A stretch of DNA of 64,000 nt from Natranaerobius thermophilus JW/NM-WN-LF (GTDB taxonomy: Bacteria > Bacillota > Natranaerobiia > Natranaerobiales > Natranaerobiaceae). The position numbers and the translations under genes were made by a program. The stretch's first letter is position 1, and every line of letters starts with the position of its first letter. This document shows, in pieces, positions 1-64,000 of this stretch. The stretch is taken from the NCBI RefSeq assembly GCF_000020005.1, contig NC_010718.1, positions 2,004,001-2,068,000 of the forward strand, given 5' to 3'. The notes below the pieces were generated by a model. That model ran no database searches. It had not been told where the DNA came from and saw only the letters and a program-made list of their open reading frames with translations.

Positions 1-643
1 CGTTATCAGGGATAATTAGGTCCGCTTCAGTTTTATCTTGCACCTCTTCAATACTAGATTGTTCAGCTACTTCCCGTAACACAGCCCCTTCTTCAGTAAT
101 TTCAATCACACATAGTTCTGTCACTATCATATCGACCTCTTTTTCGGCTGTTAAGGGTAAGGTACATTTTTTTAAAATTTTAGGGGCACCGTTTTTGTTT
201 ACATGTTCAGTTGCAATAATAACCTTTTTGGCACCGACAACTAAGTCCATGGCACCTCCCATTCCAGGGACTAGTTTCCCAGGAATCATCCAATTAGCTA
301 AATTTCCTTCTTGGTCAACTTCTAAAGCTCCTAAAACAGTGCTATCCAGATGTCCACCTCTAATTATACTAAAAGATTCTGCACTATCGAAGCCAACTCC
401 ACCAGGAATTATAGTTACTGGTTGACCACCGGCATTTGTTAAATCAGGGTCTTCTTGACCTTCTTCGGGAGCTGGTCCGACCCCTAGGACACCATTTTCC
501 GATTGGATTAAAATATTTTCACCATCTTCAATAAAATTGGCTACTAAGGTAGGCATTCCTATTCCTAGGTTAACCACTTCTCCTGGTTGTATTTCTTGAG
601 CTATACGCTTAGCTATTAAATTTCTTTTTTCTTTTTTATCCAT
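1..643 (-). CDS. atoA: 3-oxoacid CoA-transferase subunit B (partial, runs off window start)
   Basis: This is the beta subunit of a family I CoA-transferase, which moves CoA between acyl-CoA and acetate or acetoacetate in the cytoplasm. The reading frame starts at ATG 643 behind GGAGGAGG and stays open to base 1. About 214 codons are visible against a usual length near 217, so only the last few residues are missing. The motif SENGVLGVGP near residue 50 carries the Glu that forms the acyl-CoA intermediate, and a GGMG-type glycine segment follows near residue 115. The start lies 2 bases after the stop of the alpha subunit, so the two are translationally coupled. The substrate (acetoacetate, butyrate or other) cannot be told from sequence. 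Confidence 0.93.
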   Translation of the reverse strand, partial: MDKKEKRNLIAKRIAQEIQPGEVVNLGIGMPTLVANFIEDGENILIQSENGVLGVGPAPEEGQEDPDLTNAGGQPVTIIPGGVGFDSAESFSIIRGGHLDSTVLGALEVDQEGNLANWMIPGKLVPGMGGAMDLVVGAKKVIIATEHVNKNGAPKILKKCTLPLTAEKEVDMIVTELCVIEITEEGAVLREVAEQSSIEEVQDKTEADLIIPDN

Positions 644-645
644 AG

Positions 646-1302
646 TTATCCCTCCTCCCTTCTCACAAGATAGTCAACATAGACACCGGGAGTTATAACT
701 TCGTCTGGATCTAATTCACCTGGTTCTACTATTTCTCCAACTTCGGCTATCACGACTTTAGCAGCTTTAGCCATAAGAGGATTAAAATTACGTGCAGAAA
801 GTCTATAAACCAAGTTACCATTTTTATCAGCTTTTTCTGCTTTGATTAAAGCCACATCACCTTCTATAGGTTCTGCTAAAATATACTCTTTTTCATCAAC
901 TGTTAGCTTTTGCTTACCTTCTTCGGCAACAGTACCAATTCCAGTAGGTGTTAGAATACCCCCAAGTCCTGCACCAGCTGCGCGGACTTGTTCCGCTAGT
1001 GTTCCCTGAGGCACCAGGTCAACTTCAAGTTCTCCATTATTCATTTTTTCCCCGGTATACTTGTTGGTGCCAATATGAGAAACTATGACCTTTTCAAACT
1101 GATTAGAAACTATTAGTTTACCGATTCCTTTTTCGGGAAAAGAAGTATCATTTGCTACTAAAGTCAATTTTCCTGTTCCTTGTTCTTGTAGAGCATCAAC
1201 CAATGTTTCCGGAGTTCCGGTTGCAAGAAAGCCACCCACCATTACGGTGGATCCGTCTGTAATTTGCTTGACACTTTCTTTTGCAGACAGTATTTCTATC
1301 AT
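646..1302 (-). CDS. atoD: 3-oxoacid CoA-transferase subunit A
   Basis: This is the alpha subunit, partner of the downstream beta subunit. It shows the N-terminal VGGFLATGTPETL segment and the GLGGILTPTGIGT loop typical of AtoD/ScoA. I place the start at ATG 1302, 5 bases after GGAGGTG. An in-frame ATG at 1317 lies upstream of that ribosome site and would add only MGGEI. Length is 218 residues, normal for the family. A -24/-12 promoter lies about 65 bases upstream and the activator gene precedes it on the same strand. The pair is therefore probably induced under sigma-54 control, as for short-chain fatty acid or acetoacetate use. Confidence 0.93.
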   Translation of the reverse strand: MIEILSAKESVKQITDGSTVMVGGFLATGTPETLVDALQEQGTGKLTLVANDTSFPEKGIGKLIVSNQFEKVIVSHIGTNKYTGEKMNNGELEVDLVPQGTLAEQVRAAGAGLGGILTPTGIGTVAEEGKQKLTVDEKEYILAEPIEGDVALIKAEKADKNGNLVYRLSARNFNPLMAKAAKVVIAEVGEIVEPGELDPDEVITPGVYVDYLVRREEG

Positions 1303-1364
1303 AATTTCACCTCCCATAGTGGTAAATCAAAATTTATTTATAAATCGAGGTAATTATATACTTA

Positions 1365-1380
1365 TGCAACATTCATGCCA
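1365..1380 (-). promoter_or_regulatory. sigma-54 (-24/-12) promoter of the CoA-transferase operon
   Basis: Read on the minus strand the sequence is TGGCAT, five bases (GAATG), then TTGCA. This matches the sigma-54 consensus TGGCAC-N5-TTGCW with one change and exact GG/GC spacing. The expected start site is near 1354, about 50 bases before the atoD start. A sigma-54 activator gene lies immediately upstream. Confidence 0.85.
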
Positions 1381-1475
1381 ACTCTCTAATCACTTTACAA
1401 GTACCTTTTGGATCCCACTAATGCTATATTAATAATTTAATCATTATATTAGCCTACAATTTTCGATTCGATTTT

Positions 1476-1504
1476 GCATCAAATTATTCGAGTTGCGCAT
1501 CAAA
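1476..1504. promoter_or_regulatory. candidate upstream activator sites (direct repeat)
   Basis: The octamer GCATCAAA occurs at 1476-1483 and again at 1497-1504, 21 bp apart, or two helical turns. It lies about 100-120 bp upstream of the -24/-12 promoter, the usual place for activator binding sites. Binding by the adjacent Fis-type activator is inference. Confidence 0.45.
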
Positions 1505-1533
1505 AATTATATTTTAGTTCGATAGATTTTATA

Positions 1534-3267
1534 TTAGTTTGCTTGATCATCATGTTTGTAATTCAATCCATACTTGTCTAACTTTCTCACAACAGTTGAC
1601 TGAGCTACACCTAAAATTTGGGCTGCTTCCCTGGTATTGTTCGACTGTTCCATAGCTTTTTGAAGCATTCGCTTTTCAAGCTTGCTAACGGCATCAGGTA
1701 AAGATAAGTTCTCTAAGATTTTGACATTACTTTCTTTAATTTGTTGTGGGAGATCTGAAGTTTCAATTAAGTTTTCAGGTACCATGATAACTAGTCGCTC
1801 TATCATATTTTCTAACTCTCGAACGTTCCCCGGCCAATTATAAGACACTAATTCTTCCAAAGCAGAAGAGGACAATCCCTTATTAACACCGTATTTTTCA
1901 TTATATTTTCTAATATAATGACGAATTAAAAAAGGTATATCATCTGGGCGTTCTCTCAAGGGTGGTATATACAATGGCACCACGCTCAAACGATAGTACA
2001 AGTCTTCTCTAAATTCTCCCTGAGAGACCATTTCTTCTAAATCTCGATTGGTACAAGCAATGATTTTCACATCTAATTGTCGGGGTTTAACCCCTCCAAT
2101 TCTAGTTATCTCTTGATCTTGTAGTGCTCTTAATAGCTTAACTTGTAAATCTTTAGATAATTCACCTATCTCATCAAGTAGCAGTGTTCCCCCATTGGCA
2201 ATTTCAAATTTACCCGGTTTTCCGTTTTTAGATGCACCTGTGAAAGATCCTGGTTCATGTCCAAATAGTTCAGATTCAAGCAAGTTTTCGGGTATGGCTC
2301 CACAGTTAATTTTTATGAAAGGTTGCTCGCTGCGATTGCTGTTTTGATGAATGTATTTAGCTACTATTTCTTTACCAACTCCTGTTTCTCCTGTAATTAA
2401 AACAGTAGAATCAAAAGCTGCAACTCTAGCAGCTTGAGCTAGCAACCGTTTTTTCACCTTGCTTTTTGCTACAATTTCACCTTCTCCTAGTTTTTCTTCC
2501 ATTTCAGTTAGCTTTTCTTTATAATGGCGAGTAAGAGCTTGAGTTTTTTCTAGCTCATCTTTTAATTCAAGTAATTCTGAAATATCTCTGACATTAGTTA
2601 CTACTTTAGTGATATTTCCATCACTATCAAACACAGGATTACCAGTAACCATGACTTTTTTTCCAGAAAATAGTTCGTGCATTAATGTTACCCGTTCTTT
2701 TTGTTCTAGTACTTTTAAAGTTACAGATTCCGAGCAAAATCCTTCTTCTTCCAATTCCTTCATATGTCTTCCTACTACTTCTTCTGCTTTGGCACCAGAA
2801 ATACGCTCGTAAGAGCTATTTATCATGATAGTATAGCCTTCACCATCTGTTATCCAGAAACCATCATAAGAAGATTCGATAATTGCCCTTAACTCGTCAT
2901 TTATTGCCTTTGTTTTGGCAAGTTCTTGAGATATATGTTCCAATTCGGAAATATCTTGAAAAATTCCCAGAGCTCCAATAAGTTCCCCTTCTTTAAAGAT
3001 GGGAGAGCGATTTGTAAGTAAAGTTTTTTTATTTACGACAAATTTCTCCGTTGTAAAAGTCTGACTACTCTCCAAAACTTTAAAAAGCCCAGTTTCTGGT
3101 ATAATTTCTCTGATATCGCACCCCAAAACTTCTTCTTTTGACATCCCTAGAATTTCACTAGCTGATTTATTAAAGAGATTAATTTCGCCTTCTTTATTAA
3201 TTGCAATAATTCCGTTATAGACTGAATCTAAAATAATTTCTAAATCTGAATTTTGTAAATTAGTCAT
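1534..3267 (-). CDS. sigma-54-dependent transcriptional activator, PAS-PAS-AAA+-Fis
   Basis: This is an enhancer-binding protein that remodels sigma-54 RNA polymerase. Two PAS sensor domains occupy roughly residues 8-115 and 125-235, followed by a short coiled coil. The AAA+ domain (about 265-500) has Walker A GETGVGKE, the sigma-54 contact loop as GSFTGA (Ser in place of the commoner Ala) and Walker B GGTLLLDEIGEL. A Fis-type helix-turn-helix ends the protein (REAAQILGVAQSTVVRKL). There is no response-regulator domain, so the signal probably enters through the PAS domains. The start at ATG 3267 follows GGGGGAGGGG. Its gene directly precedes the CoA-transferase genes and their sigma-54 promoter, so these are its likely target. 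Confidence 0.92.
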   Translation of the reverse strand: MTNLQNSDLEIILDSVYNGIIAINKEGEINLFNKSASEILGMSKEEVLGCDIREIIPETGLFKVLESSQTFTTEKFVVNKKTLLTNRSPIFKEGELIGALGIFQDISELEHISQELAKTKAINDELRAIIESSYDGFWITDGEGYTIMINSSYERISGAKAEEVVGRHMKELEEEGFCSESVTLKVLEQKERVTLMHELFSGKKVMVTGNPVFDSDGNITKVVTNVRDISELLELKDELEKTQALTRHYKEKLTEMEEKLGEGEIVAKSKVKKRLLAQAARVAAFDSTVLITGETGVGKEIVAKYIHQNSNRSEQPFIKINCGAIPENLLESELFGHEPGSFTGASKNGKPGKFEIANGGTLLLDEIGELSKDLQVKLLRALQDQEITRIGGVKPRQLDVKIIACTNRDLEEMVSQGEFREDLYYRLSVVPLYIPPLRERPDDIPFLIRHYIRKYNEKYGVNKGLSSSALEELVSYNWPGNVRELENMIERLVIMVPENLIETSDLPQQIKESNVKILENLSLPDAVSKLEKRMLQKAMEQSNNTREAAQILGVAQSTVVRKLDKYGLNYKHDDQAN

Positions 3268-3321
3268 AGAAACCCCTCCCCCCGAATTTCTTAGTTCTGT
3301 TAAGTTATATGATATTTGAAT

Positions 3322-3388
3322 CAGTCTCCGTCCCGGAGTTAAGATAGTTTTAGACAGAAATCAAAACCCTCCGGGAGAAAGGAGACTG
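3322..3388 (+). promoter_or_regulatory. hairpin sequestering the transposase ribosome site (IS copy A)
   Basis: CAGTCTCC (3322-3329) pairs with GGAGACTG (3381-3388), and CCCGGAG (3332-3338) pairs with CTCCGGG (3369-3375). The right arm contains the GGAG ribosome site of the transposase. An mRNA started outside the element would fold and block translation, a known self-restraint device of insertion sequences. The arms are the same in copy B at 46316-46382. Confidence 0.6.
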
Positions 3389-3392
3389 ATCC

Positions 3393-4454
3393 ATGACTAA
3401 AGTTGTATGCCCTAGATGCAATAATAACTGCTCTGACAAGTTTTATAGGTTTGGTTTTGATAATCATGGTCATCAAAAGTATCAATGTCAAGAATGTTTT
3501 AGTCAGTTTGCACCTAAGACACTTTCTAAAGGCGGGGATAAAAGAGGTCCTAATAAACCTCGTAAATATCCCTCTTGCCCTAAATGCGGTAAAGCTACGT
3601 TTTTACATCACGACTATGAATTTTATTCTAATTTGAGGTGTTGGGACAAAAGCTGTAATCATTCTTTCTATGTCCCTAAACCTCAAAGTATTCCTGAACC
3701 TTCGCAACTTGATATTGACGGCAAAGTAGACTTCTCTAACATGAGACATTCTCTTCATACTGTTATTCGAGCTCTTTACCTGTACTTTATCAATGGTAGC
3801 TCTACTAGAGGTGTCTCACAGTTCCTTATTGATTGTGAAGGAATTAAAGTATCTCATGTTACTATTGCTGACTGGACTAAAAAGTTTGCTCCTCTGTTTC
3901 TTTATATCTCTAGATATCTAAAGCCAATAGATCTTGACTCTTCTGATGAGTGGCATGTCGACGAAACTGTAATTAAAATTAAAGGCAAAAGATTCTACGC
4001 CTGGACTGTTATTGATGCTGAAACTAGATTTGTGCTTGCATTTCATCTATCTCCTTACAGAGATAGCCAGGCTGCTTTTAAAGTGCTGAACTATGCTAAG
4101 AAACATTTTGGACAGCCTCATAGTATCGTTACAGATAGATACTGGGCTTACAATGCTCCAATTAAAGTTCTGTTTCCAAACTCTAATCACATCAGAGTCG
4201 AGTCTTTTCAAGATGATATCTCTAATAACTTAATTGAATCTTTTTTTCAGATTTTCAAAAGCTGGGTTAAGCAACGCAGAGGATTTGCTTCTTTCCAGTC
4301 AGCCAACAAGTTGATTGCGGTATTTGTGTTTGCTTTTAACTTTGTTAGGACAAGCAATGTTTTGAATCAGTCTACTCCTGCTCAAGTTGCTGGGATTAAT
4401 TACTCTAATCGTAATAGGACTTTTTGGCTTTTACATAGTAATAATGCCGCTTGA
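3393..4454 (+). CDS. IS6-type transposase (copy A)
   Basis: This is a DDE transposase of 353 residues. The N-terminal 90 residues hold paired zinc-ribbon motifs (CPRCNNNC, CQEC, CPKCGK, CxxxC) likely to bind the ends. A linker follows, then the IS240-type catalytic core. The core shows DEWHVDETVIKIKG (first Asp), VTDRYWAYN (second Asp) and the Glu of NNLIESFFQIFK. A C-terminal basic segment KQRRGF follows. The frame is intact and differs from copy B at only about a dozen residues, which suggests recent activity. ATG 3393 follows AAAGGAG. Confidence 0.9.
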   Translation: MTKVVCPRCNNNCSDKFYRFGFDNHGHQKYQCQECFSQFAPKTLSKGGDKRGPNKPRKYPSCPKCGKATFLHHDYEFYSNLRCWDKSCNHSFYVPKPQSIPEPSQLDIDGKVDFSNMRHSLHTVIRALYLYFINGSSTRGVSQFLIDCEGIKVSHVTIADWTKKFAPLFLYISRYLKPIDLDSSDEWHVDETVIKIKGKRFYAWTVIDAETRFVLAFHLSPYRDSQAAFKVLNYAKKHFGQPHSIVTDRYWAYNAPIKVLFPNSNHIRVESFQDDISNNLIESFFQIFKSWVKQRRGFASFQSANKLIAVFVFAFNFVRTSNVLNQSTPAQVAGINYSNRNRTFWLLHSNNAA

Positions 4455-4652
4455 CTGCCAAATCTTTTGAAATCTTGCGAGCAAATGAGCTTATTTTTCA
4501 TAACAACTTAACAGACTCAATTTCTTCCTAACTTCATCTCTTATTTGATTATATCATTTATTATAAAATTTTTTCTATATTTCTTCCTGATTTGTTTTTC
4601 TTAGCAAGGGAAAAGTTAAAGAAACAGAAAAGTTTGGTAATATAAAAATAAT

Positions 4653-4673
4653 AGTCCGGCTCTTGACCGGACT
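4653..4673 (-). terminator. terminator of lysA-dapF
   Basis: A 7-bp stem AGTCCGG/CCGGACT with a 7-base loop is followed on the minus strand by ATTATTTTTATATT. It lies 50 bases after the dapF stop. Confidence 0.8.
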
Positions 4674-4723
4674 TGTTGTAATATCATCTAAATTAGATAA
4701 ATTTAAAATTATTTTTTGCTAAA

Positions 4724-5623
4724 TTAATAAAATATTTGATTATTTAATTCCCCGCTATACACATGCTCAGCTGGGCCAATCATATAAAGTTCTTCAGTAT
4801 TATTATCCCAGTTGATAAAAAGCTTGCCACCGGGCAGTTCCACATATGCCATCCCATTACAAAAACCATTAATAGTTGCTGCTACTACTACCGCACAGGC
4901 CCCTGTACCACAAGCCAAAGTTTTACCTGCTCCTCTTTCCCAAACTTGTACTCGTAAGTGGTTCGAGCTTTCCACTTTCACAAACTCCACGTTAGTACCA
5001 TAGGGGAATAGATCGTGCTTTTCAATAATAGGGCCTAACTCTAATAGTTGTTCTTCTGGAAGTAAATTTTGAACAAAAATTACGGCATGAGGAGGACCTG
5101 TAGAAACTTCAGTCAGATAATATATCCCATAAGGTGTATCTATCGGCCGTTGGCGAGCAATGTCATTTCTATCGTTTTTAACGGCTAAGGGTATATCAGA
5201 ACTCTTCAAAAGGGGTTTTTCCATATTAACTTTAACAAGCTGTTCTTGACTTCCAACCATACCCGATAAATTAATTTCACCCATTAAGTCAAAATTTTCA
5301 ACAATTTCAACTCTTTTGATTCCCGCAGTAGTTGCAATCGCCAATCGTTTTCCATCTGTCTCTTCTGTTTTTGCCAGATATTTAGCTAAGCATCGAATAG
5401 CATTCCCACACATTTCTGCCTCTGAGCCATCAGAATTATAAATTCTCATTTGATAGTCAGCATTTATGTTTGAATTCTTACAAGAAGAGTAAATGACTAG
5501 CCCATCAGCCCCAATTCCAAACCGACGGTCACATAGCCGTTTTGCCAGATCAGGATAATTTCTCTGAAAATCTTTCATCAAAATAAAATCGTTCCCCAAA
5601 CCATGCATTTTTTCAAACTTCAC
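4724..5623 (-). CDS. dapF: diaminopimelate epimerase
   Basis: DapF converts LL- to meso-diaminopimelate for lysine and peptidoglycan. The N-terminal MHGLGNDFI signature is present. The two catalytic cysteines lie in AEMCGNAIRC and LACGTGACA, and the substrate-binding ERGAG precedes the second. I choose GTG 5623 as start because AGGAGGA lies 6 bases before it. An ATG at 5659 would lie inside lysA and add 12 residues with no family match. The product is 299 residues, slightly longer than the usual 275-280. The gene follows lysA directly, forming a lysine/cell-wall unit. Confidence 0.95.
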   Translation of the reverse strand: MKFEKMHGLGNDFILMKDFQRNYPDLAKRLCDRRFGIGADGLVIYSSCKNSNINADYQMRIYNSDGSEAEMCGNAIRCLAKYLAKTEETDGKRLAIATTAGIKRVEIVENFDLMGEINLSGMVGSQEQLVKVNMEKPLLKSSDIPLAVKNDRNDIARQRPIDTPYGIYYLTEVSTGPPHAVIFVQNLLPEEQLLELGPIIEKHDLFPYGTNVEFVKVESSNHLRVQVWERGAGKTLACGTGACAVVVAATINGFCNGMAYVELPGGKLFINWDNNTEELYMIGPAEHVYSGELNNQIFY

Positions 5624-5624
5624 T

Positions 5625-6947
5625 TTAGTTCCTCCTAAACCTTTCTGGGATAAGGTCATTTTGGATCACATCTTCTAAACTTTCTCGACGAACTATGAGA
5701 TCAGCTTGACCTTGGTTTACTAACACCACTGCTGGTTTTGGTAGTCTATTATAATTACTTGACATGGAATAAGTATACGCACCACAGCTAAAAACGGTAA
5801 GTAAATCTCCAGGTGTTAGATTATCTACTAAATCTATATTTTGTAGGAGAACATCACCTGATTCACAGATTTTACCTACAACAGTATAACTATTATTATG
5901 AGGATAATTGGCCTTGTTTGCCACTACAGCAGAGTATTCAGCTCCGTAAAGAGCTGGTCTAATATTATCGCTCATTCCTCCGTCTACTGAAACATAATTT
6001 CTAATACCTGGTATTTCTTTAATGACTCCAACACGATACAACATGACACCCGCTTCTCCAATAATTGAACGCCCGGGTTCAAAAATTAATTTCGGCAATT
6101 CTATTTTAGAGTCTTTTGCCATATCCAGGATAAGTTGGGATATTTCATTCATAAGTGAATCAATATCTAATTTCGAATCATCACTTCGATATTTTATTCC
6201 CATACCCCCACCTAAATCCAGTTCCGAAATACTGTAATTATATATTTTTTGAATTGAAATTAATAATTCCATCATGGTTTTAGCAGCTAATCTATAAGGT
6301 TTACTTTCATTAATTTGTGAACCAATATGACAGTGTAGTCCTTGTAAATCAATATATGAAGATTTGATTGCAAAGTTTACAGCTTTCATTATATCGTCTT
6401 GACGTAAGCTGAAGCCAAATTTGGAGTCCTCTTGACCAGTTAATATATATTTGTGGGTATGAGCCTCTATCCCGGGTTTAACTCTAAAATAAATTTGGAC
6501 CCTAGTACTCTTTTTTTGTGCTAACTTTTCAATCAGTTCAAGTTCCAAGAAGCTATCAACTACTATTCTTCCCACATTACAATCTAAGGCATATTCTAAT
6601 TCTCTTGAGGTTTTATTATTTCCATGAAATAACAGCTTGTCCCCAGGAAAACCAGCCTGAACCGCTGTAAATAATTCCCCTTCCGAGACTACATCAAGGA
6701 ACAAGCCTTCTTCTTCAACTATTTTACAAATGGTTGTTGACAAAAAAGCTTTACCAGCATAAGCCAATTCAGTTGTAGGATAATATTGTTCTAAAATTCT
6801 TCGATATTTTCTACATTTATTCCTAATATGTTCTTCATCTAATATATTCAAAGGTGTATCATATTGTTGAGCTAATTTTACTAAATCACAACCACCTATT
6901 TCCAAATTTCCATCTTCATTGATTATTACTGATTCTGACATGACCAC
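5625..6947 (-). CDS. lysA: diaminopimelate decarboxylase
   Basis: LysA is a PLP-dependent decarboxylase that makes L-lysine from meso-DAP, the last lysine step. It is a fold-III enzyme of about 440 residues. The PLP lysine is in LAYAGKAFL near residue 67. LHCHIGSQI, the glycine-rich ELDLGGGMGIKY, FEPGRSIIGEAG and the C-terminal CGAYTYSMSSNYN are all present. The start is uncertain: GTG 6947 and ATG 6941 are both possible and neither has a strong ribosome site. The gene is upstream of dapF with 1 base between them. A plausible promoter lies at 6980-7009. Confidence 0.95.
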   Translation of the reverse strand: MVMSESVIINEDGNLEIGGCDLVKLAQQYDTPLNILDEEHIRNKCRKYRRILEQYYPTTELAYAGKAFLSTTICKIVEEEGLFLDVVSEGELFTAVQAGFPGDKLLFHGNNKTSRELEYALDCNVGRIVVDSFLELELIEKLAQKKSTRVQIYFRVKPGIEAHTHKYILTGQEDSKFGFSLRQDDIMKAVNFAIKSSYIDLQGLHCHIGSQINESKPYRLAAKTMMELLISIQKIYNYSISELDLGGGMGIKYRSDDSKLDIDSLMNEISQLILDMAKDSKIELPKLIFEPGRSIIGEAGVMLYRVGVIKEIPGIRNYVSVDGGMSDNIRPALYGAEYSAVVANKANYPHNNSYTVVGKICESGDVLLQNIDLVDNLTPGDLLTVFSCGAYTYSMSSNYNRLPKPAVVLVNQGQADLIVRRESLEDVIQNDLIPERFRRN

Positions 6948-6979
6948 TTATAATCACAACCCTTTTATTTTTAAAACTA

Positions 6980-7009
6980 ATCCTATCACTGTTTTTTAAT
7001 ATTTGTCAA
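6980..7009 (-). promoter_or_regulatory. lysA promoter
   Basis: On the minus strand TTGACA (7009-7004) is separated by 18 bases from TAGGAT (6985-6980), about 35 bases before lysA. The -10 box is weak. Confidence 0.5.
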
Positions 7010-7027
7010 TAAAACAACAAATTATCC

Positions 7028-7058
7028 TTGACAGTAAATAGTTTAGAAATAGTATAAT
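7028..7058 (+). promoter_or_regulatory. thi operon promoter
   Basis: TTGACA (7028-7033) and TATAAT (7053-7058) are both perfect but the spacer is 19 bases, 2 more than ideal. It fires into the TPP riboswitch and is back to back with the lysA promoter. Confidence 0.7.
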
Positions 7059-7079
7059 AATGTTGAATCAAATATTCGC

Positions 7080-7170
7080 CAAGCAGGGGTGCCTGAATTC
7101 AGGCTGAGAAAGGCCAGTACCGCCTTACCCTTTGAACCTGCTCTGGTTAGTACCAGCGTAGGGAGCTTGT
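7080..7170 (+). promoter_or_regulatory. TPP (thi-box) riboswitch
   Basis: All conserved parts of the thiamine-pyrophosphate aptamer are present in order: CAGGGGTGCC, GGCTGAGA, CCTTTGAACCTG, then CTGGTTAGTACCAGCGTAGGGA. It precedes thiSGHE. A 9-bp hairpin (7172-7180 with 7187-7195) and a terminator (7200-7231) follow, so control is probably by transcription attenuation when TPP binds. Confidence 0.97.
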
Positions 7171-7199
7171 ATTGACTAATATCCAAATTAGTCAAGTCA

Positions 7200-7231
7200 A
7201 ACTCACCTACTTATGCAGGGTGAGTTTTTTT
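7200..7231 (+). terminator. riboswitch-controlled attenuator of the thi operon
   Basis: AACTCACC (7200-7207) pairs with GGTGAGTT (7219-7226), followed by a run of T to 7231. It lies about 50 bases before thiS and after the aptamer. It is the expected expression platform. Confidence 0.88.
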
Positions 7232-7278
7232 AATCTAATCAATAATTTACGAGAGTTGAAAATCTTGGAGGTGACAAA

Positions 7279-7479
7279 ATGACAATCAAAGTTAATGGAG
7301 AAACAAAACAGGTTTCGGATAATTTAACGGTAAACCAACTTTTTTGGGAATTAAATTTAAAATCCCGCGGTAAAATTGTGATCTTAAACAGGGAAGTAGT
7401 TCACAAAGACGAATGGGAAAAGACCCAATTATCAGAAGGTGACGAAATTGAAGTATTAAGTATGGTTGGAGGTGGTTAA
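7279..7479 (+). CDS. thiS: sulfur carrier protein ThiS
   Basis: ThiS is a ubiquitin-like carrier whose C-terminal glycine receives sulfur as a thiocarboxylate for thiazole formation. The 66-residue protein starts MTIKVNGE and ends SMVGGG, giving the required Gly-Gly tail. ATG 7279 follows GGAGGTGAC. It is the first gene of the operon and overlaps the ribosome site of thiG. No thiF, the enzyme that adenylates the ThiS tail, is found in this window. Confidence 0.95.
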
Positions 7480-7480
7480 T

Positions 7481-8269
7481 TTGTCTAATGACATTTTGAA
7501 AATTGGCGGTAAAAAATTAACAAATAGGCTGATTGTGGGCACTGGCAAATTCCCTAGGAAAAGTCTGATTCCACAAGTTTTAGATAGTTCCGGCTCTCAG
7601 GCTGTTACAGTTGCTTTAAGGCGCGTTGATTTAAATTCCGATGATGAAAATGTCCTGGATTATATCAATCAAGACTGTATTTTGATGCCAAACACCTCAG
7701 GAGCTAGGAATGCAGAAGAAGCAGTAAAAATTGCTCAAATAGCACAAGCTGCTGGATGTGGTAATTGGGTAAAAATTGAAGTTATTAAAGACCAAAAATA
7801 CCTTTTACCAGACAATTCAGAAACTTTAAAAGCTTCAAAAACCCTAGTGGATGAAGGGTTTAAAGTCTTTCCTTATGTTAGTCCCGAGTTATCAATTGCC
7901 CAGGAAATGGAGCAAATTGGAGTTGAAGCTGTAATGCCCTTAGGAGCACCTATTGGTACTAATAAAGGGCTTGAAACCCGTGAGCTCATTAAAATACTAA
8001 TATCTGAGATAAATTTACCTATTATTGTTGATGCGGGTATCGGTCGGCCATCTCAAGCGGCCGAAGCTATGGAACTAGGCTGTGAAGCTGTGCTAGTAAA
8101 TACCGCTATTGCTACGGCTGAAAACCCAGTTTTAATGGCAGAAGCTTTCAGTCAAGCTGTCAAGTCGGGAAGGAAAGCATATTTATCCAAAGCCGCACCC
8201 GTGAAAGAGACTGCTGAAGCTTCTTCACCTTTGACTGGTTTTCTTCGAGACGAAAATGGGGAGGGATAA
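7481..8269 (+). CDS. thiG: thiazole synthase ThiG
   Basis: ThiG condenses dehydroglycine, deoxyxylulose phosphate and ThiS thiocarboxylate into the thiazole ring. It is a TIM barrel of 262 residues. The Schiff-base lysine lies in [10 protein letters not shown] near residue 97. [27 protein letters not shown] and [11 protein letters not shown] form the phosphate-binding end. I take TTG 7481 as start because GGAGG sits 8 bases upstream. The TTG at 7466 would overlap thiS further with no ribosome site. The start is 1 base after the thiS stop. Confidence 0.96.
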
Positions 8270-8272
8270 GTA

Positions 8273-9376
8273 ATGAGTTTTAGAGATTTTATTAAAAAAT
8301 ACCAACAGCTAGACTTTCAGCAAACTTTTCAAGATATCACTCCCCAAAGGGTTGAAACCGCAATTTATAAAGACAATCCAAACTTTAGAGACTTTTTAGC
8401 CATGCTATCGCCAGCCGCAGAAAATTACCTGGAAGAAATGGCGCAAAAAGCTAATCAACTCACCACAAATTTTTTTGGAAAAGCTATCGTTTTGTATGCT
8501 CCCATTTACGTTAGTGATCATTGTGATAATAACTGCCTTTATTGTGCTTTTAAAGTAGATAATCAGTTTCAAAGAACTACTTTAAGCCTTGAAGAAGTTG
8601 AACAAGAAGCCCAAGCTATCAGCCATACTGGTCTTCGCCATATATTGCTTTTAACTGGTGAATCTAAACCACATGCACCCCTAGATTATATAGAAAAATG
8701 TATTGATATTTTAAAAAAATACTTTTCTTCTATAGCTATAGAAATCTATCCATTGACAGCCAAAGAATATAAACAGTTAATTGACAATGAAGTTGATGGA
8801 CTTACAATCTACCAAGAGGTTTACGACGAAGATATTTATCAACAAGTTCATAAAAGCGGCCCAAAACGCGATTATGATTTTCGATTACTAGCCCCGGAAC
8901 GCAGCCTACAAATGGGCATGAGAAGGGTTAACATAGGTGCATTATTTGGTTTGGGCCCCTGGAGGCAGGAAGCTTTTTTTACTGGTCTACATGCTTGGTA
9001 CTTATTAAATCATTATCCGGAAGCTGAAATTTCCATATCTTTTCCCCGCTTAAGACCTTTTGCTGATGAAACCTTGGAATATTATAGAGTTGCGGATAAA
9101 AACTTGGTTCAAATGATAGTAGCCACAAGAATTTTTTTACACAGTGTGGGGATCAATATTTCTACTAGAGAAAGCCCTGATTTAAGAGAAAATCTGCTTC
9201 CCCTAGGAGTAACTAGAATGTCGGCAGGAGCTAAGACAGCTGTAGGAAGCTATTCCGGTGTAGAAAATAGCGAGTCTCAGTTTCATACCGCCGATGAACG
9301 TTCAGTAGTAGAGATCAAAGGTATGTTAATAAATAATGGTTATCAACCGGTATTAAAAGACTGGGAATTAATTTAG
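8273..9376 (+). CDS. thiH: 2-iminoacetate synthase ThiH
   Basis: ThiH is a radical-SAM enzyme that cleaves tyrosine to give dehydroglycine (2-iminoacetate) for ThiG. This is the anaerobic route, used in place of the oxygen-dependent glycine oxidase ThiO. The 4Fe-4S motif is CDNNCLYC near residue 83, exactly CxxxCxxC. The ILLLTGES segment follows, and the SAGAKTAVGSYS region lies near the C-terminus. Its 367 residues match the family. The gene starts 3 bases after thiG. Confidence 0.96.
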   Translation: MSFRDFIKKYQQLDFQQTFQDITPQRVETAIYKDNPNFRDFLAMLSPAAENYLEEMAQKANQLTTNFFGKAIVLYAPIYVSDHCDNNCLYCAFKVDNQFQRTTLSLEEVEQEAQAISHTGLRHILLLTGESKPHAPLDYIEKCIDILKKYFSSIAIEIYPLTAKEYKQLIDNEVDGLTIYQEVYDEDIYQQVHKSGPKRDYDFRLLAPERSLQMGMRRVNIGALFGLGPWRQEAFFTGLHAWYLLNHYPEAEISISFPRLRPFADETLEYYRVADKNLVQMIVATRIFLHSVGINISTRESPDLRENLLPLGVTRMSAGAKTAVGSYSGVENSESQFHTADERSVVEIKGMLINNGYQPVLKDWELI

Positions 9377-9395
9377 ATTAGGGAGGGTTAATTTA

Positions 9396-10034
9396 ATGAC
9401 TACTGGAAACAAAGGATTAAATACAGATATTTATGCTATTACGGCCGAACCCTTTTCCAGGGGAAGAGATAATATTGCAGTGGTCAGTAAAATGCTCAAA
9501 GCCGGAATAAAAACCATTCAGTACAGGGAAAAAGATAAAACACCCAGAGAAAAGCTTACACAGTGCAAAAAGATCAGGGAAATGACCAGAGAAGCAAATT
9601 GTAAACTGATTATTAATGATGATATAGATATCGCACTACTAGTTGGTGCAGACGGAGTTCACGTCGGTCAAGATGATCTACCAGTTAATCAGGTAAGGAA
9701 ATTAGTGGGTGATGATATGATTATTGGACTTTCAACCCATTCTCCCGATCAAGCCAAGGAAGCGATTTCATTAGGTGCCGACTATATTGGAGTAGGGCCT
9801 GTATTTGAGACAAATACAAAGGAAGATGTTCAAAAACCAGTAGGACTTGAATATGTTGATTACGTTTCGACTAACCTGAATATCCCTTTTACTGCCATTG
9901 GTGGTATTAAACGCAACAATATTCATTTAGTTAAGGAAAAGGGAGCTTCATGCTTTGCCATTGTTACCGAGATAGTTGAAGCCCCAAATATTCCTGAAAG
10001 AATTCATGAGATTCGATCAATTATTCATTCATAA
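9396..10034 (+). CDS. thiE: thiamine-phosphate synthase ThiE
   Basis: ThiE couples hydroxymethylpyrimidine diphosphate with thiazole phosphate. It is a TIM barrel of 212 residues with QYREKD, LIINDDIDIALLVGADGVH, the diphosphate-binding IIGLSTHSPDQ, GADYIGVGPVFETNTK and FTAIGGI. TenI paralogues share the fold, but the intact TNTK segment and the operon position favour ThiE. ATG 9396 follows AGGGAGGG. It is the last gene of the riboswitch operon. Confidence 0.9.
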   Translation: MTTGNKGLNTDIYAITAEPFSRGRDNIAVVSKMLKAGIKTIQYREKDKTPREKLTQCKKIREMTREANCKLIINDDIDIALLVGADGVHVGQDDLPVNQVRKLVGDDMIIGLSTHSPDQAKEAISLGADYIGVGPVFETNTKEDVQKPVGLEYVDYVSTNLNIPFTAIGGIKRNNIHLVKEKGASCFAIVTEIVEAPNIPERIHEIRSIIHS

Positions 10035-10078
10035 ACAAGAACAGCAAATAACATCCAGGTATTAGTCCAAATAGCGCC

Positions 10079-10144
10079 AATATCAAAGGCAGAGCAGCTG
10101 GCACTGTATTAACAAAATTATCACAGGACCAGCTGCTCGATATT
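10079..10144 (+). terminator. large hairpin after thiE
   Basis: GAGCAGCTGG (10092-10101) pairs perfectly with CCAGCTGCTC (10129-10138). Outer arms AATATC/GATATT and an inner CTGT/ACAG extend it. The tail is TTTTGTATTAT. It may be the thi operon terminator, but the 27-base loop is long, so a different structured element is possible. Confidence 0.45.
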
Positions 10145-10198
10145 TTGTATTATACGACAAGCTATTAAAAGATAAATTGTATCTTACTTAGTTAAAGT

Positions 10199-10254
10199 CT
10201 CTGTTATACTCCGTTGTTGACAGTTGCAACATCAACATTCAACTTAACACAACC
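10199..10254 (-). repeat. dispersed palindromic repeat, copy 1
   Basis: On the minus strand this reads GTTAAGTTGAATGTTGATG, then an inner inverted segment, CAACAAC and AGTATAACAG. It matches the copies at 19234, 49358 and 57336 and ends just past the stop of the YpeB-like gene. Confidence 0.7.
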
Positions 10255-10257
10255 TAG

Positions 10258-11694
10258 TTAAAAATTGTTGCTTTTTGTCCTATATTTCAATCCATTAACT
10301 TGAAAATAATCCATTTTACTTATACTATATTCTTCTCCCGTACTAGCATCTATTAAAATATAGTAATGTTCATCATTTCTCATTACTGGGAATCTCCAGT
10401 ACAAGCTATCAGAGTAACCAAAGACCAGCTGACCGTCACCTACTAATTCATTTTCTGGATTCAACCGTTCCTTGGCTTCTTGGTCAGTATAATTTTTCTC
10501 GAGTTCCATTAGAGTATTCTCAACTTCCTGAATATCTTCGGTAGCCAAGCTATAAGCATTAAATCCTTCAATAGTTCCATCACTCAGTGAAATCGTGATA
10601 GATACAGTAGCAGTTTGTATTAACTTTCCATCTATTGTTTTACGGTATAGTACTAACAACTTGTCCTCATCTTTCTTTAACCCCTCTAAATTAAGATTTT
10701 GAGGAGATAATGACACATTATTTTCCAAAAATTGTTTAGCTTTAGCCATGGCTTTATCTTTTTCGAATTTGTCATTTTTCTCCTTGTCTTTTTTATCTGC
10801 CATGGATTCCTGTTCTTCTTCAGTCTGAGTATCTTCCAAGCGATGAGCTAAAACTTCATCATTTACATTCAAGGTCAACTCTAATTTGTTACTATTATTT
10901 TTATACCGAATTTTATATTGTTGTGGTCTAGGCCCTCCAATTAGATTGAGTCCATGATATTCATAATTTTTTAAATCAATTTGGCCTTGAAGGTGTTTTT
11001 CGGCTAATCTTTTTGCTTTATCTTTTTTTTGTTCTTCCAGTTCAGAACTGCTAAGTGCCTCTTCTATCTGCTCCTTTTCTGCCTGCAGCTTTTCTTCGTA
11101 TTCATCGTCTTTCTTTGATTTAATATAATGATAATCGTATAAATCTTTTTCAATCCGCTCCGCTAAATTATCTATAAGATTGTCAACTTGTTCTTGATCA
11201 CCATCAGAATAGCTTTCAGATAGATTAATAAACATTTCCTTCAGTTCATGATACTCTTCTAATACTTGATTGAACAACTGTTTTCGCTCTCCACTTAAAT
11301 CTTCATCTTCAATCCAATCTGTTAAGAGCATGGTATTATAAACTAATCTATCTATTTCTCTCCTAATAAGGCCAAACTCCTGATTAAATGTATGATAATA
11401 AGGAATGTCTCTTATCGATGTTTCAAACTCTTTAGCTCTTTCATCCATTTTATTTAAATACTTATTTTGATTGTCACGATCGCCAGTTACCAGGGCAAAT
11501 TGGCCATTTTGCACCACTTGATCCAGATTTATAATGCTGTCATTTAAGTTATTGTTTACACGACTTGCTATTACACCTTCAGCTTCTTTTAAATCTTGAT
11601 ATATTACATATACAGCTATCAAAGATATAATAACTAAACCTAATAAAATTATATTAAATATACTGCTTTGAGTAAGTTTTTTGATTAATTGCAA
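10258..11694 (-). CDS. membrane-anchored PepSY-domain protein, YpeB-like
   Basis: One transmembrane segment near the N-terminus (about residues 12-34) anchors a large extracytoplasmic domain. The first half is helical and highly charged. The second half has two PepSY-like modules, and the last ends YYILIDASTGEEYS, as in YpeB of spore formers. YpeB holds the cortex lytic enzyme SleB in spores. No sleB is adjacent, so the germination role is inference. I start at TTG 11694, 7 bases after GGAGGTG. An ATG at 11718 lies before that site. Length is 478 residues, close to YpeB (about 450). Confidence 0.55.
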   Translation of the reverse strand: MQLIKKLTQSSIFNIILLGLVIISLIAVYVIYQDLKEAEGVIASRVNNNLNDSIINLDQVVQNGQFALVTGDRDNQNKYLNKMDERAKEFETSIRDIPYYHTFNQEFGLIRREIDRLVYNTMLLTDWIEDEDLSGERKQLFNQVLEEYHELKEMFINLSESYSDGDQEQVDNLIDNLAERIEKDLYDYHYIKSKKDDEYEEKLQAEKEQIEEALSSSELEEQKKDKAKRLAEKHLQGQIDLKNYEYHGLNLIGGPRPQQYKIRYKNNSNKLELTLNVNDEVLAHRLEDTQTEEEQESMADKKDKEKNDKFEKDKAMAKAKQFLENNVSLSPQNLNLEGLKKDEDKLLVLYRKTIDGKLIQTATVSITISLSDGTIEGFNAYSLATEDIQEVENTLMELEKNYTDQEAKERLNPENELVGDGQLVFGYSDSLYWRFPVMRNDEHYYILIDASTGEEYSISKMDYFQVNGLKYRTKSNNF

Positions 11695-11719
11695 TTTTTC
11701 ACACCTCCGGTCATGCAAA

Positions 11720-11753
11720 CTTTATCCCGAAGGTTACCCTTCGGGATAAAGTA
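11720..11753. terminator. strong 15-bp hairpin
   Basis: ACTTTATCCCGAAGG (11720-11734) pairs perfectly with its complement at 11739-11753 around the loop TTAC. It lies between the small Cys-rich gene and the YpeB-like gene. The T tail is short, so it may be a partial terminator or processing site. Confidence 0.6.
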
Positions 11754-11778
11754 ATATTGCTATTACATTATTTCATTA

Positions 11779-11982
11779 TTACTTAATTTCACAATGGCTA
11801 AAAACAATATTCCCATCAGCATCTTCGATTTTTAAGTTACATTCAGAACAGTTTAGGCCGACTTTTCCATCCTTGGACCTATCTTTAATACGCTGAAATT
11901 CTTGTTCATCAATCCAGCGTTCTCCATCATGATCTTCTTTTCCATGACAGTCCATGACTAGCAAATACTTTTTTTCCGACAT
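11779..11982 (-). CDS. small Cys/His-rich protein of unknown function
   Basis: The product has 67 residues, starting MSEKKYLLVMDCHG. Cysteines lie in MDCHG, NCSECN and SHCE, a possible zinc site. It has no signal peptide or membrane segment. I start at ATG 11982, 6 bases after AGGAGGTG; a GTG at 11991 lies within that site. The strong ribosome site and separate placement between two hairpin-bounded genes support a real gene. I do not recognise the family. Confidence 0.6.
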   Translation of the reverse strand: MSEKKYLLVMDCHGKEDHDGERWIDEQEFQRIKDRSKDGKVGLNCSECNLKIEDADGNIVFSHCEIK

Positions 11983-12066
11983 TTTTAACACCTCCTTACT
12001 AAAAGTCTAATGCTATCTAATTTATTTAAACTCATTAGTATGAACTCTAATAAATTTTTATTTAAT

Positions 12067-14076
12067 TTACTCAACTACAAATCTGATTTTTGTTTCATAT
12101 AGAGCTGCTTGGTCCCCGGCATCTGAAAGAGCATCGGATATCAAAGTATTTACACTGCCACCTTTTCCGATCCATAAGCCCTCATACATATAAACCGTAT
12201 CTGTTCTTAGCTCTGGATCAAATTTTATTTTTACAGATAAGGTGCCTTTAGGAGAAGCGATCTTTATAACTGAGTTTTCTCTTAGTCGATACTTAGCAGC
12301 TATTTCGGGATTGATATATAAATAACCTGGTTCATCTTGGCTTCTGTCGATAAAGTGCTGGGAATGCAACGAATCTCTATGATGTGGTGTTAAAAAGTAA
12401 AAATCATAATTCGTCATATTGTTGTTTTGATAATCAGTGTAAGTTGAAAAGGGTTGTGAATATCCGGGTATTGGACCCAATCCCCATTCTTGGGCCTTTT
12501 TAGAGTAAAGTTCATATTTTCCACTAGGTGTTAAAAAGTTTTTATCAGCCCATGGTATTGTATCCGGCTCATTAATCCGTTGGGGCTTTTCTTTTAACTT
12601 TTCCAAGCTAATTCCTTTATACTTTTCCAAGGGTTTGATAGCTTGCTTTAACCACTGCTCAGCCTCCTGTTCAGGAAATTCAGTTAAATTAAGTTTATCT
12701 GCCAAGCTTGTGAAAATGTCAAGTTCGTTTTTAATATCGTATTCAGGTTCAATTATTTTAGGACCATAAGAAACATAATTGTGTCCCATTGAAGTAAAAT
12801 ACAAATCTTCTTTTTCCATGAAATTAGCGCAAGGCAAAACTAAATCAGACTGTCTGGCTGTATCTGTCATAAACATATCTATAGTTACCTTAAAGTCTAC
12901 CTTTTCAAAGGCCTGATACATTCTATTGGTATCGGGAGCTTGTAGAAAAGGGTTAGATTTGGTAATAAACATCATATCTATAGGTGGATTATTTTCCTCT
13001 AAAATAAAGTTAGCTAACTTGGCTTTAGGAAATGTTCTATGGTTCCTATCAATATCTCCACCAAATACTGAATCATCTATATAATTAACTGCCTGTTTAT
13101 TGGCATAATTTGCACCACCACCGGCAATTCCAATATTACCTGTAATTGCAGCCAAGGCATCAATTGCTCTTACAGTATTGGCACTATTTGTATAGCGTTG
13201 TATACCGTATCCAATCATAATTGCAGCTGGCTTTTGTGTAGCATATAATTCTGCTAATTCCTCAATTTTTCTCCTGTCTATACCCGTTTCCTTTTCAGCC
13301 CAATCAATTGTATAAGAAGTGAGCAACTCCTTAAACTCTTCAAAACCTTTAATATGATTGTCTATAAAAGAGTTATCCTGAAGGTTATTTTTAATAATAT
13401 GGTTGGCCATAGCTAGTGCCAGGGCACCGTCAGTACCGGGTTTAATAGAAATATGCTCATCGGCTTGCCTGGCGCTCTTTGTTTTTCTCGGATCTATGGC
13501 TATAACCCTTGTTCCTGTTTTTCTCGCTTTTTGTACATAATTCATCTGATGTATAGCCGTATCTGCAGGGTTTCTGCCCCATAGGAGAATGGTTTTCGAG
13601 TTTAGTACATCACTATAGTCATGACTAAGACTCATCCCAAAATCTATATTTTGGGCTTCCATACCAGCACTCCAGCAAAGACTTCCTACAGGTATCGTGA
13701 CATCACCAATTAAATTAAAAAAATAATTTTCAATACTGCTTAATAAACCGCCATGACCCGAATCAGTATAATACATTAGTCGTTTACTATCTTGTTCGCG
13801 AATAGCTGATATTTTGGATGTGATTAATTCAAAGGCTTTCTCCCATGTTATTTCCTGCCATTCATCCTCATGGGTTTTAACCATGGGTGAAGTCAGTCTA
13901 TCATCTCGATATGTTCGCTCCAGATGCTTTTTCCCCTTAGAACAAATAAATCCTCGGGTAATTGAGTGCTCTCCGTCCCCTTGTATATTAATTACTTCAC
14001 CTTTATCTACAGTAACTTCCAAGCTACAAGCATCCCAGCAATCCAATGGACAAGTACTTTTGTAGACTTGAACCAA
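12067..14076 (-). CDS. molybdopterin-dependent oxidoreductase, cytoplasmic
   Basis: This is a member of the DMSO reductase/formate dehydrogenase superfamily, about 669 residues. An N-terminal 4Fe-4S site is formed by CPLDCWDAC and ICSKGKKH. The molybdopterin domains follow (LLWGRNPADT, AIDPRKTKSARQAD, IKPGTDGALALAMA, YGIQRY). A C-terminal molydopterin-dinucleotide-binding domain starts near FYFLTPHHRDSLHSQ. The metal-ligand position appears as SLCWSAG. There is no twin-arginine signal or membrane subunit, so it is probably soluble; the substrate is unknown. I start at TTG 14076, 7 bases after GGAG; GTG 14085 is an alternative. No electron-transfer partner gene lies beside it. Confidence 0.85.
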   Translation of the reverse strand: MVQVYKSTCPLDCWDACSLEVTVDKGEVINIQGDGEHSITRGFICSKGKKHLERTYRDDRLTSPMVKTHEDEWQEITWEKAFELITSKISAIREQDSKRLMYYTDSGHGGLLSSIENYFFNLIGDVTIPVGSLCWSAGMEAQNIDFGMSLSHDYSDVLNSKTILLWGRNPADTAIHQMNYVQKARKTGTRVIAIDPRKTKSARQADEHISIKPGTDGALALAMANHIIKNNLQDNSFIDNHIKGFEEFKELLTSYTIDWAEKETGIDRRKIEELAELYATQKPAAIMIGYGIQRYTNSANTVRAIDALAAITGNIGIAGGGANYANKQAVNYIDDSVFGGDIDRNHRTFPKAKLANFILEENNPPIDMMFITKSNPFLQAPDTNRMYQAFEKVDFKVTIDMFMTDTARQSDLVLPCANFMEKEDLYFTSMGHNYVSYGPKIIEPEYDIKNELDIFTSLADKLNLTEFPEQEAEQWLKQAIKPLEKYKGISLEKLKEKPQRINEPDTIPWADKNFLTPSGKYELYSKKAQEWGLGPIPGYSQPFSTYTDYQNNNMTNYDFYFLTPHHRDSLHSQHFIDRSQDEPGYLYINPEIAAKYRLRENSVIKIASPKGTLSVKIKFDPELRTDTVYMYEGLWIGKGGSVNTLISDALSDAGDQAALYETKIRFVVE

Positions 14077-14096
14077 ATAAATCACTCCATTTCTTC

Positions 14097-14113
14097 CAGT
14101 TGTTTTTCAACTG
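14097..14113. promoter_or_regulatory. small inverted repeat upstream of the oxidoreductase
   Basis: CAGTTG (14097-14102) and CAACTG (14108-14113) flank five T residues, about 20 bases before the oxidoreductase start. It could be an operator or an mRNA leader hairpin. The remaining bases to 14260 are AT-rich with nothing else I recognise. Confidence 0.3.
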
Positions 14114-14320
14114 TTTATTCATAATTGTTTTGTAATAAGATTTATTCTGTAAACATAAAGACAAATCCTTCATAATCAAAATTATATAATTGCAATTAAT
14201 ACTGTACTTTGATAAAATTCAATCCACCATCAATTAACTATAATAAGTCTTACATACTTGGTTAAGTCAATCGAGTAGGTAGAAGCCACAGTAATTAGCT
14301 GTGGCTTCGTTCCTCTCACA

Positions 14321-14351
14321 GAACCGTGCTTACGGGCCACGTACACGGCTC
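14321..14351 (-). ncRNA. group II intron domain V (intron 1)
   Basis: This is the catalytic hairpin of the ribozyme. GAGCCGTG pairs with CACGGTTC, and TGTGAGAGG follows, a very common continuation after domain V in this intron class. Confidence 0.85.
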
Positions 14352-14365
14352 CTAGTAGACCTCGA

Positions 14366-15634
14366 TCACTTTCTAAAGTGATGCAAAATACCAACTTGAT
14401 AGGTACTAATATTAATTAGACCTATCTCGTCAAACCACTTATTGGGTAGTGCTAAACTTATGAGAGGACTTGATGAGTTTCTCCATTTATTCATGGAGAT
14501 TTTCTCAAATTCCCCTTTGTAGCCTTTTCTGCGAAGAGTTTTGTGTAGTTGTTTCCAACTTTTCCATTCTCGCATTTTCTTCATCCTAAGTCTTCTTCTA
14601 ATCCATTTCATTAAGTTCTCAAATTGTTTCTTACAATTGGCTATTCGGAAGTAATTTGCCCATCCTCTTAATACTGGATTTAGCTCTTTTATGATTTCGG
14701 ATAGATTTCTACCATGATTTCTTGGTGTAAGAGTTCTGACTTTTTCTTTGAATTTCTGTATCTTTTCAGGCTGGATGGATATGTTTTGACTCCTTATGAT
14801 AACTCCTAGGTAGGGAACACCTTTGCGGTCATTTGTTATGTGAGTTTTCTCTTTATTAACTGTTAGTTTTAATTCGTCTTCTAATATTTCAGTAGCTATA
14901 TCTTTATATCTTTTCGCTTGTCTTGGTGTGTAGGCGAATATTAAAATATCATCGGCATATCTTACTATTCGGATATTGCGACTCTTCATTTCTTTATCAA
15001 ATCTGTCTAGGTAAATGTTGGTTAGTAGTGGTGAGATCACTCCACCTTGAGGGCTCCCTATTTCTGTGTCTTCTATGGCTCCATCTTCCATTACTCCGGA
15101 CTTCAAAAATTTCTTTATTAATTTGAGAACACTTCCATCACTAACTTTCTTGGCTACTTCTTCGATAATCAACTCATGGTTTAATTTATCAAAGCATTTA
15201 GATAGGTCCATATCTACTACATGTCTTAGATTGTATTTATTAATGAACTGTTCTGATTTAGCTATTGCTTTGTGACATGAGCGATTAGGCCTGTATCCGT
15301 AGCTTGACGGGTGGAAGTCTGGATCAAAAATCGGTTGAAGTATATTTAACGTTGCTTGTTGGACTACCCTGTCTTTTACGGTTGGAATCCCTAATGGGCG
15401 AGTACTTCCATCTGGTTTGGGTATCTTAACTCGCCTCACAGGTTGTGGTTTGTATGCGCCAATTTTAAGGTCATGATGAAGGGTTTCCAGATTTTCTTCT
15501 AGGTTGGAGCCATAAGCCTCCACGGTTACCTGATCTATGCCGGGTTTACCTTTGTTAGCTCTGACCCTGCGGTAGGCGTCTTCTAGATTCTTTTTGGAAT
15601 AAATCTTGTCTATTAAACTGTACCATTTCTTCAT
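14366..15634 (-). CDS. ltrA: group II intron reverse transcriptase/maturase (intron 1)
   Basis: This is a reverse transcriptase and splicing helper of 422 residues. RT blocks appear in order: PKPDGSTRPLGIPTVKDR, YGYRPNRSCHKA, VVDMDLSKCFD, SPQGGVISPLL, the active-site YADD (IVRYADDILIF) and KTHITN. The maturase domain X contains RGWANYFRIANCKKQ. The protein ends without an HNH endonuclease, as in bacterial class C introns, which use a nicked or replicating target. I start at ATG 15634, 6 bases after AGGTG; GTG 15643 overlaps that site. The frame is intact. Confidence 0.93.
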   Translation of the reverse strand: MKKWYSLIDKIYSKKNLEDAYRRVRANKGKPGIDQVTVEAYGSNLEENLETLHHDLKIGAYKPQPVRRVKIPKPDGSTRPLGIPTVKDRVVQQATLNILQPIFDPDFHPSSYGYRPNRSCHKAIAKSEQFINKYNLRHVVDMDLSKCFDKLNHELIIEEVAKKVSDGSVLKLIKKFLKSGVMEDGAIEDTEIGSPQGGVISPLLTNIYLDRFDKEMKSRNIRIVRYADDILIFAYTPRQAKRYKDIATEILEDELKLTVNKEKTHITNDRKGVPYLGVIIRSQNISIQPEKIQKFKEKVRTLTPRNHGRNLSEIIKELNPVLRGWANYFRIANCKKQFENLMKWIRRRLRMKKMREWKSWKQLHKTLRRKGYKGEFEKISMNKWRNSSSPLISLALPNKWFDEIGLINISTYQVGILHHFRK

Positions 15635-16410
15635 CAATTGCACCTTCTTTCGCTGTGTGCCTTCCCTCTTTCTACACTTTTAGTTGTGGTTTCTTTGAAC
15701 GTGCTTAACGGTGTCTCTAGCTCTTTGGCAATCTTACCTATCAGGGTACGCTCTACTTCCACTAGGCGGACGGTAAAGCAAGTAAGCTCGTCACCACCTG
15801 ACTTTCCGTTCCCTTTAGCATTTCAGCTTCAGTTTTCTTCCTACCTAAAGTGTCTACTCGAGTTCTTGCTACACTCTTTGGTCTACTTTCACCCCTTCAC
15901 ACTACATAATTCCCTTTCGGTCATTATGCACCACTACAACCAGGTGTAGTGTCCTTTCGGTTTTATCCTCCAGACTGTTACCAGCTTTCTTTGGCCGAAA
16001 GTTCTTCACTACTACGGGTTCATCTGCCTCCTGCACTGCTTTAGTTAAAACTCATGTTTCCACTTGTCTTAACTTTACTTGTCGTCACAAGACAATACAG
16101 GTATCTCCCCGGTTAAGTCTGCTTGCCTGAATTTGAACGCATCCGTCCTAACCTTTTAGGTTATCCAGCTTTCGGGCTTTCCCATAATTTGCAAGGTTAC
16201 CCACCTAAAAGGCCATCCTCGGTTTGTTCTCACTATGTTCCAAATTCCCCCTTCAGCTTCCTTCAGACTCCACCGTCACCGGTGACGCCCTTGCCTTATG
16301 GTTGTCTTCCTGCTGGTTAGGTGACAGGGTTTCTTTCAACCCATCGGCGCGGCAGGCATGCCGGGCAATCGAGTAGGAGGTAGATAATTATTTTATCTAC
16401 CGACCTCTCA

Positions 16411-16445
16411 CACCACCGAGCAAACCGTTCGGTACACGGCGGTTC
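16411..16445 (-). ncRNA. group II intron domain V (intron 2)
   Basis: GAACCGCCGTG at the 5' side pairs with the CGGTGGTG region at the 3' side, and TGAGAGG follows. This is the catalytic hairpin and marks the 3' end of the second intron. Confidence 0.83.
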
Positions 16446-16450
16446 CTAGT

Positions 16451-17878
16451 TTACGCTTTAACTTGTCGATAATATTCCGAAAAGAATAGGAAACCAAATC
16501 CTTTGATTACATCATTTCCAAGGGATTTGGATAAGACGGGGCTATTGGAAATTCTCCAGTAGCCCTTTCTTGTGTTTGCATATTCCCATGCTTTGTATTT
16601 ATTGGCTCCAAAGAACTTGAGCATTTTAAATTTTGTTCTCACTTTCTTCCATTGTTTCCAGTAAATCATGCGAATACGCCTTCTCATCCAACTGTCAGTA
16701 TTTATTAACAGATTCTTCATATCAGCTGGTTTAAAGTAGTTAACCCAACCCATAATGTATCGGCTAAGTTTCTTTGCTCTGGCTTCGTTGCTTATTCCAT
16801 AACTTCTAGATGTGAGTTCTTTTATTCTCGTTCTCATCTTTGTAACTGATTTAAGATGAACTCTTAATCTGGCTTTTCCTTTATGTCTGTAAAAGCCAAA
16901 CCCAAGAAATCTTACCTTTCCTACATAGGCAACTACAGTTTTATCTTTATTTACTTTGAGAAATAGTTTATTTTCGATGAAGGGTAGTATGTTCTTCAAG
17001 GTGCGTCCGGCACTTCTTCTGCTTTTACAAAAGATTAGCAGGTCGTCCGCATAGCGGACGAATTCGTGCCCCCTTTTCTCAAGTTCTTTATCCAATTCGT
17101 GGAGCATTATGTTACTGAGGATAGGGCTAAGAGGCCCGCCCTGGGGCACGCCAACTTCTGTATCCTTATAGGTGTGTTTGATCATTACTCCTGCTCTTAG
17201 ATATTTGTTGATAAGAGATATTACTCGACCGTCTTTTATTGTCTTAGATAGCACTTCTATCAATTTGCTCTGGTTTACTGTGTCAAAGTATTTCTCCAAG
17301 TCCATATCTACTACATATTTGTATCCTTCATTTATGTTTTGTTGACTTTTCTTAATTGCATCATGAGTACTGCGTCCAGGGCGAAAACCATAGCTGTTAT
17401 CTGAGAATTGCTCCTCATATATTGGAGATAGTACTTGGGCTATTGCTTGTTGGATCACCCTGTCTACCACTGTAGGTATGCCTAATTTTCTTTTCTTCCC
17501 ATCTTCTTTAGGTATCTCTACCCTTCTGACGGGATTAGGGCGGTATTTACCGTCCAGGACTCTTTGCCTGAGGTGGTCCCCGTTTTCTTTGAGATATTGT
17601 AGAAGTTCATCTACTCCCATCCCATCAATCCCGTGAGAGCCTTTGTTGGATTTTATTTTCTTGAATGCTTTATTCATGTTGTCTCTATCCAAAATTTCCT
17701 CTAGCAAATTCCCCTTCGACAAGTTTGCATTGGAGATGTTGTTTTCAGTTATCCTTAAAGAACTGTGCACTCCCGCATATCCTTCGTGTTCCGCACTATT
17801 CTTCTGCGGTGAGCCTTCTTTGCAGCTTTCGCCTGTCAGAAGTTGGCGGCACTTCATTCCTTTATTGGTAACAGTCAT
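16451..17878 (-). CDS. ltrA: group II intron reverse transcriptase/maturase (intron 2)
   Basis: This reverse transcriptase/maturase of 475 residues is only moderately similar to that of intron 1, so the introns are not recent duplicates of each other. RT motifs are PKEDGKKRKLGIPTVVDR, YGFRPGRSTHDA, VVDMDLEKYFD, VPQGGPLSPIL, YADD (FVRYADDLLIF) and KTVVAYVGKVRFLGF. Domain X includes MGWVNYFKPADMK. There is no HNH domain. An extra N-terminal stretch of about 55 residues precedes the RT core. ATG 17878 follows AGGAGGAG. Confidence 0.93.
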   Translation of the reverse strand: MTVTNKGMKCRQLLTGESCKEGSPQKNSAEHEGYAGVHSSLRITENNISNANLSKGNLLEEILDRDNMNKAFKKIKSNKGSHGIDGMGVDELLQYLKENGDHLRQRVLDGKYRPNPVRRVEIPKEDGKKRKLGIPTVVDRVIQQAIAQVLSPIYEEQFSDNSYGFRPGRSTHDAIKKSQQNINEGYKYVVDMDLEKYFDTVNQSKLIEVLSKTIKDGRVISLINKYLRAGVMIKHTYKDTEVGVPQGGPLSPILSNIMLHELDKELEKRGHEFVRYADDLLIFCKSRRSAGRTLKNILPFIENKLFLKVNKDKTVVAYVGKVRFLGFGFYRHKGKARLRVHLKSVTKMRTRIKELTSRSYGISNEARAKKLSRYIMGWVNYFKPADMKNLLINTDSWMRRRIRMIYWKQWKKVRTKFKMLKFFGANKYKAWEYANTRKGYWRISNSPVLSKSLGNDVIKGFGFLFFSEYYRQVKA

Positions 17879-18286
17879 TTACTGATCTCCTCCTAGGTTC
17901 ATCCCTTCCTTAATGATGTCGACCTCATCAAGTACTATGGAGTCTGCTGACTTCTCATGACAAATCTTATTTCAACCGTGGTTCGAAGTTCATCTTGCCA
18001 CGTCCATGAGACCTCCCACGGTAAGACGATTAACTTTCATTCCATGTACCCACATCATTTACACTGGTATGTCCGTGTAGTTGATTGGACTTCGTTTTGT
18101 ATTGCAAACTCATCCCATACCTTATGCCTGATGATGTTCGTGTGCCTTGGGTCGGAATTTTGCCTTAAGCTTCCTTCAGATCCCACCTCACGATGGGCAC
18201 CCTTGCTCTTGGCTAATGGTTGGTAACTACAAACCCCCATAGTGGACTTACACCACCTAGCTAATCGTCATGCATGGCGCACAACA

Positions 18287-18324
18287 AATAAGGGTTGCCC
18301 AAAAATTCCTGGGCAACCCTTATT
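18287..18324 (-). terminator. response-regulator terminator; insertion target of the introns
   Basis: A perfect 15-bp stem (AATAAGGGTTGCCCA, 18287-18301, with 18310-18324) lies 33 bases after the response-regulator stop. On the minus strand the stem is followed by TGTT and then intron 2. The original T tail was probably split or replaced by the intron insertion. Confidence 0.85.
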
Positions 18325-18356
18325 CTAATATAAAGTATGTATCTATTATGTCCATT

Positions 18357-19109
18357 CTAGGAGTCTATTGCTACTTGTTCTTGAAATTCTTCTAGCTTAT
18401 ATCGACTTAAAAGAGCTTTTTTGTTACTTTCTCTAAACTCTATCTCATAAGATCGATCGTAAATCTCCATAACCTTAAGTACTTTATTTACATTAACAAT
18501 ATACGATCTGTGTGTTCTGACAAAGCTATCCGTCAATTCTTCTTCTAAGTCACTTAATCTCTTAGTCGTTTCATAAATTTTCCCATCTTGTATGTGAATC
18601 AACACTTGATTTTTGTTTTTTTGTTTTTCCAAAAATAGAATATTTTCAAGAGGAATAAACAACATCTTCTTAGGTTCTTCAATTATTAAACGTGCATTAG
18701 CTTCTTTGTTAGATTCACTACCATTCCTATTTAAATTTAATCGCTCTATAAGCATCTTAATCGAATTTAATAGCTTATCCTCATCAATTGGTTTAACCAG
18801 GTAATCAAAGGGATGTACAGAGAAAGACTGCAAAGCGTATTCAGAATAAGCTGTAACAAATATAAATTCTATTTCCGGATTGACTTGTTTGATTAATTGT
18901 GCAGTCTCTAAGCCGTTCATTCTTTGATCCGTCAACTCAATGTCAATTAAAGCAATATCAGGCTGCACTTTTTCCGCCATTTCGACAGCCTCTCTAGAGC
19001 TTTCTGTGTCATAAATTTCTTTAACCATTTTATTTTGAGAAACCAAGTTTTTGACATATTTTTTGGTATAAGGTTCATCTTCTAAAATTAAAACAACCAC
19101 ACCACCCAT
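18357..19109 (-). CDS. LytTR-family response regulator
   Basis: This is a DNA-binding response regulator of 250 residues. The receiver domain (about 5-125) has acidic EDE, phospho-acceptor Asp in ALIDIEL, FVTAYSEYAL and the conserved Lys in YLVKPID. A LytTR domain (about 145-245) follows, with ILFLEKQKNKNQVLIH and FVRTHRSYIVNVNKV. Such regulators control virulence, competence or cell-wall genes and normally pair with a LytS or AgrC-type kinase. No kinase gene is adjacent, so it is an orphan in this window. ATG 19109 lies after GAGTG, a modest ribosome site. Confidence 0.92.
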   Translation of the reverse strand: MGGVVVLILEDEPYTKKYVKNLVSQNKMVKEIYDTESSREAVEMAEKVQPDIALIDIELTDQRMNGLETAQLIKQVNPEIEFIFVTAYSEYALQSFSVHPFDYLVKPIDEDKLLNSIKMLIERLNLNRNGSESNKEANARLIIEEPKKMLFIPLENILFLEKQKNKNQVLIHIQDGKIYETTKRLSDLEEELTDSFVRTHRSYIVNVNKVLKVMEIYDRSYEIEFRESNKKALLSRYKLEEFQEQVAIDS

Positions 19110-19233
19110 GTTATCACTCGCCTTTTAATAATACTTAAAACATAAATTTAAAAATATAATCTTCGTTCACTCAAAACTTTCAACCAATCTAAAATAGTTT
19201 TATTTCACCATTCCCCCTCCTTTCTTTATAAAA

Positions 19234-19307
19234 GGCCGTATTAAAGTTGAATGTTGATAACTGTAAAATTTTCAATTAAAAATTTTACAGTTATCAACAA
19301 CTAAATA
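19234..19307 (+). repeat. dispersed palindromic repeat, copy 2 (best hairpin)
   Basis: GTTGATAACTGTAAAATTTT (19253-19272) and its exact complement at 19279-19298 form a 20-bp perfect stem around a 6-base loop. It is preceded by GTATTAAAGTTGAAT and followed by AACTAAATA. The first 34 bases from GTATTAAAG are shared with the copy at 49358. Around it, 19110-19636 is AT-rich and I see no gene. Confidence 0.8.
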
Positions 19308-19636
19308 AATAAAAACCATGTGTTATAATAATTCGCAATTATTTAACATAATTCCTTCCACAATATGGGATTTTCGACGACATTTTTTTAATACTACCTA
19401 AATTCTTTGACAAGATGTTTTAAAAATTCAATGAAGTGTATATTCAGTATTACATTAGGTCTGTTCATTAATTAGTAACGGTTATTAACTCTAAATAAAA
19501 GGATGATCTGCTTAATTTATAGAAAAAGTATATATAAAGGATGCAAATGATTATTATTGATGATTTTAATAATTAACTTTGTCAATTTAAATAAAGGAGC
19601 ATTCCTGTAATGAATTAAAATGAAGATTGATAAAAA

Positions 19637-19712
19637 AAGTACCTCCTGCTAATATACGAGGTGTCGCTACACCTAGAAATGACGACCCTTAATTTAAGCA
19701 GAGGAGGTACTT
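19637..19712 (+). promoter_or_regulatory. hairpin covering the IS110 transposase ribosome site
   Basis: AAGTACCTCC-TGCT (19637-19650) pairs with AGCA and GGAGGTACTT (19697-19712). The right arm contains the GAGGAGG ribosome site 5-10 bases before ATG 19716. A second small hairpin AGGTGT-CGCT-ACACCT sits inside the loop. Confidence 0.55.
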
Positions 19713-19715
19713 ACC

Positions 19716-20999
19716 ATGAAGTATACCCAAAATGAGAGAATTAATCAAGTAAAAGAGTCAAGTTTGATTATCGGAGTAGACATTGCAAAAGCAGAACACG
19801 TAGCAAGAGCTCAGGATTTTCGGGGTGTGGAGTTTTCGAAACCAATCACCTTTGAAAACACCAGGAAAGGTTTTAAGAAGTTTTTAAGTTGGCTAGAGGT
19901 AATCAAACAAGAACAAGCAAAAGAAGAAGTCTTAGTAGGTATGGAACCTACTGGCCAATACTGGCTGACTCTAGCTCAATTTTTAAAGCAAACAGGTATC
20001 CAAACTATTTTAGTAAATCCAAATCACGTAAAGAAAAGCAAAGAACTAGACGACAACTCACCAACTAAAAATGATATTAAAGATGCAAAAGTGATAGCAC
20101 AGTTAGTAAAAGATGGCCGTTACTCAGTACCCAATATCCCTACAGGAATATATGCAGAACTACGGAATGGGATGAATTTGCGAGATCGGCTAACAGATGA
20201 CTTAAGGCGTGTAAAAGGTAGGGTAGACAATTGGTTAGATCGCTACTTCCCAGAATTCAGCACAGTGTTTAAGAACTGGGATGGAAAAGCAGCACTATTA
20301 ACTTTAAAAAAATTTCCCCTACCAAAAGAAATATTAGGTCATAGTGAAGAAGAGATAGTAAGTTGCTGGAAACAAGAAGTAAATCGAGCAGTAGGTAAAA
20401 AAAGAGCAAAAAAGCTGAAAGAAGCAGCCCAAAACAGTACTGGGCTAACAGAAGGCGAGATAATGGCAAGACAAGAATTGAAAACCCTATTGTCGCAGTA
20501 TGACGCTTTAATAGAAGAGTTAGAACAAGTACTTGTTCAGATAGAAAATATTTTAAAAGAAATTCCAGGAGCAGAAGAAATGATGAGTATTCCTGGAGTA
20601 GGGATGGTAACAGTGGCAGGATTTTTGGCTGAAGTGGGTGATCTTTCTAATTATCAACATCCAAATCAAATTAAGAAGCTGGCAGGCTTAAATCTAAAAG
20701 AGAACAGTTCAGGTAAGCACAAAGGTGAAACCAAGATAACCAAACGAGGTCGACCTCGTTTGAGAGGACTCTTATATCGCTGCGTGATTCCATTAGTAGC
20801 CAAAAACCCTGAATTTAAGTTATTACACGATTATTATACCACAAGGCCAGAAAATCCCTTAAAAAAGAAACAATCGCTTGTAGCATTAGCGTGTAGATTG
20901 ATCAGAGTTTTGTTTGCCCTAGGTACCAAAAAGACACCTTATAATGGCAGGATGATGTTAAAGAACAGTTCATTAAATTTATTGCAGGATGCTGCATAA
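19716..20999 (+). CDS. IS110-family transposase
   Basis: This is a DEDD-type recombinase of 427 residues guided by a bridge RNA. The N-terminal RuvC-like domain has GVDIAKAEH (first Asp), VGMEPTGQYW (Glu) and KNDIKDAKVIAQL (final Asp pair). A coiled-coil middle follows. The C-terminal transposase domain shows SIPGVGMVTVAGFLAEVGD, the catalytic serine in NSSGKHKG and RGRPRLRGLLYRC. The frame is intact and of usual length. ATG 19716 follows AGAGGAGGTAC. Confidence 0.93.
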   Translation: MKYTQNERINQVKESSLIIGVDIAKAEHVARAQDFRGVEFSKPITFENTRKGFKKFLSWLEVIKQEQAKEEVLVGMEPTGQYWLTLAQFLKQTGIQTILVNPNHVKKSKELDDNSPTKNDIKDAKVIAQLVKDGRYSVPNIPTGIYAELRNGMNLRDRLTDDLRRVKGRVDNWLDRYFPEFSTVFKNWDGKAALLTLKKFPLPKEILGHSEEEIVSCWKQEVNRAVGKKRAKKLKEAAQNSTGLTEGEIMARQELKTLLSQYDALIEELEQVLVQIENILKEIPGAEEMMSIPGVGMVTVAGFLAEVGDLSNYQHPNQIKKLAGLNLKENSSGKHKGETKITKRGRPRLRGLLYRCVIPLVAKNPEFKLLHDYYTTRPENPLKKKQSLVALACRLIRVLFALGTKKTPYNGRMMLKNSSLNLLQDAA

Positions 21000-21250
21000 G
21001 CAGCCAAATTGGAGTCTTAAGAATTTATACTACATCCACAAAAGGAGCACGGAGAAGCCAGTCATAATAATCCATTCGGGCATTGACCCTGCTAAGGAGC
21101 AAAACTGGCCTCCACCCTTGGCTAGGTAGAACGAAGGAATTTATAAGGGCCATAATGGACCCAGTGAGATATGGGAGGTAAAACCACCAAGGAACAAGTG
21201 GAGATCCATTAAATGTGCCACCATATTTTGCCAGGAACAACCCTTATTTA
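21000..21250 (+). ncRNA. candidate bridge (seek) RNA region of the IS110-type element
   Basis: This 250-base stretch after the transposase has no reading frame with a ribosome site and is clearly richer in G and C than the surrounding intergenic DNA. It contains several short complementary segments. In the IS1111 subgroup the guide RNA is encoded here. The call rests on position and composition only. Confidence 0.35.
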
Positions 21251-21308
21251 AAGGTACTCCTGTTTTACAAAAATTGCATTATATGAAATTTTCTTCCTAG
21301 TCCTTAAA

Positions 21309-21614
21309 ATGGATGGTAGTGAAATCTTGAGAATGAGTGAGTATATTGAAGAAATAATTAATTTATAGAGGGAGGGGATAAAAATTAATAATGAAGCTAA
21401 GAACCTGGAAAAATTATTTGATGCCTTAAAACTAGTTGACGAATTTGTAAATGAAGAAAAAAGTAGGTTAAACAAAAAAAAGCCTGTTTCTCAAAATAAC
21501 CAAAACAGGCTTTTAAAGAGTCAAAAATTAATTAGACAAGTTGTATATAAGCAAAAACCCAATAAAAAAAACGAAAAAAAGGACAATTTAAAACAGATTA
21601 TTAAGGGATATTAG
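21309..21614 (+). other. possible small gene interrupted by an in-frame TAG
   Basis: A frame from ATG 21309 reads MDGSEILRMSEYIEEIINL, meets TAG at 21366, then stays open in the same frame to TAG 21612. The second part is lysine-rich and includes KNLEKLFDALKLVDEFV. GGGAGGGG (21369-21377) lies just after the stop, before an in-frame ATT at 21384. It could be a decayed gene, two coupled short ORFs or chance. A minus-strand terminator lies inside it, which argues for caution. Confidence 0.25.
21481..21511 (-). terminator. terminator of the ankyrin/zinc-knuckle gene
   Basis: AGCCTGTTT/AAACAGGCT, extended by A/T pairs, is followed on the minus strand by eight T residues. It lies about 125 bases after the stop at 21637. 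Confidence 0.88.
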
Positions 21615-21636
21615 TAACTAATGTTCTCTAATACTT

Positions 21637-23889
21637 CTAACCTATCGGGTCTTGTTCTTCAAATAAGACAATACAATCTCCATCTAAAAATTCAATAATA
21701 TCATATTTGATTACTAACATATCTAGAGTTTCCAGTAATAATTTTCTTCCGTTATTAGATTGAATTTCATTTAAAAACTTATTTAATTCTTGAATTATCT
21801 CCTGATCATCATTAGTATAGTTAGCTATTTTAGTTAACTTTTCCCTAGAAATATATCTATATTGATCAGAAATTCCTCTGTATTTTTCGTCAAGATACTG
21901 AGGGCTAATATCGTAAAATTTTTGTGTTATTTGTCTATCTATTGTATCGTATAAAGCATAATCACCCTGGAAATCTGGACTATAACTTAGTTCTGTATAA
22001 GTTATATGATATAGTTTTCCGGTACCTTCGCAACTACTACATCCTACTACACCTCGGCCATTGCAACGCTGACACCTCTCTTTTCCATCACCCTGGCAGC
22101 GCTGACAGTTTACGCTTCCACTACTATGACAAGTTGAACAGTTCTCTAATATTTGTGCATTACCGCCACAAGTTTTACACTTTACATAGCCATCACTGCA
22201 GTCACAGTATTCTCCAATTCCAGTCCCCTGACAGTTATGACAACTAACTTCTCTGCATTCTTCCGTTTCACGTTGCTTGGAATTATTACACTCTGAACAC
22301 AAAACTTTCTTGCCATGACAAACTGTACAAACATAACCATCTGTTTTACCTTTACCTTGACAGTGGGGACAGCTTTTAAGCCATTGGGTTTTGCAAGGAC
22401 AACTTTCAGTAACTTTTTCTGTTAGATAACCATTTCCGTTACAATAAGCACATTGATAAAAACCTTTTCCATCACACAAGTCACAATTTTGATAACCAAT
22501 TTTGCAATCCTGACATTCTTTTGTTATCTCTCCTCTTCCCGAACATTCATCACATTTAACAAATCCTTTGATACAATCTGGATTCTTACATTTTACTATA
22601 CCTGTATCACAGGCAGCAGGGCACTGGTTATACCCCGTTCCTTGACAGTCATCACATTTTATAGCTGTTGATGATGAAGGAAAAGTATAGCACCCTTCAC
22701 TTGCACGATGGTTAGTGACTTTTAAATTTGATTCCAATTGATCACCTGCTCTTAAAACACCTACAGGAATAGACATAGTATCAATATCATTAACTTGAGT
22801 TCTGACAAACTTATTTACTTGATACAGATAATTACATTTAGTAATGACTAACAAATACCCGGCTTTTTGGGAAAAGATACAGGTATCTCCTGCAAATAAT
22901 TTTTTTAACTTATCCATCCAAAAATTTGGATTTTTCTTTAACAAATTTACGTATTCTTCATTAATGTTAATTTTTGGAGTATTATTGAACTGATGATTCT
23001 TAAATTCAAAATTATCTTCAGGGAAATAAACTTCAAATTTTTGATAACCTTCATTGCTGGTTCTATTACTTTCATTTATTTCAATATAGTTGATCAAACT
23101 ACGAACTGAGTTTTTCTTACCTCGGCTAATAGCATATTTAAGTGGGTTTGTACCACGAGATTCAAATAAAGACGATTTACCTTGATCTAAAAGAGCTGCA
23201 ATTACATTTGTATTTTGTCTATCAATAGCCAAGTATAAGGGAGTTAATTCATCATATATTTTTTTACCGCCTAGTTCTGGGTTTGCTCCCAGGTTTAATA
23301 AATTTATCACAGTACTGTACATATCCCTCTCAACGGCAGTTATTAACGGTGTCCGTCCTTGTTCATCCCAGGTATTAATTTGATGATATCCTGCTAAAAC
23401 TGCTCTAGCAGTGCTATCTTTATCACCTTTTTCAATTAGTTCAAACAAATTCACTTCATTTGGGGTAAATCTCTGATTTAATAGTTCAATTCGTGAAACC
23501 CAAGTTGCTATCCAATTTCTTCTTTTGGGAACATACCATAAAATAGCAATTCTTAGAGAAATAACAGTTAAAAGAATAACATAATTTAGATATAACAATT
23601 CAGATCGATCACTTGTGTGTACTATTATGGGAATCACTAAACCGATAGCAAATAATAACTTGCCTAATATAGAAGTAAAAGATACCGACCAGACTAGTCC
23701 TCCTATGAAAAATAAAATTAGTATTATAAATTGAGTATACGAAGTTAAAGGTAGATTTACTAAGAAGACACTAGTAATGACAGGAAAAACTACACAACAT
23801 AAGGTTTCAGCAATTTTATAATTTCTTTCGTAATTATCTTTTATAACTTGTAAAAAATCTAATAAAATTTTTCTCAATCTAAATAACAT
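21637..23889 (-). CDS. membrane protein with ankyrin repeats and a large CxxC zinc-knuckle array
   Basis: The 750-residue protein has three parts. Residues about 25-120 hold four hydrophobic segments. Residues about 150-290 hold ankyrin-type repeats (DEQGRTPLITAVERD, INLLNLGANPEL, ELTPLYLAIDRQNTNVIAALLDQG, GTNPLKYAISRGK). Residues about 415-628 hold at least 14 CxxC pairs, many in CxxCxGxG form as in the zinc region of DnaJ (CDDCQGTG, CPHCQGKG, CQRCNGRG, CSSCEGTG). A unique C-terminal 120 residues follow. There is no J-domain. Ankyrin repeats and CxxCxGxG knuckles both bind proteins, so a membrane-bound scaffold or chaperone is possible; this is inference. The gene stands alone between the IS110 element and the metal-transport operon. 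I know no characterised match. Confidence 0.8.
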   Translation of the reverse strand: MLFRLRKILLDFLQVIKDNYERNYKIAETLCCVVFPVITSVFLVNLPLTSYTQFIILILFFIGGLVWSVSFTSILGKLLFAIGLVIPIIVHTSDRSELLYLNYVILLTVISLRIAILWYVPKRRNWIATWVSRIELLNQRFTPNEVNLFELIEKGDKDSTARAVLAGYHQINTWDEQGRTPLITAVERDMYSTVINLLNLGANPELGGKKIYDELTPLYLAIDRQNTNVIAALLDQGKSSLFESRGTNPLKYAISRGKKNSVRSLINYIEINESNRTSNEGYQKFEVYFPEDNFEFKNHQFNNTPKININEEYVNLLKKNPNFWMDKLKKLFAGDTCIFSQKAGYLLVITKCNYLYQVNKFVRTQVNDIDTMSIPVGVLRAGDQLESNLKVTNHRASEGCYTFPSSSTAIKCDDCQGTGYNQCPAACDTGIVKCKNPDCIKGFVKCDECSGRGEITKECQDCKIGYQNCDLCDGKGFYQCAYCNGNGYLTEKVTESCPCKTQWLKSCPHCQGKGKTDGYVCTVCHGKKVLCSECNNSKQRETEECREVSCHNCQGTGIGEYCDCSDGYVKCKTCGGNAQILENCSTCHSSGSVNCQRCQGDGKERCQRCNGRGVVGCSSCEGTGKLYHITYTELSYSPDFQGDYALYDTIDRQITQKFYDISPQYLDEKYRGISDQYRYISREKLTKIANYTNDDQEIIQELNKFLNEIQSNNGRKLLLETLDMLVIKYDIIEFLDGDCIVLFEEQDPIG

Positions 23890-23984
23890 TTTTATGCCCG
23901 CTCCTTACCTTAAGAGGGTCAATATAACCATATTCTGCTAACTCTAAATAATTTCAACAAAATCACAAAAATTCCTTTCCTAAA

Positions 23985-24031
23985 TAGCGCTCTATATATT
24001 GTTGATACTGTAAAATTTTCAATGTGACGGA
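23985..24031 (-). repeat. dispersed palindromic repeat, copy 3 (short)
   Basis: TAGCGCTCTATATATTGTTG, then ATACTGTAAAATTTTC, corresponds to the complement of the last half of the copy at 61666. It lies between the ankyrin/zinc-knuckle gene and the metal transporter operon. The other half appears lost. Confidence 0.55.
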
Positions 24032-24078
24032 TTATGGAATTAAAAGTTCAATAATCGTTAAAGATAGAAATTAAAATA

Positions 24079-24098
24079 GACAGCTGTCTTCAGCTGTC
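24079..24098 (-). terminator. terminator of the ECF metal-transport operon
   Basis: GACAGCTG and CAGCTGTC form a perfect 8-bp stem with loop TCTT, overlapping the last two bases of the ATPase stop codon. TATTTTAATTTC follows on the minus strand. Confidence 0.78.
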
Positions 24099-24930
24099 AA
24101 GTGTTATTAATTCCTTTCAAATAATACTCTGCTTGATCCAATGTAACTGGAATATCAACCTGATATCCCCTTTGTCTCAATCTATGAAAAAGCATAACCA
24201 ACATTGGTGGATGCAAACCTGCTTGATGCAGTTTATCCAAATCTATTAAAATTTCATCGGGCTTTCCCCTGGCAAGTATTTCTCCTTTTGATAAAACGTA
24301 TACATTGTCTGCCCAACCTGCAACCCAATTTAAATCATGGGTTGTTAACAACACTGTCACACCGTATTCATCATTTATCCAGTTTAATATTTTCTCTACT
24401 TCTTCATGGGATTTAGAGTCTAAAGAATCTAAAGGCTCGTCCAGTATTAACAGTTCAGGCTTATGTACTAAAGCACCCGCTAGTGCTACTTTCTGCTTTT
24501 CTCCTCCACTTAGATAATGAGGAATTTTATGTAGTATATGTTCAATTCCTAGTAATGAAGCCACTCTATTAACTTCTCTTTCGATTTGATCCCTAGCAAC
24601 TTTGGCTTGTCGCAGAGTAAAGGCTATATCATCATACACCCTAGGACCTATAATTTGTTCATCGACATTTTGAAGCACAACTCCTAATTTATGTCTGAGT
24701 CTGTTGAATTGTTTCCCAGGTATAAGTCCAGCCACTTCCACTTGACCCTGAGTGGGCTTAGTTAAACCAATAATCACCGATAGAATTGTAGTCTTTCCTG
24801 TTCCATTTGCCCCAAGGATGGCTAATTTTTCTCCCCGATGGGCGATTAGGCTTTTCTGATTTGAAATTTGCACTGTAGTGCCGTCAGAGTATACATGTTT
24901 TAAGTCTCTAACTATTATAATCGGATCCAT
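24097..24930 (-). CDS. cbiO: ECF-type metal transporter ATP-binding protein
   Basis: This is the ATPase that powers uptake through CbiMQ. The ABC domain shows Walker A GANGTGKTT, the Q-loop LQNVDEQI, signature LSGGEKQKVALAGALV, Walker B LLILDEPLDSLD and the switch His in TTHDLNW. I start at ATG 24930, after GGCGGTGAT; ATG 24945 lies upstream of that site. The start overlaps the end of cbiQ by 16 bases, which indicates coupled translation. A single ATPase gene suggests a homodimer, as in cobalt and nickel systems. Confidence 0.93.
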   Translation of the reverse strand: MDPIIIVRDLKHVYSDGTTVQISNQKSLIAHRGEKLAILGANGTGKTTILSVIIGLTKPTQGQVEVAGLIPGKQFNRLRHKLGVVLQNVDEQIIGPRVYDDIAFTLRQAKVARDQIEREVNRVASLLGIEHILHKIPHYLSGGEKQKVALAGALVHKPELLILDEPLDSLDSKSHEEVEKILNWINDEYGVTVLLTTHDLNWVAGWADNVYVLSKGEILARGKPDEILIDLDKLHQAGLHPPMLVMLFHRLRQRGYQVDIPVTLDQAEYYLKGINNT

Positions 24931-25631
24931 ATTATCACCGCCCATAAAAGCACAATTATTGAAAAAAACATAACCAAATAATCTTCTCTCTGCAAGTTAG
25001 TCCGGAAATTTAAACAGGGTAATGATCCGTTGTATCCCCTAATCATGAGTACCTGAAAAACCCGTTCACTGATAGTAATAGAATGAATTAATAATAAACC
25101 AATCATACCCGCTGTTGTTTTAATATTAATAATTAATGATAAAGGTCTTAATCCACCTCGTAATCTAATAGCTTTAATCATAGTTGAACTTTTTTGCAAT
25201 AAAATAAAAATTCCACGATATGTAAATAAAAATAAATCAGCCAAAAAGGACGGCATCAAAGATGATATTCTAGAAAAAATATCAACATAAGAAGTAGTTG
25301 ATAATAGAAAAATCAATACCAAGGCAGCAGTAATAGCTCTTAATATAATGATCCCTGCTACTTCCCAGGAATTTTGACTTAATAGAGCGGCAAATAACAA
25401 ACTAAAAAAAGCAGGGTATAATGATAAATGGAGGGTAGTAGCCAGGGGAATGCGCGCTATAAGATATAATGAAATTACGAATACTGCTAGCCCCCCTAAA
25501 AACAACAAATTAGGGCTGGTTATAATTAAAATTATCAGTAAGACTGTAAAAAATATTTTAATATCAGGACGTGCCCTGTGGAAACAACTATCACCGAAAT
25601 TGGCTATATAATCAATTCTCTCCAGGTGCAT
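24915..25631 (-). CDS. cbiQ: ECF transporter transmembrane T component
   Basis: CbiQ is the membrane scaffold that couples CbiO to CbiM. The 238-residue protein has five or six membrane segments. It shows the family's coupling helices, seen as AIRLRGG and VLMIRGYNG, where Ala-Arg-Gly/Arg-Gly motifs contact the ATPases. ATG 25631 follows GGGAGG. It starts 5 bases after the cbiM stop. Confidence 0.9.
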   Translation of the reverse strand: MHLERIDYIANFGDSCFHRARPDIKIFFTVLLIILIITSPNLLFLGGLAVFVISLYLIARIPLATTLHLSLYPAFFSLLFAALLSQNSWEVAGIIILRAITAALVLIFLLSTTSYVDIFSRISSLMPSFLADLFLFTYRGIFILLQKSSTMIKAIRLRGGLRPLSLIINIKTTAGMIGLLLIHSITISERVFQVLMIRGYNGSLPCLNFRTNLQREDYLVMFFSIIVLLWAVIIWIRL

Positions 25632-25636
25632 CGTTG

Positions 25637-26416
25637 TTACCTCCCTGGCAAACTATTTGTTGCCTCTAATAAATCTGGTTTGACCTTATAGATATAATTA
25701 GCGATAATGGCAGTTAATATAGCTTCTAAGGTAATACCAACAGCTAAAATCACTAACAAAGCGGTCCAGCCAGTTAAAGTGAGTATATGTATCTCGGACA
25801 GAGCTGTTTCTATACCCTCACCATTACCTTCAGAGTGTCCATGACTATCATGTCCATTATGATTGGCATGAGAACGATCATCATGGTCATGATCATGATC
25901 ACAATCATGTTGATGATAGGGTAATGCTTCTGCCCAGCTCACCGTAGCTCCTACTAAGCTCACTGTGAAGACCAAAGATACAATCAGGGCAGGTATCACA
26001 GCCAAAAAAGCTGCCTTCCAAACTGTAGTTTTAGATAATAAATAGCTAAATATCTTGGCCCCCACCAATACTTCTAAACCAATAACTAATGTGTTTAATC
26101 CCACAATTGTAATTCCTCCATGGCCTACAAGGGCAAGAATGAAATTAACAACAAAAACTGATAAAAATCCAATCCCCGGTCCTACTAAAATTCCAGCCAG
26201 TACTGCCATGCTCAAATGTATGGGTAAAAATCCTAGAGGAACTGACATGGCAACTAGCATAAAGGCAGCTGCCATTGCTGCTTTTGGTATCCGATAACGT
26301 GCTTCTGTACTATCTACTCTGGATAACAATAAATAAATAATCAAAACTGCTACCAAATATCCGGCTAGCCACCAGGGTACTGGGATTATTCCGTCAGGCA
26401 AATGAATATGACTCAT
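25637..26416 (-). CDS. cbiM: ECF transporter substrate-binding component, CbiM/NikM type, with a His-rich loop
   Basis: This is the metal-binding membrane subunit, 259 residues with six or seven membrane segments. The N-terminus MSHIHLPDG resembles the His-containing N-terminus that ligates Co or Ni in CbiM/NikM. A loop near residues 165-200 is extremely rich in His and Asp, placed before the final membrane helix. The last part may therefore represent a fused CbiN/NikN-like helix; no separate cbiN exists. ATG 26416 follows AAGGAGG. The metal could be Co, Ni or Zn; the facing Fur-family regulator and the His loop leave zinc open. Confidence 0.9.
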   Translation of the reverse strand: MSHIHLPDGIIPVPWWLAGYLVAVLIIYLLLSRVDSTEARYRIPKAAMAAAFMLVAMSVPLGFLPIHLSMAVLAGILVGPGIGFLSVFVVNFILALVGHGGITIVGLNTLVIGLEVLVGAKIFSYLLSKTTVWKAAFLAVIPALIVSLVFTVSLVGATVSWAEALPYHQHDCDHDHDHDDRSHANHNGHDSHGHSEGNGEGIETALSEIHILTLTGWTALLVILAVGITLEAILTAIIANYIYKVKPDLLEATNSLPGR

Positions 26417-26443
26417 ATAAATCCTCCTTCCCCTTTCCCTTAC

Positions 26444-26464
26444 AAATGCAAGTCACTTGCATTT
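26444..26464. promoter_or_regulatory. perfect 21-bp palindromic operator
   Basis: Two 10-bp arms, AAATGCAAGT and its complement, flank a single central C. It lies 28 bases upstream of cbiM in the divergent region shared with the Fur-family gene. The 21-bp size with odd centre fits Fur/Zur boxes. Confidence 0.75.
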
Positions 26465-26617
26465 CGCATTCATTGTAATCCCATACTAAGGCCATGTCAA
26501 TATTATCCTATGGTCAAGTCTTAGAGTGTATGTCAGTATTGAGATATCCAACACTGGGCAGATAAAATAAACTTATGTTATCATGTACTTGAATATATAA
26601 ATAAAGGAGCGAGAAGA

Positions 26618-27052
26618 ATGTCAGAATACAATCTTTATCACAGAGCAATAACATTACTAGATGAAGCAGAGCTTAAAAAAACTCCGGGTAGAATTGCAAT
26701 ACTCACCCTTCTATTAAAAGAACAGCGGCCGTTAAGCCAACAAGAAATTTCACAAAGTTTAGAACATCCTTTAAATGAAGTGAGTATCTATAGAGCATTA
26801 CGAGCCTTTGAAAAGGCCGCTATAGTCCACAAAGTTGAAGGAGGAGACAAAACCTGGAGATTCGCTATAACTGAACAAGACAAATCCCAATGCAAAGACC
26901 ATTATCACCCGCACTTCATCTGTACTTCCTGTGGTAAAGTTGAATGTTTTACCGAAATAGAAATCCCTAAGATAAAACCGCCAAATTCTCAATACACTAT
27001 CACAAACAGAGAAATGGTATTAAAAGGATCTTGTGATGAATGCGCTAATTAA
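26618..27052 (+). CDS. Fur-family metal-responsive repressor (Zur-like)
   Basis: The 144-residue protein has an N-terminal winged helix (TPGRIAILTLLLKEQRPLSQQEISQSL, with EVSIYRALRAFEKAAIV as recognition region; quoted in parts) and a C-terminal metal domain. That domain has the regulatory motif HYHPHFICTSCGKVECF and a final CDECAN, together a structural Cys4 zinc site as in Zur and PerR. It is divergent from the CbiMQO operon across the palindrome, so it likely represses uptake when metal is plentiful. Which metal it senses cannot be told. ATG 26618 follows AAAGGAG. The 3' end overlaps the aminotransferase gene by 4 bases. Confidence 0.88.
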   Translation: MSEYNLYHRAITLLDEAELKKTPGRIAILTLLLKEQRPLSQQEISQSLEHPLNEVSIYRALRAFEKAAIVHKVEGGDKTWRFAITEQDKSQCKDHYHPHFICTSCGKVECFTEIEIPKIKPPNSQYTITNREMVLKGSCDECAN

Positions 27053-28152
27053 GTAGTCAAGTCCTGTAGCACTTGATCTAAACCAGTTAAAAAAGCTTCA
27101 ATTTCTCCCCAGGTACCTACTGTAACCCTGATTCCCTGAGGATATCCCCAACCATCACCTGCTTGAACGAAAATCCCCCTTTTTAAAAGCCTTTCTTGTA
27201 ATTGTTTCGCTGAAAACTGCCCTTCAAAAAATACAAAATTTGTATGTGATTCCACAACATTAAAACCTCTGTTATGCAAGGATTTCATCAGATAATTTCT
27301 GTTATTTTTCAATTCGTTAAGAGTATATTCAAAGTAATCTTTGTCCAACAACGCTGCCTTAGCACCTGCTAGGGCAATTCGGTTGGCATTAAAAGGTTGG
27401 CTTACTCGATTAATGATGGCAACAACTTCACGATTGGCCAGTACATAACCTAATCTAGCTCCTGCTAAACCATAGGCCTTTGAAAATGTCCTCACAGACA
27501 TAACATTCTTCCGATTCTGAATTATTTGGGAAAGATCTGGATATTTATCATCATTTACAAATTCAGCATAAGCTTCATCTACAACAACCCAAATATCTGA
27601 AGAAATCTTGTTTAAAAAATCAATTAATTCGTCCTGGCTAAAAATAGTCCCTGTGGGATTATTAGGATTACACAACCAAATTAACTTAGTATTTTCTGTT
27701 ATTTCATTAATAATTTTGTCTAAATCAATCTTGTAATTCTTTAGAGTTGTTAATTTAATTTGGGCACCCATGATCTTCGAGTAGTCTTGATAAAGTCTAA
27801 AGGAATTTTTTGGGATAATTACTTCATCCCCTTCATTAATAAAGCACTTACTCAAAGTTTGCAGCATATTTTCAGCCCCATGAGAAATGGCAATAAAACC
27901 TATATCTAATTGAAATTTTTCAGCTAGCAAGCGCTTAACTTCAAGAAAGTTCTCATCGGAATATCTATTTAAATTTTCAAGTTCTTGTCTCATGGCAGAA
28001 ATTACACTAGGAAATGGTCCATAAGGATTTTCATTAAAACCCAGTTTAACAAAGTGAGATAGACCTAACTCACGACGCTTTTTTTCCAATGTATTTTCCG
28101 AGATATAATGTGGTTCCATATTATGCAAGGGTTTTCTAAAACTTTTAAGCAT
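27049..28152 (-). CDS. histidinol-phosphate aminotransferase-like aminotransferase
   Basis: This is a fold-I PLP aminotransferase of 367 residues, closest by eye to HisC. It shows FNENPYGP, HGAENML, NPNNPTGT, VVVDEAYAEF and the PLP lysine in SVRTFSKAYGLAGARLGY, with FVFFE and RVTVGT near the end. No other histidine genes are nearby. The start overlaps the end of a thiamine-diphosphate decarboxylase by 8 bases, so the two enzymes are probably made together and may act on one substrate (transamination, then decarboxylation). HisC is thus a family label, not an assured function. Confidence 0.8.
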   Translation of the reverse strand: MLKSFRKPLHNMEPHYISENTLEKKRRELGLSHFVKLGFNENPYGPFPSVISAMRQELENLNRYSDENFLEVKRLLAEKFQLDIGFIAISHGAENMLQTLSKCFINEGDEVIIPKNSFRLYQDYSKIMGAQIKLTTLKNYKIDLDKIINEITENTKLIWLCNPNNPTGTIFSQDELIDFLNKISSDIWVVVDEAYAEFVNDDKYPDLSQIIQNRKNVMSVRTFSKAYGLAGARLGYVLANREVVAIINRVSQPFNANRIALAGAKAALLDKDYFEYTLNELKNNRNYLMKSLHNRGFNVVESHTNFVFFEGQFSAKQLQERLLKRGIFVQAGDGWGYPQGIRVTVGTWGEIEAFLTGLDQVLQDLTT

Positions 28153-29809
28153 CTACACCACCACCCGGAGTTATTTCTATTAACGAGGGTTTATTAGAAC
28201 TCAGTGCCCATTGAATTATACCTTTAATTTTTTCAGACTCTTGCTCCTCTGTAATATTATAAAATTGTAAGTTATAAGCCTGTGCTAAAAATTCAAAGGA
28301 CGGAGGAGTATGGTCAACGGCAATTGTAGAAGTAAATTGACGAGCTTTTTGATTGCGCCTAATCTCACCATAACCTTGATCATTCCAAACCACAATTACT
28401 ATGGGGAGCTGTAAATCAGCTATTACAGCTAATTCTTGCATAGTAAATTGAATACTCCCATCACCAGTTAAAACCACTGTTTTACAGCCGAGACTCAAGT
28501 AAGCTCCTATTGCTGCTGGCAGTGCATATCCCAAAGTACCAAAATTAACTGGATGCAAAAAGGTCGATGTATAGTATGCAGGAAATTCACTTATTGCTAG
28601 ATAAGATGGAGTAGTTAAATCAGTCACTAAAATACCAGTACTCGGCAGTTCAAGCCTTAACACATTTATTAGCTCTAATAATTGATTTAAATTATTTTTT
28701 ATCCCTGTAACTTCCTCTAATTCAGCTTTGGTTTTTGAAACTACACTTTGTGTTAATGATCTACTTCTAGCCTCTTTTTCATTAAATTCTTTATATTCCC
28801 AAGGATGACTGCTTTTTAATTTAGATAAAATGGAGTCCACAATACACCTAACATCTCCGTATAAAAAAACATTACGATAGCATTTTTCATAATAACTGCT
28901 AGAGTCAATATTGATTTGTATTAAATTATTGAAAAATATTTCTCGGTCCCAAAAGTCTGCTAGGGACAGATCTGAACCAATGGCTATTACCAAATCACTT
29001 TCCCTTAACATCTCAGCTGCTGAAGGGAGGTGAAGCCTTGTTCCTATACATAGAGGATGATCTTCTGGAATTATCCCTTTAGCACTAACTGTTTGTAAAA
29101 CGGGTACTTGCAATCTCTCTGCAAGATCAATAACCAGATCCCTCCCATTTGCACTCCCCCCTCCTGCAATAATTACTGGACTATCAGAGTTTTCAATCAG
29201 ATTCACGGCCTCCTCCAAAGAATCTTTGTCCGGATTACAAGTCCAAGGTTCTTGCACTGGGTATCGTGTAAAATGGAGAGGTTCCGGATAATACTCAAAC
29301 TCTGACTGTAAAATATCTATAGGTATTTCAAGATGCACAGGTCCACCCCTACCTGAAATAGAAAGTTGGTAGGCTTCTCTCAAAGCTATTGCTACATATT
29401 CCTTTCTATTGATTTGTCTACTTTCTTTGACAAAAGATCTCATGAAATTGGTAGAGTTATTCAATTCATGTAAAAAACCCTTATTTTTTCCCCGGAATCT
29501 ATCCGGTACCTGAGTGGAAATGATTATCATTGGCACAGAATCAGAATAAGCTTGTGCTACAGCAGTTGAAATATTGGTAAGGCCAGGTCCAGTAATAACA
29601 AAACAAACAGTTGGATCACCAGAAACCCGGGCATAACCATCTGCCATGTAACCTGCACCTTCTTCATGCCGAGCGGTAATATGCTGTATTTCACTTCTGA
29701 TCAGTTGTTCATAAATATCTAAATTATGTATTCCAGGGATACCAAAAACATGTTCTATGCCTAAATTCTCCAAACAATTGACTATTACTTGTGAAACTTT
29801 AAGTGTCAA
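28145..29809 (-). CDS. thiamine-diphosphate enzyme of the acetolactate synthase/AruI type
   Basis: The 554-residue enzyme has three domains: pyrimidine-binding (FGIPGIHNLDIYEQL, catalytic Glu in ARHEEGAGYMADGYAR), central (IIAGGGS) and pyrophosphate-binding (LTGDGSIQFTMQEL to WNDQGYGE). The FGIPG-H-LDIY segment resembles 2-ketoarginine decarboxylase AruI and related decarboxylases more than IlvB. No IlvN-type regulatory subunit follows. With the overlapping aminotransferase, the pair could transaminate and decarboxylate an amino acid. The substrate is unknown. TTG 29809 follows GAGGTGAT at 6 bases. Confidence 0.75.
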   Translation of the reverse strand: MTLKVSQVIVNCLENLGIEHVFGIPGIHNLDIYEQLIRSEIQHITARHEEGAGYMADGYARVSGDPTVCFVITGPGLTNISTAVAQAYSDSVPMIIISTQVPDRFRGKNKGFLHELNNSTNFMRSFVKESRQINRKEYVAIALREAYQLSISGRGGPVHLEIPIDILQSEFEYYPEPLHFTRYPVQEPWTCNPDKDSLEEAVNLIENSDSPVIIAGGGSANGRDLVIDLAERLQVPVLQTVSAKGIIPEDHPLCIGTRLHLPSAAEMLRESDLVIAIGSDLSLADFWDREIFFNNLIQINIDSSSYYEKCYRNVFLYGDVRCIVDSILSKLKSSHPWEYKEFNEKEARSRSLTQSVVSKTKAELEEVTGIKNNLNQLLELINVLRLELPSTGILVTDLTTPSYLAISEFPAYYTSTFLHPVNFGTLGYALPAAIGAYLSLGCKTVVLTGDGSIQFTMQELAVIADLQLPIVIVVWNDQGYGEIRRNQKARQFTSTIAVDHTPPSFEFLAQAYNLQFYNITEEQESEKIKGIIQWALSSNKPSLIEITPGGGVDA

Positions 29810-29871
29810 CTTTTATCACCTCTAAGATTAAAATTAATTTCCATTTTCCTATACCATAGATAATATATAAG

Positions 29872-30960
29872 TCAAGTGACCATTCCTCTGGCATGAACCT
29901 GCCAGATATCAACAACTTCGTTATTTCGAAGACAACAATAGTAATCGTACAAATTCACTGTCGTACATGAATGTGCTGGCAATATCCTAATTTTATCTCC
30001 AATCTCCAGTTTTTCCGTTTCGTGATCAATCTCAACTATGCTGTGTTCTTCGTTAATTCCGACAATAGGACTGTCATAATCCATCAATTTGGGTATTCCT
30101 TGATCATCTGTCACGGCTTTCAAACCACAATCCAGTATTAATTTATCATGAGACTTACTGATTACTGTGGCCAATACAGATAAAGCTGATTTGAAGGGTA
30201 ACCCATCCTCTAAATAGGGCACTTCCATTAATGGATAAGTACCAGCCTGGATTTCTGTTATTTCGGGGTAATTACCAGTAATATCCCAAGTACCTGTACT
30301 GCCGCAACTGACAATTTCAACTTGGATATTTTCCTGTTCTATTCTTCGCTTTAATTGAACAACTCGACTCAAACTCTCTTTAACCATATCAGATTTCTCA
30401 GACTGAGTTTTGTCTCTAAAAGGTCCCTCATAACCCATGACACCGCGAAATTCAAGATTATCAAGTTTTTGTATCTCCTGAACAAGATTTATGCCTTCAT
30501 CAAAGCTCTTCACGCCACATCTTCCAAGTCCAATATCCATTTCTACAAGAACCCCTATAGTTACACCATGCTCAACTGCTATACGGGATAAATTTTCACA
30601 ATTTTGATAGCTATCCACTGCAACTTTTATATCTGCGCGCCTTGCCAGTTCAGCTAAAAGATTTATTTTCCCGCTTTCTATTACCTGATTAGCAATCAAA
30701 ATGTCTTTAATTCCTCCGTTGACCATCACTTCTGCTTCACTCGTTTTGGCACAAGTCACTCCAATAGCACCTCTATCAATTTGCATATGTGCAATAGTTA
30801 AATTTTTATGACCTTTCATATGTGGCCTGATATCACAAGGCTTGTCTCTAAAAAAATCAGCTAATAAATTTATATTGTACTCTAGGTTACTCATATCAAG
30901 TAGTAGAGCTGGAGTTGGTAGATTTTCTAGCTTTAAACCTGAAACTAATTCGCTTTTCAT
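29872..30960 (-). CDS. D-threonine aldolase/D-serine dehydratase-like PLP enzyme
   Basis: This is a fold-III PLP enzyme of 362 residues. The alanine-racemase-like barrel starts TPALLLDMSNLEYNI, and the PLP lysine lies in RPHMKGHKN near residue 49. The C-terminal domain has PAHSCTTVNLYD, whose His and Cys bind zinc in D-serine dehydratases, or another divalent metal in D-threonine aldolases. The reaction is probably on a D-beta-hydroxy amino acid. It is upstream of the decarboxylase with 62 bases between and could be in the same operon. ATG 30960 follows AGAGGTGAT. Confidence 0.85.
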   Translation of the reverse strand: MKSELVSGLKLENLPTPALLLDMSNLEYNINLLADFFRDKPCDIRPHMKGHKNLTIAHMQIDRGAIGVTCAKTSEAEVMVNGGIKDILIANQVIESGKINLLAELARRADIKVAVDSYQNCENLSRIAVEHGVTIGVLVEMDIGLGRCGVKSFDEGINLVQEIQKLDNLEFRGVMGYEGPFRDKTQSEKSDMVKESLSRVVQLKRRIEQENIQVEIVSCGSTGTWDITGNYPEITEIQAGTYPLMEVPYLEDGLPFKSALSVLATVISKSHDKLILDCGLKAVTDDQGIPKLMDYDSPIVGINEEHSIVEIDHETEKLEIGDKIRILPAHSCTTVNLYDYYCCLRNNEVVDIWQVHARGMVT

Positions 30961-31138
30961 TTTGAGATCACCTCTTTCAATAATTTTTATACATATATGA
31001 TACTAAATTTTCTTATATTTAACAAAATTTTTAGTAAAATACAGGGTTTTTCTAAGTACTAAAGGATTTTAAAATTAATTACAGAATTTTTAATATAATA
31101 TAAAAATGTGTTTATTTCTCAATTTGGAGGTGCTTTTT

Positions 31139-32812
31139 TTGCACAATCATGATTTTACGGGTACATCCCCACATCTAATTCTGATTAATGGCAAGATAGC
31201 TACTGTTGACTCAAACAACAGTATTGCTGAAGCTATCGGTATTTTTGGTAATTTAATTTCTCATGTGGGAACAACACAAGAATTATTGAAAACTACGGGA
31301 CCTAACACTAAAGTGATCGATTTACAAGGTAAAACTGTAATTCCTGGTATTGTAGATTCTCATAATCATGTATATCAAGCAGGGATTTTAATGGAAGGAG
31401 TAATGGCTTTCGGACTGGAAAGCATAAAAGAGCTACAAGAAGCTGTCAAAGCAAAGGTTTCAGAAACCCCGAAAGGAAAGTGGATTCGGGGTGGTGGCTG
31501 GATTGAAAGTCAGTTCGCGGAAAACCGCATGCCAAACCGCTGGGATTTAGATGAAGTGGCTCCCGATCATCCCGTGGTTCTATCAAGATTATTTGCCATG
31601 GATCTTTGTAACAGTAAAGCTCTCGAATTAGCTGGAATAAATAAAAACACTCCTCAACCCCAGCGCGGAACAATTGATAAGGACCCGAAAACCGGGGAAC
31701 CAACTGGTATTTTGCGAAATGGCGCTCAAGCTTTAGTAAGCCGACTTATTAAAGACGATTATAATTCCAATTATAATTTTCAAGAATTAGTTGAAAGACG
31801 TGTTAAAACAGCCATGAATGAGTATCTACAGTATGGCATAACTACAGTTCTAGACCCTGGTGTCAGCGTTCCAGTCATGAGAGGATACCAAAATCTATAC
31901 AAAAAAGGTGAACTTCCAATCAGATTGCAAATGATGCCGGAAGCTTACGGGCTAGCGGCTATTTCATCTAATAAAAGCGATCCCAATGAAACAGAGAAAT
32001 TTATGGACTATTTGGGTATAAATGATCCTTTCGGCAATGAATGGTTCAGTATCGGGCCGTTAAAATTCGCTGTAGATGGTGGTGTAGGGTCAAAGACAGC
32101 TTTGATGTACGAACCTTGGATAGATGGAACCAAGAGCAATATTCCCTTAAGACTTGATTTTGAAGAGATGGAAAAGTTATTTCATAAAGCTCAAGAATTA
32201 GGATGGTCCATTGGCATACACACTTGTGGAGATAAAGCTCAGGATATCGTGTTAGAAGCTTTTAAAAAAGTCATCGACAGATACCCTAGAAATGATGTCC
32301 GACATAATATTATCCATGGATATTTTCCAACTGACCGTGCTCTAGAAATAATGAAAGAATATAATATAGCCGGTTCCCTTCAACCCGGTTTCATGTACGT
32401 CGAAGGAGATCTGTACTGGGATGTGTTAAACCAAGAGCAAATAGAGTATTTTACACCTATCAAAACTTACTTAAACAATAAAATTACTGTGGCATGTAAT
32501 TCTGACATGATTTCAGCACATTACAACCCTTTTTATGGCATGTATTCCGCTGTAGCTCGCAAGACATCTCAAGGAAAAAGCTTGGGTGCTCGAGAGAAAA
32601 TTTCACGAGAAGAAATGCTTCGTCTATTTACAATTAACAGTGCCTATTTAACCTTTGAAGAAAATACAAAAGGGTCTATAGAGGCCGGCAAACTAGCAGA
32701 TATTGCGGTACTCTCCCATGATCTTCTAACATGTCCTGAATCAGATATATTGAAGACCGATGTAAATATGACGATCATTGACGGAAAAATAGTTCATTCA
32801 AATATCAATTAA
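31139..32812 (+). CDS. amidohydrolase, YtcJ type
   Basis: This is a metal-dependent hydrolase of the amidohydrolase-3 group, about 557 residues. It has the metal ligands in VIPGIVDSHNHVYQAG, RGGGWIESQF, and further ligands in IGIHTCGDKAQD, HNIIHGYFP and ACNSDM. No signal peptide is seen. Substrates of this family range from formamides to N-acyl compounds. I start at TTG 31139, 8 bases after GGAGG; the upstream ATG 31106 lies before the ribosome site. It is divergent from the D-amino-acid gene and overlaps the convergent unknown gene by 4 bases. Confidence 0.87.
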   Translation: MHNHDFTGTSPHLILINGKIATVDSNNSIAEAIGIFGNLISHVGTTQELLKTTGPNTKVIDLQGKTVIPGIVDSHNHVYQAGILMEGVMAFGLESIKELQEAVKAKVSETPKGKWIRGGGWIESQFAENRMPNRWDLDEVAPDHPVVLSRLFAMDLCNSKALELAGINKNTPQPQRGTIDKDPKTGEPTGILRNGAQALVSRLIKDDYNSNYNFQELVERRVKTAMNEYLQYGITTVLDPGVSVPVMRGYQNLYKKGELPIRLQMMPEAYGLAAISSNKSDPNETEKFMDYLGINDPFGNEWFSIGPLKFAVDGGVGSKTALMYEPWIDGTKSNIPLRLDFEEMEKLFHKAQELGWSIGIHTCGDKAQDIVLEAFKKVIDRYPRNDVRHNIIHGYFPTDRALEIMKEYNIAGSLQPGFMYVEGDLYWDVLNQEQIEYFTPIKTYLNNKITVACNSDMISAHYNPFYGMYSAVARKTSQGKSLGAREKISREEMLRLFTINSAYLTFEENTKGSIEAGKLADIAVLSHDLLTCPESDILKTDVNMTIIDGKIVHSNIN

Positions 32813-33339
32813 TGAACCGACCGACTTTCACTTCGTATAATTTTATTTATTATTGGGCTAATATTTATATCGAAGGTTCCTTTACTAACCCATTTAACCG
32901 TAAAATACGGATGGCTTAAAGAATGACCAAAGAAAATTAGCTTATTCTTATCAACTATTTTTAGCCCTAACTGCTGTTGAAACCTCTCTGGTGTATATAA
33001 GACATTGTTTTCAACTCTGAGAATCACAGGCATCAAAAGCTCTTTCTGAAAACAAATCACTGATGAAGGTCGAGCATTAAAACTCCTTAGTTTTGAATAG
33101 TCTTGTTTTGGACTTATGATTGAAGTCCTCCCCAAACCAAAAACACGATTGTTTTGAATAATATAGCCAGCCAACTGATATTCGTCCCAGCCCCTGGCAC
33201 TTAACATTTCATACTCACCTGTAAACAGTCTGGTTTTAAAAAATGAACCTGGCTCGACAGATATTGGGCTTAGGACCAATCCCTCTATTTCACAATACAA
33301 ATTATCCCTCCCTAAGATATCTGTCTGAATTTCTTTCAT
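32809..33339 (-). CDS. conserved-looking protein of unknown function
   Basis: The 176-residue protein begins MKEIQTDILGRDNLYCE, has no membrane segment or signal peptide, and ends in a basic, serine-rich tail. The composition and the length of the frame are typical of real genes here. It has its own intergenic space upstream (134 bases) with a terminator for the TetR gene. Segments such as GFLG-like RVFGLGRTSI and FFGHSLSHPYF are distinctive, but I recognise no family. Its stop overlaps that of the amidohydrolase on the other strand. Confidence 0.65.
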   Translation of the reverse strand: MKEIQTDILGRDNLYCEIEGLVLSPISVEPGSFFKTRLFTGEYEMLSARGWDEYQLAGYIIQNNRVFGLGRTSIISPKQDYSKLRSFNARPSSVICFQKELLMPVILRVENNVLYTPERFQQQLGLKIVDKNKLIFFGHSLSHPYFTVKWVSKGTFDINISPIINKIIRSESRSVH

Positions 33340-33384
33340 GATATGAATTTTTGAGTTTGATTGTTACTTGATTTGCTGCTCATC

Positions 33385-33430
33385 AAAAACACCTTCCTTA
33401 CTACAAAAGTAGTTTAGGAAGGTGTTTTTT
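33385..33430. terminator. terminator after the first efflux operon
   Basis: A 14-bp stem (AAAAACACCTTCCT with its complement) extended by ACTAC/GTAGT around AAAA is bounded by A and T runs on both sides. It lies 43 bases after the TetR stop and ends the TolC-adaptor-RND-TetR transcript. Confidence 0.9.
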
Positions 33431-33472
33431 ACCGGAAAGCTCGTTATTGCTATACTAATGTGATCAATTTGA

Positions 33473-34054
33473 TCAATTGTTTTCCTTAAAAATCCCTTTA
33501 GTTAATGCAGCTAGTGCTTTATCTATCATCTCTTCATTGGGCTTTTTGCCATCAATAATTATATAATAACCTATGACTTGATGTTCTACTCCTCGAAATA
33601 TTCTGGTATAAAGTGAGGAATCGCCAGCTATGACATCCCCTGTTTCAATAGCTTTGTCAAATTCCGATGTTAGTTTTTCTATAAAAGTATTTCTCACTTT
33701 CAGTAACCAATTGTACAAAGTGTCTTGAGTAACTATATCAGATGTGAGTAGAAACCTGGCCACCTGCTGATTATCCCACAAAAATTCTATTTCTTCAATT
33801 AACATCTTTTTTAGTTTTTGATATAAAGGAAGGTCCTGTTCCAATACCGATATTTTGACATCTTTATACCGTTTAACTCCATCTTTCATCATTTCTATAA
33901 ATAAATCTTCCTTACTTTGAAAGTAAAGATAAACTGATCCCTTAGCTACATCTGCTTCGCGAGCAATTTCATCTATCTTAGTGTCATGATAGCCTTTTTC
34001 TGCAAAAACTTGGGTAGCAGCTTTGATTATTTGACGCTTTTTAATATTTAACAC
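33473..34054 (-). CDS. TetR-family regulator of efflux operon 1
   Basis: The 193-residue repressor has an N-terminal helix-turn-helix (IDEIAREADVAKGSVYLYF followed by QSKEDLF) and a helical ligand-binding domain. It is the last gene of the efflux operon, 19 bases after the RND pump. It probably senses a pump substrate and represses its own operon through the palindrome at 40193-40206. The start is written as GTG 34054; a nearby GAGGTG overlaps it, so the exact start is uncertain by a few codons. Confidence 0.9.
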   Translation of the reverse strand: MLNIKKRQIIKAATQVFAEKGYHDTKIDEIAREADVAKGSVYLYFQSKEDLFIEMMKDGVKRYKDVKISVLEQDLPLYQKLKKMLIEEIEFLWDNQQVARFLLTSDIVTQDTLYNWLLKVRNTFIEKLTSEFDKAIETGDVIAGDSSLYTRIFRGVEHQVIGYYIIIDGKKPNEEMIDKALAALTKGIFKENN

Positions 34055-34073
34055 CTCTTTCTTTTCATACCTA

Positions 34074-37000
34074 CTAAGATGAAGTCGTTTGCTGTTCAGT
34101 GTTAGTCCTTCTACTTGCTAACCATATACTGACATCATCCATCATTGTGTAAATTACGGGTATGATAATAAGAGTCAATAAAGTAGAAACCAGTAGGCCA
34201 CCAATTGTTACTGTAGCCATAGGTGCGATAGCTTCAGCTCCTTCACCAATACCAAGTGCTAGAGGTACCATACCAATTATCGTAGTTGACGTGGTCATTA
34301 ATATTGGTCTCAGTCGTTTTTTACCAGCTTCTACAACTGCCTGATGTCGCGAGTACCCTCGTTCTTTGTATAGTAAATTAATATAATCAACCATTACTAT
34401 CCCATTATTAACAACTATACCTGCCAACATTATTACACCAATAAATGCCACCAAACTAAAGGTACGACCGGTAATTAATAGTGAAGATACTACTCCTAAC
34501 ATAGTCAATGGAATGGTAAACATGATAATAAATGGATACAATAATGAACCAAATTGAGAAGCCATCACCATATACACAAGAATTACTGATAATCCTAATG
34601 CCAAAGTAAGTTCTTCAAAAGCTTCCACAGTATCCCGGTATATACCCATGTATTCGATATTATACCCAGTAGGTAAGTCTTTTTTAGCCAATTCATCCTG
34701 AATATCATCCATAACAGAACCGAGATCTCTCCCTTCAATTAAGCCGGTTACATTACCCGAACGTAACTGATCTTGTCTTTCAATATCCCGAGGCGCTTCT
34801 CCTACACTGGTATCTGCTATTTCTTCTAAAGGGACAAGATTACCTTGAGGATTCTGAATAAAAAACGAGTCTATAGTTGCCAAATCCCACTCTTCAGGAT
34901 GTTCCATCAGTATTTCCATGTTAAACTCTTCTCCATCTTCACGGTATAAGGATACTAATTGTCCACTCAATGCAGTGTTTAGATAAGCACCTGTTTGATA
35001 AGGTGTTAAACCATGAGTAAGAGCTTGATCCCTATTCATGTTTATAGTTAGTTGTGGAGCTAATTCCTCAAAGCTAGTAGAAACTTCTTCAGTACCTTCT
35101 ATAGATCGTACTGTCTCTGCAATTTCTTCAGTTAATTTTTCTAATGTTTCCAGGTCATCTCCTCTAACTGAAATATCTATATCGTCATCGAGTCCTACGG
35201 CTCCTGCAGCTAAGTCCTTTTCAGTAACAGTTACACTTACCCCAGGAATCCTAGGATATTCTTCCCTTATGTCTTCTACAACTTCCGTTGTTTCTTTATC
35301 TCTTTCAGATTCATCCACTAATTCTACTTCTATAGATCCAACATTAGAAACTTCATCATCTAGTAAGCCACCACCACCAATACTAGTAAAAACCGTTTCT
35401 ACTTCTGTTATTTCCATCAACATTTCTTCATATTCCCCTATAACTGCTTCAGTTTGCTCGATAGGCATTCCTACAGGTGTTTCAATATTAACTGAAATTT
35501 CACCAGTATCCAGTGGTGGCAAAAATTCAAAACCAACTAGGGGTATTAAAGATAGTGTCACAAATAAAACTACTACAAATATAGTACCAATTAATTTTCG
35601 ACTATTTAATCCCCACTCTATTATATACTCATATTTTTCCGTCATTACTTGTAACTTTTGATCAAATATTTTAGTTATTTTATTTGAGCGTTCTGACAAA
35701 TTGACGTCTGTTCCAATAAATTTAGTAGTCATCAAAGGAATTACTCCTGACGCTACAATTAGAGATGAAACTAATGCAAAAGTAACAGTCCATGCTAAAG
35801 GTGCAAAAACAATACTGGCTACTCCTTCTACAAAAACAATAGGTAAAAAAGCTATTACACTAGTTATCGTAGCAGCTATAATGGCACTAGTGACCTCTTT
35901 ACTTCCTTCTATTGCAGCATCAACAGGAGGTAACCCTTCTTCTCTCTTTCGAAATATATTTTCTAGTATAACGATAGCACTATCCACCATCATACCAATA
36001 CCGAGCGCTAGTCCTCCTAAGGTAATAAAATTCAATGTATATTCTTGAAAATATATTAGGTTAAAAGTTGCTATCACAGAAATTGGTATTGCAATTCCTA
36101 TAATAATAGTAGATCTTATATTTCCTAAAAACAACCACAAAACAACCATAGCAACTATTGCTCCCGAAACTCCCATATTCACTAATGTACTTATACTAGC
36201 TTCAATAAATTCACTTTGATCCATGGCTACATCAAACCTAATATCTTCAGGCAATTCTTCTTCTAATTCATCAAACTCTTCTTGAACTACATTGGCTACA
36301 TCAACCGTATTAGCTTCACTTTCCTTCCGTACTGATAGAGATACCGTGGAATCCCCATTAATTTTAGTGATCGGTCTTTGTCTCTCAGTTGTATCTTTAA
36401 CCTCTGCTATTTCTTTAAGTCTTATAGGAATGCCACCAGATTCAGTAACTATCAGTTGTTCAATTTCTTCTACAGTTTCAAACTCACCTTCTACCTCAAT
36501 TAAATATTCCCTTCGTCCATCTTGAATTTCACCTCCGGAGACGTCAGCATTAGAGGCATATATTAATTCACCTAACTCTTCTAACGATATTTCATAAGCA
36601 GAAAGCTTATACGGGTCTACCTGGATTTGGATTTCCCGCTCTACACCACCTGCCACTTCAACCAATGCAACACCTTCAAGTCGTTCAATTCTACTAGCTA
36701 AAACATTTTCTGCAAGTTCAGTCATCTCTTGATCTTCTAAATCCCCTTCAATCCCGGCTTGAATCACCGGAAGCATATCAGGATCTAATTGTATAACTGA
36801 AGGACGTCCAATTTCATCTGGCAACTCTTCCATCACCATATCAACCATTTCCCTGACTTCTAAGGCTGCGAAATCCATATCTGTACCCCAGTCAAACCTG
36901 ATAATAATTTCGCTTTCACCAGGACGGGAAGTCGACATTATGGTATCTATGCCATCAACAGTAGAAAGTGCATCCTCCAAATGAGAGGTAACCATGTTCT

Positions 37001-37178
37001 CAACTTCCTCAGGACCAGCCCCTTCATATTCTGTCGCAATCATTACAACAGGCAAATCTATATCAGGGTATAAATCGATTGGTGTTTCTGAAACAGCAAT
37101 AAATCCTATTAATATTACCCCAATTACAACCATTAAAACTCCAATAGGTTGCTTTATTCCTATACCTGCAAGATTCAT
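34074..37178 (-). CDS. RND-family efflux pump (AcrB type) 1
   Basis: This proton- or sodium-driven exporter of 1,034 residues has the standard two-fold plan of 12 membrane segments and two large outer loops. The first helix is followed by IDLYPDIDLPVV. Helix 4 carries GGLALGIGMMVDSAIVILENI, with one Asp of the usual pair (VDSA in place of VDDA). PLTMLGVVSSLLITG and VNNGIVMVDYINLL lie in the second half. Outer loops are rich in Glu and Asp. The start overlaps the adaptor stop by 4 bases (ATGA). Confidence 0.95.
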   Translation of the reverse strand: MNLAGIGIKQPIGVLMVVIGVILIGFIAVSETPIDLYPDIDLPVVMIATEYEGAGPEEVENMVTSHLEDALSTVDGIDTIMSTSRPGESEIIIRFDWGTDMDFAALEVREMVDMVMEELPDEIGRPSVIQLDPDMLPVIQAGIEGDLEDQEMTELAENVLASRIERLEGVALVEVAGGVEREIQIQVDPYKLSAYEISLEELGELIYASNADVSGGEIQDGRREYLIEVEGEFETVEEIEQLIVTESGGIPIRLKEIAEVKDTTERQRPITKINGDSTVSLSVRKESEANTVDVANVVQEEFDELEEELPEDIRFDVAMDQSEFIEASISTLVNMGVSGAIVAMVVLWLFLGNIRSTIIIGIAIPISVIATFNLIYFQEYTLNFITLGGLALGIGMMVDSAIVILENIFRKREEGLPPVDAAIEGSKEVTSAIIAATITSVIAFLPIVFVEGVASIVFAPLAWTVTFALVSSLIVASGVIPLMTTKFIGTDVNLSERSNKITKIFDQKLQVMTEKYEYIIEWGLNSRKLIGTIFVVVLFVTLSLIPLVGFEFLPPLDTGEISVNIETPVGMPIEQTEAVIGEYEEMLMEITEVETVFTSIGGGGLLDDEVSNVGSIEVELVDESERDKETTEVVEDIREEYPRIPGVSVTVTEKDLAAGAVGLDDDIDISVRGDDLETLEKLTEEIAETVRSIEGTEEVSTSFEELAPQLTINMNRDQALTHGLTPYQTGAYLNTALSGQLVSLYREDGEEFNMEILMEHPEEWDLATIDSFFIQNPQGNLVPLEEIADTSVGEAPRDIERQDQLRSGNVTGLIEGRDLGSVMDDIQDELAKKDLPTGYNIEYMGIYRDTVEAFEELTLALGLSVILVYMVMASQFGSLLYPFIIMFTIPLTMLGVVSSLLITGRTFSLVAFIGVIMLAGIVVNNGIVMVDYINLLYKERGYSRHQAVVEAGKKRLRPILMTTSTTIIGMVPLALGIGEGAEAIAPMATVTIGGLLVSTLLTLIIIPVIYTMMDDVSIWLASRRTNTEQQTTSS

Positions 37179-38563
37179 GAATCATCACCCATTTCTGTCG
37201 CATCTACTCTGATACCTTGTTCAATTTCTTGAAAGCCCTCTATTATGACTAAATCATCTTCAGATAGACCTGAAACGATTTCAATGTAACCGTCTTCATT
37301 AATTCCTGTTTTTACCTCGATAAATTGTACTTGTTGATTTTCTGTACTTTCATCAACTATGAACACTCCTGTTTCTCCCTCTTCCTCTACAACTGCATGT
37401 TGAGGTATTGCTAGAGCATCTTCAGATTTTTCTATAGTCACATTTACTTGAGTATACATTCCAGCCCGTACTTGTTTTTCTATCTCAGGTGTTAACTCTA
37501 TTTCCATAGGATATCCCTTAGCATTTTCTTCTGGAGGCAATTGACCAACGTGATGTATCATTCCTTCAAACTCTTCATCTAAAGCAGATGGAATTTTAAC
37601 ATCGACAGTTTCTCCATCACTAACCTGGTTTACATAAGACTCAGGTAAGCCAGCCAACACCTGGTAGCTATCCGGATCTAGCATTACAAAGGCAGGGGAT
37701 TCGGAACCAACTAGTTCTCCCTCTTCGGCATCAACCATAGTAATTTCACCATCTACAGGAGCTGTGATTTTAGTCCGATCAATCATTCTTTCAGCTAATT
37801 TTACCCCTGTTTCAGCCCTTTTTATCTGGGATCGCAAGGCATCTAACTCTTCGTCCCTAGCTCCTTCTTCAACTGATTGTTTATAGCCTTCAGCAGCCCT
37901 CAGTTGCTCTTTTGCATTTTTGTACTGTAAAGTCATCTGTTCCAGTTCTTGATCTGAGGCATAACCGTCCTGATGTAATGTTTCTACTCTTTCTAATTCC
38001 CTTTCCATTTGCTCTTTCGCTTCTCTGGCTCTTTCAACACTAGTTTCAGCTTCTTTTCTTTCTCCCGTTCTAGCACCCTTTTTAGCATTTTCGAGTTGTG
38101 CTTTAGCTCCATCTAAGTTTGCCTGAGCTTCTTCCAATTGAAGTTGATAATCGCCATCATCTAGTTCCATTAATAAATCACCATGGCTAACATAGTCTCC
38201 TTCTTCTACATAAAGAGATTTCACTTCACCTGCAACTTCCGGAACTATAATCCTTCTTTCTGTAGGATCTACACTTCCTATTACTGTGGCTTTTTTTTCG
38301 ATATCCTGTATTTCAGGATTGGTCACTTCTACTAAAGGGCGTTCTTCTTCAACAACTATTTCCTCTTCAAAGAACAAATCCCGATTCAAATACCCAACAG
38401 CCAGAACTAAAACTATTAAAAGCACTCCACTTACTATTTTTTTATTTTTGTTAAACCAAGTTCTAATTTTTGACTCTTGATTGTAAGTTGCTTTTTTGTT
38501 TTGAGCCTCTGTATCTGTACCTGAAGACTTTTGTTTTTGTATCTGCTGGTTTTGTTTAGACAT
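37175..38563 (-). CDS. membrane-fusion (adaptor) protein of efflux operon 1
   Basis: This is the HlyD/AcrA-type adaptor, about 462 residues. A basic N-terminus and one membrane helix (about residues 32-48) come first, then half a lipoyl domain (VEEGDYVSHGDLLMELDDG). A long coiled-coil hairpin (about residues 120-225), the second lipoyl half (KITAPVDGEI), a beta barrel and a membrane-proximal domain follow. It links the RND pump to the TolC-like partner. I start at ATG 38563 after GGAGGAATAATT; ATG 38581 precedes that site. Confidence 0.93.
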   Translation of the reverse strand: MSKQNQQIQKQKSSGTDTEAQNKKATYNQESKIRTWFNKNKKIVSGVLLIVLVLAVGYLNRDLFFEEEIVVEEERPLVEVTNPEIQDIEKKATVIGSVDPTERRIIVPEVAGEVKSLYVEEGDYVSHGDLLMELDDGDYQLQLEEAQANLDGAKAQLENAKKGARTGERKEAETSVERAREAKEQMERELERVETLHQDGYASDQELEQMTLQYKNAKEQLRAAEGYKQSVEEGARDEELDALRSQIKRAETGVKLAERMIDRTKITAPVDGEITMVDAEEGELVGSESPAFVMLDPDSYQVLAGLPESYVNQVSDGETVDVKIPSALDEEFEGMIHHVGQLPPEENAKGYPMEIELTPEIEKQVRAGMYTQVNVTIEKSEDALAIPQHAVVEEEGETGVFIVDESTENQQVQFIEVKTGINEDGYIEIVSGLSEDDLVIIEGFQEIEQGIRVDATEMGDDS

Positions 38564-38586
38564 AATTATTCCTCCAATCACTAAAA

Positions 38587-40161
38587 CTAATTTTTTCTGA
38601 ACCCATCGCCATTACTGTCAAATCCATTATTATTTAAACCATCGTTTTGAGCTGGATCATTATCGTTCATATCATTTCTAAAACCATTACCTTCTAGGGA
38701 GTCTTCGTCTAAATTTATTTGATCTAAAATGTTTTCAGTTAAAAACCCTTCAGAAACTAATTCTAACTGTCTTTCTGCAAGGAAAAGTTGTAAATCGGAT
38801 AAGTTGTTCATCATTTTCACTTCTTCTGTTTCTATTTCTCCTTCTAGGGTTTCTAAATCAGAGACCATTCCCAATTCTTCTTGAATTAAAATACCTTCAA
38901 AAAAATCTTCTTGTACTTGAAGTGCATCTTCTGAAAGATTATATTGAGATTTAGTCTCTTTATATTCATCGTAAACATTTCTCATAACTTTTTCCATTGA
39001 AACTCGAGTATCATTGTAATTTAGTTCTGACATTTGCAGTTCAAGTTCAGCCATTTCACATTCAAGGGAGTTTTTTCCATGATTATCTTCCATCCACTCC
39101 AAGTTGTCCTTAGCAAATTCTAATTCTTGTTCGGCAATTTCTATCTCTTTTCCATGGCCTAACAATTTATCTATTAATTCATTAATATCATAATCTTCCA
39201 TTTCGGCATGGATTGGTTCTAAATGATATTCCGTATTCAAGGGTTGACCAAGTAACCTGGAAAACTGCCTCTTAAGGTCTCTATACTGATTTTCCAAAGA
39301 CTGCTGTTCTTGTTTTAGTTGTTCTTTTTCTAATTTAGCAGCATCTAGCTCTAGGTCTACAGATTCTCCTACTTCACGTTTAGCCTTAATTTCACCTACT
39401 TGTTCATACATAAGCTCCATAGCCTCATCCATATAATCCAGAGCTTCTTCCATCATTAGTAAACCAGTGTAAAGGGCTTCGGCTTGAAACATAATTTTTT
39501 CTTGTCCTTGTTGCCATTTAAGCTCTGCTAAATCTTTTTGTTGTTCTAGCTCCCTCTTTTTTTGTTCAACCTCTAAAATTAAATCATCTAAACCGTCTTC
39601 ATAGTCGACATCATCAAAGGCCTGTTCTACATCATCTAAGTAATTATTCCAGCCGTCTTCAATATGAGCAAATAATTCACTCACTGCATCTTTTATTTCA
39701 TCTTCATATTCAAAATCTATTTCATTAAATTCATTACCATTAGGAAAAGGTGCTTCACTATCTTCTATATCAATCTCGTCAATTTGGCTAAAGATTTCTA
39801 TCATCATATTCTTAAAGATTTCTTCGGCTTCATCAAAATCAGGATCAATGTCCAACAAGGTATCTTCTAAGTTCTTGATATCATCTTGAAGGTCTTCTAA
39901 TTGATTATGTCTGTCTTCAGCCATATCTACACCAACAACTAGTTGCTTAAGTTGTATTCTTATTTTCTGTGCTTCAGGTGAGTTTTCTAGAGCCAGTTCT
40001 CTAGCTTTTGTAATATCTAGTTCTTTTACATTTTCTTCCTGAACATTCGTTTCTTCTGAAGCTTCTAAGACTTTTTCATTATTTGAAAAAAAACTTAGAA
40101 TAGGATTAAATACAAGTACAACAGTAATCATTACTGAAGCAATTTGCTTAAATCTACGCAT
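38587..40161 (-). CDS. TolC-like (OEP family) secreted helical protein 1
   Basis: The first gene of efflux operon 1 encodes 524 residues with a signal peptide (MRRFKQIASVMITVVLVFNP). Long coiled coils follow, with the TolC-like segments LTGLLMMEEALDYMDEAM-like ALYTGLLMMEEALD, SRLLGQPLNTEY and YDEYKETKSQYNLSEDALQ. The region that would form a membrane barrel is hard to see. An extra acidic insertion occupies residues about 85-190. The C-terminus is Asn/Asp rich. In a Gram-positive it may act as a peptidoglycan-spanning tunnel and not as an outer-membrane pore; that is inference. ATG 40161 follows AAGGATGG. Confidence 0.75.
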   Translation of the reverse strand: MRRFKQIASVMITVVLVFNPILSFFSNNEKVLEASEETNVQEENVKELDITKARELALENSPEAQKIRIQLKQLVVGVDMAEDRHNQLEDLQDDIKNLEDTLLDIDPDFDEAEEIFKNMMIEIFSQIDEIDIEDSEAPFPNGNEFNEIDFEYEDEIKDAVSELFAHIEDGWNNYLDDVEQAFDDVDYEDGLDDLILEVEQKKRELEQQKDLAELKWQQGQEKIMFQAEALYTGLLMMEEALDYMDEAMELMYEQVGEIKAKREVGESVDLELDAAKLEKEQLKQEQQSLENQYRDLKRQFSRLLGQPLNTEYHLEPIHAEMEDYDINELIDKLLGHGKEIEIAEQELEFAKDNLEWMEDNHGKNSLECEMAELELQMSELNYNDTRVSMEKVMRNVYDEYKETKSQYNLSEDALQVQEDFFEGILIQEELGMVSDLETLEGEIETEEVKMMNNLSDLQLFLAERQLELVSEGFLTENILDQINLDEDSLEGNGFRNDMNDNDPAQNDGLNNNGFDSNGDGFRKN

Positions 40162-40192
40162 AATAACACCATCCTTAAAAATAGTACTTGAC

Positions 40193-40206
40193 TGACTGCC
40201 CAGTCA
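40193..40206. promoter_or_regulatory. TetR-type operator of efflux operon 1
   Basis: TGACTG and CAGTCA flank CC, giving a perfect 14-bp palindrome. It lies just downstream of the -10 box of the promoter at 40213-40241, where a bound repressor would block transcription. Confidence 0.7.
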
Positions 40207-40212
40207 TTGCAT

Positions 40213-40241
40213 AATATAAAGAAAAGGTTGAATAAATTCAA
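40213..40241 (-). promoter_or_regulatory. promoter of efflux operon 1
   Basis: On the minus strand TTGAAT (40241-40236) and TATATT (40218-40213) are 17 bases apart. The operator follows at once and the TolC-like gene starts about 50 bases later. Confidence 0.7.
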
Positions 40242-40338
40242 TACTATATTAATTTTATCCAACCTTCATTATTATATTATACACTCATCTTAACAAATTT
40301 CAATTGTTTTTTAAATTTATTTGGAAAGGATGAAAATT

Positions 40339-40494
40339 ATGACGGGAAGGAGAAATTCACCATCAGCTTGGGATGTTGTTTTAACAATTTTATTCATCAT
40401 AGTAATTGTTGTGGTTTTGTTTTTCGTAGTTAGAATATTTTTAGGTATCTTTCTTGAACTCTTGTTTAGCTTGATTAATAGAATGCTCAACTGA
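40339..40494 (+). CDS. small single-pass membrane protein
   Basis: A 51-codon frame begins MTGRRNSPSAWDVVLTI and is followed by a strongly hydrophobic stretch rich in Val, Ile and Phe (about residues 14-42), ending SLINRMLN. ATG 40339 follows AAGGATG; ATG 40330 is in the same frame. It is divergent from efflux operon 1. Function is unknown; the compact topology and ribosome site suggest a real short gene. Confidence 0.5.
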   Translation: MTGRRNSPSAWDVVLTILFIIVIVVVLFFVVRIFLGIFLELLFSLINRMLN

Positions 40495-40891
40495 TATAGA
40501 AATTTAAAACTAAACAGTATTGATATGATTAATTAGAGCTTGCTGAACATCGCTAGATTTCAAGATAATTAGAATTTAGATGTTGTTCAGCTAAGCACAC
40601 ACTCTTTTATCTGATATTTGCAAAACAAATATAACGTATTTGTATGTGAGATTTACTACTGCTAACAATCCGATCATCTATGCACTTTTCATTTTGCTCG
40701 CATGGTTTTTGTTGCTCATAAACTTGCCTAGATAGCAAATATCTGCAGGTTCACAACTGTCATGTATGATCAATTTGCTTTGTTAAATTTAAATTTTCCG
40801 TTGTTCTTATAATTAGAGGTCAGATTAGAGTTGTCTGTTAGAGGCGTTCTGTCGTTATCATCATCCTGTTCTTCTTTAGACCCTTTTTCTA
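40495..40891. other. AT-rich stretch with no intact gene; possible decayed element
   Basis: No frame with a ribosome site is found on either strand. On the minus strand short broken frames run on after the 88-codon frame at 40892-41158, so this may be the rest of a decayed gene. I cannot assign a family. Confidence 0.3.
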
Positions 40892-41158
40892 TTAGCACTC
40901 AGCATTAATGTGTTTAATGGCTTCCATGTTGATTCTTTTACTAAAGTTAGTGATAAGTGATTGGGCCCCTGTTTGAAACTCTTTTAATTTGATAAAGTAT
41001 CGGGGATTTTTATTTATCTGTACAATGGTTTTGCGATCCACTTTTATTAATGTGCTTAATGCCATGCTAAATAGCTTGACTTCCGGCCTAAACTTTGAAA
41101 ATGAGATCTCCACGTGCAAGGTTTTTATATTAAAATTTCCCTTGAAATATTTTAACAT
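40892..41158 (-). CDS. hypothetical 88-residue protein, possibly a gene remnant
   Basis: The frame starts MLKYFKGNFNIKTLHVE and ends KRINMEAIKHINAEC. It is basic, with no membrane segment. There is no clear Shine-Dalgarno before the start. It lies between the two efflux operons in DNA with signs of decay, so a truncated transposase or other remnant is possible. I do not recognise it. Confidence 0.3.
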   Translation of the reverse strand: MLKYFKGNFNIKTLHVEISFSKFRPEVKLFSMALSTLIKVDRKTIVQINKNPRYFIKLKEFQTGAQSLITNFSKRINMEAIKHINAEC

Positions 41159-41162
41159 TTAT

Positions 41163-41189
41163 ACCTAACAAAACCTAGTTTTATTAGGT
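41163..41189. terminator. hairpin after efflux operon 2
   Basis: ACCTAACAAAAC and GTTTTATTAGGT form a 12-bp stem (one mismatch or wobble) with a 3-base loop, 28 bases after the TetR stop. The T tail on the minus strand is poor. Confidence 0.5.
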
Positions 41190-41216
41190 AAAGTTGTTTT
41201 TTCACCAAGTCCCTAT

Positions 41217-41801
41217 TCAAATCTCTAATCCTTTTTTAAATGTGCCAATAACTTCCTTGATTGTTTCGTCATCAGGGGGGTTACCTTCAAGTAATATCAT
41301 AGACGAAACGACCTCCATAAAAGCTCCCCAGAAAATTCTGGCCAATAAATCTATTGGCTTTTTTTCGATTTCTCCTTCATTGATGGCTAATTGAAAAGTC
41401 TGTTCCATATCATGTAGCAAACTTTTTCTAACTTCCATTATCTGAGAGGTCAATTTTTGTTGAAATGGATGATTATTGCTTAGCAATAAATACGCTATTT
41501 GTCTATTCTCTGAAACAAAATAAACATTGTTTTTCAAAAATTCCTCTAATTTTATCCAAATACTGCGTTCATCATTTGGATCTATTCTTACTACTTGATA
41601 ATACTGCTTAAAACCTTCTCTAAGCATTTCATGAAACAGTTCCTCTTTGCTATTAAAATATTCATAAATCGTACCCTTGCCTATCCCTGCTGCATCAGCT
41701 ATCTCCTGAACCTTTACTTGATAGAAGTTTTCTTCACTAAAAACTTTCGCCGCAGCCACTAAAATATCCATTCTCTTATTGCTTTTGTCAATTTTTGACA
41801 A
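41217..41801 (-). CDS. TetR-family regulator of efflux operon 2
   Basis: The 194-residue repressor has helix-turn-helix VQEIADAAGIGKGTIYEYF followed by NSKEELF. It closes operon 2, as its counterpart does in operon 1. TTG 41801 is the likely start, behind GTGGTGAT, overlapping the RND stop by 14 bases. The near-perfect GC-rich palindrome at 47553-47574 is its probable operator. Confidence 0.9.
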   Translation of the reverse strand: MSKIDKSNKRMDILVAAAKVFSEENFYQVKVQEIADAAGIGKGTIYEYFNSKEELFHEMLREGFKQYYQVVRIDPNDERSIWIKLEEFLKNNVYFVSENRQIAYLLLSNNHPFQQKLTSQIMEVRKSLLHDMEQTFQLAINEGEIEKKPIDLLARIFWGAFMEVVSSMILLEGNPPDDETIKEVIGTFKKGLEI

Positions 41802-44800
41802 TTAAATCACCACTCTCTTCTTTTCGTGCTAATTTACTGTGAAATCTTAATCTGAGATCATCAAACAAGCTATAAACAACTGGTATTAACACTAAAGTAA
41901 TTATAGTAGATACGGCTAGGCCACCGATAATTGCAATCGCCATTGGAGCTCTAACTTCGGCACCTTCTCCTGCACCACTAGCCATAGGGAGCATCCCCAA
42001 AATGGTTGTTAAAACAGTCATTAATATCGGACGCAATCTTATTTTACCAGCTGTTACAATGGCCTCTATTCTATTATAACCTTGTTCATGATATAGCTTA
42101 TTAATGAAGTCTACCATAACAATTCCATTATTAACAACAATCCCGGCAAGCATAATAACACCCATAAAGGCGACTATACTCAAAGAATGTCCCGTTACAA
42201 GTAATGCCAAAATAACTCCGATTAAAGCCAGGGGAATTGTAAACATAACTATAAAAGGATATAAAAGGGATTCAAACTGGGCAGCCATTACCATATAAAC
42301 TAACAGTACAGCCAAAATTAACGCTAATCCCAAACCTTCGAAACTTTCCATCATCATTTCATAGGTCCCACCAAAATCCATTGTATAATCAGGTGGTAAT
42401 TCAATACTTTCATCTAGCACTTCCCGAATATCACCAGCGGTTCTTCCAATATCTCGACCTTCAATCTGAACACCTACAGTACCTGTTCGCACCCTATCCT
42501 CTCTCTCAATTTGACGGGGTGTTTCTGCCATTTCAAGAGAAGCCACTTCTTCTAGCGGTACCTGTTCACCTGTTGGAGTGTTAATTAACAAACTTTCTAA
42601 TGTTGACACGCTAATACCTTGAGACGGTTCCATTTCCATGGTAATATCATATTCTTCACCGCCTTCTCTGTAAAAGGAGACCAGTTCCCCTTCACTTACT
42701 TGTCGTACAAAATTCCCGATAGTTACTGTAGTTAACCCGTAAGAGTCTGCACTTGCCTCATCTACATCAATCTGTATTTCCATAGTGGCATCCTCAAAAT
42801 TTGTTGTAGTGTTAACTACACCAGGAACTGTTAATGCATTCTCCGCTATTTCATCGGAAATTGATTCAAGTTCTTCCATATCATCGCCTTTAATTAAAAC
42901 AGTTAAATCTTCTTCACCTTCCATTCCTCCACCTTCTTCAGCCATGTCATCTGCAGAAACTGTAACATCAACTCCGCCGCGTTCAGGGATCAACCCTCTG
43001 ATTTCATCCACTACTTCAAAAGTGGTACGCTGATGATCGTCCTCCATAATAACATTTATCGTACCGGAACGACTATCTCCACCAACAACAAAATCTCCAC
43101 CACCACCTGCTGTGGCAAATACTGTTTCTACTCCTTCAACTTGTGAAATCTCCTCTTCTAACTCTAACAAATTATCACTGGTTGTATCTAAAGGTGTCCC
43201 AACGGGGTACTGAATATCCACAGTAATTTCTCCTGAATCCTCGGGAGGGAAAAACTCAAAACCCATTAAAGGGAAAATCAATACAGTGATAATCATTAAT
43301 CCTATAAAAGAAACGATTACTACAAAACGCTTACTTAATACCCAATCAACTAATTGACCATACTTGTTTGTGAGCCACTGCAAACCTTGATCCATTTTCC
43401 TTGGGAGATAACTTTTTCGATTAAAATCAACTCCTTCACCCATAACCTTATCCGTTAACATAGGGACTAGAGTTAAAGCCACTAATAGTGAAGCGAATAA
43501 TGCAAATACAACTGTCCAAGCCATGGGTTCAAAAATAATTCCTGCTATACCTTCAGTATAAGCCGCCGGTAAAAAAGCTGCCATACTTGTCAATGTAGCT
43601 GCTATAATGGCTCCTGAAATCTCTTTACTCCCTTGTAATGCACCTTCATAAGATGATAATCCTTGTTCTCTTTTCCTGAATATATTTTCTAATAAAATAA
43701 TGGAACTATCCACAACCATACCAATACCCAGGGTTAAACCACCCATTGTTATTAAATTCATAGTGTATCCTTGAAAATACATTAAGTTAAATGTGCTAAT
43801 AATTGAAATTGGAATTGCAAAACCGATAATCAAAGTTGTTCTGAAATTACCTAAAAATAACCAGAGAACTATCATTGCTAGTATGGCACCTATAATTCCC
43901 ATTTCTATTATGCTATCAATGGATTCCTCGATAAAGGTACTTTGATCGGTAACAATTTCAAATTGCACATTTCCAGGAAGGCTTTCCTCCAAATTAGCCA
44001 GCTCAGCTCGAACATCTTGGGCCACTCTCACTGCATTGGCATCACTTTGATTTCTTATACCCAAAGAGACTGACGGTTCTTGATTGATTCTACTTAGTGG
44101 TTCCATGTCCTCTACAGTATCCTCAACCCTGGCTACATCTCCTAGTTTTACAGGACTTTCGCCTTCAACTCCAATTTGAATATCTTTAATTTCATCTGGA
44201 TCCTCAAATTGTCCAATAGTTCTAATTGCGTATTTTCCATCACCGTCCCTGATTTCACCAGCAGAAATATCCATATTATTTGCTGCTATTGCTTCTCTAA
44301 TATTTTCATAACTGACTTCTTGATAGCTAGAGAGCAGATATGGATCAACATGTATTTTAATTTCTCTTTCAACACCACCCATGACATTAACTTCTCCGAC
44401 ACCTTCAATACGCTCCACCTGGGTTTGTATTGTCCCCTCTGCCAGCTCACTGATTTCCTGTAAATCCATTTCGGGAGCATTTATACCAACTTGTAAAATA
44501 GGCATCATATCCGGGTCTAATTGCATCACAGTAGGATCGCCTGCGTCATCAGGTAGTTGTTCGCCTATCATATCAATAAGTTCCCTAGTATCAAGAGCAG
44601 CAAAGTCCATATCCGTGCCCCAATCAAATTCCATAATAATTTGACTGCTATCCTGTTGAGAAATAGAAGTAATTTGAGATAAATTGTCTACTGTAGATAA
44701 GGTCTCTTCTAAGGGACGACTGACCATATTTTCAACTTCATGGGGGCCAGCCCCTTCGTAATCAGTTTGTACAAACAAAACTGGTAATTCCATATCAGGA

Positions 44801-44910
44801 TATAAATCGATTGGTATTCTAGAAAAAGAAACAGTAGCCAGAAGTAATATAATAACAACAGCCATAATTATGGTAACTGGACGTTTTAGTGCAATTTTTG
44901 AAAGAAACAT
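41788..44910 (-). CDS. RND-family efflux pump (AcrB type) 2
   Basis: The 1,040-residue pump is a paralogue of pump 1 (shared IDLYPDMELPVLFVQTDYEGAG in part, GGLTLGIGMVVDSSIILLENI, VNNGIVMVDFINKLY). It has 12 membrane segments and acidic outer loops, and again one Asp in helix 4 (VDSS). ATG 44910 shares its first base with the adaptor's stop codon. It lies between adaptor and TetR genes, the same order as in operon 1, so the operons are probably an old duplication. Confidence 0.95.
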   Translation of the reverse strand: MFLSKIALKRPVTIIMAVVIILLLATVSFSRIPIDLYPDMELPVLFVQTDYEGAGPHEVENMVSRPLEETLSTVDNLSQITSISQQDSSQIIMEFDWGTDMDFAALDTRELIDMIGEQLPDDAGDPTVMQLDPDMMPILQVGINAPEMDLQEISELAEGTIQTQVERIEGVGEVNVMGGVEREIKIHVDPYLLSSYQEVSYENIREAIAANNMDISAGEIRDGDGKYAIRTIGQFEDPDEIKDIQIGVEGESPVKLGDVARVEDTVEDMEPLSRINQEPSVSLGIRNQSDANAVRVAQDVRAELANLEESLPGNVQFEIVTDQSTFIEESIDSIIEMGIIGAILAMIVLWLFLGNFRTTLIIGFAIPISIISTFNLMYFQGYTMNLITMGGLTLGIGMVVDSSIILLENIFRKREQGLSSYEGALQGSKEISGAIIAATLTSMAAFLPAAYTEGIAGIIFEPMAWTVVFALFASLLVALTLVPMLTDKVMGEGVDFNRKSYLPRKMDQGLQWLTNKYGQLVDWVLSKRFVVIVSFIGLMIITVLIFPLMGFEFFPPEDSGEITVDIQYPVGTPLDTTSDNLLELEEEISQVEGVETVFATAGGGGDFVVGGDSRSGTINVIMEDDHQRTTFEVVDEIRGLIPERGGVDVTVSADDMAEEGGGMEGEEDLTVLIKGDDMEELESISDEIAENALTVPGVVNTTTNFEDATMEIQIDVDEASADSYGLTTVTIGNFVRQVSEGELVSFYREGGEEYDITMEMEPSQGISVSTLESLLINTPTGEQVPLEEVASLEMAETPRQIEREDRVRTGTVGVQIEGRDIGRTAGDIREVLDESIELPPDYTMDFGGTYEMMMESFEGLGLALILAVLLVYMVMAAQFESLLYPFIVMFTIPLALIGVILALLVTGHSLSIVAFMGVIMLAGIVVNNGIVMVDFINKLYHEQGYNRIEAIVTAGKIRLRPILMTVLTTILGMLPMASGAGEGAEVRAPMAIAIIGGLAVSTIITLVLIPVVYSLFDDLRLRFHSKLARKEESGDLIVKN

Positions 44911-46262
44911 TAATTACCGCCCCCATGATTTTCACCATTAGTTATGTCAGAACTTTTTGCTTCTTGAAGATAATTTTTCTTTACTTCTTCTCCTGGAACA
45001 ACTTCTGATTGACCGCCTACGACTATCACATCATCTTCTTGTAGTCCATCAACGACTTGCAAATACCCTTCCTGGGAAATTCCTAATTCTAAAACATTAA
45101 AATCTATTGTACTATCCTGGTTTACCGTATAGATTCCTATTTCATCATTATGCTCTACCAGAGAACTACGAGGAACAGCCAGGACGTCTACATGTCTTTC
45201 AATGACTAGATAGTTTTCCGCAAACATACCAGTCCGGAGATCATTGTTTTCCTCTGTGATTGCTATTTCAACAGGATAGTTGCGTCCTTTTTCTGCTGGA
45301 ATCTCACCAATACGCTGAATCTCTCCTTGAAAATTCTCGTTAAGGGCGGGAATTCTAATTTCTGTTGAGTCCCCTACAGAGATCTGATGGACATAGGAGG
45401 CTGGGGCAGTAGCCGTCACCTGAAAAGTATCCTGATCCATAATCATAAAGGCAGGTTCCCCCGCTCCGGCCATTTCCCCTTCACTAAACTCTGAGGAAAC
45501 TATTGTGCCTGAAGCTGGTGCTTTCACTTGACTGTTTTCTTCCGCTCGCTTAGCTAGCTCTACTCCAGTTTCTGCTTGCCTCACTTGTGCCTCTAAAGCA
45601 TCAAGCTGTTCCTGTCTGGCGCCATCTTCTACAGCATCCTTAGCAGCTTCAGCTGATTCAAGTTGGGACTTGGCATTATTGTACTGCATTTCTGCTTGTT
45701 CAAGTTGTTGATCGGTAGCAAATTCTTCTTGATGCATTTCTTCTATTCTCTCAAGTTCTTTTTCAGCTTGCCTTAAGTTATCTTCAGCATTAGATACTGC
45801 ATTTTCAGCTTCGACTAACTCTGCATCTTGAGCTCCAGCCTCAGCTTCTTCTAAATTAGCTCTGGCTGCGTCTAAAGCAGCTTCGGCTTCTTGTCTTTGT
45901 AGTCTGGCGTCTTCACTATCTATTTCCATTAAGATATCATCCTGACTAACTTTATCTCCTTCTTCGTAATGAATTGTTTCTATTTCTCCACTGGCTTGGG
46001 GAATCACCAACCGATCATCGGCAGCTTCAACATTCCCTGATACTGTTACTGTTTTTTCAATGTTTTGCCTTGGCACTTGTTTAACATCTACTAGTGAGTG
46101 GTCTTGTTCCTTATCGACATTACTATTCTCCTCTTCAGCAAATCCATCACCGGTAAAATTGATAATAAAATAACCACTTACTATCGCCAAAACTGCCAAC
46201 CCAATAACTATCAATTTATTTCTGGATAATTTGAATTTAGAATTTTTTTGCTCTGTAGTCAT
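44910..46262 (-). CDS. membrane-fusion (adaptor) protein of efflux operon 2
   Basis: The adaptor has about 450 residues, with one N-terminal membrane helix (LIVIGLAVLAIVSGYFI). The lipoyl half-motif YEEGDKVSQDDILMEIDS, a coiled-coil hairpin of about 110 residues rich in Ala and Glu, KAPASGTIVSSEF and barrel domains follow. I start at ATG 46262 after GGGAGG; GTG-type starts upstream lie before that site. The second IS6-type element ends only about 12 bases upstream of the ribosome site, so transcription must now start inside the element or read through it. Confidence 0.93.
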   Translation of the reverse strand: MTTEQKNSKFKLSRNKLIVIGLAVLAIVSGYFIINFTGDGFAEEENSNVDKEQDHSLVDVKQVPRQNIEKTVTVSGNVEAADDRLVIPQASGEIETIHYEEGDKVSQDDILMEIDSEDARLQRQEAEAALDAARANLEEAEAGAQDAELVEAENAVSNAEDNLRQAEKELERIEEMHQEEFATDQQLEQAEMQYNNAKSQLESAEAAKDAVEDGARQEQLDALEAQVRQAETGVELAKRAEENSQVKAPASGTIVSSEFSEGEMAGAGEPAFMIMDQDTFQVTATAPASYVHQISVGDSTEIRIPALNENFQGEIQRIGEIPAEKGRNYPVEIAITEENNDLRTGMFAENYLVIERHVDVLAVPRSSLVEHNDEIGIYTVNQDSTIDFNVLELGISQEGYLQVVDGLQEDDVIVVGGQSEVVPGEEVKKNYLQEAKSSDITNGENHGGGN

Positions 46263-46286
46263 AATTAGCCTCCCAACCATTTATTT

Positions 46287-47512
46287 AGTTCTGTTAAGTT
46301 ATATGATATTTGAATCAGTCTCCGTCCCGGAGTTAAGATAGTTTTAGACAGAAATCAAAACCCTCCGGGAGAAAGGAGACTGATTCATGACTAAAGTTGT
46401 ATGCCCTAGATGCAATAACAACTGCTCTGACAAGTTTTATAAGTTTGGTTTTGATAATCATGGTCATCAAAAGTATCAATGTCAAGAATGTTTTAGTCAG
46501 TTTGCACCTAAGACACTTTCTAAAGGCGGGGATAAAAGAGGCCCTAATATGCCTCGCAAATATCCCTCTTGCCCTAAATGCGGGAAAGCTACGTTTTTAC
46601 ATCACGACTATGAATTTTATTCTAATTTGAGGTGTTGTGACAAAAGCTGTAATCATTCTTTCTATGTCCCTAAACCTCAAAGTATTCCTGAACCTTCGCA
46701 ACTTGATATTAACGGCAAAGTAGACTTCTCTAACATGAGACATCCTCTTCATACTATTATTCGAGCTCTTTACCTGTACTTCATTAATGGCAGCTCTACT
46801 AGAGGTGTCTCTCAATTCCTTCTTGATTGTGAAGGAATTAAAGTGTCTCATGTTACTATTGCTGACTGGACTAAAAAGTTTGCACCTCTTTTTCTTTATA
46901 TCTCTAGATATCTTAAACCTATTGATCTAGACTCTTCTGATGAGTGGCATGTTGACGAAACTGTAATTAAAATTAAAGGCCAAAGATTCTACGCCTGGAC
47001 TGTTATTGATGCTGAAACTAGATTTGTACTTGCATTTCATCTATCTCCTTACAGAGATAGCCAGGCTGCTTTTAAAGTGCTGAACTATGCTAAGAAACAT
47101 TTTGGACGACCTCATAGTATCGTCACAGATAGATATTGGGCTTACAATGCTCCAATTAAAGTTCTGTTTCCAAACTCTAATCACATCAGAGTCAAGTCTT
47201 TTCAAGATGATATCTCTAATAACTTAATTGAATCTTTTTTTCAGATTTTCAAAAGCTGGGTTAAGCAACGCAGAGGATTTGCTTCTTTCCAGTCAGCCAA
47301 CAAGTTGATTGCGGTATTTGTGTTTGCTTTTAACTTTGTTAGGACAAGCAATGTTTTGAATCAGTCTACTCCTGCTCAAGTTGCTGGGATTAATTACTCT
47401 AATCGTAATAGGACTTTTTGGCTTTTACATAGTAATAATGCCGCTTGACTGCCAAATCTTTTGAAATCTTGCGAGCAAGTGAGCTTATTTTTCATAACAA
47501 CTTAACAGACTC
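46287..47512 (+). mobile_element. IS6-type insertion sequence, copy B
   Basis: This second copy is 1,226 bp, the same as copy A, with the 8-bp target duplication ATTTATTT at 46279-46286 and 47513-47520. Its orientation opposes the efflux operon. It lies between the TolC-like gene and the adaptor gene of operon 2. Confidence 0.93.
46387..47448 (+). CDS. IS6-type transposase (copy B)
   Basis: The 353-residue DDE transposase is nearly identical to copy A. Visible differences include Lys for Arg in YKFGF, Met for Lys in NMPRK and Cys for Trp in RCCDKS. Zinc-ribbon cysteines and the catalytic Asp, Asp and Glu (DEWHVDET, VTDRYWAYN, NNLIESFF) are intact, so it is probably active. The same hairpin covers the ribosome site (46316-46382). 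Confidence 0.9.
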   Translation: MTKVVCPRCNNNCSDKFYKFGFDNHGHQKYQCQECFSQFAPKTLSKGGDKRGPNMPRKYPSCPKCGKATFLHHDYEFYSNLRCCDKSCNHSFYVPKPQSIPEPSQLDINGKVDFSNMRHPLHTIIRALYLYFINGSSTRGVSQFLLDCEGIKVSHVTIADWTKKFAPLFLYISRYLKPIDLDSSDEWHVDETVIKIKGQRFYAWTVIDAETRFVLAFHLSPYRDSQAAFKVLNYAKKHFGRPHSIVTDRYWAYNAPIKVLFPNSNHIRVKSFQDDISNNLIESFFQIFKSWVKQRRGFASFQSANKLIAVFVFAFNFVRTSNVLNQSTPAQVAGINYSNRNRTFWLLHSNNAA

Positions 47513-47552
47513 ATTTATTTCTAAGGGGAAAAATTATTTTTTGGATATTTAC

Positions 47553-47574
47553 TCCGTCCGACCGGTCGGTCGGA
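47553..47574. promoter_or_regulatory. GC-rich TetR-type operator stranded by the IS
   Basis: TCCGTCCGACC and GGTCGGTCGGA are complementary at 10 of 11 positions, with the perfect core CCGACCGGTCGG. It lies after the TolC-like gene and just upstream of IS copy B. Before the insertion it would have sat about 60 bases before the adaptor gene. Confidence 0.7.
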
Positions 47575-47611
47575 ATTTGCCATACCAATACATATTATTA
47601 AATGATAAAAT

Positions 47612-49210
47612 TTATCTGGGGCTTTGTCCCTCAGGGCCTGCTGGCTGCTGTCCTCCACCTGAAGGTTCCATACCTTGTTCATTCATATCCGGAGACATGG
47701 CAGGAGTTTCTCCCCCAAAATTCCTTTGTTCACCTGCTCCTGTTGGTATATCGACTAAGTATCCCTGTTTTAAAAGTTGTAGCTCTCGCTTAGCCAAATA
47801 GTTTTGATACTCTTGTTGATTTAAATTTCGCCTGGCTTCTTCTACTTCTACCATAGTATCTAAGACTTGTTTACTCGTTGCCATTCCCAAATCTTGCGAC
47901 AATTCTTCACCCCGCAGGAGTTCTTTTTGCAATTTTAATCGTTGGTCAGCATTTTTATAATCTCGTAAACTTTCATTAAAACCATTATAAGCTTCAAATA
48001 TTGATTTTTCTAATGTGCGTTCAGCCTCTTCCAGATCTAATTCAGCTTCTCGTAAGGCAACTTCTCTCTCCCTGTAATCACTTTCTGAAATATCATCTTG
48101 TTGCCTTGCCCAATCTAAATTATCTTCAGCATATTCTAACTGTTTCTCAGCTATCTTTATTTCTTCACCTTCCTCTAATGCCCTTTGTGTAAAAGTTTCC
48201 AAGTCAAGCTCTTGCTGAAAGCTTTCTAAGTCAAAATTCACTTCTGCCAGTTTAAGTTCCTTATCCGTTGAATAACCCAGGGTATCTAAAAATTCTTTTT
48301 CCATTTCCCTTTTATTTTCCTTTAATGATTTTAAAGCGTTTTCCATTTCGTTTTTTTCGAGTTCTACCATTTCAACTTGGACAGGTAAAGATTCACCAAG
48401 TTCGAGTTGCTGCCGTTCTTCTTCTAATAAGCGCTCAAAAGTGGAAATACTTTCTTCTATAGCTGCTATCTGTTCTTCAAGGGACAATAAACCTATATAA
48501 GTTGATTCTGCTCCAAATTTCATCACTTCTTTATTCGCTTCCCATTCCATTTCAGCAAGTTCTTCACCTTGTTCTGCTTCTTCTAGAGCTTGTTCCAGTT
48601 CTTTCTTGGCTTTTTCCATATCTTCCAATTCTTCATCCATCATCTCTTGAAAAATTTCAGACGCCATATCCTCTAACATTTCTTCCATATCTGATACCAT
48701 TTCTTCTATAGCATCCTGGATCGCTTCCTCAATTATCTCTTCAATCTCTTCTTCAGGAATAGGAAGTTCAGGTTCATCTCCATTAGGTGGTTCAAAAGGT
48801 ATTTCTGGATCATCATCTAGATTGACAGATGAGTTTTGAGCTAACAGGTTTCTATTAGAACTTTCAGTCTCCATCTTTAAAGCGTAGTCATTATCTTGAA
48901 CCTCTCCATCGATATCATCACTAAATCCATCCAGATCAAAATCACCATCTTCTAATTCCTCAATACCCTCTTCTAGCTCATCCAATTCATCTCGTAATCT
49001 TTCAACTGCTATGTTTAATTCTTCGAGTCCTAATCTAGCCCTATCAGCTTCACGAGAATGTTCTACAATTCGCCTTCGAGCTTTTTCCAAGGTAAGTTCT
49101 ACTACTTCCTTATTGTCATCATCACTATCTTCTGTAGCCGTAGTATTGACTGTAGTGAGAGAAACCACCATCATCATCACCAAAACACAAATCAGGGTTT
49201 TATAGTTCAT
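47612..49210 (-). CDS. TolC-like (OEP family) secreted helical protein 2
   Basis: The 532-residue protein has a signal peptide (MNYKTLICVLVMMMVVSLTT) and long, very acidic coiled coils. It shows TolC-like features STYIGLLSLEEQIA, LGYSTDKELKL and SIFEAYNGFNESLRDYKNADQ. An acidic insertion (about residues 80-190) resembles that of TolC-like protein 1, and the C-terminus is Gly, Pro and Gln rich. No clear beta-barrel strands are visible. It has its own promoter at 49313-49341, so IS copy B downstream does not silence it. ATG 49210 follows GGGGGAGTGGGGG. Confidence 0.75.
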   Translation of the reverse strand: MNYKTLICVLVMMMVVSLTTVNTTATEDSDDDNKEVVELTLEKARRRIVEHSREADRARLGLEELNIAVERLRDELDELEEGIEELEDGDFDLDGFSDDIDGEVQDNDYALKMETESSNRNLLAQNSSVNLDDDPEIPFEPPNGDEPELPIPEEEIEEIIEEAIQDAIEEMVSDMEEMLEDMASEIFQEMMDEELEDMEKAKKELEQALEEAEQGEELAEMEWEANKEVMKFGAESTYIGLLSLEEQIAAIEESISTFERLLEEERQQLELGESLPVQVEMVELEKNEMENALKSLKENKREMEKEFLDTLGYSTDKELKLAEVNFDLESFQQELDLETFTQRALEEGEEIKIAEKQLEYAEDNLDWARQQDDISESDYREREVALREAELDLEEAERTLEKSIFEAYNGFNESLRDYKNADQRLKLQKELLRGEELSQDLGMATSKQVLDTMVEVEEARRNLNQQEYQNYLAKRELQLLKQGYLVDIPTGAGEQRNFGGETPAMSPDMNEQGMEPSGGGQQPAGPEGQSPR

Positions 49211-49312
49211 TTAACCCCCACTCCCCCTTCTAAATTAAAATTAAGTACTGAGATAACTATATCTTAGCTGGTAATTTCTATCAATTACTATTATTAATTT
49301 ATTACAAACTAG

Positions 49313-49341
49313 ATTATATATAAATCAAACAAAATTGACAA
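49313..49341 (-). promoter_or_regulatory. promoter of TolC-like gene 2
   Basis: On the minus strand TTGTCA (49341-49336) and TATAAT (49318-49313) are exactly 17 bases apart, about 100 bases before the start codon. Confidence 0.7.
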
Positions 49342-49357
49342 TATTATTTTTTGACTT

Positions 49358-49398
49358 GGCTGTATTAAAGTTGAATGTTGATAACTGTAAAATTTCAA
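49358..49398 (+). repeat. dispersed palindromic repeat, copy 4 (half unit)
   Basis: GGCTGTATTAAAGTTGAATG, then TTGATAACTGTAAAATTTC, is nearly identical to the left half of copy 2. It ends one base from the amidase stop codon; the right half is missing. Confidence 0.75.
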
Positions 49399-49399
49399 C

Positions 49400-50866
49400 T
49401 TATTTCTGAGGTGGGACTCTATTACTTACTGCTTGTTCATAGCTATATGCAATCTTGATCAATTTACCTTCTTCGTAAGCTTTAGCTGTAAATGTCAAGC
49501 CAATGGGTTTTCCCGTACTGTTATAACCTGCAGGTACGGTAATAGAAGGATATCCTGCTCTAGCAGGTATATTTGCCCCTAAATTGGCCGGAAATATTAA
49601 CGCATCAAGATTATATTCTTCCATAACCGCGTCTATTCCCTTATCCTTGGAATAAAACAAATCGTGTTCTCTGCTTTTTAAGTACTCAGGCTCAGTAAGA
49701 GTACCTTTTGTTTTATTAGATTTTAATAGCCGTTCCTGTCCATATTTTAGAGCTATTTCTTTATTACGATAATTGAAATTTATCAGTTCTGTCAAGGACT
49801 TCACTGGTACTCTATCCCCTGTATTTCTTAAATAAGTGTTTATACCTACTTTAAATTCGTGAAGCAAGACATTTAAGTCCCAATCAATTTTAGGTGGATA
49901 AGTTATACCTGATACAATATGTGCTCCTAAATTTTCCAGATTTTTAATAGCTTTTTCTATCACGTCCAGTTCAGAATCCTCCAGTAAATTCAAAAACTCC
50001 TGTGAAACGCCAAGACGTGTACCTTTAAGGCCGTGAGCGTTTAGATAATTTGTGTATCTACCATCAATATCATCTTTTTTCGTCAATGTTACCGGATCTT
50101 TAGCATCTGGTCCTGATAGTATCTCAAGTAATATTGCTGCATCTTCCACTGTTCGAGCCATAGGTCCGGCAGTATCTTGGCTATGGGATATAGGTATAAT
50201 TCCCGACCTGCTCCAAAGTCCTACTGTAGGTTTTATCCCAACCACAGAATTATCACTAGCTGGACTCAAAATAGATCCACTAGTTTCTGTCCCAATTGCC
50301 AAGACTGTAAAATTAGCGGCTAAGGCTGCGGCCGATCCACTTGAAGAACCACCACAATCCAATTCACCAGGTCCATAGGGATTTAAAACTTGTCCACCTC
50401 GAGAGCTGTATCCATTAGGCATATTATCAGCCATAAAGTTAGCCCATTCAGTTAAATTTGCCTTACCTAGAATCACAGCACCAGCTTGTCTAAGTTTCTT
50501 AACTATAAAGGCATCCTCTCTAGCCACATGTTCTTCCAATGCTATAGATCCAGCACTTGTCCTCATTTTATCTTCAGTGTCAATATTATCCTTCAAAAGA
50601 ACAGGAATACCATGCAATTTACTTCTGGGACCTTTATATTTACGTTCCCGGTCTAAGGCTTGAGCGATCTGTAAAGCTTCAGGATTCATTTCTATAATTG
50701 AATTGATTTTAGGACCATCTTGATCTAAACATGCAATTCTATTTTGATACATTAAAACTAAATCACGACTAGTAATCTCGCCTTTCTCCATATAATCCTG
50801 TAATTCATCAACAGTTGTTTCCAACAGGTAATCCTGCTGCCATTTGTTAAGAAAGTGACTATACAC
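49400..50866 (-). CDS. amidase, amidase-signature family
   Basis: This enzyme of 488 residues hydrolyses an amide bond with a Ser-Ser-Lys triad. The Lys is in PVLLKDNIDT near residue 93, and the glycine/serine signature is GGSSSGSAAALAANF. The nucleophile Ser is in GTETSGSILSPAS, followed by GIKPTVGLWSRSGIIP. No GatB or GatC gene is near, and the C-terminal part (FPANLGANIPARAGYP) fits stand-alone amidases, so this is not the tRNA amidotransferase. No signal peptide is seen. GTG 50866 follows AAGGAGG at 6 bases. Confidence 0.9.
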   Translation of the reverse strand: MYSHFLNKWQQDYLLETTVDELQDYMEKGEITSRDLVLMYQNRIACLDQDGPKINSIIEMNPEALQIAQALDRERKYKGPRSKLHGIPVLLKDNIDTEDKMRTSAGSIALEEHVAREDAFIVKKLRQAGAVILGKANLTEWANFMADNMPNGYSSRGGQVLNPYGPGELDCGGSSSGSAAALAANFTVLAIGTETSGSILSPASDNSVVGIKPTVGLWSRSGIIPISHSQDTAGPMARTVEDAAILLEILSGPDAKDPVTLTKKDDIDGRYTNYLNAHGLKGTRLGVSQEFLNLLEDSELDVIEKAIKNLENLGAHIVSGITYPPKIDWDLNVLLHEFKVGINTYLRNTGDRVPVKSLTELINFNYRNKEIALKYGQERLLKSNKTKGTLTEPEYLKSREHDLFYSKDKGIDAVMEEYNLDALIFPANLGANIPARAGYPSITVPAGYNSTGKPIGLTFTAKAYEEGKLIKIAYSYEQAVSNRVPPQK

Positions 50867-51028
50867 TTTTAGCCTCCTTAATTAAGATAATTTTAAGGAA
50901 ATCACCCTGTTACACCCTCGCATGATCCGTTCTATTGAAGATTAACAGTAATAAGACTCATTAAATTTTAAAAGAATAGCTAAGTCACCTAGGGAAAAAC
51001 TAATAACAAAATTGAAAGGAGTATTTCT

Positions 51029-52524
51029 ATGTGTGGTATAGTTGCAGTCTACGATAAGGAATCTGGTGATCATAGACAATTAACAGAAATGTTGAATAAA
51101 TTGAATCATAGAGGACCAGATGAGGAAGAATTATGTAATTATAAAACTATGTATTTAGGTCATAAACGCCTATCGATTATTGGACCAAGTAAAGGACGTC
51201 AGCCTATCTCTAACGAAAACGATGACATTCATCTGGTTGTTAATGGTGAAGTTTACAACTATGAAGAATTAAAAACACAATTATCTAATCATAATTTTTC
51301 AACATTATCTGATAGTGAAGTCATTATTCATCTATATGAAGAACAAGGGATAGACTGTGTTAAAAATTTAGATGGTATGTTTGCTTTTGTACTCTCAGAT
51401 AATGAAAAACCTTTCGTAGCTCGCGACACTTTAGGGATAAAACCATTATATTATGCTGAGGAGGATGGCTGCTTATTTTTTGCCTCTGAAATGAAGTCCT
51501 TAGCTAATTTTGTGAAAGAAGTCAAAGAATTCCCTCCAGGTCATTATTTCACTCCAGAAACCGGATTTCAACAATTTCGAAAGATTCAGGTTTCTTATGC
51601 TAGTACTCAACAAAACAAAAGTATCAGTCTAAATCAAATAACAGAAGGCATTAGAACTAGATTAGAAGCTGCTGTAAAAAAACGAATGATGGCCCATGTC
51701 CCCTTAGGAGTTTTCTTAAGTGGAGGATTAGATAGCAGCCTAGTAGCTGCTTTGGCTAAAGAACACACCAAGAAAAAGCCTCTAAAGTCATTTTGTGTAG
51801 GGATGAAAGGAGGAAGTGATTTACCTGCTGCCAGACAAGTGGCTGAATATCTGGGCACAGACCATCATGAATTAATTTATAACGAACAGGATATTTTTGA
51901 ATCACTGCCGAGAGTAATTTATTTTTTAGAATCCTTCGATCCTTCTTTAATCCGAAGCGCTATTCCCACCTATTTTGTCTGCCGCTTGGCCTCTAAATAT
52001 GTAACAGTTATCCTATAGGGAGAAGGTGCTGATGAGTTATTTTCTGGTTACGAATATCTAAAAGATATCAAATCAGAAGAATTATTACATAAGGAACTTA
52101 TAAGGTCTCTAAATTCTTTGCACAATATTAATCTTCAACGTTTAGATCGAATGAGCATGGCATTTTCCATGGAGGGAAGAGTACCTTTTCTCGATTTAGA
52201 TTTAGTTGATTATGCCATAGCATTACCACCAGAAACGAAACTTCGTGGCGAAATGGAAAAGTGGATCCTTAGAAAAGCCTTTGAGGGCTATCTACCTGAT
52301 ATTTATGGCGTGAAAAGGCGGAATTCTCCCAGGGAGCAGGATCCAATGAATATATTAAGGAAATAATAGAAAGCCAGATTACAGATGAAGATTTTCAAAA
52401 CAATCGCCACGAAACTGACCCTCCACTACGCTCTAAAGAGGAACTCTATTATTATCGGATTTTCAAAAGATTTTATAAAAGTAAAAGTGCTGCAAAAACT
52501 GTAGGTCGATGGGCCACAGTATAA
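51029..52524 (+). pseudogene. asnB: asparagine synthetase (glutamine-hydrolysing), disrupted
   Basis: The N-terminal glutaminase domain starts with the nucleophile Cys2 (MCGIVAVYD) and contains LNHRGPDEEE and HKRLSII. The synthetase domain has the PP-loop SGGLDSS. A TAG at 52016-52018 replaces the Ser codon of the conserved SGEGADE segment. The same frame then goes on with GEGADELFSGYEY and RLDRMSMAFSMEGRVPFLD. Near 52315 the frame slips by one base; the correct continuation (AEFSQGAGS...) runs in another frame to TAA 52522. Total coding capacity is about 498 residues. Two lesions make a non-functional gene likely. ATG 51029 follows AAAGGAG. Confidence 0.9.
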
Positions 52525-52556
52525 GTTACGAGCTTCTTTTATAGAAGCTCGTAACT
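52524..52556. terminator. 13-bp perfect hairpin between convergent genes
   Basis: AGTTACGAGCTTC pairs with its complement around a 7-base loop. It overlaps the last codons of the pyridoxal kinase gene and the end of asnB. There is no T run, so termination may be weak. Confidence 0.5.
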
Positions 52557-53423
52557 ACCTACTAAAACAGGCATTTTTAAATTACCTAAAACTCGCTCTA
52601 GTAAAACGCCTTCCCTTTTAGGGAGTGTTTCACCATAGCTGGCTCTAATTGCAGCAGTTATAAATTGCACTCCCCGATCTAAGGATATTGGTAAGTTATC
52701 CCCCTGTAACAGACTTCCAACAATGACACTAGTAAAAGCATCTCCCGTTCCAGGGTAATGGGCAGGGATATAATCACAGCTAACTTTCCAATAGCGACCA
52801 TCTTCTCTATTATATGCCACCACATTAGTCTTATGAGGATCTTCAGCAGGAGCACTGGTAATAATCACCTTTTCTGGCCCCATTTGAGAAAGTTTGTATA
52901 ACCAATCTTTTATGGTATCTTTGTCGGCTTTAGTATCATAAGGTTCATCCAATAAAAAACATGCTTCCGTAAAATTAGGTGTGATAATATCCGCTTTAGC
53001 GACCAAATCACGCATTCTTTTCACCATGGTTTCATCCATGGTACTGTACAACTGTCCGTCATCAGCCATTACTGGATCTACTACCACTAAAGTGTCTTCA
53101 TATCCATTCCTAACTGCAAAGTTGTCAATAAAATCTGATATTATATCTACCTGTCGAGGAGACCCTAAGAAACCACTATATATACAATCAAATTCTAAAT
53201 TAAGTTTTTTCCAGTGGCCAAAAAAATCTACCATATTTTCCGTCAGATCAACAAAACTATATTCCTCAAAACCTCCAGTATGTGTTGATAATACAGCTGT
53301 TGGCACTGAACAAACCTGACTTCCCATGGTAGAAATAATTGGCACTACTACAGCTAGAGAAGATCGACCAAATCCTGCCAGGTCGTGGATTGCTGCAACT
53401 CTCTTAACTGTTCTTTTCGACAT
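52539..53423 (-). CDS. pdxY: pyridoxal/pyridoxamine kinase
   Basis: This is a ribokinase-fold enzyme of 294 residues that phosphorylates vitamin B6 forms. It shows AAIHDLAGFGRSSLA, the substrate-loop region VPTAVLSTHTGGF, VVDPVMADDGQLY, ITPNFTEACFLL, and the catalytic GTGDAF near residue 225, where Asp is the base. PdxK and PdxY share these motifs, so the exact subgroup is uncertain. ATG 53423 follows GGAGGGA. The gene stands alone. Confidence 0.88.
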   Translation of the reverse strand: MSKRTVKRVAAIHDLAGFGRSSLAVVVPIISTMGSQVCSVPTAVLSTHTGGFEEYSFVDLTENMVDFFGHWKKLNLEFDCIYSGFLGSPRQVDIISDFIDNFAVRNGYEDTLVVVDPVMADDGQLYSTMDETMVKRMRDLVAKADIITPNFTEACFLLDEPYDTKADKDTIKDWLYKLSQMGPEKVIITSAPAEDPHKTNVVAYNREDGRYWKVSCDYIPAHYPGTGDAFTSVIVGSLLQGDNLPISLDRGVQFITAAIRASYGETLPKREGVLLERVLGNLKMPVLVGSYELL

Positions 53424-53540
53424 TTAAATCCCTCCATTACGCTAGATGGTATATAGTTTATTTATCTTTTCTGATAGGGTAATTTCGACAACAAAAATAA
53501 AAATCCTTTGTGTTTTAAACATATATAATTTGATAAGTAT

Positions 53541-53567
53541 AAAAAAAATCCCGGGAAATTTCCCGAG
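53541..53567 (-). terminator. terminator of the tRNA operon
   Basis: On the minus strand CTCGGG, AAATTT, CCCGGG is followed by A and then eight T residues. It lies 13 bases after the last tRNA. Confidence 0.88.
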
Positions 53568-53579
53568 ACTTTTATCTTT

Positions 53580-53654
53580 TGGAGCGGGAAACGGGTTTCG
53601 AACCCGCGACCTCCGCCTTGGCAAGGCGGCGCTCTACCGCTGAGCTACTCCCGC
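53580..53654 (-). tRNA. tRNA-Gly (GCC)
   Basis: A complete cloverleaf with acceptor GCGGGAG, anticodon loop TTGCCAA and encoded CCA, 75 nt. It is the last gene of the tRNA operon. Confidence 0.96.
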
Positions 53655-53669
53655 TCGTTTATTTTAAAA

Positions 53670-53754
53670 TGGTGCGAGGGGTGGGATTCGAACCCACACG
53701 GGAAACCCCACTAGATCCTAAGTCTAGCGTGTCTGCCAATTCCACCACCCTCGC
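53670..53754 (-). tRNA. tRNA-Leu (TAG)
   Basis: 85 nt with the long variable arm expected for leucine, anticodon loop CTTAGGA and encoded CCA. Confidence 0.96.
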
Positions 53755-53760
53755 ATGTCT

Positions 53761-53836
53761 TGGTGAGCCATCCAGGAGTCGAACCTGGGACACCCTGATT
53801 AAAAGTCAGGTGCTCTGCCAGCTGAGCTAATGGCTC
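53761..53836 (-). tRNA. tRNA-Lys (TTT)
   Basis: 76 nt, acceptor GAGCCAT, anticodon loop CTTTTAA, encoded CCA. Confidence 0.96.
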
Positions 53837-53858
53837 TCAGTGAGAGACCGAAAATAAC

Positions 53859-53933
53859 TGGCTGGGGCGGCAGGATTCGAACCTGCGCATGTACGGACCA
53901 AAACCGTATGCCTTACCACTTGGCTACGCCCCA
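53859..53933 (-). tRNA. tRNA-Gln (TTG)
   Basis: 75 nt, acceptor TGGGGCG, anticodon loop TTTTGGT, discriminator G and encoded CCA. Confidence 0.96.
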
Positions 53934-53966
53934 ATTTTTTATTGAATCAATCTTTAATACTGCCAA

Positions 53967-54043
53967 TGGCGCGCCCGGCAGGACTCGAACCTGCAACCTC
54001 CAGATTCGAAGTCTGTTACTCTATCCGGTTGAGCTACGGGCGC
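53967..54043 (-). tRNA. tRNA-Arg (TCG)
   Basis: 77 nt, acceptor GCGCCCG, anticodon loop CTTCGAA, discriminator G and encoded CCA. Confidence 0.96.
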
Positions 54044-54052
54044 ATGAATAAA

Positions 54053-54130
54053 TGGGGTGAGTGATGGGATTTGAACCCACGGCCCCCAGAGCCACAATCT
54101 GGTGCTCTTACCTAGCTGAGCTACACTCAC
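54053..54130 (-). tRNA. tRNA-His (GTG)
   Basis: 78 nt, anticodon loop TTGTGGC. The base before the 5' end is G, giving the G(-1):C73 pair needed by histidyl-tRNA synthetase. CCA is encoded. Confidence 0.96.
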
Positions 54131-54138
54131 CATGATAA

Positions 54139-54214
<76 letters not shown>

Positions 54215-54228
54215 AATTAATTAACAAG

Positions 54229-54302
54229 TGGAGCGGGTGATGGGAATCGAACCCACGCGACTGGCTTGGAAGGCCAGGGCTCTACCACTGAGCTACACCC
54301 GC
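54229..54302 (-). tRNA. tRNA-Gly (TCC)
   Basis: 74 nt, acceptor GCGGGTG, anticodon loop CTTCCAA, discriminator T and encoded CCA. Confidence 0.96.
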
Positions 54303-54315
54303 TTATTTTGTTAAA

Positions 54316-54392
54316 TGGTCGGGGCGGCAGGATTTGAACCTGCGACCCCTTGGTCCCAAACCAAGTGCGCTGCCAAACTGCGCTACGCCCCG
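54316..54392 (-). tRNA. tRNA-Pro (TGG)
   Basis: 77 nt, acceptor CGGGGCG, anticodon loop TTTGGGA, discriminator A and encoded CCA. It is the first gene of the operon. Confidence 0.96.
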
Positions 54393-54405
54393 TCGCGCAA
54401 GAATT

Positions 54406-54434
54406 AGTATAACGCATAATATAACGTTTGTCAA
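54406..54434 (-). promoter_or_regulatory. tRNA operon promoter
   Basis: On the minus strand TTGACA (54434-54429) and TATACT (54411-54406) are 17 bases apart, 13 bases before the first tRNA. It is among the best sigma-A promoters in the window. Confidence 0.88.
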
Positions 54435-54442
54435 ATGTTAAT

Positions 54443-54979
54443 TTAAGATTTTTTATAAAGAATTTCTGCTGAATTCAATGTGTTGCCACTAACTTCTATT
54501 ATACCATAGGATGGCTCTTTTACGCCACCTCTTGGATAATTAAAACTACCCGGATTAAAAAATAATACACCATTTTCTTGAATATTTACAGGTATATGTG
54601 TATGACCGAATATTACTATATCAGATCTTTCTTCTTCTGCCAAGTAGTTTAATTGTAAAAGTCCATTCTTCACTCCTTCATAATGGCCATGCAAGAGTAA
54701 TATCCGCAGTCCTGATACTTCAATAAGCAATTTTGAAGGACTTTTGTATCCATCACAGTTACCCACAACCCCGTAATAACCAAGGGGGTTCTCCTTTAGA
54801 AGATCGGGATTATGCTCTATTTCATATTTTATATTATGTAAGTCTGTTAAAAAATCGCCTGCATGAAGGATATAATGAACAGGTTCGTTTTTAGATATAC
54901 TTTGAACGACATCATCAATCTTCCCATGGGTATCACTGATTACTGCTAGTTTTATCTTCTCTTTTTCTGGTAATATCAT
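54443..54979 (-). CDS. metallophosphoesterase, YfcE/MJ0936 type
   Basis: This is a small calcineurin-like phosphodiesterase of 178 residues. Metal-binding motifs are AVISDTHGK, LHAGDF, VVGNCDG, LLHGH and FGHTHIPV. FNPGSFNYPRGG, typical of the YfcE group, follows. Proteins of this group hydrolyse model phosphodiesters; the true substrate is unclear. The gene follows the XTP pyrophosphatase gene, an arrangement common in Firmicutes (rph, rdgB, yfcE). ATG 54979 follows GGAGGGA. Confidence 0.93.
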   Translation of the reverse strand: MILPEKEKIKLAVISDTHGKIDDVVQSISKNEPVHYILHAGDFLTDLHNIKYEIEHNPDLLKENPLGYYGVVGNCDGYKSPSKLLIEVSGLRILLLHGHYEGVKNGLLQLNYLAEEERSDIVIFGHTHIPVNIQENGVLFFNPGSFNYPRGGVKEPSYGIIEVSGNTLNSAEILYKKS

Positions 54980-54981
54980 TA

Positions 54982-55587
54982 TTATCCCTCCATTAGACTC
55001 ATAACATCTTGGAAGTTGGCAACTAATTTTTCCAGGGCTTTACCACGATGACTGATAGAACTTTTTTCTTCCTGGTAGAGTTCGCCAAATGTTTTTCCCA
55101 TATCAGGATGATAAAATAAAGGATCATATCCAAAACCTCTATCTCCTTTAGGTTCCCTTAAAATATATCCTTCACAGGTGCCAGTGAATGTTACAGGTGG
55201 AGTATCAGGGTAAGCAATGGCAATTACACATTTAAAACGAGCAGTACGTTGTTTATAAGGTATATCCTTTAATGATCGCAATAATTTGTTATTATTGTCT
55301 TGATCACAGGCGTTTTCACCTGCATAACGTGCAGAGTAGACTCCTGGCGCACCATCTAAAGCGTCTACTTCTAGACCTGAATCATCGGCTAGGGATAAGT
55401 ATCCTGTTGAATCAGCTACATTTTGCGCCTTAATAATGGCATTTTCCGCAAAGGTTTTTCCAGTTTCTTGGGCTTCTTTTATATTATTAAAATCCGACAT
55501 AGAATAAATTTCAACTGGCTGTTTGCTAAGTAATGCTTTTAATTCGTTAAGTTTTCCCTGATTACCTGAGGCGAGTACAAGTTTCAT
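54982..55587 (-). CDS. rdgB: XTP/dITP pyrophosphatase
   Basis: RdgB removes non-canonical purine triphosphates (XTP, ITP, dITP) from the nucleotide pool. The 201-residue protein shows the signature [16 protein letters not shown], the metal-binding [20 protein letters not shown] in parts, and [15 protein letters not shown] choose ATG 55587, since AAAGGATGA sits before it; ATG 55596 overlaps that site. It begins 5 bases after the RNase PH stop codon. Confidence 0.95.
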
Positions 55588-55592
55588 GATAA

Positions 55593-56333
55593 TCATCCTT
55601 TCTTGGCAGGAGGTGGATAGATTTCTGATAAAGCTTGACTTTGTACTTCCATTAAAGCATGCATTCCTTTCTCAGCATAGCTTAACATTTTTTCCATTTC
55701 ATTTTTGCTAAAAGGATGATTTTCACCAGTACCTTGAATTTCTACAAATTCACCTTTATCAGTCCCTGCCACATTCATATCTGTATCAGCTTGAAAGTCT
55801 TCCTTACCATCTAAATCCAGCATTATTTCATCATTTACTATTCCTACACTAATAGCAGCTAAATAACCTTCTACAGGTAACTCGGACAATTCTTTCTCTT
55901 CCACTAGTTTGTTTAATGCTAACACCATAGACACAAAAGCACCTGTTATAGAAGCTGTTCTAGTACCTCCATCGGCTTGAATTACATCACAGTCTAACCA
56001 TATTGTCCGTTCTCCTAGTTTTTTGAGATTTACCATAGATCTCAAAGACCTGCCAATTAATCTTTGAATTTCCTGGGTACGACCTCCCAGCTTTCCTTTT
56101 GCCGCTTCTCTAATATTTCTCGACTCTGTGGCACGAGGTAACATAGAGTATTCGGCTGTCACCCAACCTTTTCCTTCACCTTTTAAAAAGGATGGAACCT
56201 TGGACTCAATAGTCGCACTACAGATGACCTTGGTATCTCCCACTGTTATTAATACCGATCCCTCTGGATGTTTGACAAAATCAGTTTCAATTTTAACAGG
56301 ACGAATTTCGTCAACTTTTCTGTTTTCTCTCAT
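55593..56333 (-). CDS. rph: ribonuclease PH
   Basis: RNase PH is a phosphate-dependent exonuclease that trims tRNA 3' ends. The 246-residue protein has [14 protein letters not shown], the phosphate-binding arginines in [37 protein letters not shown] and [12 protein letters not shown]. Both catalytic Asp positions look intact. It leads a three-gene unit with rdgB and the phosphodiesterase, just upstream of the tRNA operon on the same strand. ATG 56333 follows AAAGGAG. Confidence 0.96.
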
Positions 56334-56376
56334 AGTGTCACTCCTTTGTTTTTTATGTCCTTAAAGTCCTTAAAAA

Positions 56377-57279
56377 CTATTCCAAATTAAAAGACAGTAA
56401 TGATCCCCTTGCCTCCCCTACTCTGCCGATTAACATAAATCGCTGTAAAATAGGATCTTTTACAAATTTAGAATTCAATTGAAAACTTTCAATCTCTCCT
56501 GTACTTCTTACATGGACACGTGGCCCTGTACAATAAATATCATGATAATCACCTATTTGCAACCGGTTATTTTCTGGTTCGGGGTGGACGGGAAGATCTT
56601 CCTTTATCCATTCATTCACCATTTCATCAACTATTTGTAAATCAATGTCTGGATAAGAATCAAATTCCATTACGAATCCATGTTGAACTTCGCTATAATT
56701 GTTTGGAAGAGACCAGTTTTGGACTTTTAGGGCTAAGCTTACTAACTCTTCTGCAGTATGAGCCATTTTCCTGTAGATAAGTGAACGCTCAACGTGTTTT
56801 GATAAATCTTTGGGATCCGGGCCAAATAATTGAGGCCTCGTCACAATCACTTCTTCCCCGACACCGATTAATACCTGAGCATTAATATTTAAATAGGGAT
56901 ATATCTTTTCAAAGTGTTCTATAATAACCCTTCGTTCATGAGAAATAGCTGTAATAATAGCTTTTGTAATTTCTTCAGCTGTATAAAAAGCTAATTCAAA
57001 TTGGGCATCAATATGATAGGTATTATGTTTAAAATACCCATTGTAATAAGCTTCTAATATAGGAAGTGGCCTAATATTGACACCATTATCGTCGTTAGTT
57101 AAAGTGAACTCCTTTAACATACCTTCAATCAACACGGATTTACCAGCCCCTGGTCCTCCTACAAAACCTATTAATTTATCATCAATACTAATATAGTGTC
57201 GGAGTATATGATCACCAAGTTCCAACAAGCGCCACCTTCCTCTAGGTGCAAAATAGACCGCTTGACTGAGATGGGCCAA
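56377..57279 (-). CDS. P-loop protein with AlaRS 'second additional domain'-like C-terminus
   Basis: The 300-residue protein has a P-loop near residue 40 (GFVGGPGAGKSVLIEG). Further on comes EEVIVTRPQLFGPDPKDLSKHVERS (quoted in part as FGPDPKDLSKH). A C-terminal segment CTGPRVHVRSTGEIESF resembles the CGGTHVxxTGxIG zinc site of the AlaRS editing domain, with altered spacing between Cys and His. Clostridia have such proteins annotated as alanyl-tRNA-synthetase-related. A role in tRNA proofreading would suit its place next to rph, but is not shown. TTG 57279 follows AGGAGGA at 7 bases. Confidence 0.65.
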   Translation of the reverse strand: MAHLSQAVYFAPRGRWRLLELGDHILRHYISIDDKLIGFVGGPGAGKSVLIEGMLKEFTLTNDDNGVNIRPLPILEAYYNGYFKHNTYHIDAQFELAFYTAEEITKAIITAISHERRVIIEHFEKIYPYLNINAQVLIGVGEEVIVTRPQLFGPDPKDLSKHVERSLIYRKMAHTAEELVSLALKVQNWSLPNNYSEVQHGFVMEFDSYPDIDLQIVDEMVNEWIKEDLPVHPEPENNRLQIGDYHDIYCTGPRVHVRSTGEIESFQLNSKFVKDPILQRFMLIGRVGEARGSLLSFNLE

Positions 57280-57335
57280 AAACTATTCCTCCTTAGAATA
57301 CAGTCTTCATTAAAATAACAAATTCGTTAAATTTT

Positions 57336-57405
57336 GGTTGTATTTAAGTTGAATGTTGATGACTGTAAAATTTTACTATTATTAACAACTAAGTATAACA
57401 GCGCC
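57336..57405 (+). repeat. dispersed palindromic repeat, copy 5 (full length)
   Basis: The left half GGTTGTATTTAAGTTGAATG, then TTGATGACTGTAAAATTTT, is joined to the right half TTAACAACTAAGTATAACAG followed by CGCC. It is about 70 bases and lies between the P-loop gene and the ClC gene. The outer ends (GGTTGTA... and ...AACAGCGCC) are loosely complementary. Confidence 0.75.
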
Positions 57406-57485
57406 TAAAATTTTAAAAATGACTTGCTAATTTGAAATCATAATATTTACAACCCATTATAATTCAAATACCGAAAAAAATAAAA

Positions 57486-58775
57486 TTAACTAACCTCTCG
57501 GTCTAGAAATTTAAAGTGCTCACAAACCTGTCTAAAGGATTGATCATTAGTAACTTCATAAAATTGTTGATTATTACCTATAATATATCCAATAACAGCT
57601 CCTATAACTGCAGATACACCCATTTTTAAACCTAACATTTCAATAATCATTACAACAGAAGCAATTGGGACACCTGCTATTGCAGACAAAGAAGCAGTCA
57701 TACCCACTACAACCAGACTGTAATGCAAAGCAGAATCGGCAAACTCAAAGCTCAACAAGCTGGAAACCAAACTGCCTGCCAAAGCACCTATATATAAAGC
57801 TGGAATCACTTTTCCTGCACTACCTCCGCTTCCAATTGTAAAAGCTGTAGCAAAAATTTTACCTAATAATAATAACAAAATGATATCAATGGACATACTG
57901 GTCAAAATGAATTTTTGCACATATTCGGTGCCTATACCTAAAACTTCTTGACCAGCAATGAGAGCTGTCATCCCTGTAAAAATCCCTCCAACAGCAGGGC
58001 GTAAAGGTTGAGGTATACTAGAGTTTTCAAAAAATTCCCTGCTCCCGTAAAAAACTATCTTAAAAAAGATACTGATTATCCCTGTCAGTACTGCTGTAAC
58101 AACTATAAAAGGAATATATTGCACCTCCATATTATATGAAGGGATGGTAAATAATGGATCAGTGTCTAGAACTAATGAATAAGTCACATAACCTATAGCA
58201 CTAGATAAAATTGCTGGGAATAATTCATTATAATGTAAAGCTGATTTATAAAGGAGTTCAACAACAAAAATACCACCTCCAAGAGGCGATCGAAATACTG
58301 CTCCCACAGCACCAGCTGCGCCGCATATAGTGCCAATCCTCATATCTTCATTACTAAAATATTTGGCAATAGGTTTGATACGCCTCAATAAAAAATTGCT
58401 CATGCTCCCTCCAATAAGCACCATTGGTCCTTCTATCCCTCCGCTGGCCCCAAAACCTAAATTCAAGCTAGAAGAAAATAACTTAAATAGAGAAGTCCTC
58501 CCTTTAATTGCACCATTTAAACGGTTGACACTATTAATGAAAACATTCGTTCCAAAACTCTTGGTAGATATATCAATCTTATGGAAGACAAATCCTAAGA
58601 AAATTCCTGCAATAACAGGGCCTAACAGGTAATGTATATATCTTTCTCTAATAAAATAGAATAAGTCTATTGCTGTATTTAATAGTAAAGCTGACAAACC
58701 TCCTAAAATTCCTACTAAGACAGCTACAATAAACCATTTTACAATATAACCTGTTGAAGTTTGCAATGGATTCAT
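57486..58775 (-). CDS. ClC-type chloride channel/antiporter
   Basis: The 429-residue membrane protein has about ten hydrophobic segments of the ClC family. The gating Glu is kept in GASGGIEGPMVLIGG (G-x-E-G-P, with Ile where Arg or Lys is usual). AAGAVGAVFRSPLGGGIFVVELL and GSGGSAGKVIPALYIGALAG match the selectivity-filter helices. It has no CBS domain. Whether it is a channel or a Cl-/H+ exchanger is unclear: the usual proton Glu position was not aligned. ATG 58775 follows GGTGGTGAT. Confidence 0.9.
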   Translation of the reverse strand: MNPLQTSTGYIVKWFIVAVLVGILGGLSALLLNTAIDLFYFIRERYIHYLLGPVIAGIFLGFVFHKIDISTKSFGTNVFINSVNRLNGAIKGRTSLFKLFSSSLNLGFGASGGIEGPMVLIGGSMSNFLLRRIKPIAKYFSNEDMRIGTICGAAGAVGAVFRSPLGGGIFVVELLYKSALHYNELFPAILSSAIGYVTYSLVLDTDPLFTIPSYNMEVQYIPFIVVTAVLTGIISIFFKIVFYGSREFFENSSIPQPLRPAVGGIFTGMTALIAGQEVLGIGTEYVQKFILTSMSIDIILLLLLGKIFATAFTIGSGGSAGKVIPALYIGALAGSLVSSLLSFEFADSALHYSLVVVGMTASLSAIAGVPIASVVMIIEMLGLKMGVSAVIGAVIGYIIGNNQQFYEVTNDQSFRQVCEHFKFLDREVS

Positions 58776-58920
58776 CTATATCACCACCATATCAACTGGA
58801 ATACTTATTCGATGTGTCAATCTAACAATTTGAAATTGATATTTTGAGTTTACCAGCATGCAACTATAACAGAGCCAGCTTTTTTAATAATAATTAATAC
58901 TGGCCATTGACATAAAATAA

Positions 58921-58943
58921 CCCCGGAACTCTTACTTCCGGGG
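58921..58943 (-). terminator. terminator of the GerM-like gene
   Basis: CCCCGGAA pairs with TTCCGGGG around a 7-base loop and TTATTTTATG follows on the minus strand, about 120 bases after the stop at 59061. The rest of 58776-59060 shows nothing else. Confidence 0.8.
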
Positions 58944-59060
58944 ATTTAAGAAAAATTTTGAAACTAGCTAGGAAAATTATATATTATTAATAATAAAAAC
59001 GCAATAGGGTGAAGACTGGGTTTAACTATTTTAATAACAGTGTGAAATTTAGTGTTAATT

Positions 59061-60068
59061 TTAATATCTAAAATTAACTTCCTCTAAGTTCATCACTCTT
59101 TCGTCAATATCTATAGGTGTTCCATCTATAGATATCTCCATACTATCGATATAATCAAAGTCTGTTAATGTGAATTTCAACTGCTTTAGTGCAAGTTCTT
59201 GATGTTCTGGGTCATCTGCTAAGTTAGAAACATCCATTTGCATAGTATTGCCTTCTATCTTGACGTCATTAATATCAAGATCTGTTGAAACATAAGAGAT
59301 AAGTCCACTATCTGGGTCTGCACCTTTCATTAATTCATAAATGGCATTACCCTCTAACTCTTCAGTATCTGGGATATACCTAGTAACAGGAACTACATAC
59401 TCTCCATCTTGTGATAAGAAATATAAATTTACTCCCGTCTCATTCTCTGCACTTTCTGCTTCAGCAGTTATTTCTACATTCAATCCTTCTCGTGTTAAAG
59501 GTCCTGAAACATCAGTCCCTCCTGGTAAACTTTCAATAAATTCACCTTCAACCATGATTTCTACCTCATCAATAGTTTCAAATTCAGACAAAGTATAAAC
59601 AATAGAATTTTTAATTTCTTGTTCCGATTCTGGTTCCATGTCCAAAAATTCTTCGGTAAAGTTCACCCGGGCTCTACCATCGTCAATAGCCATTCCTTTG
59701 ACTTTGGTTCCATTAGGTAAAGTAGGAGTTAAGTTTGTATCCATCCAAAACTCTTCATTTGCCGGTGTTTGAGACATTTTGTTCAAGGTTTTAGTAGCTA
59801 TTCCTTCAGTCCATTCAATGGGTTTAACCACTGGTACTAAGTTATCGTTGTTATCAAGCAAATAAAATACTGTTTCTCTCTTTTCATCCTCATCGTAATC
59901 TCGTATTTCTGTGGGTTCATCTTCTTTTGGTTCCAATTCTTCTTGTTCTTCTTTAGTGGTTTCATCCGGATCTGGCCCAAAAATAAAATCTAGAAAAAAA
60001 CATCCGCTTAATAACAGTGCCATGGAACTAATCACTATTATTAAAACTATCAATTTTACCTTCCCCAT
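59061..60068 (-). CDS. gerM: GerMN-domain lipoprotein (GerM-like)
   Basis: The 335-residue protein is a lipoprotein: MGKVKLIVLIIVISSMALLL, then SGC at residue 23 as lipobox. A charged linker follows, then two tandem GerMN domains (about 65-190 and 205-330), each with the pattern VFYLLDNN.../LYFLSQDG..., a helix, and VEIMVEGE/MEISIDGT. GerM in Bacillus helps build the ring that links mother cell and forespore, and is needed for germination. This supports a spore-forming ancestry. ATG 60068 follows GGGGGAGTG. Confidence 0.85.
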   Translation of the reverse strand: MGKVKLIVLIIVISSMALLLSGCFFLDFIFGPDPDETTKEEQEELEPKEDEPTEIRDYDEDEKRETVFYLLDNNDNLVPVVKPIEWTEGIATKTLNKMSQTPANEEFWMDTNLTPTLPNGTKVKGMAIDDGRARVNFTEEFLDMEPESEQEIKNSIVYTLSEFETIDEVEIMVEGEFIESLPGGTDVSGPLTREGLNVEITAEAESAENETGVNLYFLSQDGEYVVPVTRYIPDTEELEGNAIYELMKGADPDSGLISYVSTDLDINDVKIEGNTMQMDVSNLADDPEHQELALKQLKFTLTDFDYIDSMEISIDGTPIDIDERVMNLEEVNFRY

Positions 60069-60143
60069 TAAACACTCCCCCTTTCTTAAAAACTCCCTTA
60101 CTAAATTATTTATACAAAAACTACTAAAAAAATGATTAAAAAA

Positions 60144-60175
60144 ACCTGACTTTTCGATTAATCAAAAAGTCAGGT
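60144..60175 (-). terminator. terminator of the glutamate-mutase-like gene
   Basis: ACCTGACTTTT pairs with its complement around a 10-base loop and TTTTTTT flanks it on the minus strand, 25 bases after the stop. Confidence 0.88.
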
Positions 60176-60199
60176 AAATAAAAAGGAGAGTCAAGTAAA

Positions 60200-61609
60200 T
60201 TAAATTAATTCACCTTTCCCAGCTGCATAAATGTCATCAATAACCATTTGAAATGTAGGTTCTCTTTGTTCTTTTTGCCCTCGTTTCTTTAAACACTCTT
60301 CATGAAAAGTTTTAATATCATTGGACAAGGGGAGTTTACCGTAATCAAAATATCTAACACAACCATCTATCCCTCTTATTGGTAACACTTGTCCGTGATT
60401 TTCTATCATTGAAGAAAAGGGAACATCTAAAATTCCATCTTTAAACGCCTCTAAAACTGCCAGGGAAATCTCTTTATTTTGACCGGATTTCTCTAGAACA
60501 GTATCAACAATATCTTTCACAGCTATCTTTAGTCGTTGAGATTCTTGTGTATGAAGCTCCCCATTTTGATACCTTCCTATCTCAAAACTTTTTTTCGCAG
60601 TCTGTATCCCGCTTAAATAAGAGCTATTATCAATCTGGCCTGTTCCCTTATCAGGGCTTGTTGAGATAATCTTATCGGCCTGCCCTATGCCACCACATAT
60701 TCCTGCTGATGATATAATAGCATACCCCTCAGCACTGCTTTTGGGAAAGCCTCCGGACCAGGTAGCCAAGGCTGAGCTGACTCCAATATCATTAACATTA
60801 TCATGCCCCATCTTTTTAAGATATTCTGAAAACAACTGTTTTAGCAAGTTAATACCCGAAATATCTTGAGAAATACGCCCAACCTGATTGTAAGTGAGAG
60901 TGATAGATTTCACTCCATTTTCCACTGCAATTAAACCATCTAATATTATTAATGCTATTTGTAAACACGGAGGAATGAGATTACCCGATAAGGGTAACGA
61001 AATTTCTTTGTTTATTATAACTCCCTTGGTCGCATAAAAAGCTATTAATTTATCTATATATTCCCAATGAACTAACCCTTGTTCTAGGGAGACCCTTTCA
61101 AAACTATAAGCAGAATTAGTTATGGCTCCACCTACTATATCTGATATTCCAGAGGCAAATGCTTTTTCTGCCAAAATTCTTTGATCATTTTTCACCGATC
61201 GAATTTGAATAGGAAAAGCTGAGTTGTTAACTATCTGACGAAGATTTTCTATAGAAACATGTTGAAGATTTCTTTTGGTTTCATCAGCAGAATCGATTGA
61301 TAAAGTAAGCAATATATCCGTATCTTCACCGAAGTTTTCAAATAGCTTATTATAGAATTCAGCATGCTCGTCTAAAGTGGTATAGCTATAATCTCCTTGT
61401 AATATTGTCCATTTCGATGATTTTTTATTTAATTTATAAGAGGAATTTTTATTATATCCTTGATTCTGGTGAAAGTTAATAATCTCTTGTATATTTTCTT
61501 GAATTTCTAAAAAACCACTTTTACCTTTTAAAAAATCTCGTCTAAATTCATAAAAATTATCAATGTAACTCAACTTATCACCGCCATTATTAATATTCGT
61601 ATCTAACAT
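60200..61609 (-). CDS. divergent glutamate mutase epsilon-subunit homologue
   Basis: This 469-residue protein aligns by eye with the coenzyme-B12-dependent glutamate mutase E chain. Shared segments are DKLIAFYATKGVIINKE, PLSGNLIPP, ISQDISGINLL, WSGGFP, and the ending PIRGIDGCVRYFDYGKLPLS, FQMVIDDIYAAGKGELI. However, the substrate-binding positions I recall from Clostridium GlmE are changed (PRAG is QGDY; the Glu and first Tyr of NEGGGISYN are Ile and Thr). No glmS (cobalamin-binding) or mutL gene adjoins it. It may act on another substrate or have lost activity. ATG 61609 is given; TTG 61573 after GGTGAT is also plausible. Confidence 0.8.
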   Translation of the reverse strand: MLDTNINNGGDKLSYIDNFYEFRRDFLKGKSGFLEIQENIQEIINFHQNQGYNKNSSYKLNKKSSKWTILQGDYSYTTLDEHAEFYNKLFENFGEDTDILLTLSIDSADETKRNLQHVSIENLRQIVNNSAFPIQIRSVKNDQRILAEKAFASGISDIVGGAITNSAYSFERVSLEQGLVHWEYIDKLIAFYATKGVIINKEISLPLSGNLIPPCLQIALIILDGLIAVENGVKSITLTYNQVGRISQDISGINLLKQLFSEYLKKMGHDNVNDIGVSSALATWSGGFPKSSAEGYAIISSAGICGGIGQADKIISTSPDKGTGQIDNSSYLSGIQTAKKSFEIGRYQNGELHTQESQRLKIAVKDIVDTVLEKSGQNKEISLAVLEAFKDGILDVPFSSMIENHGQVLPIRGIDGCVRYFDYGKLPLSNDIKTFHEECLKKRGQKEQREPTFQMVIDDIYAAGKGELI

Positions 61610-61665
61610 ATCAGTCAGAACTAAATATGGTCCAAATAAACAAAATGTTCAACTCTTTTTAAAAA

Positions 61666-61719
61666 GCTATATTAAAGAGATCAGCTTTTACAGTATCAAC
61701 AACTAAATATAGCAGCGCC
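61666..61719 (-). repeat. dispersed palindromic repeat, copy 6
   Basis: GCTATATTAAAGAGATCAGC, then TTTTACAGTATCAACAACTAA and ATATAGCAGCGCC. The right half matches copies 3 and 5; the left half is diverged. The ends GCTATAT and ATATAGC are complementary. It lies between the MarR gene and the mutase-like gene. Confidence 0.7.
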
Positions 61720-61725
61720 TATTAA

Positions 61726-61753
61726 AAAAATCCCATGACAACATGGGATTTTT
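61726..61753. terminator. terminator of the MarR gene
   Basis: AAAAATCCCATG pairs perfectly with CATGGGATTTTT around ACAA, followed by T residues on the minus strand, 23 bases after the MarR stop. Confidence 0.9.
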
Positions 61754-61776
61754 AGCTTAGTAAATTATCACATTAT

Positions 61777-62241
61777 TTAGTGATTCATTAATTCATTCAA
61801 CTGGGTCAGAGCAAATATTATTCTTTCCCTTTCTGACTTGGAGAGATCTTTTAAGATATTCTTTAAGTATTCTTGTCTTGCAGCTATAACTTCACTGATT
61901 AATTTATGACCCTTTTCAAGCACTTTAATACGGACTATTCTGCGATCTTTATCATCTCTATATCGCTTCACAAGTTCATTTTTTTCCATCCTATCAACTA
62001 AATCTGTCACTGTACTACAGGCTAAAAATAATCGATCACTTAATTCACCAATTGTAAGGTCCCCTTCTTTTGTGAGGGATTGAAGGGCTATAAATTGGGG
62101 AGGAGTTATATTAAAATCTTGAAGTATTTCTCGGCCTCTGCGCTTTATAACAGAATTCACATTTCTAATTAAAAGTTCAATGTCCTGTATGAATTCATCG
62201 TAATCCTTGTCATGAATTGATTGACTGTAATTATTCTTCAT
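61777..62241 (-). CDS. MarR-family transcriptional regulator
   Basis: The 154-residue winged-helix regulator has a DNA-binding core (LTIGELSDRLFLACSTVTDLV), the wing DKDRRIVRIKVL and terminal dimerisation helices. It is bounded by its own terminator. Targets could be itself, the DUF441 gene upstream or the TTT transporter genes; no palindrome is clear in 62242-62355. ATG 62241 follows TAGGAGGAT. Confidence 0.92.
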   Translation of the reverse strand: MKNNYSQSIHDKDYDEFIQDIELLIRNVNSVIKRRGREILQDFNITPPQFIALQSLTKEGDLTIGELSDRLFLACSTVTDLVDRMEKNELVKRYRDDKDRRIVRIKVLEKGHKLISEVIAARQEYLKNILKDLSKSERERIIFALTQLNELMNH

Positions 62242-62355
62242 GGGAGTAATCCTCCTAATATCATTTTACTTAAAATAAGTGTACCGTTAACAAGTTTCAC
62301 TGTCAAGGATTACAAATTTTAATTGTAGGTTATTTTCAAAATTGATTATAAATTT

Positions 62356-62805
62356 TCAGAGATTCAAAGATTTGATAAGGACTGCAGCTAACCCTGCAGC
62401 TACTAAAGGACCAGCTGGAACCCCTTTCAAGAAAGATGCCCCTATAATTGAACCAACTATTAAACCTACCATAACCTCCGGGCGCGATCTCAATAATTCC
62501 ACCCCATGACCAGTCAAATAAGATGCCACAATGCCAGAAAAAACAGCAATTAACCCTGCCGGTGATTTTAAAGTTGATAATAAATCCCTAGGCATAATAT
62601 CTCCTGCAGCAAAAGGGGTGAGTACACTTAATGTTAATAGTAAGATACCTAGTTCAATTCCCCTTTCCGTTAAAAAAGGGAATACATTACTTAATGGGGA
62701 AAATTTCATAACAAAGAGCAATGCTCCAGCCGTTGCCACCAAATCATTCTTCCCAATTAAAGCTATAAGAAATATAAATAATAACACAACTATTTCATGA
62801 AACAA
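62356..62805 (-). CDS. DUF441 (UPF0756) membrane protein
   Basis: The 149-residue protein has four or five membrane segments and the family marks IALIGKNDLVATAGALLF, FPFLTERGIELGI and FLKGVPAGPLVAAGLAA. The function of this family, widespread in Firmicutes and proteobacteria, is unknown. ATG 62805 follows GGAGGGGGTGAG, a strong ribosome site. The gene is about 120 bases from the TctC-like gene. Confidence 0.88.
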   Translation of the reverse strand: MFHEIVVLLFIFLIALIGKNDLVATAGALLFVMKFSPLSNVFPFLTERGIELGILLLTLSVLTPFAAGDIMPRDLLSTLKSPAGLIAVFSGIVASYLTGHGVELLRSRPEVMVGLIVGSIIGASFLKGVPAGPLVAAGLAAVLIKSLNL

Positions 62806-62924
62806 AAACTCACCCCCTCCTGTTTAAATTTTATGGAGGGGGTCGTAAATTAATGTCAAATATCACATCTTATGATTCTTGCATTAAATTACTTTTCAAC
62901 AGACTCTCAGGGGAAAACCAAAAG

Positions 62925-63893
62925 TTATTCCAAGTGACCAAATTTGTCAAGTAAGTCAATTAAAATCTCTTCTCGTTCTTCAAATTCCTCTTTTACTTCG
63001 TCTCGTTTTAAAAACAGGGTGTCCGCACCTGCTTCATCCATTTCTTCCTGATAATCGGGATTTTCAGCTACATTATAAAAAGCTTCTGTCAATACTTCTA
63101 TGATTTCTGGAGGAGTACCTTCAGGGGCTGCAATCCCTCTATCAGTACTCATTATAGCTGTGTCATATCCCAACTCTTTAAATGTAGGAACATCTGGAGC
63201 AAAAGGATGACGTTCTTCAGTAGCCACAGCTAAAATCCGAACTTCGTCACCTTGACGATACATATCACTTAAATTACCTGAAACCACATCTATATGACCG
63301 CCCAGTAGATTAGCCAGAGCATCGGCTGCTCCGGGATATGGCATTTGATTAAATTCTACCCCTGTTTCATCTTTCATTTGCAAAATCAAAAAGTGATGCC
63401 CAATATATAGGCCAGCTTTTCCTATAGAAATTTCACCAGGATTTTCTTGGGCATCTTCTATCAAATCGTCCAAAGTTTCATAAGGGCTATCTTCTCTCAC
63501 AGCAAACACTGTTGGATCAAATCCCCAATTCATGATGGGTTCAAAAGTTTCTTTGGTGTATTCAGTATCATGAACTTGAGGTTGAGCTAAAATATGGGGG
63601 AGATTGTATGCAGCCAAAGTGTAACCGTCCGGGTCGGCATCAGCAAACTCATTCCATCCCACCTGGCCACCTGAACCTTCAATGTTTTGAACAACTACTG
63701 GCTGGCCTAATTCATCTTCGGCGTAATCCGCTAAAATTCTAGCTTGGGTGTCTGTTGCCGCTCCTGCTGAATAAGCAACGATTAATTCAATGGGTCTTTC
63801 CGGATAATTTGCGTGATCATCTTCTGAACATCCTGCAAAAATCACGAGACTTCCGATCAACACCCCGATCGTAATAATTTTGAGTTTTTCCAT
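62925..63893 (-). CDS. tctC: tripartite tricarboxylate transporter substrate-binding lipoprotein (TctC type)
   Basis: The 322-residue protein is a lipoprotein with lipobox FAGC near residue 22. The mature part follows the TctC plan: YPERPIELIVAYSAGAATDTQ, VVVQNIEGSGGQVGW, the ligand-loop region MPYPGAADALANLLGGHID and RGIAAPEGTPPEIIEVL. It would capture a carboxylate outside the cell for the TctAB membrane subunits. The C-terminus is very acidic. It follows the TctB gene end by 20 bases. ATG 63893 follows AGGAGG. Confidence 0.93.
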   Translation of the reverse strand: MEKLKIITIGVLIGSLVIFAGCSEDDHANYPERPIELIVAYSAGAATDTQARILADYAEDELGQPVVVQNIEGSGGQVGWNEFADADPDGYTLAAYNLPHILAQPQVHDTEYTKETFEPIMNWGFDPTVFAVREDSPYETLDDLIEDAQENPGEISIGKAGLYIGHHFLILQMKDETGVEFNQMPYPGAADALANLLGGHIDVVSGNLSDMYRQGDEVRILAVATEERHPFAPDVPTFKELGYDTAIMSTDRGIAAPEGTPPEIIEVLTEAFYNVAENPDYQEEMDEAGADTLFLKRDEVKEEFEEREEILIDLLDKFGHLE

Positions 63894-63913
63894 TAATTAT
63901 CAGCCTCCTAATT

Positions 63914-64000
63914 TTATATAAATAATCCTCTAGGTAATGGTACCCTGAGGAAAAGACTAAACAGTAAATACATAGCGACTGTCAAACTGGTACCGAGGGC
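63914..64000 (-). CDS. tctB: TctB-type small membrane subunit (C-terminal fragment, runs off window)
   Basis: The last 28 codons are visible: ALGTSLTVAMYLLFSLFL, then RVPLPRGLFI. The hydrophobic helix ending in LPRG-LF is typical of the C-terminus of TctB, the small membrane subunit. Its position just before the binding-protein gene agrees. Confidence 0.75.
   Translation of the reverse strand, partial: ALGTSLTVAMYLLFSLFLRVPLPRGLFI

Follow-up and report, generated by a model that had tools for sequence, protein, structure and literature searches.

The gene described here lies on the minus strand of a 64,000-nucleotide window of the chromosome of Natranaerobius thermophilus JW/NM-WN-LF, a halophilic, alkaliphilic, anaerobic thermophile of soda lake origin. 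Its frame starts with ATG, comprises 750 codons with zero internal stops and is preceded by a well-placed AAGGAG ribosome-binding site about 11 nt 5' of the start codon. In the encoded protein, four hydrophobic segments are followed by about four ankyrin repeats, a middle region of ~130 residues, a 218-residue cysteine array and a C-terminal region of ~120 residues. G002, a genome from a different family of the Natranaerobiales, encodes a homologue whose parts follow each other in the same order. The features of the gene and of its upstream side are as follows:

21637..23889, minus strand: complete gene for the 750-residue protein, a single open frame with a same-order homologue in G002
23550..23820, minus strand: four hydrophobic (membrane) segments, residues ~24-113, placed by hydropathy peaks and flanking charges
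23065..23454, minus strand: about four ankyrin repeats, residues ~146-275, from Pfam and from phmmer matches to solved ankyrins
22660..23064, minus strand: middle region, residues ~276-410, 36% identical to the G002 homologue, with the motifs KAGYL, PVGxLR and YTFP conserved
22006..22659, minus strand: zinc-knuckle array, residues 411-628 (218 residues), with 14 CxxC and four variant pairs, 18 pairs in all
21640..22005, minus strand: C-terminal region, residues 629-750, 36% identical to the G002 homologue, with the motifs ISPxxxDxKYRG and KYDIIExxDGD conserved
24079..24098, minus strand: intrinsic terminator between CbiO and the gene, an 8-pair stem GACAGCTG-AAGA-CAGCTGTC plus TATTTTAATT
24097..26416, minus strand: CbiM/CbiQ/CbiO cobalt/nickel-type ECF operon, the upstream neighbour, assigned by Pfam/NCBIfam and judged unrelated

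Within the array, 14 CxxC motifs were counted at residues 412-620. Shuffling the whole protein gave a mean of 2.4 such motifs and a maximum of 9 (2000 shuffles), and shuffling the Cys-rich segment alone gave a mean of 5.9 and a maximum of 13. There are also four variant pairs, namely CxxxC at 423/427 (CPAAC), CxxxxC at 434/439 (CKNPDC) and CxC at 497/499 and 562/564 (written here as CPC and CDC/CRC). The resulting 18 pairs comprise 36 cysteines. They are spaced 9-19 residues apart, in most cases 10-13, or about 11 residues per pair. The preliminary description of this DNA had given at least 14 CxxC knuckles and an array far longer than the four knuckles of DnaJ; the CxxC count and the length hold, and the total of knuckles was slightly too low, since the variant pairs are conserved as well. 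A possible internal duplication of seven pairs (pairs 1-7 against 12-18, lag 11) was marginal (p 0.014 and 0.033, neither corrected for the lags tested).

The Pfam family DnaJ_CXXCXGXG (PF00684) matched the protein with an E-value of 2.6e-7 and 31.2 bits, 1.5 below the cut-off of 32.7, and the G002 homologue with 17.5 bits, far under the cut-off. When the array profile was compared with solved structures, the zinc domains of DnaJ and anti-TRAP were nearest, all of them weakly, and the AlphaFold models, made with no alignment, were too poor to use (pLDDT 31 for residues 281-750 and 39 for residues 125-285). With two pairs per zinc, as in DnaJ, the 18 pairs would suffice for about nine zinc ions, a putative stoichiometry. 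The DnaJ fold itself may not carry over, because the array is both tighter, at its short step per pair, and longer.

The G002 homologue has 704 residues and is about 35% identical. Over the array the two proteins align with zero indels and identical CxxC spacing, and all 36 paired cysteines are kept. Counting every array cysteine, 36/37 are kept, against 36/152 (24%) of the residues other than Cys and Gly (p about 2e-17); the one cysteine lost is the unpaired Cys 545, and 24/29 array glycines are kept. Such invariance of the paired cysteines amid low identity strongly supports a functional array of metal type over a chance fusion. The frame 21637-23889 is a real, intact gene under strong selection.

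The ankyrin part was recognized by Pfam as Ank_2 (1.5e-12; 48.3 bits against a cut-off of 27.3) and Ank (4.1e-7), both over the gathering cut-off, and phmmer matched it to solved ankyrins with E-values down to 7e-20. In the G002 homologue the repeats fall below Pfam recognition; the region is degenerate there, and the alignment shows that ankyrin-like stretches such as LKMGADP are kept. Neither the middle region nor the C-terminal region had a convincing match in Pfam, NCBIfam or PDB sequences. A weak KPBB_C match in the C-terminal region (9e-4) was dropped, because the G002 homologue has no such match.

Hydropathy peaks of membrane length lie at residues 39, 63, 81 and 107. Lysine and arginine residues flank this block (six in residues 1-25 and five in 119-147) and are almost missing from its loops, which suggests that both ends of the block are on the cytosolic side. 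Accordingly placed by charge and by cysteine chemistry, the four segments would fix the protein to the cytoplasmic membrane, and the chain beyond residue ~118 would lie in the cytosol, whose reducing conditions keep thiols in the form that binds zinc. A disulfide-exchanging role outside the cell is unlikely because the charge distribution places the array on the cytosolic side.

No J-domain was detected by Pfam or NCBIfam, the HPD motif is absent from both homologues, and the Pfam scan of the 750-residue protein gave no DnaJ_C match. The preliminary description had seen one frame joining membrane segments, ankyrin repeats and a long DnaJ-type array without a J-domain, in an order known from no characterised protein; hydropathy, Pfam and NCBIfam bear this out, with the count slightly extended to 18 pairs, and the order of membrane block, ankyrin repeats and array was absent from all libraries used here. 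In the literature, we found no paper linking ankyrin repeats to a DnaJ zinc finger.

As for its distribution, only N. thermophilus and G002 among 398 sampled genomes of the phylum carry the gene, whether the whole profile or just that of the array is used for the search, and it is absent from G001, which belongs to the same family as N. thermophilus. Two other classes supplied 142 further genome entries (a part of them already sampled, and run with no positive control), none of which contained a relative. Family-profile scans of genome contigs (two) and of viral sequences also gave none, a weak result in that the first scan used poorly placed patterns. Within this sampling, it is a rare accessory gene of the Natranaerobiales. 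The protein is an assembly of known modules in a new arrangement, conserved yet rare, with a putative function.

Based on the above results, we tentatively suggest that the protein is a membrane-anchored, cytosol-facing, J-domain-less zinc-finger holdase or adaptor of the DnaJ type that would work in the manner of the plant ORANGE-type proteins. Judging from cysteine chemistry, the 18 pairs would bind about nine Zn2+ and fold as small beta-hairpins arranged in a long ladder. If ORANGE, BSD2 and ZnJ2 are a guide, this ladder would serve as an extended protein-binding surface, which could hold a client at the membrane, be it an unfolded protein or a membrane complex in assembly, without help from Hsp70. 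The ankyrin repeats would select the client or partner. In the two genomes, no recurrent neighbour or client suggesting chaperoning was found. The reading of domains in the preliminary description is right, and of the roles that it suggested, chaperone or scaffold is the best candidate; defence and a link to the metal operon found no support here.

A purely scaffolding or sensing role, in which the ankyrin repeats and the zinc array both assemble a complex at the membrane without chaperone activity, is possible and nearly as likely as a holdase or adaptor. Interaction is the classic role of both repeat types, and the conserved regions flanking the array could mean specific partners. However, no co-occurring gene and no common neighbour was found. 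The neighbours in G002 are a CAP-like protein (named from sequence only), an uncharacterised membrane protein and a BON-domain protein, and the two genomes share no orthologous neighbours, so that a survey of the homologues' surroundings revealed no recurrent ones. Sequence alone does not separate this role from that of a holdase.

It is less likely, and on the whole improbable, that the protein is a store or buffer for zinc or another soft metal at the membrane, fed by the adjoining ECF importer. As described earlier, the gene lies between a mobile element (IS110) on one side and a metal-uptake operon (CbiM/CbiQ/CbiO) on the other; with 36 invariant thiols, the 18 pairs could have room for about nine ions, and CbiM has a His-rich loop. 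However, the terminator separates the gene from CbiO, and in G002 the CbiM homologue is located at about 1.84 Mb, about 0.8 Mb from the homologue of the array gene at 2.66 Mb. In addition, a perfect 21-base palindrome, AAATGCAAGTCACTTGCATTT, occurs at 26443-26463, in the gap that separates cbiM from a divergent gene of the Fur family. It was found neither at the array gene nor elsewhere in the genome, even allowing three mismatches, and, being unique, is probably a dedicated, Fur-type operator. Cotranscription with CbiMQO was rejected because of the terminator, and a shared metal regulon was rejected by the genome search for the operator. Together, the terminator, the distant operon in G002 and the unique operator lend no support to the link with metal uptake that the preliminary description had implied. 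Moreover, a buffer needs neither ankyrin repeats nor a strictly gap-free array.

An anti-phage or competition function, also named in the preliminary description, is very improbable. The rare, patchy distribution and the position beside an IS110 element would suit it, and PADLOC models containing ankyrin repeats match residues 148-271; these matches are, however, confined to the generic ankyrin part, and defence genes are adjacent in neither genome. The absence of common neighbours, together with the terminator and the operator located elsewhere, speaks against membership in a metal-uptake or a defence system. Finally, although the domain combination is unusual, a chance joining of two frames or an annotation artefact is practically ruled out by the full-length, same-order homologue in another family, in which both domain junctions are conserved.

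Other parts of the window also deserve mention. Two copies of an IS240-type transposase (3291-4531 and 46285-47524), in the same orientation and 96.9% identical over 1241 bases, lie about 43 kb apart and enclose the array gene plus one RND set. Two adjoining genes for group II intron reverse transcriptases/maturases are at 14366-15643 and 16451-17878, both on the minus strand. An apparent tripartite RND set at 34074-40161 (minus strand) consists of an AcrB-type pump, an HlyD adaptor and a TolC-like outer-membrane efflux protein (Pfam OEP, 1.5e-10). A second apparent set is found at 41788-49210 (minus strand), where a TolC-like protein (47612-49210; 1.4e-12) lies beside acidic ORFs of 1040 and 456 residues. 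The TolC-like genes are unexpected here: the Natranaerobiales have been described as monoderm and as lacking markers of an outer membrane (PMC5007114), and a search of three genomes from the order gave no Omp85.

Among known systems, type I DnaJ (Hsp40) is related by its CxxCxGxG knuckles, through a PF00684 match just short of the cut-off (2.6e-7), to the 750-residue protein, which differs in lacking the J-domain, HPD and DnaJ_C, in its 18 pairs against four and in its four membrane segments. A canonical, complete DnaJ is encoded elsewhere in the same genome, so the protein is no replacement for it. J-domain-less DnaJ zinc-finger proteins have been characterised mainly in plastids and with four knuckles; FIP and LQY1 are two of them, and FIP is membrane-anchored. 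The DnaJE1 type is defined by a DnaJ-type zinc domain without a J-domain, with four CxxCxGxG repeats, and its members act as holdases that do not depend on Hsp70; in ORANGE, two membrane segments are predicted ahead of the zinc domain (PMC12063368). ZnJ2 binds zinc and prevents aggregation without reductase activity (PMC5818400). The 750-residue protein resembles the DnaJE1/ORANGE type in its DnaJ-type zinc domain without a J-domain (here a near-cut-off Pfam match), and ORANGE and FIP also in having a membrane anchor, of one or more segments, ahead of the zinc domain. Unlike it, ORANGE, BSD2, ZnJ2, LQY1 and FIP have exactly four knuckles rather than 18 pairs and no ankyrin repeats, and they are eukaryotic and plastid proteins. 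Beyond the zinc domain no family match suggests similarity to the ORANGE type. Having no J-domain, the protein falls outside DnaJ; it is not strictly a four-knuckle DnaJE1 and may work like one.

Anti-TRAP (RtpA) has a single DnaJ-like knuckle unit with a weak profile match (E 0.012), but it is a 53-residue soluble TRAP inhibitor with one zinc site. Closer in array length is Halobaculum WP_222923734.1, which also has 18 CxxC pairs at ~11-residue steps and membrane segments, whereas its array precedes the membrane segments, its C-terminus is winged-helix-like and it has no ankyrin repeats. The Halobaculum array proteins have 812 residues, are plasmid-encoded and show pair steps of 10, 11 or 15, and hhalign against the haloarchaeal array gave 98.5% for a match that takes in the final pairs and the strand following the array. 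On the Halobacterium salinarum plasmid PHS2, an unannotated ORF directly 3' of an ISH6 transposase (L009:4190-5209, plus strand) encodes a 12-pair array; it differs in its order and in having neither a membrane segment nor ankyrin repeats. A huge-phage protein (LR756504.1; L010:1894-3585) has 14 CxxC at 11-residue steps, but its N-terminal half is unrelated, and the protein has neither membrane segments nor ankyrin repeats.

It is conceivable, if rather doubtful, that long DnaJ-type arrays of about 18 pairs constitute a distinct, undescribed zinc ladder of bacteria, haloarchaea and huge phages, that is, a membrane-linked or soluble module for client holding or scaffolding independent of Hsp70, which the Natranaerobiales would couple to ankyrin repeats. 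The similar length of the haloarchaeal arrays suggests a recurring solution, possibly of salty habitats, a small-sample impression. Compared with the four-knuckle plastid proteins, a membrane version from bacteria, its 18 pairs conserved Cys-for-Cys across two families, would be a simple system for studying the role of the zinc domain without Hsp70 and the question of what a long array adds.

Follow-up and report, generated by a model that had tools for sequence, protein, structure and literature searches.

How the epsilon subunit of glutamate mutase (GlmE) can be kept by an organism without the B12-binding subunit (GlmS) that belongs to it is the question raised by a GlmE-like gene of Natranaerobius thermophilus. 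The gene lies in the window analyzed here, a 64,000-nucleotide stretch of the genome, and has neither GlmS nor the chaperone MutL (GlmL) adjoining it. A preliminary description, made from the sequence of the window, proposed that it might encode either a B12 enzyme for a different substrate or a repurposed barrel.

The gene is an intact open reading frame of 469 amino acids plus a stop codon with an ATG start. Its product is a member of Pfam family PF06368 (Met_asp_mut_E; 308.9 bits against a gathering cut-off of 26.6, E 5.9e-92, residues 120-469), and its best solved relatives are the epsilon chains of Clostridium cochlearium glutamate mutase (phmmer against 1cb7_B and 6h9e_B, E 1.2e-65, with strong alignment confined to residues 120-469). 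With TIGR01503, the GlmE equivalog model, the score is 306.3 bits, below the equivalog cut-off of 390.1. The AlphaFold2 model, computed with 31 aligned sequences (mean pLDDT 82.9, pTM 0.89), reaches a pLDDT of 90 or above over most of the C-terminal domain and drops below 50 in residues 106-116. When this predicted model was searched with Foldseek, 1cb7_B ranked first (TMq 0.87), and VIA-align placed 449 residues on 6h9e_B with an rmsd of 2.2 (Z 45.9), the next families being the aminomutases (Z 24). The predicted protein falls within the TIM-barrel fold of GlmE, and by this model both its barrel and its C-terminal region would be those of GlmE. A genome-wide search found no second GlmE in N. 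thermophilus, and the possibility that the gene duplicates a standard glmS-mutL-glmE set located elsewhere was rejected, as this GlmE is the only one and GlmS is absent.

According to PMC9545868, the arginine claw of GlmE consists of R66, R100 and R149, E171 contacts the glycyl amine, Y177 is the proposed contact to the acrylate intermediate, and the adenosyl group forms hydrogen bonds with backbone atoms of G68 and N123. These positions were followed in 86 aligned GlmE rows drawn from a sample of 398 Bacillota genomes (G labels, G000 being N. thermophilus; f22, f34, f39 and f64 are family labels), where the 69 canonical rows are those of GlmS-bearing genomes minus the divergent G090 copy and G328, and the GlmS-bearing G140 gave no sequence. 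Also followed were H150, Y181, K326 and E330, putative active-site residues that are supported as such here by their invariance alone. At C. cochlearium positions 66, 100, 149, 150, 171, 177, 181, 326 and 330, all 69 canonical rows read RRRHEYYKE and the GlmE-like protein reads DERSVNSTK, with R149 the only survivor of the nine; alignment of the first 119 residues is weak, so that the changes read at R66 and R100 are only as sure as the alignment there, while R149, E171, Y177, Y181, K326 and E330 belong to the stretch of strong alignment. The claw positions are thus occupied by D, E and R, and E171 and Y177 are replaced by V and N. In addition, a 22-residue in-frame deletion in the alignment has removed C. 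cochlearium positions 107-128, and therefore the N123 region, so the adenosine-binding cavity represented by that region is not preserved. The preliminary description had called the gene an orphan GlmE homologue with a clear GlmE fold signature and with substrate residues changed relative to Clostridium GlmE, and on all these points it was right: the Pfam score (309 bits) and the superposition on the crystal structure agree with the assignment, there is a single GlmE with no neighboring GlmS, and alignment of the substrate residues did not find them conserved.

Table 1. Features of the N. thermophilus window that bear on the GlmE-like gene (positions in the window).
Feature	Position	Strand	Remarks
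GlmE-like gene	60200..61609	-	Sole GlmE-type protein found in the N. thermophilus genome; Pfam, TIGR01503, phmmer, predicted fold
Conserved C-terminal block	60203..60463	-	Residues 383-469, equivalent to C. cochlearium 393-479; 24/32 near-invariant columns kept
D73 codon	61391..61393	-	Position of claw residue R66; role from PMC9545868
E110 codon	61280..61282	-	Position of claw residue R100; role from same source
Codons 116-117	61259..61264	-	Junction of the in-frame loss of C. cochlearium 107-128
R137 codon	61199..61201	-	Position of claw residue R149; sole kept of nine; role from same source
V159 codon	61133..61135	-	Position of E171; role from same source
N165 codon	61115..61117	-	Position of Y177; role from same source
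Terminator-like hairpin then T6	60144..60175	-	Downstream of GlmE-like gene; 1 found, shuffles mean 0.8, weak alone
Germane-domain lipoprotein	59061..60068	-	Conserved neighbor at the locus
TsaE-like P-loop NTPase fused to AlaX-like domain	56377..57279	-	Glutamate-mutase-cluster protein retained; weak Pfam matches
rph (RNase PH)	55593..56333	-	Conserved right-hand anchor of the ancestral cluster
MarR-family regulator	61777..62241	-	Upstream neighbor; link to GlmE-like gene not shown

The absence of GlmS and MutL beside the gene, noted in the preliminary description, extends in the case of GlmS to the whole genome. No protein above the GlmS equivalog cut-off is encoded by N. thermophilus, by G001 or G002, or by the six f22 genomes, the best match in N. 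thermophilus (51.9 bits; cut-off 135.8) lies inside another protein, and a genome-wide search found no standard glmS-mutL-glmE set. Seven proteins of N. thermophilus exceed the cut-off of the B12-binding model PF02310; two lack the DxHxxG motif and five have it, namely a MetH-like protein, a methylmalonyl-CoA mutase small subunit that adjoins a methylmalonyl-CoA-mutase-like gene, a KamE-like protein in a lysine-type cluster, an OraE-like protein and a 616-aa fused mutase (MetH, KamE and OraE are labels given by inspection of sequence and surroundings, and not in every case by a family search). Each of the five belongs to another enzyme, and the idea of a separate B12 subunit for the GlmE-like protein was rejected. 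Two MutL/GlmL homologues are encoded elsewhere in the genome, one beside the OraE-like protein of 746 aa and the other beside the 616-aa fused mutase. The latter, a barrel-plus-B12 protein with a GlmL-like chaperone, is found with PrpF-, PrpB-, LeuC- and HIBADH-like genes (L098:4916-14456; C2 about 2278900-2288500) in what we take to resemble a 2-methyleneglutarate mutase or nicotinate fermentation cluster. No cobalamin riboswitch was found in 54000-64000, where the Rfam matches are tRNAs only. Methylaspartate ammonia-lyase, which was found in 1/15 GlmS-less genomes compared with 4/4 of the GlmS-bearing controls searched, has no match in the N. thermophilus genome, and because both it and GlmS are absent the methylaspartate route is not encoded in this organism.

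The origin of the GlmE-like gene is suggested by its surroundings. The order in G049 is Germane-murI-glmS-mutL-glmE-hgdD-hgdAct-MBL-ATPase-rph-rdgB-yfcE-tig-clpP-clpX (gene names partly assigned by reading the sequences), and the canonical order murI–glmS–mutL–glmE–…–ATPase–rph is present at L104. The window has TctC-?-MarR-GlmE-like-Germane-ClC-ATPase-rph-rdgB-yfcE, and G002, the only other genome with the gene in the order to which N. thermophilus belongs, has TctC-?-?-murI-GlmE-like-Germane-short ATPase-rph, with an ATPase frame of only 165 aa. In G001, the nearest relative and a member of the same family as N. thermophilus, GlmE is gone, murI stands at that place, and the ATPase is present only as fragments. 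Given the gene order shared with G049 and G002, the GlmE-like gene is the ancestral glmE, which stayed where it was when glmS and mutL disappeared, and has been neither transferred nor duplicated.

Several other features of these loci were recorded. The G001 fragments, of the TsaE/AlaX-like NTPase type, contain an in-frame stop (G001:C12:2031-2501, L107). At L104:10909-13379, L136, L141 and L152, HGD-D-like, BcrAD/BadFG-like and often MBL-fold genes come after glmE in a tight cluster, an arrangement that occurs in GlmS-less genomes too. MurI above the cut-off is absent from N. thermophilus, both in 61609-61777 and genome-wide, whereas in G001 and G002 it is found at this locus. A D-amino-acid-aminotransferase-like protein (260.6 bits, below the cut-off of 277.45) is encoded beside an Asp/Glu-racemase-like match (C2:653321-654704). 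The GlmE-like protein as a substitute for glutamate racemase was considered and rejected, since this pair can explain the supply of D-glutamate, G002 has murI together with the GlmE-like gene, and the chemistry is far.

GlmE without GlmS is not confined to N. thermophilus. In the Bacillota sample, 86/398 genomes match the GlmE-like protein and 71/398 have GlmS over the cut-off, all within the 86, leaving 15 GlmE-bearing genomes from six families (G000, G002, six of f22, three of f34, three of f39 and G081 of f64); because several are drafts (completeness 84 to 100%, G075 having 84%), single absences could be gaps, and the G290 copy is cut by a contig end. The loci that lack glmS and mutL are the window, L089, L090, L096, L102, L103, L105, L110, L114, L115, L136, L141, L152 and L168. 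Erosion of the active site is graded among these proteins. All three claw arginines are kept in 7/15 (f34, f39 and G081), E171 and K326 are kept in most proteins outside G000, and Y177, among the rows having the site, is kept only in G081, which instead has lost E171; the f22 proteins are more eroded than that of G000. The GlmE-like protein of N. thermophilus therefore shares with its GlmS-less counterparts the locus, or a derived form of it, and the lack of a GlmS over the cut-off, but not the claw, E171 and K326 that many of them keep. Relative to C. cochlearium GlmE (MutE; PF06368/TIGR01503; 1cb7, 6h9e), it has in common the fold over nearly the whole length, the C-terminal block and the ancestral locus, and differs in having no GlmS and no MutL of its own, in 8/9 active-site positions, in the loss of 107-128 and in scoring below the TIGR01503 cut-off.

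A single origin of all GlmS-less GlmEs was not adopted. A quick tree gave one clade (support 81), and a careful tree split them into four lineages, f34 with f39 (93/99), G000 with G002 (100/100), f22 and G081; one clade is not rejected by the AU test, with p 0.237 on the careful tree, which took 14/15 GlmS-less rows and left out G290, and p 0.33 without long rows, in a run that took 8/15. In the open-licence literature no paper was found joining Natranaerobius thermophilus with glutamate mutase or glutamate mutase with pseudoenzyme, and among the titles listed none concerned GlmS-less GlmE.

Whether the protein is under selection can be judged from where it has changed. Near-invariant columns (n=167) were defined on 68 canonical rows, and 90/167 are changed or missing in the GlmE-like protein, which keeps 22/69 up to position 195, 31/66 in 196-392 and 24/32 from 393 (C-terminal versus N-terminal retention, Fisher p 8e-5). 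In a second deep lineage, f22, the bias is even stronger: the five rows whose N-terminal part is complete keep 12-17/69 N-terminal and 25-28/32 C-terminal columns. The f34, f39 and G081 rows have a weak bias or none (p 0.01 to 0.79). The divergent GlmS-bearing paralogues of G090 and G328, which keep 84 and 82 of 163 near-invariant columns, stand about as far from canonical GlmE as the N. thermophilus protein does, but they keep the claw, have GlmS and show no such bias (p 0.39 and 0.52), the pattern to be expected of a mutase for another substrate. These paralogues (L099:10295-11764 and L093:9143-10708) adjoin GlmS and carry C150, P171 and W177 together with the claw, and are possibly AdoCbl mutases for a different substrate. 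Differences between the GlmE-like genes of N. thermophilus and G002 by codon position are 0.48, 0.34 and 0.61, with synonymous sites near saturation, and lineage-only changes number 77 in G000 against 42 in G002 (chi2 10.3), an asymmetry not seen in rph, rdgB or yfcE.

With the same locus and the same predicted fold, an intact frame and a conserved C-terminal domain, and with the active-site residues and GlmS gone, the GlmE-like protein is probably, in our judgment, a GlmE that has lasted longer than its B12 subunit: a B12-independent barrel, dead as a mutase, in which selection still preserves the C-terminal and central regions. The ancestral epsilon subunit stayed at its original place as GlmS and its chaperone MutL/GlmL were lost and, to go by the missing substrate and cofactor residues, would no longer take part in AdoCbl radical chemistry. 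Any remaining task would fall to the C-terminal domain and central barrel rather than the old glutamate pocket, and might be oligomer formation or the docking of a partner or small ligand. Its main rival, which we consider unlikely although it deserves weight, is that the gene no longer serves a purpose and is being lost: all that is left of a vanished glutamate mutase operon, it would simply not yet have acquired a stop codon. The loss of GlmE and the fragmented ATPase in G001 of the same family, the short ATPase frame of G002 and the faster evolution of the protein in G000 can be cited for such a relic, although a new role would explain them as readily as slow loss would. Against it, the 469-codon frame is intact, although simulated neutral change of 0.05 substitutions per site left the frame stop-free in only 0.7% of 300 runs (P 0.007), conservation is concentrated in the C-terminal block, the C-terminal domain is confidently predicted to fold, and GlmE persists without GlmS in five other families.

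Less probable still is a cobalamin-independent enzyme, in which the old barrel would have acquired a new active site for some other small molecule and would work without B12. In the predicted model the barrel fold is preserved, and the equivalents of E214, Q260, D261 and W293 are kept in 15/15 GlmS-less proteins, but these polar core residues are invariant in true mutases as well and may be structural, and no new conserved pocket motif emerged, as just two columns are conserved in most of the eight mildly diverged GlmS-less proteins yet rare in canonical ones. That the protein is a cobalamin mutase for another substrate which borrows a B12 subunit (e.g., the methylmalonyl-CoA mutase small subunit or KamE) is very improbable, since, despite several B12-binding proteins, two GlmL-type chaperones and one retained claw arginine, all five DxHxxG proteins belong to recognizable other enzymes, the deletion removes the stretch that contains the adenosyl contact N123, and no cobalamin riboswitch was found in 54000-64000. 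Of the two proposals in the preliminary description, the B12 enzyme for a different substrate is accordingly not upheld, and nothing found here shows that the protein binds B12 or is a B12 enzyme. The repurposed barrel fits: the frame is unbroken, with constraint on the C-terminal domain and erosion of the catalytic half.

Such a B12-independent barrel may have a partner. The NTPase encoded 3 kb away (Table 1) has no family model with a clear score; its predicted structure (pLDDT 87.0) gave 1htw, 1v7o and 1wnu as the top Foldseek rows (each E 2e-5 to 7e-5), and AlaX-like domains are of the tRNA-editing type. Among Bacillota genomes with this NTPase, 71/74 have GlmE (G310 being a marginal match and G001 fragments), and 71/86 of the GlmE-bearing genomes have the NTPase. 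Glutamate mutase genes are its neighbors in several other phyla too, on contigs that bear the labels Bacteroidia, Treponema, Synergistaceae and Leptolinea. It is present in 11/15 GlmS-less genomes and missing in 4/15, and is not specific to them. By its genomic association with GlmE alone, it is a candidate partner of the GlmE-like protein. A wider proposal, offered tentatively and with clearly less confidence than the reading of the N. thermophilus protein itself, is that the epsilon subunit has a second, B12-independent role in its C-terminal domain that was repeatedly kept after mutase loss, such that GlmS-less GlmEs form an unrecognized class of functional pseudo-mutases, perhaps acting with the TsaE/AlaX-like NTPase. 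For annotation, naming these proteins methylaspartate mutase E chain on the strength of homology would ascribe to 15/86 GlmE-bearing genomes of the sample, about one in six, a B12 pathway that lacks its B12 subunit. If the retained role is true, there would be a hidden second function in the subunit of a textbook radical enzyme, and an uncharacterized NTPase that travels with it.
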